DNA of 35,093 nt, taken from positions 1-35,093 of the forward strand of contig CAJCJI010000500.1 of NCBI GenBank assembly GCA_903970595.1, given 5' to 3'. This stretch comes from Verrucomicrobiota bacterium. GTDB taxonomy: Bacteria; Pseudomonadota; Gammaproteobacteria; Nevskiales; Nevskiaceae. The position numbers and the translations under genes were made by a program. The notes beneath the pieces are model-generated. The model was not told the DNA's origin. It made no database searches and saw only the letters and a list, made by a program, of their open reading frames with translations. This document shows, one piece after another, positions 1 to 35,093 of this stretch (positions within the stretch are counted from its first letter, which is position 1; every line of letters begins with the position of its first letter).

Positions 1-279
1 CCGATCATGGCCCTGCTCGACCTGCTCGGGCGGCGCTGGGCGCTGCGCGTGGTGTGGGAACTGCGCGAAGGGCCGCTGGTGTTCCGCGCCCTGCAGGCGC
101 GCTGCGGCATCTCGCCCTCGGTGCTCAACACCCGCCTGGCCGAACTGCGCGAGGCGCTGATCGTCGAGGCGGGCGAGGAGGGTTACCGGCTCAGCGGGCG
201 CGGCATCGAACTGCTGCAACTATTCGTCCCGATCAACCGTTGGGCCGAGATCTGGGCCGCGGCCGTACGCAAGTTGTAG
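1..279 (+). CDS. HxlR-type winged-helix transcriptional regulator (5' partial)
   Basis: The reading frame is open from the first base, so the true start probably lies outside the window; the first ATG is at 7. The visible 90 residues match the HxlR family: 'LDLLGRRWALRVVWEL' is the typical opening helix, followed by the recognition helix in 'GISPSVLNTRLAELREALIV' and the wing 'GYRLSGRGIELLQL'. HxlR proteins are small dimeric DNA-binding regulators that often respond to oxidants or aldehydes through a Cys near the N-terminus, which is not in view here. It ends facing a minus-strand unit. Its target cannot be told from the window. Confidence 0.85.
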   Translation, partial: PIMALLDLLGRRWALRVVWELREGPLVFRALQARCGISPSVLNTRLAELREALIVEAGEEGYRLSGRGIELLQLFVPINRWAEIWAAAVRKL

Positions 280-313
280 GTCGGCCTTTCGGCCGGCGCG
301 TTTGGAGGGTAGC

Positions 314-330
314 GCGGGTCCGCGACCCGC
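314..330. terminator. Hairpin between convergent genes
   Basis: GCGGGTC, a CGC loop and GACCCGC form a perfect 7-bp stem between the end of the HxlR gene and the end of the minus-strand small membrane protein gene. A weaker CGGCC/GGCCG hairpin lies just upstream. No T-tract follows on either strand, so a bidirectional terminator role is only inferred from position. Confidence 0.35.
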
Positions 331-379
331 CGTCCACCGCGGTAGGATATTTGGATCGGGTTGATGCGCGCGGCGCGCG

Positions 380-580
380 TCAGCCGCCCGGACTCGAACT
401 GCTCACGGGCGCGCAGTTGGTGCGCCCCTCCATCGCGCAATCCTGGATCTGCGACATGCTGCGCAGCACGTGGACTAGGAACAGCCCGCCCACGATCAGC
501 AGCAGCACCACAATCAGGCCGACCATCGCGGGCCGGCGCGAATCGGGTGCCGGCGGGTCCCGCGGTTGTTGTTCGCTCAT
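380..580 (-). CDS. Small single-pass membrane protein of unknown function (66 aa)
   Basis: A short polar, Pro-rich N-terminus is followed by one strongly hydrophobic helix at about residues 19-41 ('MVGLIVVLLLIVGGLFLVHVL') and a short tail with two Cys residues and 'SSSSPGG'. The start codon overlaps the stop of the upstream GNAT gene (ATGA overlap at 577-580), so the two are very likely translated together. The overlap and the sensible membrane topology support it as a real gene. I do not recognise a family. Confidence 0.6.
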   Translation of the reverse strand: MSEQQPRDPPAPDSRRPAMVGLIVVLLLIVGGLFLVHVLRSMSQIQDCAMEGRTNCAPVSSSSPGG

Positions 581-1095
581 CGCAGCCGTTTCCAGTAAAT
601 CATGGTCGCCGTCAGCCCTCCATGGGGCTTCAATGCATAGTCAGGGATCATCCCGGCCAGTGTAAACCCCAGTCCCTCGTAGAACCCGGCAGCGCCGCCG
701 TCGGCGGCGGTGTCGAGCACCAACAGGGTCTTGGCCCGCTCCGTAGCGGCGTTCTCCGCTGCCCGCATCAGCGCCCTGGCTACGCCGCGCCGCCGATCCC
801 CAAGCCGGGTCATCAGCTTGGCCACTTCGGCCCGGTGCGGCTGGTTGGGCGGGCAGTCGAGCAGCAGGGTCACGGTGCCGGCCAGGTGTTCGCCTGCGAA
901 GGCCCCCAGCACGATCCGTTCTCCGCGCGCCGCGGCAGCCAGCGAGCGCTCCCAGAACGCCTCCGCCGCGTCCGGCGACAGCGGATGCATGAAGCTGACC
1001 GAGCCGCCGTTGGCCACGGTCTCCACCAGGATTTCGCCCAATGCGTGGCGAATCTCCGGCGTGTCGCTCAGGGCCACGATGCGCATGTCCGTCAT
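577..1095 (-). CDS. GNAT-family N-acetyltransferase
   Basis: This 172-residue protein has the GNAT fold signatures. The acetyl-CoA-binding stretch is 'KLMTRLGDRRRGVARALMRAAENAA' (the R/Q-x-x-G-x-G/A loop, here RRRGVA). The C-terminal 'LVLDTAADGGAAGFYEGLGF' is the usual motif B with the FYE-x-LGF element. The start at 1095 (MTDMRIVAL) was chosen because it falls 5 bases after the stop of the XRE-cupin gene; an in-frame ATG at 1086 is also possible. Longer upstream extensions overlap the XRE gene and are low-complexity Arg/Gly-rich. XRE-cupin regulators are often next to acetyltransferases, so the regulator probably controls this unit. The acceptor substrate is unknown. Confidence 0.88.
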   Translation of the reverse strand: MTDMRIVALSDTPEIRHALGEILVETVANGGSVSFMHPLSPDAAEAFWERSLAAAARGERIVLGAFAGEHLAGTVTLLLDCPPNQPHRAEVAKLMTRLGDRRRGVARALMRAAENAATERAKTLLVLDTAADGGAAGFYEGLGFTLAGMIPDYALKPHGGLTATMIYWKRLR

Positions 1096-1100
1096 CGATG

Positions 1101-1667
1101 CTAAGTCCGCGCCAGCGCCACCAGGTAAGTGCAAGGCCCGGCGCCTTCGTTGGCGATGGTCACGTCGCAGGGCGGGCCGAAGCCGAGGCAGTCGCCGGCG
1201 CCCAGTTGATGCCGTTCTTCGCCTTCCACGATCAGCAGTTCGCCGCTGCGCACCCAGATCGCTTGGCGGATCCGGGTATAGGAAGAAGCCGGCAGCGCCA
1301 CGCTGCGCCCGGCCGGCATCTCGACCTGCACCAGCTCCAGCGGATGGTCGGGCCTGCAAAACACCTGCCGCCGCAGGTAGCCGCTGGCCGGATCGCGCCA
1401 CAGCGGCTGTTCCGCCGCGCGCGACAGCCGCTGGCCGTCGCCCTCGGCTCGCAATAGCAGGCCCGCCAGCGTCAGATCGAAGGCGCCGGCCAGCCGCAGC
1501 AGGATCACCGCGGTGGGGCTCACCTCGGCGCGCTCGATCTTGCTGATCGTGGCCTTGGATACGCCCGAGCGCTGGGCTAATTCGGCCAGGGACCAGCCTC
1601 GTGTGTCCCGTTCCAGGCGCAGGCGGCGGGCGATCTGCGCCCCTGAATCATCTATAGAAGTAGACAT
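1101..1667 (-). CDS. XRE-family regulator with C-terminal cupin domain
   Basis: This 188-residue protein has an N-terminal helix-turn-helix at about residues 10-68 ('RDTRGWSLAELAQRSGVSKATISKIERAEVSPT', a textbook HTH_3). A C-terminal cupin barrel at about 110-185 contains 'VQVEMPAGRSVALP' and 'GELLIVEGEERHQLGAGDCLGF'. Proteins of this layout usually bind a small molecule in the cupin pocket and repress their own operon. The gene heads a tight unit with the GNAT and small membrane protein genes. Its start codon lies within a perfect 12-bp palindrome, and the promoter position predicts a leaderless transcript (see the regulatory entry). The effector is unknown. Confidence 0.9.
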   Translation of the reverse strand: MSTSIDDSGAQIARRLRLERDTRGWSLAELAQRSGVSKATISKIERAEVSPTAVILLRLAGAFDLTLAGLLLRAEGDGQRLSRAAEQPLWRDPASGYLRRQVFCRPDHPLELVQVEMPAGRSVALPASSYTRIRQAIWVRSGELLIVEGEERHQLGAGDCLGFGPPCDVTIANEGAGPCTYLVALART

Positions 1668-1702
1668 ATGTCTCTTATATTTGACGATTCGCTTGAATGC
1701 AA
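1662..1702 (-). promoter_or_regulatory. Promoter and start-codon palindrome of the XRE-cupin gene
   Basis: Read on the minus strand, -35 TTGCAT (1697-1702) and -10 TATAAG (1674-1679) are 17 bp apart. Only six bases separate the -10 box from the ATG, so transcription should start at or next to the start codon. The perfect palindrome AGACATATGTCT (1662-1673) is centred on the CATATG that holds the ATG. It would suit an autoregulatory operator that blocks RNA polymerase. This is read from the sequence alone. Confidence 0.55.
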
Positions 1703-1787
1703 GACCGCTAAGTGGCTGCCGGCCGGGTAACGCCGGCTTGTGGATGCGGCGGCCACAGGCCGTACTTACCTAGGTGTCCTTCCAGGC

Positions 1788-2672
1788 TTAGGACTTCAAG
1801 GCCTTGCGCCGCGCTGCCGCCAGCCGCTTGACGGCCGGCCGCAGCGTGGCCTCCATCGCCAGTTCCATCTCCGTGCCCGGAACGACCATGGTGGTGGAGC
1901 GCGACAGGAAAGCCCCGGGGATGCTGTCGACCAGCTTGCCGATATCCGGTTCGATGCGCGAGTTGAGGCGGAAGCTGATCACCACCAGGCTTTCCTCCTG
2001 GGTCGGGATTTCGCGCTCGACGAAGGGATTGCTGGTGTCCACCAGGGGCACGCGCTGGAAGTTCACGTCGGTGCGCGAGAACTGCGGCGTGATGTAGGTG
2101 ATGTAGTCCGGCAGGCGGCGCAGGATGGTGCCGGTGACGTCGTCCACGCTTTGGCCGCGCTCGTCGCGGTCGCGCTTGATCTTCTGGATCCACTCCAGGT
2201 TGACGATGGGGGTAACGCCGATCAGCAGGTCGACGTGACGCGCGACATTGACCTCGGAAGTGACGACCCCGCCGTGCAGGCCCTCGTAGAACAGCACTTC
2301 GCTGTCCGGCGGCAGCTTGGCCCAGGGCGTGAAGGTCCCTACCGGCTGCTCCGCTGCCTGCGCCTCGGCCTCGGTGTGTAGATAGTCGCGGACCATGCCG
2401 GTGCCGCGGGCGCCATAGTCGCGGAACAGGCGTTCGAGCTTGTCCAGCAGGTTGGCGCCGGGGCCGAAGTGGCTGAAGTTCTCGCCGCGGATGCGGGCTT
2501 TCTCCACCAGAGCGCGCATCTGCTCGCGGTCATAGGCGTGGAAGCTGTCGCCCTGGATATAGGCTGCCTGCAGCTTGAGGCCGTCGAAGATGCGTTCGAA
2601 CACCCGCCGCGCGGTGCTGGTGCCGGCGCCGGAAGAACCGGTGACCGCGATGATGGGGTGCTCGACGGACAT
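1788..2672 (-). CDS. prk: Phosphoribulokinase (bacterial class I type)
   Basis: This 294-residue protein has the usual length of the bacterial class I phosphoribulokinases, which make ribulose 1,5-bisphosphate from ribulose 5-phosphate and ATP. The P-loop is 'AVTGSSGAGTSTARR' near residue 9. It is followed by 'GDSFHAYDREQM', the 'FSHFGPGANLLDKLE' segment and 'LFYEGLHGG', all characteristic of the family, plus 'QKIKRDRDERGQS'. The start lies 3 bases after the trmB stop, so it is the last gene of the thiS-thiG-trmB-prk run. No RuBisCO or other Calvin-cycle gene is in the window. Many non-autotrophic gammaproteobacteria carry such a kinase (PrkB-like) with an unclear role, so the chemical step is well supported but the physiological purpose is not. 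Confidence 0.93.
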   Translation of the reverse strand: MSVEHPIIAVTGSSGAGTSTARRVFERIFDGLKLQAAYIQGDSFHAYDREQMRALVEKARIRGENFSHFGPGANLLDKLERLFRDYGARGTGMVRDYLHTEAEAQAAEQPVGTFTPWAKLPPDSEVLFYEGLHGGVVTSEVNVARHVDLLIGVTPIVNLEWIQKIKRDRDERGQSVDDVTGTILRRLPDYITYITPQFSRTDVNFQRVPLVDTSNPFVEREIPTQEESLVVISFRLNSRIEPDIGKLVDSIPGAFLSRSTTMVVPGTEMELAMEATLRPAVKRLAAARRKALKS

Positions 2673-2675
2673 CGG

Positions 2676-3407
2676 CTAAGGCGACCGCCGGATGAACTCG
2701 AAATCGGATACCTGGTGTCCCAGGCGCAGGCCGCGCGACTCGAAGCGGGTCAGCGGACGGTCGGCCGGGCGGGGGATGGCGCCGCCCGCGGCGGCGGCGT
2801 TGGCGAACAGCGGCTCGGCGCTCATCACTTCCAGCATCTGGCGCGCGTAATCGGCCCAGTCGGTGGCCAGCCGCAGGCGCCCGCCGGGACGCAGCGCCCG
2901 CGCCAGGGTCCGGGCGAATTCCGGTTGGATCAGGCGCCGCTTGTGATGACGCGTCTTCGGCCAGGGGTCCGGAAAAAAAATCACCACCTCGTCGGCTTCT
3001 CCGGGCGGCAGCAGTTCGCGCAACACCTCCACCGCGTCGGCGCACAGCACCCGCACATTGCCCAGATCCAGCTGCTCCAGCTGCTGCAGCACACGGCCGA
3101 CACCGGGACGGTGCACTTCGATGCCGAGGAAGTCGGTATCCGGCCGCGCCAGGGCGCTGGCCAGCAGGTGGTCGCCGCTGCCGAATCCGATCTCCACCGC
3201 CAGCGGCGCCCTGCGCCCGAACAGCGCGGCTGGAACCAGCGGCGCGCCGCCGGGTTCGACGCCATAACGCGGCCACAGGCGCTGCAGCGCGTCTTCCTGC
3301 GCCAGCGTGATGCGGCCTTCGCGGCGCACAAAGCTGCGGATCGCCCGCGGCAGGACGCCCGCGGCCGCAGCGGCGGCCGGCGGGTCCTGTCGCGGGGCCT
3401 GGTCCAT
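2676..3407 (-). CDS. trmB: tRNA (guanine-N7-)-methyltransferase TrmB
   Basis: This 243-residue SAM-dependent methyltransferase makes m7G46 in the variable loop of tRNAs. The SAM motif is 'LAVEIGFGSGDHLLASAL'. The family hallmark 'FFPDPWPKTRHHKRRLIQPEF' is present, as is the C-terminal 'LTRFESRGLRLGHQVSDFEF' element. It begins 3 bases after the thiG stop and ends 3 bases before prk, so it is cotranscribed with both. A thiG-trmB junction is common in proteobacteria. Confidence 0.96.
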   Translation of the reverse strand: MDQAPRQDPPAAAAAAGVLPRAIRSFVRREGRITLAQEDALQRLWPRYGVEPGGAPLVPAALFGRRAPLAVEIGFGSGDHLLASALARPDTDFLGIEVHRPGVGRVLQQLEQLDLGNVRVLCADAVEVLRELLPPGEADEVVIFFPDPWPKTRHHKRRLIQPEFARTLARALRPGGRLRLATDWADYARQMLEVMSAEPLFANAAAAGGAIPRPADRPLTRFESRGLRLGHQVSDFEFIRRSP

Positions 3408-3410
3408 GGC

Positions 3411-4217
3411 TCAGACCACGGTGCCGTCGAGCGGCGAGGAGGCGGAGGCATAACGCCGGCGCGGCATGCGCCCGGCGCGGAAGGCCTGGCGGCCGGCGAT
3501 GACGGCGTGCTGCATGGCGGCGGCCATCAACAACGGGTCCTTGGCCTCGGCGATGGCGGTATTCATCAGCACCCCGTCGCAGCCCAGTTCCATGGCGATG
3601 GCCGCGTCCGAGGCGGTGCCGACGCCGGCATCGACGATGATGGGCACCGTGGCGTTCTCGATGATGCTGAGGATGTTGTAGCGGTTCTGCACGCCCAGCC
3701 CGGAGCCGATCGGCGCCGCCAGCGGCATCACGGCGACGCAGCCCATCTGCTCCAGGCGCTTGGCGATGATCGGGTCATCGCTGGTGTAGACCATCACCTC
3801 GAAACCCTCTTTCACCAGCTGCTCCGCCGCAACCAGGGTGGCGCTCACATCCGGGAACAGCGTCTTGGCATCCCCCAGCACTTCCAGCTTGACCAGCCGG
3901 TGATCGTCCAGCAGTTCACGCGCCAGGCGGCAGGTGCGCAGCGCGTCTTCGGCGGTGTAGCAGCCGGCGGTATTGGGCAGGATGGTATAGCGGTCGGGAG
4001 GCAGCACTTCGAGCAGGTTCGGCTCGCCGGGCTTCTGGCCCAGGTTGGTGCGCCGGATGGCGACCGTGACGATCCGCGCGCCGCTGGCTTCCACCGCCAG
4101 CCGGGTCTGTTCCAGGTCCCGGTATTTGCCGGTGCCGACCAGCAGGCGCGAGGCGTAGGAGCGGCCGGCGATGCGCAGGGCATCCTGCAGCGGCTGAGTG
4201 GGTTCGGGTTTGGTCAT
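3411..4217 (-). CDS. thiG: Thiazole synthase ThiG
   Basis: This 268-residue TIM-barrel enzyme forms the thiazole phosphate of thiamine from deoxyxylulose phosphate, dehydroglycine and the ThiS thiocarboxylate. Visible signatures are '[12 protein letters not shown]' near the N-terminus, 'RRTNLGQ', the probable Schiff-base Lys in '[10 protein letters not shown]', '[20 protein letters not shown]', and the phosphate-binding end '[30 protein letters not shown]'. Length is normal for the family. It follows thiS after about 135 bp and is 3 bp from trmB. No thiamine (TPP) riboswitch was recognised upstream of thiS or thiG. Confidence 0.97.
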
Positions 4218-4352
4218 CGACTAAGGTCCATGTTGCTCGAGGCGAATCCCGCAGCGGGTCGCCTGGAAGGTGAAGAGCTTATCCGTGAATCAATCGCGCC
4301 GGCGACGCTCTCTAAGTATCACATCGCCGCCGCGCGCGGCCAGTGCCGCCGC

Positions 4353-4553
4353 TCAGCCGCCGCCGATGGCGCGCACGATTTCGGCCCGGTCCCCTTCGCT
4401 CAGGCGCACTTCCGGCCAGAGGCTGCGCGGCACGATCGCGCCGTTCAGTTCGATGGCCAGGCGCTGCCCCGCCAGCAGCAGGCTGTCGACCAGATCGGAC
4501 AGGCTGATGGCTTCGGCGACAGCCGTATTTTCGCCGTTGACGACGATCTGCAT
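4353..4553 (-). CDS. thiS: Sulfur carrier protein ThiS
   Basis: This 66-residue ubiquitin-like protein starts 'MQIVVNGENTAV' and ends in the obligatory Gly-Gly ('RAIGGG'), the residue pair that is thiocarboxylated to donate sulfur to ThiG. The internal start at 4553 gives the normal family length. An upstream in-frame ATG at 4610 would add 19 residues (MSGIPVRQAENPSTPTGTA) and has a better Shine-Dalgarno-like GGAG four bases ahead, so the longer form (4353-4610) cannot be excluded. Confidence 0.92.
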   Translation of the reverse strand: MQIVVNGENTAVAEAISLSDLVDSLLLAGQRLAIELNGAIVPRSLWPEVRLSEGDRAEIVRAIGGG

Positions 4554-4645
4554 CGCGGTGCCGGTTGGGGTGGAGGGGTTTTCCGCCTGACGCACGGGAA
4601 TCCCGCTCATTTTACTCCAGCGCGGGCGGGCGCCGCCTGACTGGC

Positions 4646-6097
4646 TCAGGCCCTGCCGGACGCGGCTGCAAGCGTCTGTGCACCGAGGCCGAAATTGTCA
4701 GGCAGCAGTGCCAGGGTGGCGTCCGCGAACAGCTGCGGCAGGCGGTCGGCGCAATCGGCCGGACTCAGTTCGAGCGAGGCGGGATACCCGGCAAAGCCGG
4801 CGGCGGCGAATACCTCCGGCAACTGCGCGAACTGCGGCCGGCGCCGCAGCCGCAGGATTTCGCCCTGGCGGCTGATATCGAATACCGGGCTGACGCTCAG
4901 CTGCGCCGGATTCAGCCAGGGCCGCTGCGGCCTGGCGAAGCCCTTGAACTGCTCGCGGTCGCAGACCATCACGCTGATCTGGCGATCGGTGCGCGCGGCG
5001 ACGGCCACGTTGCGCTCCTCGCCAAAGGTCCAGGTCGGCGCGCCCAGGTATTTGGCTGGCGGACCGGGGATGTCCACCCCCACGTCGCGGCCGGCGGCGC
5101 AGGCGGAGAACAAGGGCAGGTAATCCTCGATGCGGGCAAAGAAATTCTGGCAAAAGCGATAGTGACGATAGCGGTCGATGCGGCGGACACCACCCTGCTG
5201 CTCGTTCCAGATGGAGTCGAACACGGTCCAGCCGGAAGCGGCGGTGACGCGGATCGCCTCCGCGGCGAAGAGCCGCTGCGCCGGTATCTCGGGCAGGCAG
5301 GTGGAAGAAAACACGCCGTCGAACACGCCATCGCGGAAGGGTAGGCCGAACTGCAGGTCGTGGCAGATGAAGTTGCCGTCCCGGTTGGCATATTCCCGGG
5401 TGATCAGCAGGTTGAGGAACTGGCCGTCGATCGACACCAGTTCCACCGGGCGCCCGTCGGCACGCAGGAGATTCTCGAATACGCCCTGCCCGCAACACAG
5501 CGACAGGATGCGGCCGGCCACCGGCAACTGGCCGAGCTGCAGCGCCAGGGCGTTCACCCGCGGCGCGAAAAGGCGTGATACGTAGTAGTCGCCCAGCTGC
5601 GCCAGCTCAACGCCCGCGGTGCCGGGCCGCGCTTGCAGCAGCCGGCGCAGCTTGCGCCGGAGGTGCCGTACGCCGCCCGCGTAGCCGAGCACGCCGTAGC
5701 GTGAATGGGCCGACAGCAGGCGCTCCACCGCGGCATCGAGCCGCGCGGTGCGGCGCGCCGTCAGGCCGATGTAATCGCCGGCGCGGCCTTCGATCAGTTC
5801 CGCCGCCAGCGGCAGATGGCGCCGTATCCAGCGCTGCAATCCGTCGATGTCGTCGCGCCCCAGGTGCTCGACTGCCGCGGCCAGCAAGGGCGTATACGGC
5901 TGCAACTCCTCCTCCGCGCCGCCGTAGCCCTTGGCCAGGCTCAGCAGCAGAACACCGTCCACCACCGGGAAGGCGAAACAGCGGCATTCCAGCAGGCCAT
6001 AGTTCACGCGCCCGGCCGTCGTCCGGCATTCGCGCGCAATGCGGAAGCCGCCGCCGCAGTAGGGGCAGGACAGCTCGGCAATGAGGTGCTTGTCCAT
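4646..6097 (-). CDS. Zinc-ribbon plus SAM-dependent methyltransferase protein, function unknown
   Basis: This protein has 483 residues. The N-terminal 55 resemble the Trm112-like zinc ribbon: 'LSCPYCGGGF' supplies one CxxC pair and 'LLECRCFAFPVVDGVLLL' the second Cys pair followed by the usual [YF]P-x-x-DG-x-x-LL end. A helical region (60-180) follows. Then comes a class I methyltransferase core with 'GRILSLCCGQGVFENLL' (SAM motif I), 'VELVSIDGQ' (acidic motif II) and 'FGLPFRDGVFDGVFSSTCL'. The last 150 residues are not recognisable. A Trm112-like ribbon fused to a methyltransferase is common among enzymes of unknown substrate. It ends 35-92 bp before thiS, depending on the thiS start, so it could head the same transcript, but nothing ties it to thiamine. 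Confidence 0.75.
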   Translation of the reverse strand: MDKHLIAELSCPYCGGGFRIARECRTTAGRVNYGLLECRCFAFPVVDGVLLLSLAKGYGGAEEELQPYTPLLAAAVEHLGRDDIDGLQRWIRRHLPLAAELIEGRAGDYIGLTARRTARLDAAVERLLSAHSRYGVLGYAGGVRHLRRKLRRLLQARPGTAGVELAQLGDYYVSRLFAPRVNALALQLGQLPVAGRILSLCCGQGVFENLLRADGRPVELVSIDGQFLNLLITREYANRDGNFICHDLQFGLPFRDGVFDGVFSSTCLPEIPAQRLFAAEAIRVTAASGWTVFDSIWNEQQGGVRRIDRYRHYRFCQNFFARIEDYLPLFSACAAGRDVGVDIPGPPAKYLGAPTWTFGEERNVAVAARTDRQISVMVCDREQFKGFARPQRPWLNPAQLSVSPVFDISRQGEILRLRRRPQFAQLPEVFAAAGFAGYPASLELSPADCADRLPQLFADATLALLPDNFGLGAQTLAAASGRA

Positions 6098-6419
6098 CGC
6101 TTCAGGCGCGTGGCTGCGGCAAATGCCGCGTCCGCACGAAAAGCCCGGATTCCCGGTCAGTGTTCATCAGGTTTTTTCCTCCGCATCCGTGCTCGCAGGA
6201 AAGCATGCCTGCCCGGTGTTCGTTTGGTTATTGTGTCCGCCTGCCTGGGCCCGGACCATTGGCAAGGCTACCACGACCCGGGACCGTGGGCCGAATATAT
6301 GCCGGCCAAGGTCGGAATTGCCCGACGTCATAAATTCTCGGCCGATGCGCGCCGGGGTCTTGCGCCGGGAGTCGCCTCATCGCTTAAACTTCGAACGGGA
6401 TCCAAGGGGAATAATTTCG
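6098..6419. other. Divergent intergenic region
   Basis: This spacer separates the minus-strand methyltransferase gene from the plus-strand secreted-protein gene. It contains a short hairpin (GCGGCAAATGCCGC near 6115) and, at 6377-6390, the sequence TCATCGCTTAAACT. The latter carries a -10-like TAAACT and resembles the sequence ahead of the SDR gene and of tRNA-Gly. No open reading frame here looks real. Confidence 0.5.
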
Positions 6420-6863
6420 ATGAGATCAGCTTTCGTGGTACTGGCGACGATCGGTCTGGGAATGGGCTTGCCGGCCGTCGCAGCGGGCGAACCGGTCTGG
6501 CTGGATTGCCAGGTGCAATGGTCCAACACCGGCGGCGTAGAGGGCTTCAAGGATTTCGCGGAAGACGACGTCTACGTCTGGGATGCCGCGAAGAGCTCCC
6601 TGGCCGGCTATGACCTCAAAGCCAAGACCCTGCGCACCATCAATGGCGTTCAAGTCGACCAGAAGATCATTTCCTGGCAGGGCGACGCCGCCACCGCGTC
6701 GCATTATCAGATTGATCGCGACAGCCTGGCGATGAATGGGGCCTTTTACCCCGAGCACCACACCAGCGCGGTGACGGACCACAACGGCCGGGCGATCACC
6801 GGGGCAGGTCAGTGCGAAATCACCGAGCCCAAGCCGGTGGTGAAATCCGGCAAGAGGATTTAG
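6420..6863 (+). CDS. Small secreted protein of unknown function (147 aa)
   Basis: The start at 6420 is preceded by an AGGGG about ten bases upstream and gives a clean signal peptide ('MRSAFVVLATIGLGMGLPAVAAGEP', cleavage expected after AVA or AAG). The mature part is about 125 residues, rich in Asp and aromatic residues ('EDDVYVWDAAKSSLAGYDLKAKTL', 'SHYQIDRDSLAMNGAFYPEHHTSAV') and ends 'GAGQCEITEP'. It is probably periplasmic with a small beta-rich fold. Two Cys (in 'WLDCQVQW' and 'GQCEI') could form a disulfide. I do not recognise a family. A frame extends upstream to 6081, but the extension has no coding character. Confidence 0.7.
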   Translation: MRSAFVVLATIGLGMGLPAVAAGEPVWLDCQVQWSNTGGVEGFKDFAEDDVYVWDAAKSSLAGYDLKAKTLRTINGVQVDQKIISWQGDAATASHYQIDRDSLAMNGAFYPEHHTSAVTDHNGRAITGAGQCEITEPKPVVKSGKRI

Positions 6864-6921
6864 CTGGCGGCGGCTGAACAGGGCGCATCCGAGGGTCATG
6901 GTCTGAAACAGGAGTTCACAG

Positions 6922-7275
6922 ATGAATCAGGCGCTCCCTTCCTCCCGCAAGCTGGCCGCGGTGTTGATGCTGATCTCCGGCGTCACCCATGTGGCACAGC
7001 TGGCGGTTTACCCGGCAAAGGCCCACGTCGTCATCGCCGCGCTGTTCGGCGCGCTGTATTTCGCCATCGGCCTGTTTCTGCTGACTCCCAAGCGCGCCGC
7101 ACTGTGGTGCTCGGCCCTGTTTCCCCTGATCGGCGGCATCCTTGGCATTTTGCGCTTCATCAAGCACCCCAATCCGTTCAGCGTGTTCCACGTCATCGTC
7201 GATATAGTGGTGATCGCGATCAGCGTGCGCCTGCTGCTGCGGCCCGCGGCGCCGGTCGTGACGAACCGGGGGTGA
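6922..7275 (+). CDS. Small integral membrane protein (117 aa), function unknown
   Basis: An AGGAG nine bases ahead supports the ATG at 6922. About four hydrophobic helices are visible, near residues 11-30, 36-53, 60-77 and 88-105 ('VFHVIVDIVVIAISVRLLL'). Length and topology suggest a small inner-membrane protein. No catalytic or binding motif can be seen. It follows the secreted-protein gene by 58 bp and may share its transcript. Confidence 0.68.
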   Translation: MNQALPSSRKLAAVLMLISGVTHVAQLAVYPAKAHVVIAALFGALYFAIGLFLLTPKRAALWCSALFPLIGGILGILRFIKHPNPFSVFHVIVDIVVIAISVRLLLRPAAPVVTNRG

Positions 7276-7311
7276 CGGCCGGGCACCGCCTTTGTGTATC
7301 GTTCATGAGGA

Positions 7312-7334
7312 ACCGGAAATGGGCCGCTTCCGGT
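7312..7334. repeat. Inverted repeat upstream of the DUF1214 gene
   Basis: ACCGGAA and TTCCGGT form a perfect 7-bp stem around a 9-base loop, 20 bp ahead of the next start codon. There is no T-tract. It could be a weak terminator of the preceding gene or an operator. Confidence 0.3.
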
Positions 7335-7354
7335 AGCGCTGGAGGAGAGGCACG

Positions 7355-7945
7355 ATGACTCGCTTTTTGGCGCCTGTGCTTGCCGTGCTGGCCGGACTGA
7401 TCGTCGGCATCGGCTCGGCCCTGCTGGTCCTGGGCAACGGGCAACTGCTCGGCCGCTCGGAGAAGGACTACTGGTTCGGCAACAAGAATGCAGGGGCTGC
7501 GGCGGCCGACCCCTATACCCGCGGCATCGTTGCGAACATCGGTCTGTTGGCCATGAACCGGAACGAGTCGGTGTATTTCCATCGCTACAAGGACGACCAC
7601 GGCGCGCCGCTGCACGAAGGCTGCGTCTACGAGATGAAAGGAGGCAAATTGCCCGCGCGCTGGTGGTCGGTCACCATTTACGCGGCGGACGAATTCCTGC
7701 CGATGAACAAGGACCAAGCTTCGTCGCTGGACGCCACCCGCATCGCGGGACAGGCGGACGGCACTTGGACCGCGCGCCTCGCCGACGATCAGGCCGGCGC
7801 CGCCAACTGGATCTCCACGCGCTCCGCCGGCACCTTCAGCCTCAGCCTGCGGATGTACAACCCGGAGGATGCGGCGCGCGACGATCCGATGAGCATCGAC
7901 TACCCCAGTCTGAAATTGCTGTCCTGCACCGGGGGCTCGACATGA
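7355..7945 (+). CDS. DUF1214 domain membrane-anchored protein
   Basis: This 196-residue protein has a GGAGGAG Shine-Dalgarno seven to nine bases ahead. An N-terminal hydrophobic anchor (about residues 5-30) is followed by a periplasmic DUF1214 domain with the typical blocks 'ARWWSVTIYAADEFLPMNKDQASSLDATRI' and 'NWISTRSAGTFSLSLRMYNPEDA'. In many proteobacteria DUF1214 and DUF1254 domains occur together, fused or adjacent; here they are split into two consecutive genes with an ATGA overlap (7942-7945). Biochemical function is not established. Confidence 0.82.
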   Translation: MTRFLAPVLAVLAGLIVGIGSALLVLGNGQLLGRSEKDYWFGNKNAGAAAADPYTRGIVANIGLLAMNRNESVYFHRYKDDHGAPLHEGCVYEMKGGKLPARWWSVTIYAADEFLPMNKDQASSLDATRIAGQADGTWTARLADDQAGAANWISTRSAGTFSLSLRMYNPEDAARDDPMSIDYPSLKLLSCTGGST

Positions 7946-8466
7946 ACCGCATCGGCAAGCTTTTCGCGCTGGCGCTGCTGGTGGCGGTGGCCGCTCACCT
8001 GGCCACCGTGCTTGCCGCGCCCTACGTATTGATGAACGCCGCGATGAAGCGCATCAGCAAGGACGGCACCAAGATCAACCAGTGGATTCATGCCCCGCCG
8101 ACCACGGAGCAGTCCCGCCGCGTGGTGCGGCCCTCCCCGGACATCGCCTACTCGGCCTGCGTCTATGACCTTGCCGCCGGCCCGATCCACGTCACAGCCG
8201 CGCCCTGGGGCGACTACCTGTCGGTATCGGTGTTCGGGCAAAACAGCGACAACATCTACGTCGTCGACGACCGCCAGTCACCCCAGGGCATGGATCTGCT
8301 CATCGTGCGCAAGGGTGCACCGCATCCGCCCGGAGCCGCGGTAGTGGTGGAATCTCCAAGCCGCCGCGGCATCGTGTTGCAGCGCCGCCTGGCGCCGACG
8401 CAGGAACGTTGGGATGCTGCCGACGCGGCACGCCGGCACGACATATGCGGCCCGCTCAAGGGTTGA
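7942..8466 (+). CDS. DUF1254 domain membrane-anchored protein
   Basis: This 174-residue protein starts at 7942, overlapping the stop of the DUF1214 gene by four bases, so translation is coupled. Residues 1-35 form a signal anchor. The DUF1254 signature lies in 'SPDIAYSACVYDLAAGPIHVTAAPWGDYLSVSVFGQNSDNIYVVDDRQ', which matches the family's D-x-x-Y-s-x-x-x-x-D-l-x-x-GP pattern. The two split proteins probably act as a pair at the periplasmic face of the inner membrane. The role is unknown. Confidence 0.8.
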   Translation: MNRIGKLFALALLVAVAAHLATVLAAPYVLMNAAMKRISKDGTKINQWIHAPPTTEQSRRVVRPSPDIAYSACVYDLAAGPIHVTAAPWGDYLSVSVFGQNSDNIYVVDDRQSPQGMDLLIVRKGAPHPPGAAVVVESPSRRGIVLQRRLAPTQERWDAADAARRHDICGPLKG

Positions 8467-8611
8467 ATCGGCGGAATCTGCACTTGGTGCGCAGCGTACC
8501 GATGAGCGGTACAGAATACCCGGACCGACAGCTTTGACCGGCGCGCGGCGGCAACATAGCCTTGTCTTCGAGCAGCCGAAGGACCGCCTGGCAGCGACCG
8601 GAGTCATTTTA

Positions 8612-8773
8612 ATGTTAAGCAGAATCGGTTGGATTTCAGTCAATCAGCGTGGCGTTACCGCAACCGAGTACGCGCTGATCATCGCGGTAGTCGCTTTGAT
8701 CATGCTGATCGGAGCGCAGTTGCTGGGCACGAATCTGAACCTCGTATTCAATTCCGTCGCCGGCGACGTCTAG
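8612..8773 (+). CDS. Flp/Fap-type (type IVb) pilin, orphan
   Basis: This 53-residue prepilin has a short basic leader ending in Gly14, with the mature protein starting 'VTATEYALIIAVVALIMLIGAQLLG'. Glu at mature position 5 and Tyr at 6 are the Flp hallmark, and the hydrophobic helix follows directly. A GGAG eight bases upstream supports the ATG at 8612; a longer frame from 8414 overlaps the DUF1254 gene and lacks coding character. Flp pilins are normally processed by TadV and assembled by Tad machinery, none of which is in the window. It may be used by a tad locus elsewhere or be a stray copy. Confidence 0.88.
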   Translation: MLSRIGWISVNQRGVTATEYALIIAVVALIMLIGAQLLGTNLNLVFNSVAGDV

Positions 8774-9219
8774 GCCCCGTCTGCACGCATCCGTCACGGG
8801 ATTGCCCGAAAGCGGCGACCCGTGTCGGAAGGCTCGCTGTGGAAGAAGGCCGGGATCGCCGGATCTGCAGAAGATGAGCGCCTGAGGCTCATCGGGCCAG
8901 GCTGCCCGGTACCTGCCACTTCATCGGTGCCGCCTGCTTGCCCGCAGGCCCACTCTGCCCCGGAAATGGCGCAGGCAGGGCAGGTGCAGGCGGAAAAATG
9001 ACTGCCGACCGTTTAAACTCCGCCTGAGGATACGGGGATGTAGTTTCGTGGCGGAACGGCGGCTTCACCAGAACTCAGGCGCATGAACCACCGCGGCATG
9101 GATTCCCGCGAATCCTGGGGCATGCTGGAACCCGGATCACCCGCTCCTCAAGCGCTTTGAACAGGCGTGCAGCCGGTCCGGCGGCGCTCCTTATCCATGA
9201 CCTGCGAGCGGCATAAAGA
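8774..9219. other. Intergenic region with hairpin and tRNA relic
   Basis: After the pilin gene there is a perfect 7-bp hairpin at 8873-8893 (GATGAGC, 7-base loop, GCTCATC), a second small hairpin near 8933-8950 (GCCTGC/GCAGGC), and a degenerate tRNA-Gly at about 9034-9147, listed separately. No other gene is visible. Confidence 0.55.
9034..9147 (+). pseudogene. Degenerate tRNA-Gly relic
   Basis: The 5' half aligns with the intact tRNA-Gly(CCC) at 17923: 'GATGTAGTTTCGTGGCGGAACGGCGGCTTCACCAG' matches the D-arm and 5' anticodon arm. The last 11 bases of similarity (9137-9147, TCACCCGCTCC) are identical to the acceptor 3' strand at 17985-17995. Between the halves there are about 40 extra bases and no proper anticodon or T arm. 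The bases ahead (CGTTTAAACT at 9010-9019) also resemble the sequence ahead of the intact gene (CGTTTAGACT). It cannot fold as a tRNA. Confidence 0.65.
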
Positions 9220-10806
9220 TTGAACCTGCAAAGCGGCTCTGCCCCTGAACGCTTGAGCTTTGCGTCCGGACTCCGGCGCCATGCCCACATCATCGCGGTC
9301 ATGGCCGTTGTCGCTCCGTTGTATTGGCTGTGGACCTGGACCGGGCAGGTGGGCGACATCGGCTACGATGCCGTCGACTACCTGCTGATGGCGCAGCATC
9401 TGTCTCCCTATCTGGGTCACGGCGCGGTGATCGACCAGGCCGCGGCATTGAGCCGTTTTCCGCCTTTATATCCGCTGATCCTGGCCTGGTTCGGAGCGGC
9501 GGGGCCCGATTTGCACCGGGCGCACCTGGTCACCACCGCGTTCCTGCTCCTGGCCCTGCCGGCCTGGTACGCCTGGCTGCGACGGCAGCAGCTTGCGCCT
9601 GCGCAGTCGGCCCTGATGGTATTGGCCTTTGCCGCCGCGCCGGGGACCTGGTTCACCGGGCTCAATCTGCATTCGGAATATCCCTACCTGTTGTGGAGCA
9701 TCCTGGCCCTGCTGTTCCTGGAGCGATACCGCAGTGAGGGCCGGGACGAAAACCTCTACGCCGCGGCACTGTTCGTGGTGTGCGCCGCGCTCACCCGCAC
9801 CGTCGGCGCGGTACTGTTCGTGCCATTGATCATGGCGGCCTTGCGCGGGCCGCGGCGCTCCGGCATGCTGGCGCTGATGATGGCGGCGGCGCCGTTGCTG
9901 GTCTGGCATCTGCTCCACCGGCCGAGTGACGGTTATGACACGGCGCTTTTCACGTACTACGGCATGGATTCGCTGCGGATTTTCCGCACGCAGCTGTCTA
10001 CGGAATTGCCGGCACTGTGCAGCGCCTTTGCCGAAAACCTGACCACCTCCCTTGCGCTGTACCCGATGGTCTATGTCATAGGGGCAGTATGCACTGCCTG
10101 CGGCGCATGGCGTACCGTACGCTTGCGTACTGACGGCGTCTATCTGGCGGCCTATTTTTCGGTGCTCCTGATCTGGCCGTATCCCAATGTGGCGTCGCGC
10201 CTGGTCTGGGCCGTGCTGCCGGTGCTGCTCGCCCAGCCGTTGCTGGCCCTGGCCGAAATGCGTCGCGAAATCCCGAAGGCGCGATACCTTGCGACCTGCA
10301 CCGCGGCATTTGCAGGCGTCGTGCTGTTATCCGCGCTTCCCGCCATCGCGCAAACGGCAGAACGTTATCGCATGGCCGACGACGACGATTTTCCCGCGGC
10401 GCGAGGCCTCGAGGGCTGGTATGCCGCGGATCCCCGGCACGCCGTGCATCGGGTTTTCTCCCAATTAATGTTCGTGCAGGCGCTACAGCAGATTCCGGAC
10501 TTCGTTCCAGAATCCGACTGCGTCATCGCAGTGCGCACGGACCTGGTGAATTACTACGCACAGCGGCGCAGTGTGTATCCTCCGTTGAATTCGACCCAGG
10601 ACCCGAATTTCATGGAGACAATGCGCGCCACCGGCTGTCATTACGTTTTCATGTACAACGCAGCTGACGGGCGCTTTCCGGTACCCTTGCACCCCATGCA
10701 GCGCCTGGCCGGGCATTTCCGCATGCTCATCTATGACAATTTGCCGGATCCCGCTTCCGGTGAAGCGACGAGCCGGGTGATCTGCATGCTGGTCAGGCTG
10801 GACTGA
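9220..10806 (+). CDS. GT-C-like polytopic membrane protein, possible glycosyltransferase (copy 1)
   Basis: The protein has about 528 residues with many transmembrane helices in the first 385 and a soluble C-terminal part ending 'VICMLVRLD'. The first periplasmic loop 'GQVGDIGYDAVDYLLMAQHLSPY' and the following 'RFPPLYPLILAWFG' resemble the acidic loop and PPLYP segment of GT39/ArnT-type GT-C glycosyltransferases, which use lipid-linked sugars. The start is uncertain: TTG at 9220 sits just after an in-frame stop at 9214, and the next ATG (9301) would cut into the first helix. It is clearly paralogous to the next gene. The substrate is unknown. Confidence 0.72.
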   Translation: MNLQSGSAPERLSFASGLRRHAHIIAVMAVVAPLYWLWTWTGQVGDIGYDAVDYLLMAQHLSPYLGHGAVIDQAAALSRFPPLYPLILAWFGAAGPDLHRAHLVTTAFLLLALPAWYAWLRRQQLAPAQSALMVLAFAAAPGTWFTGLNLHSEYPYLLWSILALLFLERYRSEGRDENLYAAALFVVCAALTRTVGAVLFVPLIMAALRGPRRSGMLALMMAAAPLLVWHLLHRPSDGYDTALFTYYGMDSLRIFRTQLSTELPALCSAFAENLTTSLALYPMVYVIGAVCTACGAWRTVRLRTDGVYLAAYFSVLLIWPYPNVASRLVWAVLPVLLAQPLLALAEMRREIPKARYLATCTAAFAGVVLLSALPAIAQTAERYRMADDDDFPAARGLEGWYAADPRHAVHRVFSQLMFVQALQQIPDFVPESDCVIAVRTDLVNYYAQRRSVYPPLNSTQDPNFMETMRATGCHYVFMYNAADGRFPVPLHPMQRLAGHFRMLIYDNLPDPASGEATSRVICMLVRLD

Positions 10807-10879
10807 AACCGGCTCTTTGATCGCCACAAATTCAATTCCGCGACATTGAGGTGATTTCTATTGGAATTCGTGATTAAAA

Positions 10880-12457
10880 ATGCAAATGTTCAACTCAACA
10901 ATGCGGGCCTCGCTGATCGATCTCCTCCAGCGACACTATTCGATCGTGCTGGTATTGACCTTTGTTGCGCCCTGGTATCTGTTGTGGATGTCGCAAGCTG
11001 TGCTGGGGGATATCGGCACCGACGGCCCGGAATATCTTCTGATGGCGCAGCACTATTCGCCATTCGGCACACAAAACCCGGTGTATCAGCACGCAGCCAC
11101 TTATACCCGGTTTCCGCCGATGTACCCGCTCGTGCTCGCCTTGACGGGTGCAGCTGACGATCTTGCGCGCGCTCATCTGGTAACCTTCTGCTTCTTCCTG
11201 CTTGCGCTCCTGGCCTTCTACATTTATTTGCAGCGCATGGAGATGCCGGCCAAGCAGTCCTCGTTATTGGTATTGCTGTTCGCGGCCTTGCCGGGAAGCT
11301 GGGCGCTGGGTCTGTTCATCCAATCGGAATATCTGTATTTGACCTTCAGCCTGCTGGCGTTGACGCTGATGGCCATGGTGCGGCCGGGCGCGCATCGAAA
11401 TGTTCTTGTCGCAGCGGCTCTGATCACGGCTATTGCCATATTGACTCGCACCGTCGGCATCAGCTTGCTGGTTCCGTTGGTGCTGGTTTTGGTGCGGGCG
11501 CGCGTGCCGTTGCGCGATGCCTTGACCGCCATATCAATCGCGCTGTTTCCGCTGTTGGCGTGGAATCTTGTCCACGAATCCCACTCCGGCTATGTGGATG
11601 CCCTGCACCAGGGCTATGATTCCGATGGATGGATGTTCCTGGTCAGGCAGCTTGCGGTCGAGTTACCGGCCTTGCACAAGGGTTTTGGCGACAATTTTCT
11701 GCATGACCAGGACCTGCGTCCGCTGGCTGATGCGCTGGGCGTGCTATGCATGGCGGCCACGGCGTGGCGGGCGATCAAGCTTAAACCGGACGCAATCTAC
11801 ATTCTCGCGCAATCGGCAATTCTTCTCGTCTGGCCTTATCCCGATGAGGCGCGGCGCCTCTTGTGGGTGCTATTGCCGCTCATTCCCGTGCAGCCGTTGC
11901 TCGGTTACAGCGAATCAACTTTAATGGAGCGCCGAGGTGCGGTGACAAGCGCCTTTGCTGCCGGATTGGCCGCGGTAATCCTGACGATGACCCTCCCGGC
12001 CCTGGCATTTGCCGCGGATCGTTACCGCGCGGCGGCTTATTTCGATCCCCCCGGAGCCGGAAGCTTCCTGCTTTGGTATCGCTCAGACAGGATTTCCGAC
12101 CAGGAGGCGGTGGCCAACCAGATCTTGATCGGTAATGCACTGCTTGAGATTCGGGAGTACGTTCCCGCATCCGATTGCGTTATTTCGACCCGTCCGGACA
12201 TGGTCGACTATTTCGGCTGGCGCCGGAGCGTACCACCGCCCCCGGATTCCATTTCCGAACCATACTTCACGGCAGCAATTCGCGGGACCGGGTGTCATTA
12301 CATCTTCGGCATGATCGGTGTCAGCGAGCGCTACCCTAGGCCGTTTTATCCTCTGCCGCGGCTTGAGTCCAATATCGAGCCTTTATTCGTCAGCACCGCG
12401 CACGCGCTCATGGGAGGGGAGCATCCTCCAGTTGCCGTTCTGGCAAGATTACCCTGA
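10880..12457 (+). CDS. GT-C-like polytopic membrane protein, possible glycosyltransferase (copy 2)
   Basis: This 525-residue paralogue of the preceding gene is collinear over its whole length. Its matching blocks are 'LGDIGTDGPEYLLMAQHYSPF', 'RFPPMYPLVLALTG', 'ILTRTVGISLLVPLVLVLV', 'WPYPDEARRLLWVLLPLIPVQPLLG' and 'VPASDCVISTRPDMVDYFGWRRSV'. The two share topology: about ten helices, then a C-terminal periplasmic portion. The codon use looks less GC-rich than neighbours. Two or three in-frame ATGs lie close together at the start (10880, 10886, 10901). Family assignment to GT-C enzymes is by loop pattern only; the role could be modification of an envelope polymer. Confidence 0.74.
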   Translation: MQMFNSTMRASLIDLLQRHYSIVLVLTFVAPWYLLWMSQAVLGDIGTDGPEYLLMAQHYSPFGTQNPVYQHAATYTRFPPMYPLVLALTGAADDLARAHLVTFCFFLLALLAFYIYLQRMEMPAKQSSLLVLLFAALPGSWALGLFIQSEYLYLTFSLLALTLMAMVRPGAHRNVLVAAALITAIAILTRTVGISLLVPLVLVLVRARVPLRDALTAISIALFPLLAWNLVHESHSGYVDALHQGYDSDGWMFLVRQLAVELPALHKGFGDNFLHDQDLRPLADALGVLCMAATAWRAIKLKPDAIYILAQSAILLVWPYPDEARRLLWVLLPLIPVQPLLGYSESTLMERRGAVTSAFAAGLAAVILTMTLPALAFAADRYRAAAYFDPPGAGSFLLWYRSDRISDQEAVANQILIGNALLEIREYVPASDCVISTRPDMVDYFGWRRSVPPPPDSISEPYFTAAIRGTGCHYIFGMIGVSERYPRPFYPLPRLESNIEPLFVSTAHALMGGEHPPVAVLARLP

Positions 12458-12498
12458 TCGGTTCCGGCACTGAACTCCACCCCTGCTCAGCCCGAATC

Positions 12499-13750
12499 AT
12501 GAAACAGCAGTCCGCAGAGCTCGAACAATGGCTGGCTCGCGGGCTTGAGTTGCAGCGCGCTGGGCATCGGCGCGTTATGCGGAGGCTTTCGCGAGCTATT
12601 CCAGCGCGCTGGTCGTCGCGCCCGATCGCGCGGAAGCCCTGATTAATGCGGCGGTTTGCCTGCTTGCCTTGCGCGAGCCGGCGCGCGCATGACTTGTTGC
12701 TGCGCGCCATTGAATGCGCGCCGACTTCAGCGGATGCGCACAATGCCTTAGGCACGGCACGGTATGAGCTGGGCGAGTTCGAAGCGGCGGCGGCGTCTTT
12801 CGAGCGCGCTCTGGCGCTCGACCCGCAACTGGCGGATGCGTATTACAACCTGGGGAACGCACTGCAGATGCGCGGCCGCTTGGAAGAGGCTGGCCTGCGG
12901 TACGACGAGGCGCTTCGGCGCAAGCACGGGTTCAATGAAGCGCAGTTGAACAAGTCGCTGGTGCTCTTGACCCTGGGCCGCTACGCGGACGGCTGGGCGC
13001 TCTACGAATCGCGCTTGCGCGGCGCCGACCAGCCCGGAGTGCCGGTTATACGCTCGCGGCGCTGGGATGGCCGGGCCTTTCCGGAGCGGAGTTTGCTGAT
13101 TCACTCGGAGCCGGGGCCTGGGCGATGCCTTGCAGTTCGTGCGCTTCGCCGCCTGGTGCAAGACGCGCGGCGGCACCGTCACGGTCCAGTGCCAAAGGCC
13201 GCTGCTGCGCCTGCTCCGCACCTGCCCTGGCGTGGGCGCGTGGCCGGCGACGAGCTTGCAGGTCGGCCTGGTCTGGGCGGGTGCGCCGCGCGAGTTCCGA
13301 CCCGCCGACTACCTGATCGACCGGCGGCGCAGCATGGGCTTGGCGCGCATGCGGCCGCTGCTGAACGTGGCGGGCGTGCGTTTCCACAGCCTGCAACTTG
13401 GCCAGGCCGCCCGGCAAATCGACGAACTGGACCTGCGCGGAATTCTGCTGGATCACTCGGCGGACGTCGGGGATTACATGGATACGGCGGCCATCATCGA
13501 ACAACTCGATCTGGTGATCGCCGTCGATCCCTCGGTGGTCCACGCCGCCGGCGCCCTCGGCCGCCCGGTGTGGGTGCTGTCGCGCTTCGACGCCTGCTGG
13601 CGGTGGTTGCGCAACCGGGAAACCAATCCCTGGTATCCGACTGCCCGCGTCTTCGGCCAGCCGGCGCCGGGTGACTGGGATACGGTGATCGCAAATGCGG
13701 CAGAGGCGCTAGCCAGGGTCGCCGCGGCCAAGCGCGGCGCCGGAACTTAG
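12499..13750 (+). pseudogene. TPR / GT9-fold glycosyltransferase pseudogene, multiply frameshifted
   Basis: Read across frames, the sequence encodes an N-terminal TPR region ('ADAHNALGTARYELGEFEAAAASFERALALDP', 'ADAYYNLGNALQMRGRLEEA') followed by a C-terminal glycosyltransferase-like domain ('GDALQFVRFAAWC', 'LQVGLVWAG', 'DTAAIIEQLDLVIAVDPSVVHAAGALGRPVWVLSRF', 'WYPTARVFGQPAPGDWD'). The frame breaks near 12565-12573, returns near 12681-12688, and breaks again near 13111-13120 (GGGGCCTGGGC). About 70 residues expected between 'LRTCPGV' and 'LQVGLVWAG' are missing. Such TPR-transferase proteins are often large and found near polysaccharide genes. The copy is dead unless the indels are sequencing errors, which the internal deletion argues against. 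Confidence 0.85.
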
Positions 13751-13807
13751 TGGTTCAAAGCTCACAATCCTTGATCCCGGTGCTGGCGGGATATACCCGA
13801 CGCCGCC

Positions 13808-15073
13808 TCATCCGCCGCTGGGGGATGGCGAGGGGACGTCATATTGGTTTCCGGAGACACCGACCGCGATGCCATAAGAATAGCTGCCGCGCACCGTATC
13901 GATCGGCGGCGCAGGCAACAGGTTGACCGGGCAAGCCGACTGGTTGCCGGAGCAGGAGAACTGGCCGGAATTCGTGAGGCCGTAAAACATGGGGCCAACG
14001 TCGGCACCCGTCTGTCCGGAATCGCTGAGCAGGACAGGGTTGTAAGTGTTCCCGTCGGCGTCGCCCGCGATGCCCGCCGAACTGACGAAGGGGTTGAAAT
14101 TGCCGTCGTCCAACAGTGGGAACGTCACGCTGTTGCCGAAGCAGCGCTGCGGGGAGGGCTGCAAACAAAAGACCGACACCGCTAGCGTCGCGGGCGACGA
14201 GGTGCTGGCGTTCGCCCCGCCGATATACAGCGTCATGCCGTCCTGAGCGATGGCGAGCGGACCGCCGGCGGCGGCGTCGGGCACCTGGCCGAGCAGGCTT
14301 GCGGTTACGTCGGTCTGGCTGCCGGGGTTCTGCGCACAGGTGGCGGAACAGGCGAACAACTCATCGCCGCCGAATTCATGATTCTGCTCGGTGACGTATA
14401 CCGTATCCTGGACGTCGACGGCCAGCCCGCCGTAGTAGACCGGCTCCACCGTCGAGGTATACACCGTGGTCATGGCCGGCCCCGGTCCGACGTTCTCCGC
14501 GAAGCTGACCACCGTTCCCGCGGTGGCGCCCAGCGAAGTGGCGAAGACTGCGGGGTTGCCGTTGATGCCGGGCGCATTGCCATCGGTCGTCAGCCATTGA
14601 CCGCCGGGGATGGTTCCGCCTACCTGCTCACACGTGCCTGTCACGGGAAAGACATACGTCGGATCGGGTGAATGACCAACGGCCGGGCAGATGAAGAAAT
14701 CGGCGTCGAGGGGGTTGACCGGGTCGCTTGCCAGATAAAGCAAATCGCCGCCAGTGTCGATCGCCACGCTCAGCACGTTGGGAGCGGAGAGAGTCTGTAC
14801 TGGCATCGGAGCCGACCCGGAAACTCCGGTCGTTGAATCCGGCAAGATGTAGAGTTGTATGGTCCCGTTGGCGGCGATGGCCATGTACTGCGCCGTTTTG
14901 CCGTCCACGGGTGAGCCGAACAGGTTGACGCCGGGTGTGCTTGGGTTGCAGCCAGCCAGCAGGCTGTATCCCAGAGCCGCCGCCAGCCCGCCTAAGGGCG
15001 GCAGCGCGCGGCGCGCGGTATTGCGCCCGGCAGGCGTTGCGGTTCCGCCCGGTAATGCGATGCCTTGATTCAT
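13808..15073 (-). CDS. Secreted lipoprotein, probably beta-rich, function unknown (421 aa)
   Basis: The ATG at 15073 has GGGGAG eight bases ahead. A long basic leader is followed by a hydrophobic stretch and the lipobox 'SLLAGC' (lipidated Cys42). The rest is rich in Gly, Ser, Thr, Asp and Pro. It has repeated short beta-strand-like blocks such as 'YMAIAANGTIQLYILPDS', 'VLSVAIDTGGDLLYLASDP', 'GGLAVDVQDTVYVTEQN', 'GPLAIAQDGMTLYIGGANA' and 'AGIAGDADGNTYNPVLLS', which suggest a beta-propeller (NHL/SMP-30-like). Paired Cys appear in several loops. The frame is open further upstream to 15340 but that part looks non-coding. Neither neighbour gives a functional clue. Confidence 0.75.
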   Translation of the reverse strand: MNQGIALPGGTATPAGRNTARRALPPLGGLAAALGYSLLAGCNPSTPGVNLFGSPVDGKTAQYMAIAANGTIQLYILPDSTTGVSGSAPMPVQTLSAPNVLSVAIDTGGDLLYLASDPVNPLDADFFICPAVGHSPDPTYVFPVTGTCEQVGGTIPGGQWLTTDGNAPGINGNPAVFATSLGATAGTVVSFAENVGPGPAMTTVYTSTVEPVYYGGLAVDVQDTVYVTEQNHEFGGDELFACSATCAQNPGSQTDVTASLLGQVPDAAAGGPLAIAQDGMTLYIGGANASTSSPATLAVSVFCLQPSPQRCFGNSVTFPLLDDGNFNPFVSSAGIAGDADGNTYNPVLLSDSGQTGADVGPMFYGLTNSGQFSCSGNQSACPVNLLPAPPIDTVRGSYSYGIAVGVSGNQYDVPSPSPSGG

Positions 15074-15700
15074 GTCCTGGTCTCCCCTGATTAGCCGAAT
15101 TTCTGGCCCGCGGACCAGCCCTGAAATGAGCCCTCGAATACTTCGACTCACCCTGGATCGCGACCACAGTGGCCGCATCGCCAGCCCCGGTCTGTGCGCT
15201 GCACCGCTGAACGCACCGTCATGGTTCTCCCAGCTGCCGTGATGCGGTTCCGGCAAAACATCAGAAAGCGGAGATAGCGGTAGAGAAGATGCATCTCGGC
15301 GGCTGCAGATGGCCGGCATTGGAGCAGTGTGGGATGCCACTCGATCAACCGGGGTCAGTACTGCGCCATCGCCGGTTCATCGTTTGAACCAGTCGCAGGG
15401 CAGGCGGGTGTAGTTCAATGGTGGAACTGCGGCTTACCAAGCTGCCAGCGTGGGTTCGCCTCCCACTACTTGCTCCAGGTTTCCGCCTGGTTTCCGAGGT
15501 TTGATCCGTTCCGGGTGCGGGCCCTGGACCCGTGGTTCTGCGATGCGTGAACACAAGCGGGTGCATTCGCGTATCCGTTCAAACATACGCTATCGCATTG
15601 AGGGTATAACCCAATATTTCGGTATGGGTTCGTCGCTTAGACTTTCCTGATCGCGATGTCAGCGCAGCTCACCAAAAAAAGCGAACCACGGAGAGAGACG
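15074..15700. other. Divergent intergenic region with tRNA-like gene
   Basis: This lies between the minus-strand lipoprotein gene and the plus-strand SDR gene. It carries the tRNA-Gly-like sequence 15404-15477 and a following small hairpin (CCAGG TTTCCG CCTGG then TTT, 15475-15493). Nearer the SDR gene there is an inverted repeat around 15609-15631 (AACCCA...TGGGTT) and a TCGTCGCTTAGACT motif at 15630-15643 with a -10-like TAGACT. No protein gene is visible. Confidence 0.5.
15404..15477 (+). tRNA. tRNA-Gly-like sequence with anticodon ACC, possibly a pseudo-tRNA
   Basis: The sequence is 74 nt with encoded CCA, 64 of 74 bases identical to the intact tRNA-Gly(CCC) at 17923-17996. All stems still pair. 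The acceptor GCGGGTG/TACTTGC holds three G-U pairs, the anticodon stem GCGGC/GCTGC one, and the T-stem GTGGG/CCCAC is perfect. Changes in conserved single-stranded positions are anticodon CCC to ACC (15436-15438), the T-loop TTCGATT to TTCGCCT (loss of A58), and one D-loop A to G. The ACC anticodon would read Gly codons but is very unusual in bacteria. Loss of A58 argues against a normal translational tRNA. The -10-like element ahead (TAGACT in the intact copy) is changed to TGAACC. Confidence 0.55.
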
Positions 15701-16519
15701 ATGTTCGACTATGCCAAGGCCTTTCGGGTAGATGGCAAGGTTGCGCTGGTTTCGGGCGGTGCACGCGGGCTCGGCGCCGAGATGTGCCGGGCCCTGGCCC
15801 AGGGGGGCGCCGCCGTTCTGGTGACAGACGTTCTTGAAAAAGAAGCCCGCGGCGTGGTCGAGGAGCTCAAGGCTTCGGGTGCGCACGCCGACTTTCTCAA
15901 GCTCGATGTGACGGCCGAATCGCAGTGGGAAGAAGCAGTGGGAACGGCGACCCGCAAGTTGGGCGGGCTCGACGTCCTGGTCAACAACGCCGGCATCGAG
16001 ACCATGCAGTTCCTCACCGAAACCAGTGTGGAGGAGTTTCGGCGCATTCTCGATATAAACGTGACCGGAACCTTCCTGGGCTGCAAGCATGCGGTGCGCG
16101 CCATGCGTCCGGGCGGCGCGGCAGGCAAGGGCGGCTCGATCATCAACCTCTCGTCCATCGCCGGCTTGATTGGAGTGACGGCGCTGGGCGCCTACAACGC
16201 CTCCAAGGGCGCGGTGCGGATCCTGACGAAGTCGGTTGCCGTCGAATGCGGCCAGCTCAAAACAGGCATCCGTTGCAATTCGATCCATCCGGGCGTTGTG
16301 TGGACGGATATGGGCAGGCATTTCCTGCAGAACTTTGTGGACCTGAAGCTGGTTCCGGACCTGGCGACGGCCGAGTCCTCGTTCAAGGCTGCCCATCCGA
16401 TCGGCGAATTCGGCCAGCCGCGGGATATCGCCTCGGCCACGCTGTTCCTTGCTTCCGACGCCTCGCGCTGGATCACGGGATCCGAGATGGTCGTCGACGG
16501 CGGCTATACCGCAACATAG
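15701..16519 (+). CDS. Short-chain dehydrogenase/reductase (SDR)
   Basis: This 272-residue NAD(P)-dependent oxidoreductase of the classical SDR type starts at 15701, with GGAG seven bases ahead; an upstream frame from 15656 lacks a good ribosome site. The cofactor motif is 'SGGARGLGA' (residues 18-26), followed by Asp43 after the second strand ('VLVTDV', favouring NAD). Other motifs are 'NNAG' at 95-98, catalytic Ser151/152, and Tyr165/Lys169 in 'YNASK'. The C-terminal 'ITGSEMVVDGGYTA' is standard. Relatives act on hydroxysteroids, cyclic alcohols or acyl groups, and the substrate cannot be told. The gene stands alone, followed by a strong hairpin. Confidence 0.93.
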   Translation: MFDYAKAFRVDGKVALVSGGARGLGAEMCRALAQGGAAVLVTDVLEKEARGVVEELKASGAHADFLKLDVTAESQWEEAVGTATRKLGGLDVLVNNAGIETMQFLTETSVEEFRRILDINVTGTFLGCKHAVRAMRPGGAAGKGGSIINLSSIAGLIGVTALGAYNASKGAVRILTKSVAVECGQLKTGIRCNSIHPGVVWTDMGRHFLQNFVDLKLVPDLATAESSFKAAHPIGEFGQPRDIASATLFLASDASRWITGSEMVVDGGYTAT

Positions 16520-16545
16520 GACATAAAATCGGCGTTTATCCCTAG

Positions 16546-16592
16546 GCTCAGCGCCGGCAAAGCCGCCTGTCGAACCTTTGCCCGCGCTGGGC
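16546..16592. terminator. Large hairpin downstream of the SDR gene
   Basis: Arms 16546-16562 and 16576-16592 form a 17-bp stem with one C-C mismatch and one wobble pair around a 13-base loop. It begins 27 bp after the SDR stop. No T-tract follows on either strand, so it may be a Rho-aided terminator, an mRNA 3' stabiliser or a REP-like element. Confidence 0.5.
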
Positions 16593-16657
16593 ATGCGCAG
16601 TTTAGGTTCGGAGCGGCAGAGGAGGTGCGTGCGATTTGCGCCCGCGAGGTCATCCGC

Positions 16658-16703
16658 TTGCAAATCACCCATGTGCGCTTTAAAGTGAACCATATGGTTC
16701 ACT
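16658..16703 (+). promoter_or_regulatory. Promoter and start-codon operator of the ArsR-type gene
   Basis: -35 TTGCAA (16658-16663) and -10 TAAAGT (16681-16686) are 17 bp apart. The ATG at 16694 lies seven bases after the -10 box, so a leaderless transcript is predicted. A perfect 20-bp palindrome (16684-16703), AGTGAACCAT and its mirror ATGGTTCACT, is centred on the CATATG containing the start codon. This is the expected kind of site for a dimeric ArsR repressor acting on its own gene. Confidence 0.65.
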
Positions 16704-17056
16704 ATCAAGTCCGCCTCGACACAACGTTCGCCGCGCTCTCCGATGCCACCCGACGCGGCGTATTGGAGCAACTCGGGGGTTCGGACGCTTCAATCACCGA
16801 CCTTGCCCAAAGGTTTCACATGACCCTCACGGGCATGAAGAAGCATGTCAGCGTCTTGGAGCAGGCAGGGCTCGTGACCACGGAGAAGGTGGGGCGCGTA
16901 CGAACCTGCAAGCTCGGATTGCGCCGGCTGGAAGAAGAGGCCGCCTGGATCGAGCGGCACCGCCAACTGTGGAGCGCACGCTTCGACGCGCTGGACGAGC
17001 TTGTCGAGCACTTGAAATGTAAGGAGAAGGCAGATGCCCAAACAAAAAGAAGGTAG
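16694..17056 (+). CDS. ArsR-family repressor (ArsR/SRPBCC pair)
   Basis: This 120-residue winged-helix protein carries 'ATFAALSD ATRRGVLEQL'-type opening (here 'TTFAALSDATRRGVLEQLGG'), recognition helix 'TLTGMKKHVSVLEQAGLV' and wing 'TEKVGRVRTCKLG'. The C-terminal 'EEEAAWIERHRQLWSARFDALDELVEHLK' is typical of the ArsR members paired with SRPBCC proteins. No metal-binding Cys cluster of the classic ArsR type is present. The start at 16694 lies in the centre of the palindrome; an upstream frame to 16625 lacks a ribosome site. It overlaps the next gene by 23 bases. Confidence 0.93.
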   Translation: MVHYQVRLDTTFAALSDATRRGVLEQLGGSDASITDLAQRFHMTLTGMKKHVSVLEQAGLVTTEKVGRVRTCKLGLRRLEEEAAWIERHRQLWSARFDALDELVEHLKCKEKADAQTKRR

Positions 17057-17534
17057 TCCCGCCGCCATGAACCGCACCGCCGTGGAACGCAAGTCCGACC
17101 GCGAACTCGTCGTGACGCGAACATTCAATGTCCCGGCGCACATCGTCTTCGAAGCGTGGAGCAAACCCGAATTGTTCAAGCAGTGGTGGGTTCCGAAGTC
17201 GGCGGGCATGTCGCTGCTCTCGTGCGACATGGATATTCGCACCGGGGGCGTGTATCGCCTCGTGTTCCGCCATCCGGCCTTCGATCAACCGATGGCGTTC
17301 TTCGGCACGTACAAAGAAGTAACGCCGCACAAGCGCCTCGTGTGGACGAACGAAGAAAGCGATCAGGGCGCCGTGACCACGGTGACGTTCGAAGAAAATG
17401 CCGGCAAGACGCTGGTCACCCTGCACGAACTCTACCCCACAAAAGCGGCCCTCGACGAAGCCCTCGCCGGTTCGGCGGAAGCCCTGCCCGAACAGTTCGC
17501 GCAGCTGGATGAGTTGCTCGCAGGCAGATCGTGA
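17034..17534 (+). CDS. SRPBCC (AHSA1/START-like) domain protein
   Basis: This 166-residue protein has a strong GGAG ribosome site seven bases ahead, inside the end of the ArsR gene. The SRPBCC fold shows as 'RELVVTRTFNVPAHIVFEAWSKPELFKQWWVP', then 'DMDIRTGGVYRLVFRHP', 'FFGTYKEVTPHKRLVWTNE', 'TTVTFEENAGKTLVTLHELYPTKAALDEAL'. The family has a hydrophobic pocket for small ligands. ArsR/SRPBCC gene pairs are very common and probably sense or handle a hydrophobic compound, but the ligand is usually unknown. Confidence 0.92.
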   Translation: MPKQKEGSPAAMNRTAVERKSDRELVVTRTFNVPAHIVFEAWSKPELFKQWWVPKSAGMSLLSCDMDIRTGGVYRLVFRHPAFDQPMAFFGTYKEVTPHKRLVWTNEESDQGAVTTVTFEENAGKTLVTLHELYPTKAALDEALAGSAEALPEQFAQLDELLAGRS

Positions 17535-17922
17535 CCACACCGCGGCCACCGGTGTATGGAATCCGACCAACCGATCTGATCGAATAGTTGACACTGGACA
17601 GCGATACAGATAGCACCCATGCCATCGCGGAAATTCCCTTGCATGGCAACCCGCCTGTAACTATGTGCAGCGCGACACAAAGCGGCAGGCCGCATTCTTC
17701 CTCACTGTGACGGCATTTGGGTCATTCGCCATGTAAAGAAATTCTTCGGGAAGGGTCACCAGGGCGGGCTCCTGTGAACCCATCAGTAAATGTTCCAACC
17801 TACAGCCCAGACAGCACCTTTACTGCGCAAGCATCCATACGCAACCGTATTGACGGGCTGACGGAGCCAGCCCAGTAATTCACCCGGTGCGCGGTCATCG
17901 TTTAGACTATCCGCACGGACGC
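17535..17922. other. Intergenic region upstream of tRNA-Gly
   Basis: No gene is visible. A consensus -35 TTGACA at 17588-17593 has no convincing -10. A GGGCTG/CAGCCC hairpin lies near 17854-17873. The tRNA promoter occupies the right end. Confidence 0.5.
17879..17908 (+). promoter_or_regulatory. Probable promoter of tRNA-Gly
   Basis: -35 TTCACC (17879-17884) and -10 TAGACT (17903-17908), spaced 18 bp, lie 14 bp ahead of the first tRNA base. The TCATCGTTTAGACT block is echoed ahead of both tRNA-like copies and before two protein genes. Confidence 0.45.
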
Positions 17923-17996
17923 GCGGGTGTAGTTCAATGGTAGAACTGCAGCTTCCCAAGCTGCTAGCGTGGGTTCGATTCCCATCACCCGCTCCA
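17923..17996 (+). tRNA. tRNA-Gly(CCC)
   Basis: This is a complete 74-nt tRNA with encoded CCA. The acceptor is GCGGGTG/CACCCGC, the D-stem GTTC/GAAC, the anticodon stem GCAGC/GCTGC with loop TTCCCAA (anticodon CCC at 17955-17957), and the T-stem GTGGG/CCCAT with loop TTCGATT. It is close to E. coli glyU in sequence. It reads GGG codons. Two hairpins follow directly, the second with a T-rich tail. Confidence 0.97.
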
Positions 17997-18674
17997 GACA
18001 ACAAACTCCCAGGTCATCCTGGGGTTTCCGTCCAGGGGAGTGGAAATATCCCTGGATATTTTTGCGCTTGGCCGCATCGCTTATCCGGTGCCGTCCCGGC
18101 TGGCCTGAGGGTGGGGTGGATCAGGCGCGCACAAGCAGGCGCCGGAGATACGCGCATACGGTCAGGAATGGTCATTTGAGGCAGCTTGCTGCCCTGATTC
18201 TGGTTTGGGTAAAGAATCGTAAATTATCCGGGCCGGGGGAAGCTCCGATCCGATCGCCTGTCCCGGCATGGGCTGCGGGCGATCCGCACGGTTCCTTGGT
18301 CAAGCCGTATCGGGTTGCCGGGCTTTCTCTTGCTGCTGCAGTTGCCAATCCGCAAAGTGGTTCATTTGTCAGTCTGACTTCAAGCATCAGCCTGAGGCTT
18401 CATCAGGCCTATGTGGCGCAAAACATGCTTCCAAAAATCACAAGATGAGTTACACTCTTAATGTCAAGGAATAGATTCTGAGGGTTTAAGTCGATAAAGC
18501 CGGAGGCCCTTGTTCGCGGCGTGCTTCCTGCGCGCAGGGTGGGTATCGCGGCTGCTGGGCGGCTGCTGGATTGGGTGGTGTGGTGCCAGCTGTTTGGGAC
18601 TTAGGGCCGGGCGTCTGCGGGACATAAGAAAGACGCTTGGAAATTCAGGATACAAAAAGCAGGGAAATGTGCCA
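17997..18674. other. Long intergenic region between tRNA-Gly and the OmpA-family gene
   Basis: Apart from the tRNA terminator the region holds no convincing gene. Small hairpins occur, for example GCCTGA/TCAGGC near 18390-18410. The segment 18425-18500 is AT-richer than its surroundings (TTACACTCTTAATG) and may carry the promoter of the OmpA-family gene. Confidence 0.4.
18031..18063 (+). terminator. Terminator of tRNA-Gly
   Basis: TCCAGGG (18031-18037) pairs with CCCTGGA (18050-18056) and is followed by TATTTTT. A smaller hairpin, CCCAGG TCAT CCTGGG, lies just upstream at 18008-18023. Confidence 0.65.
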
Positions 18675-19775
18675 ATGCGCATTCGTTTATCGTCTATTGC
18701 GGCTGCCGTGCTCGCGATGGTTTCCACCGGCGCGTCCGCCCAGGATGTGGTCACCGGTGTCCGCGTGCAGGAGTGGCTGAGTTCCAACGATTACATCGCC
18801 ATCCTGCCGGGCTATGCTATTCCCAGCAAGAACCGCGGCCTTCAGCGCAACGGCTTCACCACGTCCTTCATCTTCGGCAACCAGTTCTACGGACACTTCT
18901 CGATTGAAGGGCAGTTCCAGGGCTCGGTTTTTGAAGCCAAGCAAAACCTCGGTCCCGACTTCTTCCAGTGGGGCGGTTCGGCCGATCTGGTCTACAGCCT
19001 GTTCGACCGGCGCCAGGCGCCGCTGATTACCCCGTTCGTCCTCGCCGGCGTCGGTTCGGTTTACGACGACGTGCTGCCCAAATCGGATTCCGGCGCCGGA
19101 TTCCTGGCCGAAGCCGGCGCCGGAATCGTGACCCGCTCGCTGTTCGACGGCATTAAGATCCGCGCCGAGGGCCGCTACAACCACGATTTCCTGCACGATG
19201 GCTATAACGATTATCGTGCCACGATCGGCATCGAGATTCCGCTGGGCCGCGTGATCGACCGGGTGGTCGAAGTACCGGCCCCGGCGCCCCCGGCCATGGA
19301 GCAGGTCATCAAGGAAGTGCCGCGGCCGTGGATCGACAGCGACGGCGACGGCGTGGACGACGAGCACGACCTGTGCCCGAACACGCCCCATGGCCTGAAG
19401 GTGGATGCGCACGGTTGCGTCATTCCCGGCCAGCAGATCGAGCTCAACGGCGTCACCTTCGAGTTCAACAAGGACCGCCTGACCACCAACGCGCAAACCA
19501 TCCTCGATACGCTCGCCCCGGCCTTCCCCGGTCAGCCCTCGCTGAAAGTCGAGATCGCGGGTCATACCGATAGCATCGGCGGCGCCGAATACAACCTCAG
19601 GCTGTCGCAGAAGCGCGCGGAAGCGGTGCGCGCCTATCTGATCGGCAGGGGCGCCAAGCCCGAGCAATTGCAGGCCAAGGGCTACGGCAAGACGGAGCCC
19701 CTGATTTCGCCCGAAAAGACGGCGGAAGATCGCGAGCGTAACCGCCGCGTCGAATTCCGCGTTCTAGGTCAATAA
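18675..19775 (+). CDS. OmpA-family outer membrane protein
   Basis: This 366-residue protein starts at 18675 with AGGGA nine bases ahead and a signal peptide 'MRIRLSSIAAAVLAMVSTGASA'. The N-terminal half is an 8-strand beta-barrel-like domain with aromatic-rich strands ending near 'YRATIGIEIPLG'. A Pro-rich linker and a thrombospondin type 3-like calcium element follow ('DSDGDGVDDEHDLCPNTPHG'). The C-terminal OmpA peptidoglycan-binding domain reads 'VTFEFNKDRL...VEIAGHTDSIGGAEYNLRLSQKRAEAVRAYL...KGYGKTEP...RERNRRVEFRV'. It anchors the outer membrane to the cell wall. A 25-bp gap to the next lipoprotein gene suggests cotranscription. Confidence 0.93.
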   Translation: MRIRLSSIAAAVLAMVSTGASAQDVVTGVRVQEWLSSNDYIAILPGYAIPSKNRGLQRNGFTTSFIFGNQFYGHFSIEGQFQGSVFEAKQNLGPDFFQWGGSADLVYSLFDRRQAPLITPFVLAGVGSVYDDVLPKSDSGAGFLAEAGAGIVTRSLFDGIKIRAEGRYNHDFLHDGYNDYRATIGIEIPLGRVIDRVVEVPAPAPPAMEQVIKEVPRPWIDSDGDGVDDEHDLCPNTPHGLKVDAHGCVIPGQQIELNGVTFEFNKDRLTTNAQTILDTLAPAFPGQPSLKVEIAGHTDSIGGAEYNLRLSQKRAEAVRAYLIGRGAKPEQLQAKGYGKTEPLISPEKTAEDRERNRRVEFRVLGQ

Positions 19776-19800
19776 GTTAGCGCTCAGGCAGGAGATTGCA

Positions 19801-21396
19801 ATGGAAAGCAGGTCCAAGTCCGTAATGTCATCACGTAGTCCCGTGATACTGCTGTTCATCGCAGGCCTGGCGCTGGCTGGCTGCTCGACCCGGAGTCCGG
19901 GCAGCAGCGTGACCGTCATTACCAGCAGCGGCAGCGGCAGCAGCGGTACTAGCGGCAGCAGCGGTACCAGCGGCAGCAGCGGTGCGAGCGGCAGCAGTGG
20001 TGCGAGCGGCAGCAGCGGCGCCAGCGGCAGCAGCGGCGCCAGTGGCAGCAGTGGTGCCAGCGGCAGCAGCGGTGCCAGCGGCAGCAGCGGCGCCAGCGGT
20101 AGCAGCGGTGCCAGTGGCAGTGGTAGCAGCGGGGCCAGCGGCTCCTCATCCGGTGCCAGCGGTTCGTCCAGCAGCGGCGGCCAGCTTGCGGATGAATGCG
20201 GCGTCGGCGCTCCGAGCACCGAGTTGCTGTCTCCAGCGTATACCGGAGTAGCCAATGCCAGCGGGCTCTGCGCGGTTGGTGATGTATGCTCGATCACCGG
20301 TCCGAACAACGTCACTTCGGGTCAGCCGGACGCCTTCGCCAAAATGTCCATCGCGGTGGACGCTCTCGGCCTGGGTGCGGAATCGGAAATCGTCGCCCCC
20401 ACTACTGCGGGGAGCACCGTGCCGTTCACAGGCGGAAACGCGGGCTTCGTGGTTACCACGCCGAATGTGCCGTTGACCTTGAGCGTATTGCAGAATTTCA
20501 CCGTTACGACGAAGCTCGGTGGTGCTACCGGTACTACGGTGCAAACCTCCGGGACCACCAATGGCCTGGTACTGAACGCGCTGTCGCTGATCGACGTCGG
20601 TAACGAACCTGGACAGTCCTTCGTGTACTTCACGGCCACCGAGCCATTCGATACCTTGGAGTTCAGCGCCTCGACCGACATCGCCTCGCTGCTCAGCACG
20701 ATCGACATCTATAACGCCTGCGTCGCTCCCGTTCCAACTTCGTCGAGCAGTAGCAGCGGTGGCTCTTCATCTTCATCCAGCAGCGGTGGCTCCTCGTCGT
20801 CCGGTAGCTCGTCGAGCGGCGGATCTTCGTCTTCCAGCAGTGGTGGTACTGCCGATGCCTGCGGTATCGGCGAGCCCAGCACCGAGTTGCTGTCGCCGAG
20901 CTACGTAGCTTCGAATGTCGATTTCGGGCTGTGCGCGCTACCGGTCTGCTCGGTGGATGATGAGAGTAGTGCGGTGTCCGGCGAGTCGGACGCCTACGCA
21001 GAGATCAACGTCACGCTCGATGCCCTTACCTTGGGCTCGGAATCGCTGCTTGTCAGCCCCGCGAATCCGCTCACTGCGCCGATGGTCACCAGTACTGTGG
21101 CAGGCTTTGTGGTCGCCCAGCCCACCAAGGCGCTGAGTCTAAGCCTGCTGCAAGGCCTGACCATCAACGCCATGGTCGGCAAAACGGTGGTGGCTTCCTC
21201 CAGTAGCACGAATTCGATACTGAACGTGCTTTCACTGATCGATGCGGGCAACAATTCCAACAAATCGTTCTTGTACTTCGTCCTGCCGCCTGGCACGCAG
21301 TTCAATTCGCTGGAGCTCACCGATAGCGCCGACGTGGCCACGGTGCTTGGATCGGTTAACGTCTACAACGCCTGCCTCGCCCAGACGGTCCCGTAA
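19801..21396 (+). CDS. Lipoprotein with Ser/Gly repeat linkers and two duplicated domains
   Basis: This 531-residue protein starts at 19801 with AGGAG six bases ahead. The lipobox is 'LALAGC' (Cys28). A linker of about 75 residues follows, built on the six-residue unit GSSGAS. Then comes a first globular domain (about 130-312) beginning 'CGVGAPSTELLSPAYTG' and ending 'IDIYNACVAP'. A second Ser/Gly linker leads to a second domain (about 350-531) beginning 'CGIGEPSTELLSPSYVA' and ending 'VNVYNACLAQ'. The two domains are clear duplicates with matching Cys at start, middle and end, suggesting a conserved disulfide. I do not recognise the domain. It is probably surface-exposed, held away from the membrane by a flexible stalk, and follows an OmpA-family gene. 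Confidence 0.85.
   Translation: MESRSKSVMSSRSPVILLFIAGLALAGCSTRSPGSSVTVITSSGSGSSGTSGSSGTSGSSGASGSSGASGSSGASGSSGASGSSGASGSSGASGSSGASGSSGASGSGSSGASGSSSGASGSSSSGGQLADECGVGAPSTELLSPAYTGVANASGLCAVGDVCSITGPNNVTSGQPDAFAKMSIAVDALGLGAESEIVAPTTAGSTVPFTGGNAGFVVTTPNVPLTLSVLQNFTVTTKLGGATGTTVQTSGTTNGLVLNALSLIDVGNEPGQSFVYFTATEPFDTLEFSASTDIASLLSTIDIYNACVAPVPTSSSSSSGGSSSSSSSGGSSSSGSSSSGGSSSSSSGGTADACGIGEPSTELLSPSYVASNVDFGLCALPVCSVDDESSAVSGESDAYAEINVTLDALTLGSESLLVSPANPLTAPMVTSTVAGFVVAQPTKALSLSLLQGLTINAMVGKTVVASSSSTNSILNVLSLIDAGNNSNKSFLYFVLPPGTQFNSLELTDSADVATVLGSVNVYNACLAQTVP
19936..20139 (+). repeat. 18-bp coding tandem repeat (GSSGAS unit)
   Basis: Ten units in register of GGCAGCAGCGGTGCCAGC and variants occupy 19936-20115, followed by a degenerate unit to 20139. 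Two units encode GSSGTS and eight GSSGAS. Third-position variation shows the array is not newly expanded. Because 18 is a multiple of 3, copy-number change would alter linker length without a frameshift. Confidence 0.9.
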
Positions 21397-21415
21397 GCGG
21401 CGGTTTTCAAACCCG

Positions 21416-21449
21416 GCCGGTGCGTCTCGCGACGCACCGGCTTTTTTTT
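21416..21449 (+). terminator. Intrinsic terminator of the repeat lipoprotein gene
   Basis: GCCGGTGCGTC (21416-21426), a TCGC loop and GACGCACCGGC (21431-21441) form a perfect 11-bp stem followed by eight Ts. It is 19 bp past the stop codon. Confidence 0.95.
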
Positions 21450-21490
21450 GCCTTGATCCAGGCTGGTGCGGCGCCCGAAGGTTCTTGCAC

Positions 21491-21520
21491 CCGCGGGCCG
21501 GTTTGAATTCCGGCCTGCGG
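21491..21520. repeat. Hairpin in the convergent intergenic region
   Basis: CCGCGGGCCGG and CCGGCCTGCGG pair over 11 bp (one G-U) around an 8-base loop TTTGAATT. It lies 27 bp past the ohr stop on the minus strand and may act as its terminator, although no T-tract follows. Confidence 0.45.
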
Positions 21521-21546
21521 GGGCTACCTCATGAAAAGGAGCGGAA

Positions 21547-21978
21547 TCAGGCTGCGATGGCCTTGAGCCCCACCTCGATGTTGCCGCGCGTGGCATTGGA
21601 ATACGGGCAGACTTCGTGCGCCTTGGCCACCAGCTTTTCCACCTCTTCCTGTGAGATGCCGGTGACCGTCACCGTGAGATCTACCTTGAGGCCGAAGCCG
21701 CCTTCGGAGCGCGCGCCGATGCCCACCGCGGCTTCCACCTTGACCTCGCTCACCGGCAGCTTCTGCTGCTTGGCGACGAAATCGGTGGCGCCGCCGAAGC
21801 AGGCGGCGTAACCGGCGCCGAACAGGTCCTCCGGCGTGGTGGTGCCGGGCTTGCCCGGGCCGCCCATCGCCTTGGGCACGGACAGGTCGACGGAGACGAT
21901 GCCGTCCGACGAGGCGGTGTGGCCATTACGGCCGCCGACGGCAGTGGCGTGCGCGGTGTATAGAATTTTCAGGGACAT
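21547..21978 (-). CDS. ohr: Organic hydroperoxide resistance protein Ohr
   Basis: This 143-residue OsmC-fold thiol peroxidase reduces organic and fatty-acid hydroperoxides in the cytoplasm. The start at 21978 has GGAGG six bases ahead. The family pattern is complete: 'KILYTAHATAVGGRNGH', 'PEDLFGAGYAACFGGA' with the peroxidatic Cys60, and 'AHEVCPYSNATRGNI' with the resolving Cys124. No OhrR-type MarR regulator lies nearby. Confidence 0.95.
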   Translation of the reverse strand: MSLKILYTAHATAVGGRNGHTASSDGIVSVDLSVPKAMGGPGKPGTTTPEDLFGAGYAACFGGATDFVAKQQKLPVSEVKVEAAVGIGARSEGGFGLKVDLTVTVTGISQEEVEKLVAKAHEVCPYSNATRGNIEVGLKAIAA

Positions 21979-22036
21979 CGGGTTCCTCCAGCGTGAATGG
22001 TGCGGATGAGACTGCGCCGGGGCGGGATGGTTGCGC

Positions 22037-22077
22037 AAGCCCGCTGGGGCGGGTCGCCGCCCCGCCCCAGCGGGCTT
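22037..22077. terminator. Strong hairpin downstream of rmuC
   Basis: AAGCCCGCTGGGGCGGG (22037-22053) pairs perfectly over 17 bp with 22061-22077 around a 7-base loop. It lies 16 bp beyond the rmuC stop on the minus strand. A T-rich tail (TATTTT) exists only on the plus-strand side. Confidence 0.65.
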
Positions 22078-22093
22078 TATTTTAAAGTCGCCT

Positions 22094-23449
22094 TTAATCT
22101 TCTTCGTCGGTTTCTCCCGGCTCCTCCGGTTCCGGCAGGGCCTGATTGCGTAGCGCATCCGGCAGCTGCTTGGAAGCCTTGGCCCCCATCTTTTTCAGCA
22201 GCTCGATCTTGCGGACGACATTGCCCGGCCCGTCCAGCAGCTTGCCGCGGGCGTCGGCGTAGGCCTTGCTCGCAGTAGTCAGGGCGGCGCCCAGGCGGCT
22301 CAGATCCTGCTCGAAGCCGACAAACTTGTCGTACAGGCGTCCCGCCTCCTCCGCGATCTGCTGGGCGTTGCGGCCCTGCCGCTCCACTTTCCACAGGTTG
22401 CTGACCGTGCGCAGCGTCGGCAGCAGGGTGGAGGGGCAGACCAGGCCGATGTTCTGCGTCAGCGCTTCTTCGTAGAGGCTGGGAGCGGAGCGCACCGCGT
22501 CGATATAGGCGGCTTCGTTGGGCACGAACATCAGCACAAAGTCGAGCGAGCCGATGCCTTCCAGGGACTGGTAGTTCTTGCCGCCCAGTTCGCGGATATG
22601 CGCGCGCAGCGAGGCCACGTGCGCCGCCAGCGCGGCCTCGCGCGCCGTTTCGTCGGCGGCCTCACTGAAGCGGGCGTAAGCGCTGAGGGAGGCCTTGGCG
22701 TCGATGATGATGTCGCGTCCGCCGGGCAGGTGCACCACCACGTCCGGCCGGTAGCGCTGGCCCGCCTCGTCGCGGGCCGCGAACTGCGTTTCGTACTCGC
22801 GGCCCTGCTCCAGGCCAGAGAGTTCGAGGATGCGCTCCAGGATCAACTCGCCCCAGGCGCCCTGGGTGCGGGCCTGGCCGCGCAAGGCCCCGGCCAGGTT
22901 GTTGGCTTCGGCCGAGACTTGTTGGTTGAGCCGCGCCAACTGCGCGATCTGTTCCTTTAACGCCACTCGGTCGCGCGTTTCCAGTTCATAGGATTGCTTC
23001 ACCTGCAGCTCGAAGCCGGCGATCTTCTCGCGCAAGGGCTTGAGGACCTGCTCGATATTGAGCTGGTTCTGCTCCGTGAAGCGGCGCGACTTGTCTTCCA
23101 GGATTTCCTGCGACAGCTGCTTGAAGCGCAGCGTCATCTCTTCGCCGGTCTGCTGCAGCAGGCGCAGCTTGTCCGCGCCCGCCTCGCGTTCCTTGTCCAG
23201 CATGACGCGCAGCACCGCGGCATCGGATTGCGCGGCGGCCAGTTGGATGCGCCATTGCTCGCCGGCGGCGCGGGAGGCACTCAATTCGCGCTCGCGTGCC
23301 GCGGCGGTCTCCATCTGCGCGGCTGCGGCGGCCTGCGCGGCGGAGGCCAGCGCCCGCTGGCGCTCGGTGGCGGCGCGGCCGGCCAGCCAGGCGAGCAATG
23401 CGCCAAGGGCCGCCGCGACTGCGGCGATAATGAGGGAGGAAAGGTCCAT
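22094..23449 (-). CDS. rmuC: DNA recombination protein RmuC
   Basis: This 451-residue protein has an N-terminal membrane anchor ('SLIIAAVAAALGALLAWLAG'). A long coiled coil (about 25-180, rich in Ala, Glu, Gln and Arg) follows. The RmuC nuclease-like core contains 'GAWGELILERILELSGLEQGREYETQ', 'RPDVVVHLPGGRDIIIDAKASLSAY' and 'LDFVLMFVPNEAAYIDA'. In E. coli RmuC limits recombination at inverted repeats; the core resembles PD-(D/E)XK enzymes. The acidic tail 'PEPEEPGETDEED' is usual. Confidence 0.95.
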   Translation of the reverse strand: MDLSSLIIAAVAAALGALLAWLAGRAATERQRALASAAQAAAAAQMETAAARERELSASRAAGEQWRIQLAAAQSDAAVLRVMLDKEREAGADKLRLLQQTGEEMTLRFKQLSQEILEDKSRRFTEQNQLNIEQVLKPLREKIAGFELQVKQSYELETRDRVALKEQIAQLARLNQQVSAEANNLAGALRGQARTQGAWGELILERILELSGLEQGREYETQFAARDEAGQRYRPDVVVHLPGGRDIIIDAKASLSAYARFSEAADETAREAALAAHVASLRAHIRELGGKNYQSLEGIGSLDFVLMFVPNEAAYIDAVRSAPSLYEEALTQNIGLVCPSTLLPTLRTVSNLWKVERQGRNAQQIAEEAGRLYDKFVGFEQDLSRLGAALTTASKAYADARGKLLDGPGNVVRKIELLKKMGAKASKQLPDALRNQALPEPEEPGETDEED

Positions 23450-23551
23450 GCGCCGATTTTACGGGCTAATCGGCGGAGGAGCTTTTAGCCGATGGTAAGC
23501 AGTTCCTCGTAAAACTCGCCGATCATGTGGGCCGCCAGCTTGCCGCCGAAT

Positions 23552-24103
23552 TCAGGCCGCTTCCTTGCGGGCAAAGCTGGCCAGGAATTCCATCTGGTCG
23601 GCCAGGATGCGGCGGTTGCTCAGGATCAGGTACTCGGCCAGGTTCGGCGTATACGGCACCGCCAGCAGTTTCATGCCGGCTTCTTCCGGGGTGCGGTCGT
23701 CCTTGCGCTGGTTGCAGTGGCGGCAGGCGGTGACGCAATTCTCCCAGGCGCTGGAGCCGCCGCGCGAAGCCGGGATGACGTGGTCCCGGGTCAGCAGGTT
23801 GGGCGAGAACTGGTGGCCGCAATACATACACAGGTTGCGGTCGCGCTGGAACAGGGTGCGGTTGGTCAGCAGCGGCGCGCAGCCCTGGAAACGCCGCGAG
23901 CGGTCGGCGACGGCGATGATCGAGCCGATGCGCAGCTCCGAGACGCGGCCGGTGCGGGCGCAGGTGCCGCCGTAAATGACAAAACGCTCCTCTCCCGCTT
24001 CCCAGCACACGCGCTTGCGGGCGTATAGAGTTGCGGCGGTCTGCCAGCGAATCCAGGCTACCGGCAGTCCGCCTTTATCCAGTTTGAGGATCGATGGAAT
24101 CAT
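23552..24103 (-). CDS. HNH endonuclease domain protein
   Basis: This 183-residue protein has a C-terminal HNH nuclease domain with zinc-binding CxxC pairs: 'CMYCGHQFSPNLLTRDHVIPASRGGSSAWENCVTACRHCNQRKDDRTPEEAGM'-type sequence, in which 'RDHVIP', 'WENCV' and 'CRHCNQRK' are the key blocks. The N-terminal 'LKLDKGGLPVAWIRWQTAATLYARKRVCW' is typical of the chromosomally conserved HNH proteins of proteobacteria. These are not linked to mobile introns and their role is unclear. It ends about 100 bp before rmuC on the same strand. Confidence 0.9.
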   Translation of the reverse strand: MIPSILKLDKGGLPVAWIRWQTAATLYARKRVCWEAGEERFVIYGGTCARTGRVSELRIGSIIAVADRSRRFQGCAPLLTNRTLFQRDRNLCMYCGHQFSPNLLTRDHVIPASRGGSSAWENCVTACRHCNQRKDDRTPEEAGMKLLAVPYTPNLAEYLILSNRRILADQMEFLASFARKEAA

Positions 24104-24196
24104 CGTGAGCCTAACTCTAGCCTAAAACCTGTGTTTTGTGTTTCAAATGCGATAGTTGCAGCAAAATGCGCAAGTTTCATGACAGGCACGCCGAAA

Positions 24197-24219
24197 GCGG
24201 CTGTTTGCCGCCTCTTTTT
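24197..24219 (+). terminator. Short hairpin and T-tract ahead of gloA
   Basis: GCGGC (24197-24201), loop TGTTT and GCCGC (24207-24211) are followed by CTCTTTTT, 12 bases before the gloA start. It could be a weak attenuator; the stem is only 5 bp. Confidence 0.3.
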
Positions 24220-24231
24220 CAAGGAAAAATC

Positions 24232-24636
<405 letters not shown>

Positions 24637-24743
24637 ATGTGTCGGCTCGCGCCGTTTCATACGGAAAAAGAGTAACCGGACAGCACCGCATATGACCTTG
24701 CCGGGGGTACCCGAAACCGTGTCGAATCTGCGAAGATCGCGGC

Positions 24744-25904
24744 ATGGGGGCCCAGGCAACCAAGCACGCGGCGGAGCCGCGCATCGCGCCGCGCTGGACC
24801 TTGCGCAAGCAATCCGGCGCGGTGGAACTCGTGCTGGGCGGCGAGTGGACGCTGTATAGCGGGCTCAGCGGCATCCCCGAGGCCGCGGCGGCGCAGATCG
24901 AACTCGGCAGCGGGCAAAGCCTGCGCATCGATGCCAGCGAGGTCACGCGCTGGGACAGCACGCTGCCCGCCTTCCTGCTGGCGCTGGCGGAATACTGCCG
25001 CAGCCAGGGCTGGACCCTGGATGCCGGACGTCTTCCGGCGGGTTTGCGCACCGTCCTGAAGATGGCCGATGAGCTGTCGCCGCCGGCCTCGGCGCGGGCG
25101 CCCCGGCCGGCCCCCCTGTTCAGGCGCGTCGGCCGCCGCACCCTGCAGTACTCGGCCAAGGCGGGCGAGACCGTGAGCCTGCTCGGCGAAGTGGTGATCG
25201 CCTTCGTCCAGCTGCTGCGCGGCAAGGCCACCTATTACCGCGCCGATGCCTGGGCGGTGCTCCAGGCCTGCGGCGCCGATGCCCTGCCCATCGTCGGCCT
25301 GGTCAATCTCCTGGTGGGCGCGATCATCGCCTTCGTCGGCGCGGTGCAGCTCAAGGAGTTCGGCGCCGGCGAGCTGCTGGCCGACGGTGTGGCCCTGGCC
25401 ACGGTGCGCGAGATGGCGGCCGTGATCACCGCCGTGGTGCTGTCCGGCCGTACCGGCGCCGCCTTCGCCGCCGAAATCGCCACCATGCAGGGCAACGAGG
25501 AGATCGACGCGCTACGCGTGATGGGCGTGCCGGTGGTGGAATTCCTGGTGCTGCCGCGGGTGCTGGCGCTGGCCCTGATGGCGCCGCTGCTGTACCTGTA
25601 CAGCTGTGCCCTGGGCATACTCGGCGGCTTCCTGGTCGGCACCGGCATGCTCGACCTGACGCTGACTTCCTATGCCGAGCGCACCGTCTTGGCCCTCAAC
25701 GCCCACCAGTTCATCCTTGGCCTGAGCAAGAGCCTGGTATTCGGTGTGCTGGTCTCGCTGGCCGGCTGCTTTTACGGTCTGCGCGCCGGACGCAATGCCG
25801 CGGCGGTGGGCGAGGCCACCACCTCCGCCGTGGTTGCCGGCATCGTCGGCGTGATCACGGTGGATGCGGTCTTCGCGGTGTGCGCCAATGCCCTTGGCAT
25901 CTGA
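24744..25904 (+). CDS. mlaE: Mla-type ABC permease with N-terminal STAS domain
   Basis: This 386-residue protein carries an N-terminal STAS-like domain (about 15-115, 'VELVLGGEWTLYSGLSGI', 'LRIDASEVTRWDSTLPAFLL') playing the part of MlaB. It is fused to the MlaE permease ('GADALPIVGLVNLLVGAIIAFVGAVQLKEFGAG', 'VREMAAVITAVVLSGRTGAAFAAEIATMQGNEEIDALRVMG', 'LPRVLALALMAPLL'). With the next three genes it forms an MCE-type phospholipid transporter between inner and outer membranes. The fused STAS form is common in beta- and gammaproteobacteria. The ribosome site is weak. Confidence 0.95.
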   Translation: MGAQATKHAAEPRIAPRWTLRKQSGAVELVLGGEWTLYSGLSGIPEAAAAQIELGSGQSLRIDASEVTRWDSTLPAFLLALAEYCRSQGWTLDAGRLPAGLRTVLKMADELSPPASARAPRPAPLFRRVGRRTLQYSAKAGETVSLLGEVVIAFVQLLRGKATYYRADAWAVLQACGADALPIVGLVNLLVGAIIAFVGAVQLKEFGAGELLADGVALATVREMAAVITAVVLSGRTGAAFAAEIATMQGNEEIDALRVMGVPVVEFLVLPRVLALALMAPLLYLYSCALGILGGFLVGTGMLDLTLTSYAERTVLALNAHQFILGLSKSLVFGVLVSLAGCFYGLRAGRNAAAVGEATTSAVVAGIVGVITVDAVFAVCANALGI

Positions 25905-26697
25905 GGCCGGCGCCGATGTGGTCTGCCAGGTCGAGGATCTGCGCATGTCCTTCGACCGCCGCCTGATCCAGAGGGACATCACCTTCGACGTGCGGCGCGG
26001 CGAGATCTTCACCATCATGGGCGGCAGCGGCTGCGGCAAGAGCACCCTGCTGCGCCACATGATCGGCCTGCTGCAGCCCAAGGTCGGCCAGATCCGCTAC
26101 GCCGGGCAGGACTACTGGAGCGCCACGCCGGAGCAGCAGGACGCGGTGCGGCGGCGCTTCGGCGTGCTGTTCCAGGGCAGCGCCCTGTTCAGCGCCATGA
26201 CCCTCTTCGAAAACGTGGCGCTGCCGCTGCAGCTCTACACCGTGGCCAATGCGGTGGAGACGCGCGCCCTGGTGCGCTACAAGCTGGGCCTGGTGGGGCT
26301 GCGCGGTTACGAGGAGTACTACCCCTCGGAGATCAGCGGCGGCATGCGCAAGCGCGCCGGCCTGGCCCGCGCCCTGGCGCTGGACCCCGAGATGCTGTTC
26401 CTCGACGAGCCTTCCGCCGGCCTCGACCCGATCAGCGCGCGCCGCCTCGACGACCTGATCCTGCAGCTGCGCGACGGCACCGGCGCCAGCTTCGTGGTGA
26501 TCAGCCACGAGCTGGCCAGCCTGTTCGCCATCGGCGACAACGGCATCTTCCTCGATGCCGACAGCAAGCGGCCGATCGCGCACGGCTCGCCCAGGCAGAT
26601 GCTGGAGCACAGCGAACATCCCACGGTGCGGGCCTTCCTGCGCCGCGAGGCGGTCAAGGATGCCGGCACGCACGACACGGTGGTGCAGAGTGAGTAG
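25888..26697 (+). CDS. mlaF: Mla-type ABC transporter ATP-binding protein
   Basis: This 269-residue ATPase starts at ATG 25888 and overlaps mlaE by 17 bp. Walker A is 'GGSGCGKST' (45-53). The Q-loop is 'GVLFQGSALFSAMTLFENVALPL', the signature 'ISGGMRKRAGLARAL', Walker B 'MLFLDEPSAGLDP', and the switch His lies in 'VVISHELASLFAIGD'. These are MlaF-like features. It energises lipid movement through MlaE. Confidence 0.95.
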   Translation: MPLASEAGADVVCQVEDLRMSFDRRLIQRDITFDVRRGEIFTIMGGSGCGKSTLLRHMIGLLQPKVGQIRYAGQDYWSATPEQQDAVRRRFGVLFQGSALFSAMTLFENVALPLQLYTVANAVETRALVRYKLGLVGLRGYEEYYPSEISGGMRKRAGLARALALDPEMLFLDEPSAGLDPISARRLDDLILQLRDGTGASFVVISHELASLFAIGDNGIFLDADSKRPIAHGSPRQMLEHSEHPTVRAFLRREAVKDAGTHDTVVQSE

Positions 26698-26709
26698 GAA
26701 AAAAAGCCA

Positions 26710-26798
26710 TCTCGCGCAAAGACGCAAAGACGCGGGTAAAGGCGTTTCAATAAAAAGCGCTTTGCTTTTCCTTTGCGTCTTGGCGTCTTTGCGCGAGA
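26710..26798. mobile_element. MITE- or REP-like inverted-repeat element inside the mla operon
   Basis: Arms of 24 bp at 26710-26733 and 26775-26798 (TCTCGCGCAAAGACGC plus eight more, one mismatch) flank about 41 bp that is itself partly palindromic. The GCAAAGACGC repeat type is known as dispersed non-coding repeats in many proteobacterial genomes and often yields spurious small reading frames. It occupies the gap between mlaF and mlaD and encodes nothing convincing. No clear target duplication is seen. Confidence 0.7.
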
Positions 26799-26829
26799 CG
26801 CCGTTTGCCGTTGCTGTTGGAGATCTGCC

Positions 26830-27786
26830 ATGAAGAAAGCCAACCCCGCGGTGATCGGCGGTTTCGTCGTCGGCGCGCTGCTGCTCGGCGCGGTGGCGGT
26901 GCTGGTCGCCGGAGGCGGCGCCCTGTTCGAGCGCAAGGAACATGCGGTGATCTACTTCAGCGGCGCCGTCACGGGCCTGGCCGTCGGCGCCCCGGTGAAT
27001 TTCCGCGGCGTGCGCGTCGGCCAGGTCACCGACATCAAACTGCAGTTCGACGCCAGCGACCTGTCGGCGCGCATCCCGGTCTACATCACCATCGACCCGC
27101 GCAAGGTGCGCATGCTGGGCGGGCAGAAACTCAGCGTGGCCGATGTGCCGTTCGAGAAATTCATCGAGAAGGGCATGCGCGCGCAGCTGGCGGTGCAGAG
27201 CCTGGTCACCGGCCAGCTCGACGTCGAGCTCGACTTTCACCCGGATGCGCCGGCGGTGTTCGTCGGCGAACAGTCCGACGCCAACGAGATCCCGGCCATG
27301 CGCTCGGATTTCGACACCTTCCGCGACCAGCTGTCGCAGCTGCCGCTGCGCAAGATCAGCGACGATCTGCTCGAAACCATGCAGTCGGTGCGGCAACTGG
27401 CCGCCACCGCCAACGGCGAGCTGGCCGCCACCGCCGGCTCGGCGCGCCAGACCACCGCGGCGCTGACCAAGGCCATCGAACAGCTGCAAGGCGACGCCAG
27501 CCGCACCCTGGCCTCGGTGCAGAAGCTGAGCGAGCACGTCGACCGGGCCGTCACCACGCTTTCACCCCAGCTCGACCAGACTCTACAGACCGCGCAGGCG
27601 GCGCTCAAGGATGCCGACGCCACCCTGGCCCACACCTCCGAGCTGACCGCCCCCGGCGCGCCGCTGCGCGCCAACCTGGAAGAAGCTCTGCGCAACCTGG
27701 CCGTCGCCTCCGAGGCGCTGCGCAACTTCTCCGAAACCATCGACCGCAATCCACAGGCACTCATCCTCGGAGGCCCCAAGCAATGA
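26830..27786 (+). CDS. mlaD: MlaD-type MCE domain lipid-binding protein
   Basis: This 318-residue protein has GGAG seven bases ahead of the ATG at 26830. One N-terminal helix ('AVIGGFVVGALLLGAVAVLVAGG') is followed by one MCE domain ('HAVIYFSGAVTGLAVGAPVNFRGVRVGQVTDIKLQFD', 'MRAQLAVQSLVTGQLDVELDFHPD'). A long amphipathic helical C-terminus (about 160-310) has heptad-like Ala/Leu/Thr spacing. It resembles the PqiB/LetB-like MlaD proteins longer than E. coli MlaD. It overlaps the next gene by ATGA. Confidence 0.94.
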   Translation: MKKANPAVIGGFVVGALLLGAVAVLVAGGGALFERKEHAVIYFSGAVTGLAVGAPVNFRGVRVGQVTDIKLQFDASDLSARIPVYITIDPRKVRMLGGQKLSVADVPFEKFIEKGMRAQLAVQSLVTGQLDVELDFHPDAPAVFVGEQSDANEIPAMRSDFDTFRDQLSQLPLRKISDDLLETMQSVRQLAATANGELAATAGSARQTTAALTKAIEQLQGDASRTLASVQKLSEHVDRAVTTLSPQLDQTLQTAQAALKDADATLAHTSELTAPGAPLRANLEEALRNLAVASEALRNFSETIDRNPQALILGGPKQ

Positions 27787-28412
27787 ACACCCGGGAAAAT
27801 CCGGCGCTTCGCCGCAGCCGGCAGGCGGTGCTCGTCGGCGCCGCGCTGTTCCTGCTGGCGCTGCTGCCGGCCTGCTCCAGCGGTCCGCCGCCGCACCTGA
27901 TGCTGCTGGCCAACGACATCGCCGTGCCGCCCGCGCCAGCCGGCCGGCAGCGCCCGCTGCTGGTGGTGCGCAGCGTGGTCCTGCCGGAATACCTGGACCG
28001 CCGCCCGATGGTTTACCGCAGCGCCGACGCCGAACTCAAGCGCTTCCCCGATACCGTGTGGGCCGAGCGCCCCGCCGAAAGCGTGACCCGCTGGATCGCC
28101 CAGCAGCTGGCCGCCGATCTGCCCGGGCGGGAAGTGCAGGCCTTCACCGCGGACGGCGAGGGGCGGCCCCGGCTGGTGCTGACCATCCAACTGCAGAGCT
28201 TCGAAGCGGAAGCCTTGCCGGGGGCCGCGGTGGCGCTGCATCTGCGCGGGGGCTGGCAGACTTCGGGTGACGCCGTACTGGAGGGACGGCTGGACGTGGA
28301 TGTGCCGATGGCGGCGCTGGATGCGGCGTCAACGGTGGCAGCGATGCGGACGGCGCTGGCGCGGGCGGGTGATGGAATTGCGGAGCAGGTGCGGGGAGTT
28401 CCCGTGAAGTAG
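27783..28412 (+). CDS. PqiC-like ABC transport auxiliary lipoprotein
   Basis: This 209-residue lipoprotein has lipobox 'LLPAC' (Cys31). The ABC-type transport auxiliary (DUF330/PqiC) domain shows as 'LLVVRSVVLPEYLDRRPMVYRSADAELKRFPDTVWAERPAESVTRWIAQQLAADL' and 'RLVLTIQLQSFEAEAL'. It starts on the mlaD stop (ATGA, 27783-27786). In this operon layout it stands where MlaC would be in E. coli and probably links the MCE protein to the outer membrane. Confidence 0.92.
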   Translation: MNTRENPALRRSRQAVLVGAALFLLALLPACSSGPPPHLMLLANDIAVPPAPAGRQRPLLVVRSVVLPEYLDRRPMVYRSADAELKRFPDTVWAERPAESVTRWIAQQLAADLPGREVQAFTADGEGRPRLVLTIQLQSFEAEALPGAAVALHLRGGWQTSGDAVLEGRLDVDVPMAALDAASTVAAMRTALARAGDGIAEQVRGVPVK

Positions 28413-28540
28413 GGCGCAGCACGTTGCCTTTTTACCCTCTCCTTCGGGCCGCCTTTGGCTGTCCGATTCGGCAGTGCTGCAGAATCGTCGGCGCAGCCAG
28501 ACGGGGGAGAACGCCAAAATCAAAAGCGAAACCGCTAGCT

Positions 28541-31500
28541 CTAGCGCGGACCATCCTTAGCCGAATTGAGCGGTCGGGTTCCTGAGGAAATCCTGGCGAC
28601 GATGTCGTTGACGTCCAGCGGCTTGCCGAAGTGGGCGTCGAATCCGGCAGCCAGGGCTTCGTCACGGTCGCTGATGGTGGTGAAGCCGGTCAAGGCGATG
28701 GCAAAGACCCGCCGGCCGCCGCCTGCGGCTTCCAGTTTGCGAACCTCGTCGATCAGCTCATAGCCATTGACGTCGGGCATGGCAACGTCCGAAATCAATG
28801 CATCGAACTGGCGTTCCTGCAGCAGTTGAATCGCTTCGGCGGCCCCTCCGGCGGTTTCGACGTCGGCGCCGATGGCGGCCAGCGTCTGCGCCAGCGCGTC
28901 GCGTCCGGCAGCCTCGTCATCGACCACAAGAACACTGAGCCCGCGAAGCGACTGCTCGACCTGGGCCGAGGGGCTGCCCGAACTCTCCGGGCTTGGCAGC
29001 CCGCTAGGGGCCAGGGGCAGCCGCACGGTGAACTGGGAACCGAGCCCGGGGCCTTCACTCATCACCGTAACCTTGCCGCCATGGGCTTCGACCAGGTTGC
29101 GGACGATGGACAGTCCCAGGCCCATGCCGCCGTATTTGCGCGTCTTGCTGATATCGCTTTGGCTGAAACGATCGAAAACGCGCGGCAATTCGTCCGGCGT
29201 AATCCCGATGCCGCTATCGCCGACGGTCAGCTCGGCAAAATTGCCGATGCGGGCCACGGCCATGTCGATATGGCCGCCAGCCGGCGTGAACTTGATGGCG
29301 TTGCTCAGGATGTTCGCCACGACCTGCTGCAGCCGCCGGGTATCGCCGGCCAGCACCAGCGGCTCGCCAAAGCCCGCTGCGTTGATGGCGATCTGCTTGC
29401 GCTCCGCGATGAGCGCCATACCTTCGAGCGTGGACCGGGCCACGGCGGTGAAATCGGTTGGCCGCAAATCCAGCACGAAGCTGCCGCTGGTGATGCGGGA
29501 CACGTCGAGCAGATCGTCGATAAGCCGCCCCTGCTCCTTGCAACTGCGATCGATGGTTTCCAGGCCTTTTGCAATCCTTGGGTCGGCGGCCTGATCGACA
29601 CGCAGCATTCTCAACAATTGCACCCAGTTCGAGATGACGTTGAGCGGGGCACGCAATTCATGGCTGACCAGGGCCAGGAAGTCGTTCTTCGCCGCGTTGG
29701 CCCGCTCCGCCTCGGCCCTGGCGCTGTTGGCTGTTTGCAGGGCCAGCTTCAGGCGATGGATGTCCTGCAAGGCCAGAACGGCCCCCTCGATCCGGTTCTC
29801 GCTGGTTTGATAGGCCCTCGCCCAGAGGACGTTCCAGCGCCCGTTCAAGTCCTGGATCTCCCGTTCCACCGGCCGCAACTCTTTCAGCGCCTCGCCCAAT
29901 GCCGCGTCCAGCTCGTCGGACGCGAATGCCTCATAACTACCCAAAGGTTGACCGACGCTACCCTCCGCCAGGCCGAACAATTCTCCGGCGGCCGGCGAAA
30001 AGTGCCTGATGCGCTGTTCCCGGTCGAGCATCAGCACCGGTACCGGAATGCCGCGGATCAGATTGCTCAGATCGTCGTTGAGGGATACCAGCTGTTCATT
30101 GCGCTGCTGCAATTCCTGGTTCAATGCAGTCAAGTGGGCATTGGCGCTTTCAAGGTCGCGCTTGGCTTCCTTCAGCTCTTCGTTGGCGCTTTGCAGTTCC
30201 TCATTGGCGGACAGTATCTCTTCGTTGGCGGTGCGCAGTTCCTCGCTGGTGGCGTCGTACTCGGTGACGACGGCCTTGAGCTGGCCGCGGGTCTGTTCCA
30301 GTTCGTCGCCGAGCACGCGCACGTAGCGTTCCAGGTCTTCGGTGCGGCCATCCGAGGCGACCGAAGCCAGGGGAGCGGCGTTGGCCGGGCCGCAATCCTG
30401 GACCGAAACCAGGAAATAACGCTCGGTGCCGCCGGCGGGAATCGGCACCACGTCGAGGGAGTAGTGCTGCTCTCCGATGCGGACACGCTCGCGGCGCACC
30501 GGCAGCTTGTTGCGCACAGCCTCCATCAGCGCGGCCCGCACGTCGACCTGCAGCTCCGGCCGGACCAGCCTGGCCAGCGACAGGGCTGCGTCCCCGCTGG
30601 TGGGCTGCAATAGGGGTGAAGTGTCCCCGCGGAACTGCACCACCCGTCCATTGGCGTCGACGACGAATCCGGGTGGGGCGTAGCGGGCCAGCGCCAGGCG
30701 ATCGGTCAGGCTCTCCAGTGAAGTCGCGGACGCTTCGCCCCGGCTTACGGCGGGCGCGGGCGAGGTTTCGGTAAAGGAAAACCCCCGGATGGGCGGCCGG
30801 CTGATTTGCCGGCGGCTATACAGGTTCAAATGCGGCTGGCTCTCCTCGAACAGCTCGGGGTCCGCATTCTCGGAAGCCCCGAGCAACAGGTGGCCCCCCT
30901 TGCGCAAGGCATAGAAAAAAACCTCGAAGGCTTGCCGCTTGGCCGATTTGCGCAGGTAGATCAGCAGATTGCGCACCGACACCAGATCGACATTGGAGAA
31001 CGGCGCATTGGTAAACAGATTGTGCGCGGCAAACACGCACATTTCGCGGATCTGCTTGGAGACGCGCCAGACCGAACCATCGTTGTGGAAGTAGCTGGCG
31101 CGCAAATGCTCCGGCACCGCCGCCAGGGCGGCCGCATCGTACCGTCCGGACCGGGCCTGTTGAATGGCGCGTTCGTTGATGTCGCTGCCGAAAATCTGCA
31201 CCTTTCGCACGATGCCGGCGACCTGCAGGGTGTGATGCAGGAGCATGGCGATGGAATACGCTTCTTCTCCGGTCGAGCATGCCGGAACCCAGATGCGGAT
31301 GGCTTCGGCATTGCGGTCGATCAGTTCGGGGAAAATATGCTGCTCGAGAGCGGTGGCAAACTCGGCATCGCGGAAAAAGGCGGTGACGCCGATCAGCAGG
31401 TCGTCCTGCAGCACCGCAACCTCGTTGGCGTCTTCATGCAGCAGTTTCAGGTACGCCGGGAGCTCGCCCCGCGACTGGAGAAATGCGCGGCGCAGCAAGC

Positions 31501-32212
31501 GGCGCCTGACGTTGACGTCTTTGTAATAATGCAGATCCAGCCCCGAGTGTTTTTGTACCAGCGCCAGTGCGTCGGCCACGTGTTGTTCCAGGGTGGTTGT
31601 CGCATCCTGGGGCGGGGTGGAAAAAAAACGCTCCAATGCCGCACCGATCAGTTCCGGCAGCAGAACCTGTTCGGCAATGCCGTCGTCGATCAAGGCACGG
31701 GGCATGCCGTCGTGGGCGGCGCTCTCGGGGTCCTGGGCAATCACCAGGCCGCCGACCGCCTTGATTTCCAGCGCGCCGGCGGTGCCGTCGTTGCCTGTTC
31801 CGGAAAGCACGACGCCGGCGACCCGTGCATCGTTGTCGCGCACCGCCGAGATCATGAACTGGTCGATGGGCAGATTCACGCCCGGGGGCCGCGGCACCAC
31901 CAGAATATGCCGGTCGCGCAGCGTGGCCAGGGTGCCGGCCGTCAAAACATAAATGTGAGCATGCTCGAGCAACTCCCCCTGCGCCATCGGATGTACCGGC
32001 AGCCGGGTGTGCTTCTGCAGGACCTCCGAGAGCAGACTCTCCTGGTTGGGATCCAGGTGCGTCAACACCACGGTCGCAAAGTCCGGCTGGGCCGGCAATT
32101 CGGCGATCAATCGCGACAGCGCGGCCACTCCGCCAGCCGACGCTCCCAATACCGCCACATTGAATGTGGGCGGTGCGTCGTCCTCGCTATCCTGGTTTAT
32201 GTGACGATTCAT
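28541..32212 (-). CDS. CheB-CheR-PAS-histidine kinase-receiver fusion protein
   Basis: This is a single protein of about 1223 residues. In order it has a CheB methylesterase domain ('AVLGASAGGVAAL', 'VVLSGTGNDGTAGAL'), a CheR methyltransferase domain ('WVPACSTGEEAYSIAML', 'IFGSDINERAIQQA', 'SNVDLVSVRNLLIYL'), a PAS-like part, a long coiled coil ('EELRTANEEILSANEELQSANEEL') and a second PAS. The histidine kinase core follows (phospho-acceptor His851 in 'VSHELRAPLN'; ATPase boxes 'LSNAIKFTP', 'GDSGIGI', 'YGGMGLGLSIV'), then a receiver domain with Asp1142 ('ISDVAMPDVNG'). The ATG at 32212 has AAGGAAG directly ahead; a GTG at 32227 is an alternative. No other chemotaxis gene is nearby. It is divergent from the TonB receptor gene. 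Confidence 0.94.
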   Translation of the reverse strand: MNRHINQDSEDDAPPTFNVAVLGASAGGVAALSRLIAELPAQPDFATVVLTHLDPNQESLLSEVLQKHTRLPVHPMAQGELLEHAHIYVLTAGTLATLRDRHILVVPRPPGVNLPIDQFMISAVRDNDARVAGVVLSGTGNDGTAGALEIKAVGGLVIAQDPESAAHDGMPRALIDDGIAEQVLLPELIGAALERFFSTPPQDATTTLEQHVADALALVQKHSGLDLHYYKDVNVRRRLLRRAFLQSRGELPAYLKLLHEDANEVAVLQDDLLIGVTAFFRDAEFATALEQHIFPELIDRNAEAIRIWVPACSTGEEAYSIAMLLHHTLQVAGIVRKVQIFGSDINERAIQQARSGRYDAAALAAVPEHLRASYFHNDGSVWRVSKQIREMCVFAAHNLFTNAPFSNVDLVSVRNLLIYLRKSAKRQAFEVFFYALRKGGHLLLGASENADPELFEESQPHLNLYSRRQISRPPIRGFSFTETSPAPAVSRGEASATSLESLTDRLALARYAPPGFVVDANGRVVQFRGDTSPLLQPTSGDAALSLARLVRPELQVDVRAALMEAVRNKLPVRRERVRIGEQHYSLDVVPIPAGGTERYFLVSVQDCGPANAAPLASVASDGRTEDLERYVRVLGDELEQTRGQLKAVVTEYDATSEELRTANEEILSANEELQSANEELKEAKRDLESANAHLTALNQELQQRNEQLVSLNDDLSNLIRGIPVPVLMLDREQRIRHFSPAAGELFGLAEGSVGQPLGSYEAFASDELDAALGEALKELRPVEREIQDLNGRWNVLWARAYQTSENRIEGAVLALQDIHRLKLALQTANSARAEAERANAAKNDFLALVSHELRAPLNVISNWVQLLRMLRVDQAADPRIAKGLETIDRSCKEQGRLIDDLLDVSRITSGSFVLDLRPTDFTAVARSTLEGMALIAERKQIAINAAGFGEPLVLAGDTRRLQQVVANILSNAIKFTPAGGHIDMAVARIGNFAELTVGDSGIGITPDELPRVFDRFSQSDISKTRKYGGMGLGLSIVRNLVEAHGGKVTVMSEGPGLGSQFTVRLPLAPSGLPSPESSGSPSAQVEQSLRGLSVLVVDDEAAGRDALAQTLAAIGADVETAGGAAEAIQLLQERQFDALISDVAMPDVNGYELIDEVRKLEAAGGGRRVFAIALTGFTTISDRDEALAAGFDAHFGKPLDVNDIVARISSGTRPLNSAKDGPR

Positions 32213-32625
32213 TCTTCCTTGATCCACTTTTATTAAGGCATCCTGCCTCTACAATTTATTTTGCCGCACTGCACAACCAATTCAGGCTTCGCCGCCCCTC
32301 GCTGCCTTCCCGCCGACTGCAACCCGCTCCCCGAAACCGGGGAACGGCCACACCAGCCTCAATGCCCCAACCTCAAGCCGATATTATCCTAAGCAAAGCG
32401 CGGCGCGGCGTGGCCAAAAAACACCATCAAGACCCTGAGTGAATGGTCGGGTCAGGACCCCAAGCCGCCATGCCGTGGCTCCTACGGCGGCTCTTGCTCA
32501 GTGGATGCGAGTCAAAGCACATACAATGTGCAGCACGGAAAGTTCTTCGTTGCAGGCCGCCGCTAGCGCTATAGTAATCTGCGAGGGGCTGACCGTATGG
32601 AAGCGGCCAATCGGGGAGTGTCAGA
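32213..32625. other. Divergent regulatory region
   Basis: This separates the CheB-CheR kinase and TonB-receptor genes. It contains an inverted repeat GCACAT ACA ATGTGC at 32517-32531 that could be an operator. A TATAGT at about 32569-32574 is a possible -10 for the receptor gene, with a badly spaced TTGCAG upstream. No gene is visible. Confidence 0.4.
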
Positions 32626-34530
32626 GTGCAACGACAGGTCCGGGGTGGATTTGTGCTTCTGGCATGCGCCGCCAGTGCGGCGCCGATGTGCCGCGCGGCC
32701 CCGGTGGAGAGCCTGGCCGACCTGACGCTGCAGGAGCTGTCGAACCTGGAAGTGACCTCGGTTTCGAAGGCCGCCGAGCCTCTGCGCAACGCGCCGGCGA
32801 CGATCTACGTCATCACCCACGAGGATATCGCGCGCTCCGGCGTCACCAGCATCGCCGAGGCGCTGCGGCTGGCGCCCAACCTGCAGATCACCCAGTACAG
32901 CGCCACCGACTATGTCGCCGGCGCCCGCGGCTTCGGCGGCGCGCAGGAGGCGCAGAACTTCTCCAACAAGCTGCTGATCCTGATCGACGGGCGCAGCGTC
33001 TATTCGCCGCTGTATTCCGGCGTCTACCTGGACGTGCAGGACGTGCTGATGGAGGACATCGACCGCATCGAGGTGATCAGCGGACCCGGCGCGACGCTGT
33101 GGGGCGCCAACGCCATGAACGGCGTGGTCAACATCGTCACGCGCCCGGCCTATCTGACCACCAGTTCCCTGGTCAGCGGCGGGCTCGGCGACCGCGAACA
33201 AACGCTCAGCGCGCGCTATGCCGGCCAGTCCGGCGACGGCTTGTCCTACCGCGTCTATGGCAAGGCCTTCAGGCAGGCCTCCGAGGAACTGGCCAACGGG
33301 GCGAGCGCGCAGGACAACTGGGAAAAATCCCAGGGCGGCTTCCGCGCCGACTGGACCGGCGCCGCCGATTCCGTCACGGCGCAAGGCGACCTGTATCGCG
33401 GCTACGAGAATCAGGCGTCCGCCACCGCGCAAAGGGTCGATGGCGCCAACTTCCTGACCCGCTGGGAACACCGCAATGGCGCAAGCGTGTGGCAGGTGCA
33501 GGGCTATTACGACTACACCGACCGCGGGCAGCCCGGGGACGGCAGCTTTACCCTGAACACCTTCGACCTGGCCCTGCAGCAAAGCCTGACGGCGGGACCG
33601 AACGGCATCGTCTGGGGCGGCGGCATGCGCCTGAACCGCTACGACATCGACAACACCGCCAGCCTGCTGTTCGTGCCGAGCGAACGGTCCCTGACCCTGG
33701 GCGACCTGTTCGCGCAGGAAACCATCGCCCTGAGCGGCGCCCTGGACCTGACCCTGGGCCTGAAGCTCGAGCGCGATCCCTATTCCGGATGGACGCCGCT
33801 GCCCAATCTGCGCCTGGCCTGGCGTCCCGGCGACAGCAGCCTGCTGTGGGCCTCGGCCGCCCGCGCCATCCGCTCGCCCACGCCCTTCGACCGGGATGTG
33901 CAGGAGAAGGCCGGGGCCCTGCTGGAACTGGCCGGCGACTCCGGCTTCAAGTCCGAGGAAGTGGATGCATTCGAGCTGGGCTACCGGGCGCAGCCCTGGT
34001 CGCGGCTGTCGCTGTCGGCCTCGGTGTTTTTCAACATCTACGACGATCTGCGCACGGTGGTGGCCCACTCCAGCAGCGAGTTCTTCCCGCTGAGCTGGAG
34101 CAACCAGATGAAAGGCGATACCACCGGGCTGGAAACCTGGGCCAAATGGCAGGTGCTGGACTGGTGGCGCCTGTCGCCCGGCTTGCGGCTGCTGTACAAG
34201 GACCTCAGCTTCAAACCGGGGCCGCCCGAGCCGCTTGGCACATCCCAGTCGGGCAATGACCCCAAGGAACAGGCGCTGCTGACTTCGTCGATGGACCTGG
34301 GCAGCCGCATTACATTCGACGCCACGCTGCGCTACGTCGGCCCCTTGCCCAATCCGCACCTGGACCCTTATTGCGAGCTCGGCGCCCTTCTCGGCGGCCG
34401 CATCTCGCGCAATCTCGACCTGTCGCTCAGCGGCCTGAACCTGCTGCGCTCGCGACACCTGGAGTATCCGGATCCCAGCGGCGAGTACATCCGCCGCAGC
34501 GTCATCGCGCAGGCGCGGTGGACGTTTTAA
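32626..34530 (+). CDS. TonB-dependent outer membrane receptor
   Basis: This 634-residue protein has a GTG start at 32626 with GGGGAG seven bases ahead. After a signal peptide ('FVLLACAASAAPMCRAAP') come the family's N-terminal motif 'SLADLTLQELSNLEVTSVSKAAEPL' and the plug ('NAPATIYVITHEDIARSGVTSIAEALRLAPNLQI', 'LLILIDGRSVYSPLYSGVYLDVQDVL', 'IDRIEVISGPGATLWGANAMNGVVNIVT'). A beta-barrel ending in a terminal Phe ('AQARWTF') follows. The ligand is unknown. Receptors of this subgroup are often followed by a YfiR-family gene and a signalling gene, as here. Confidence 0.95.
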   Translation: MQRQVRGGFVLLACAASAAPMCRAAPVESLADLTLQELSNLEVTSVSKAAEPLRNAPATIYVITHEDIARSGVTSIAEALRLAPNLQITQYSATDYVAGARGFGGAQEAQNFSNKLLILIDGRSVYSPLYSGVYLDVQDVLMEDIDRIEVISGPGATLWGANAMNGVVNIVTRPAYLTTSSLVSGGLGDREQTLSARYAGQSGDGLSYRVYGKAFRQASEELANGASAQDNWEKSQGGFRADWTGAADSVTAQGDLYRGYENQASATAQRVDGANFLTRWEHRNGASVWQVQGYYDYTDRGQPGDGSFTLNTFDLALQQSLTAGPNGIVWGGGMRLNRYDIDNTASLLFVPSERSLTLGDLFAQETIALSGALDLTLGLKLERDPYSGWTPLPNLRLAWRPGDSSLLWASAARAIRSPTPFDRDVQEKAGALLELAGDSGFKSEEVDAFELGYRAQPWSRLSLSASVFFNIYDDLRTVVAHSSSEFFPLSWSNQMKGDTTGLETWAKWQVLDWWRLSPGLRLLYKDLSFKPGPPEPLGTSQSGNDPKEQALLTSSMDLGSRITFDATLRYVGPLPNPHLDPYCELGALLGGRISRNLDLSLSGLNLLRSRHLEYPDPSGEYIRRSVIAQARWTF

Positions 34531-34533
34531 GAG

Positions 34534-35093
34534 GTGGCCTCATACCGCCAATTCTGCGGGGGCGGGCGCCTGCTGTGCACGGTGCTGCTGCTGTGCGCGG
34601 CGTCCCTGCCGGCGCGGCCGGCGGAGGTGTACCAGGCCGACGCGGTCAAGGCCGCCTTCCTCTACCGCTTCACCGGCTACGTGGACTGGCCGCCCGAAGC
34701 CCTGAACCAGAACAGCTTCACCATCGCGGTGCTCGATGGCGACGGCGTGGCCGCTGAGCTTTCACGGGTGCTGGCGGAGCACTCGATCAAGAATCTTCCG
34801 GCGCGGGTGCGCATCATCCATTCCATCGGCGAGTCGGGCGGCGCGCAGATGTTGTACGTCGGGTCTGCCTATAGCGGATCCCTGCACGGCCTGATCGACG
34901 CAGTCGGAACATTGCCCGTACTGGTGGTCACCGATCGCGACGGCGCCCTCGACGAAGGCAGCACGGTGAATTTCCTGCTGGACGACCGGCACCTGCGCTT
35001 TGAAATCTCCCTGCCGGCTGCGAACCGGGCCAGCCTGGGCATCGGCCCGGCCCTGCTGTCCGTGGCCGCGCGCGTCCTGGGCGCGCCGCCGGA
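34534..35093 (+). CDS. YfiR-family (DUF4154) periplasmic protein (3' partial)
   Basis: The frame opens with GTG three bases after the receptor stop and runs off the window without a stop; 186 residues are visible. A signal peptide ('LLCTVLLLCAASLPARPAE') leads into the DUF4154 pattern 'VKAAFLYRFTGYVDWPPEAL', 'FTIAVLDGDGVAAELSRVL', 'LPVLVVTDRDGALDEGSTVNFLLDDRHLRFEISLPAANRASLGIGPALLSVAARVL'. In Pseudomonas aeruginosa YfiR is a periplasmic inhibitor of the diguanylate cyclase YfiN. Here the next gene is out of view; a sensor kinase or GGDEF protein would be expected. Confidence 0.9.
   Translation, partial: MASYRQFCGGGRLLCTVLLLCAASLPARPAEVYQADAVKAAFLYRFTGYVDWPPEALNQNSFTIAVLDGDGVAAELSRVLAEHSIKNLPARVRIIHSIGESGGAQMLYVGSAYSGSLHGLIDAVGTLPVLVVTDRDGALDEGSTVNFLLDDRHLRFEISLPAANRASLGIGPALLSVAARVLGAPP

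Follow-up and report, generated by a model that had tools for sequence, protein, structure and literature searches.

We analysed a window of 35,093 nucleotides, the whole of contig CAJCJI010000500.1 as presented here, which belongs to a genome assembly of 5.15 Mb in 534 contigs with 86.9% completeness and 3.7% contamination. The RmuC protein encoded in the window matched three loci in genome_contigs, two of them in Nevskia MAGs (89-90% identity) and a distant one at 37%, so that the organism probably belongs to Nevskia or stands close to it. ARAGORN called two tRNA genes in the window, tRNA-Gly(acc) at 15404-15477 and tRNA-Gly(ccc) at 17923-17996, and no further tRNAs. The two are here referred to as the ACC copy and the CCC gene. 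They lie 2.5 kb apart (start to start) with the ACC copy in front, and the gap of 2.4 kb between them holds three protein genes, of an SDR-family dehydrogenase, a winged-helix regulator that we read as ArsR-like, and an AHSA1/SRPBCC protein (Table 1). The initial annotation had described the first tRNA as a tRNA-Gly-like sequence with anticodon ACC, in agreement with ARAGORN and also with Rfam, where the ACC copy scores 49.1 bits against RF00005 vs 71.2 bits for the CCC gene (gathering cut-off 29). Outside one contig that carries a tRNA array, 49.1 bits is the second-lowest above-cut-off tRNA score in the genome, the lowest being that of a tRNA-Ser with 47.8 bits.

Table 1. Features of the two tRNA-Gly copies and of the genes between them (positions in the window).
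Feature	Position	Strand	Basis or remark
Remnant of duplicated tRNA promoter	15377..15403	+	Upstream extension of the tRNA homology; three-way alignment including the CCC genes of this genome and of G006
Hexamer corresponding to the parent's -10 box, TGAACC	15385-15390		No TAnnnT there
tRNA-Gly(ACC), very probable pseudogene	15404..15477	+	74 nt, CCA encoded; ARAGORN, Rfam 49.1 bits, difference and pair tables
Changes A21G and A58C of the ACC copy	15423; 15459		
Anticodon of the ACC copy	15436-15438		
G-U pairs of the ACC copy	15406:15471 (3:70), 15407:15470 (4:69), 15410:15467 (7:66)		
SDR-family dehydrogenase gene	15701..16519	+	Pfam adh_short_C2 (scanned from 15668); start set by hand
Winged-helix regulator gene	16694..17056	+	Pfam HTH_20 (scanned from 16625)
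AHSA1/SRPBCC gene	17034..17534	+	Pfam AHSA1
Parent promoter region	17895..17922	+	
Probable parent -10 box, TAGACT	17903-17908		Common to G006 CCC
Parent tRNA-Gly(CCC), intact	17923..17996	+	ARAGORN, Rfam 71.2 bits; same sequence in G002, G004, G006 and G014

The tRNA parts of the two copies are 86% identical and differ at 10 of 74 positions, namely A21G, A29G, C34A, T44C, A58C, T59C, T65C, C66T, C69T and C70T from the CCC gene to the ACC copy (standard tRNA numbering, read off the cloverleaf by hand). Half of these changes fall in stems (A29G, T65C, C66T, C69T, C70T). All five are one-sided, four of them leading to G-U pairs and one turning a G-U into a G-C pair, and compensatory double changes are absent among them. 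As a result, 21 of the 21 cloverleaf pairs remain Watson-Crick or G-U, and the CCA end is encoded and intact. The initial annotation had counted the same ten differences, had stated that every stem change keeps pairing and had reported the loss of A58 from the T-loop. Our difference and pair tables agree on all these points, with C58 found in place of the A and, in addition, the D-loop change of A21 to G.

Of 44 tRNAs outside the array the ACC copy is the only one without A58, which is present in the other 43 and also in 32 of the 34 ARAGORN predictions of the array. The acceptor stem contains no G-U pair in 34 of the 44, one in nine, and three in the ACC copy only. The predicted fold energy is -31.4 kcal/mol for the CCC gene (z -3.9; none of 200 shuffles equal or better) vs -25.8 kcal/mol for the ACC copy (z -0.6; 47 of 200 shuffles as good). 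Five of the six bacterial glycine determinants (U73, G1-C72, C2-G71, G3-C70, C35 and C36, as given in PMC9976931) are retained in the ACC copy, while G3-C70 has become G3-U70.

The homology between the two copies is not confined to the tRNA. It spans promoter and gene, from 27-28 bp upstream to just beyond the gene end, with 84 of 103 positions matching. The ACC copy has G27-C43 as in the CCC gene, where the TCC gene has T27-A43, and no sequence nearer to it than these CCC and TCC genes was found in the genome. From the promoter homology and the G27-C43 pair we therefore take the ACC copy as a duplicate of the CCC gene together with its promoter. Since the CCC gene is identical in four relatives (Table 1), all ten changes are most simply placed on the copy.

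Within the duplicated promoter, the hexamer TAGACT is shared by the CCC genes of our genome and of relative G006; by sequence and position it is the probable -10 box of the parent, and the ACC copy has TGAACC instead. In a simple scan, a clear -10 box was likewise absent from several further tRNAs of the genome, some of them inside operons. A generic sigma-70 scan of 15250-18150 returned no promoter, and it is uninformative because the intact parent CCC gene was missed as well. Divergence between the copies amounts to 9 of 28 columns in the promoter stretch vs 10 of 74 positions in the tRNA body, and the lower divergence of the body could reflect some constraint on it. Between the ACC copy and the SDR gene, the stretch TCGTCGCTTAGACTTTCC at 15630-15647 has three mismatches to the CCC promoter at 17895-17912, and these are the only two sites in the genome with the shared pattern (at most one mismatch). 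The match is weak, as equally high scores were reached by 54 of 2000 shuffles and by 4 of 318 overlapping window tiles, so that 15630-15647 is taken only as a possible promoter of the SDR gene. As this promoter-like stretch follows the tRNA copy, the idea of the ACC copy as a leader element of the downstream SDR gene was rejected, with the reservation that the match is weak.

We further asked how often all pairs would survive by chance, using 200,000 simulated sets of 10 substitutions under each of six mutation models. No pair was broken in 0.24% of the sets without transition bias, 0.9% with 60% transitions, 2.3% with 80% transitions (as observed) and 6.2% with transitions only, and in 8.8% and 2.3% when the observed types of change were applied to this strand or strand-symmetrically. 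For sets with exactly five stem hits the corresponding values were 0.12%, 0.64%, 2.1%, 6.3%, 4.3% and 1.1%. With simulated chances of 0.2-9%, the retention of pairs is only mildly unusual and not compelling. It is the main, though weak, point in favor of a function. Luck combined with transition bias explains it best; possibly a functional period after the duplication helped to keep the pairs. Moreover, a copy with broken pairs would have had a smaller chance of being noticed at all.

Eight of the ten changes fall at sites that are invariant in the CCC genes of relatives, where 8.4 are expected at random (P(X<=8)=0.51); the set comprised 32 CCC hits obtained with ARAGORN in relatives (10 distinct sequences, with some loci present twice) and our own CCC gene. 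When TCC genes were added, seven of ten changes were at invariant sites with 7.7 expected. Stem and non-stem positions were hit at rates that do not differ (5/42 and 5/32; Fisher P 0.74), and nine of the ten new bases are absent from the compared CCC sequences. The changes are thus placed at a random rate relative to invariant sites, which indicates relaxed constraint, although every stem pair has survived.

We then searched for the ACC copy among relatives. When the copy and its flanks were searched against 61 genomes, 47 showed matches, and the first 29 relative loci that were read carry CCC (23) or TCC (6). Within the same genus, none of 29 matches has ACC (16 CCC and 13 TCC, across 16 of 17 relatives), and relative G005 of this genus gave no match. 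The only other genome with three matches is G048, where two are CCC and the third is TCC. Across the order (85 genomes), a pattern with A34 (at most two mismatches allowed) found 40 matches in 31 genomes, of which 39 are CCC or TCC and only the query is ACC; the remaining 54 genomes gave no match, and a diverged ACC gene in them may have escaped the pattern. Exact ACC patterns had no hit in genome_contigs (contigs of at least 3 kb, our own genome possibly excluded) or in viral_contigs. A phage or viral origin was rejected, as there is no exact match in viral_contigs and none in phages at E 1e-5. The loci orthologous to ours in relatives G006, G008, G003 and G002 each contain a single tRNA, and a further, weaker tRNA match is absent from them at E values up to 5, the contig of G002 having only 454 bases before its tRNA. 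With a single tRNA at these four loci, an older copy shared with relatives was also rejected.

The CCC gene precedes an OmpA-like gene, and the gene order downstream is shared with G002, G003, G008 and, within its contig, G006. Upstream of the CCC gene, the region 4640-17923 is variable, with a different length in all three relatives compared: the CCC gene is separated from the homologue of the gene at 2469-4640 by about 0.16 kb (G002), 2.6 kb (G006) or 3.6 kb (G008), as against 13 kb in our genome. Window genes within 4640-17923 had no tblastn match at that place in these relatives at 1e-10, except for an SDR match of 29% in G008. The same region includes two adjoining and paralogue-like ORFs of 528 and 525 aa at 9220-12457 (DNA repeats of 71-76% identity), the first with a PMT_2 match under the Pfam cut-off. 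The ACC copy also falls inside this variable region.

Based on these results, the ACC copy can be regarded with good confidence as an ordinary duplicated pseudogene of tRNA-Gly(CCC), full length and fairly young, which judging from its sequence is most likely not transcribed, or very little, and without function. We propose that a segment made up of tRNA-Gly(CCC) and some 28 bp or more of its promoter was copied into the variable region upstream of the parent, through a tandem duplication followed by insertion or through a dispersed duplication. Being redundant, the copy has drifted: its -10 hexamer is decayed, it no longer has the conserved tertiary bases A21 and A58, A stands at the wobble position, and three C-to-T changes giving G-U pairs have weakened the acceptor stem. 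The GCC (three genes), TCC and CCC tRNAs outside the array can, under wobble rules, read all glycine codons without the ACC copy. Against the pseudogene stand the 21 of 21 intact pairs and CCA end, and the fact that ARAGORN and Rfam still call a tRNA above the cut-off. The initial annotation had offered two explanations, a recent pseudogene that kept its pairs by chance and a tRNA-like RNA kept for another role. The former is favored by the lost -10 hexamer, A58 and A21, the random placement of changes and the failure to find an ACC homologue, whereas the latter found no conservation in the searches made. It had also held that the absence of both transcript and conservation would speak against a kept RNA, and of these two the absence of conservation is what we found in the relatives and databases searched.

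For a tRNA-like RNA that is transcribed and retained for a role outside translation, there is a precedent in the low-scoring tRNA-Gly(UCC) of S. aureus with altered D- and T-loops, which according to PMC8007984 serves the synthesis of pentaglycine bridges. The D- and T-loop changes of the ACC copy resemble it, every stem pair is kept and divergence is lower in the tRNA body than in the adjoining promoter. However, the -10 hexamer is decayed, conservation was not found in the genus, the order, genome_contigs or the orthologous loci, the changes are random relative to invariant sites and the fold is no better than shuffles, so we consider such a role very unlikely. An alanine identity was also weighed, in which the ACC copy would be half-way to a new identity, with a glycine anticodon and a G3-U70 pair (plus G4-U69) that make it chargeable by AlaRS, and glycine codons would sometimes be read as alanine. 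The pair arises from C70T and is an alanine identity element; among the 44 non-array tRNAs it occurs only in two tRNA-Ala genes and the ACC copy, and human tRNA-Gly(CCC) mutants with G3-U70 can be misacylated as described in PMC11415595. But of the bacterial alanine set given in PMC9976931 (A73, G2-C71, G3-U70, G4-C69, G20) only G3-U70 is present, the ACC copy having U73, C2-G71, G4-U69 and U20 by hand numbering. Because these other alanine determinants are absent, five of six glycine determinants are kept and the -10 hexamer is gone, this identity appears extremely unlikely. It is just as improbable that an expressed ACC tRNA with G3-U70 would cause low-level Gly-to-Ala mistranslation or serve as a donor of alanine or glycine in non-ribosomal reactions.

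Other explanations concern the origin of the copy or its reality. The duplicate could be a scar left at an attachment site by an integrative element with the tRNA gene as its target, and would even then be a pseudogene; the interval from the upstream gene (ending at 4640) to the tRNA indeed varies from roughly 0.16 to 13 kb. Integration, as described in PMC9897764, repeats part of a tRNA gene, whereas in the window the repeat comprises the full-length tRNA and its promoter, and a Pfam scan of 20 window ORFs (out of 109 mechanical ORFs of at least 100 aa) revealed no integrase. On these two grounds the scar is not favored, and we rate it as very unlikely. An assembly artefact, by strain mixing or misassembly, might be suspected in a genome of 534 contigs with 3.7% contamination, three of these contigs carrying the tRNA-Gly(GCC)/Cys pair. 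However, the two copies share a single 35 kb contig and have flanks that differ outside the homologous stretch, their divergence extends into the promoter, and no sequence nearer to the ACC copy than the CCC and TCC genes was found in the genome; we regard an artefact as extremely unlikely.

Other tRNAs of the genome deserve mention here. The three contigs with tRNA-Gly(GCC) followed by tRNA-Cys(GCA) (C275, C393 and C363) differ in the spacing of the two genes. The dense tRNA array lies outside the window on contig C472 and comprises 34 ARAGORN predictions, many of them 5-10 nt apart and one overlapping its neighbour on the opposite strand, with 28 Rfam matches above the cut-off. It is followed by genes for Band_7/SPFH, RtcB RNA ligase and radical SAM proteins. 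In Anabaena, a plasmid tRNA operon and rtcB are reported to be under the same repressor, and a slipin gene rises with the operon (PMC10272220). By analogy with this co-regulation, the array on C472 may be of the stress-response type, with RNA repair.

Compared with bacterial tRNA-Gly(CCC) (RF00005), the ACC copy is alike in length, cloverleaf, CCA end and U73, and its parent is on the same contig, but it differs in A34 for C34, A21G, A58C, the three acceptor G-U pairs and the decayed -10 hexamer. It shares with the non-canonical and partial prokaryotic tRNA genes described in PMC9897764 that a tRNA-like sequence is counted as a gene by software, but unlike those partial genes it is of full length with a promoter remnant and is not an attachment-site or CRISPR fragment. 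The same paper urges caution with tRNAscan-SE 2.0 isotype scores under about 85. In Pseudomonas fluorescens SBW25 an additional tRNA copy likewise came from within the genome; there, tandem duplications of 45-290 kb raise the dose of an intact tRNA (PMC7661048), whereas here a single small copy has decayed. As for the anticodon, tRNA-Gly(ACC) is listed in PMC8007984 among eight tRNAs missing in all domains. According to PMC6720975, almost all organisms have excluded A34 tRNA-Gly, which was a poor substrate of the eukaryotic deaminase, with 767 ACC predictions among 13,347 eukaryotic tRNA-Gly sequences in the database. The copy carries this anticodon but is probably not a working tRNA, and the rule of the missing tRNA-Gly(ACC) is therefore unbroken.

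As a pseudogene, the ACC copy matters little by itself. It shows that software can count an intact-looking cloverleaf as a gene and that an annotated ACC glycine tRNA is not necessarily a working one. An expressed copy would be a naturally occurring case of the tRNA-Gly(ACC) that bacteria are reported to lack, and a candidate for a tRNA that mistranslates.
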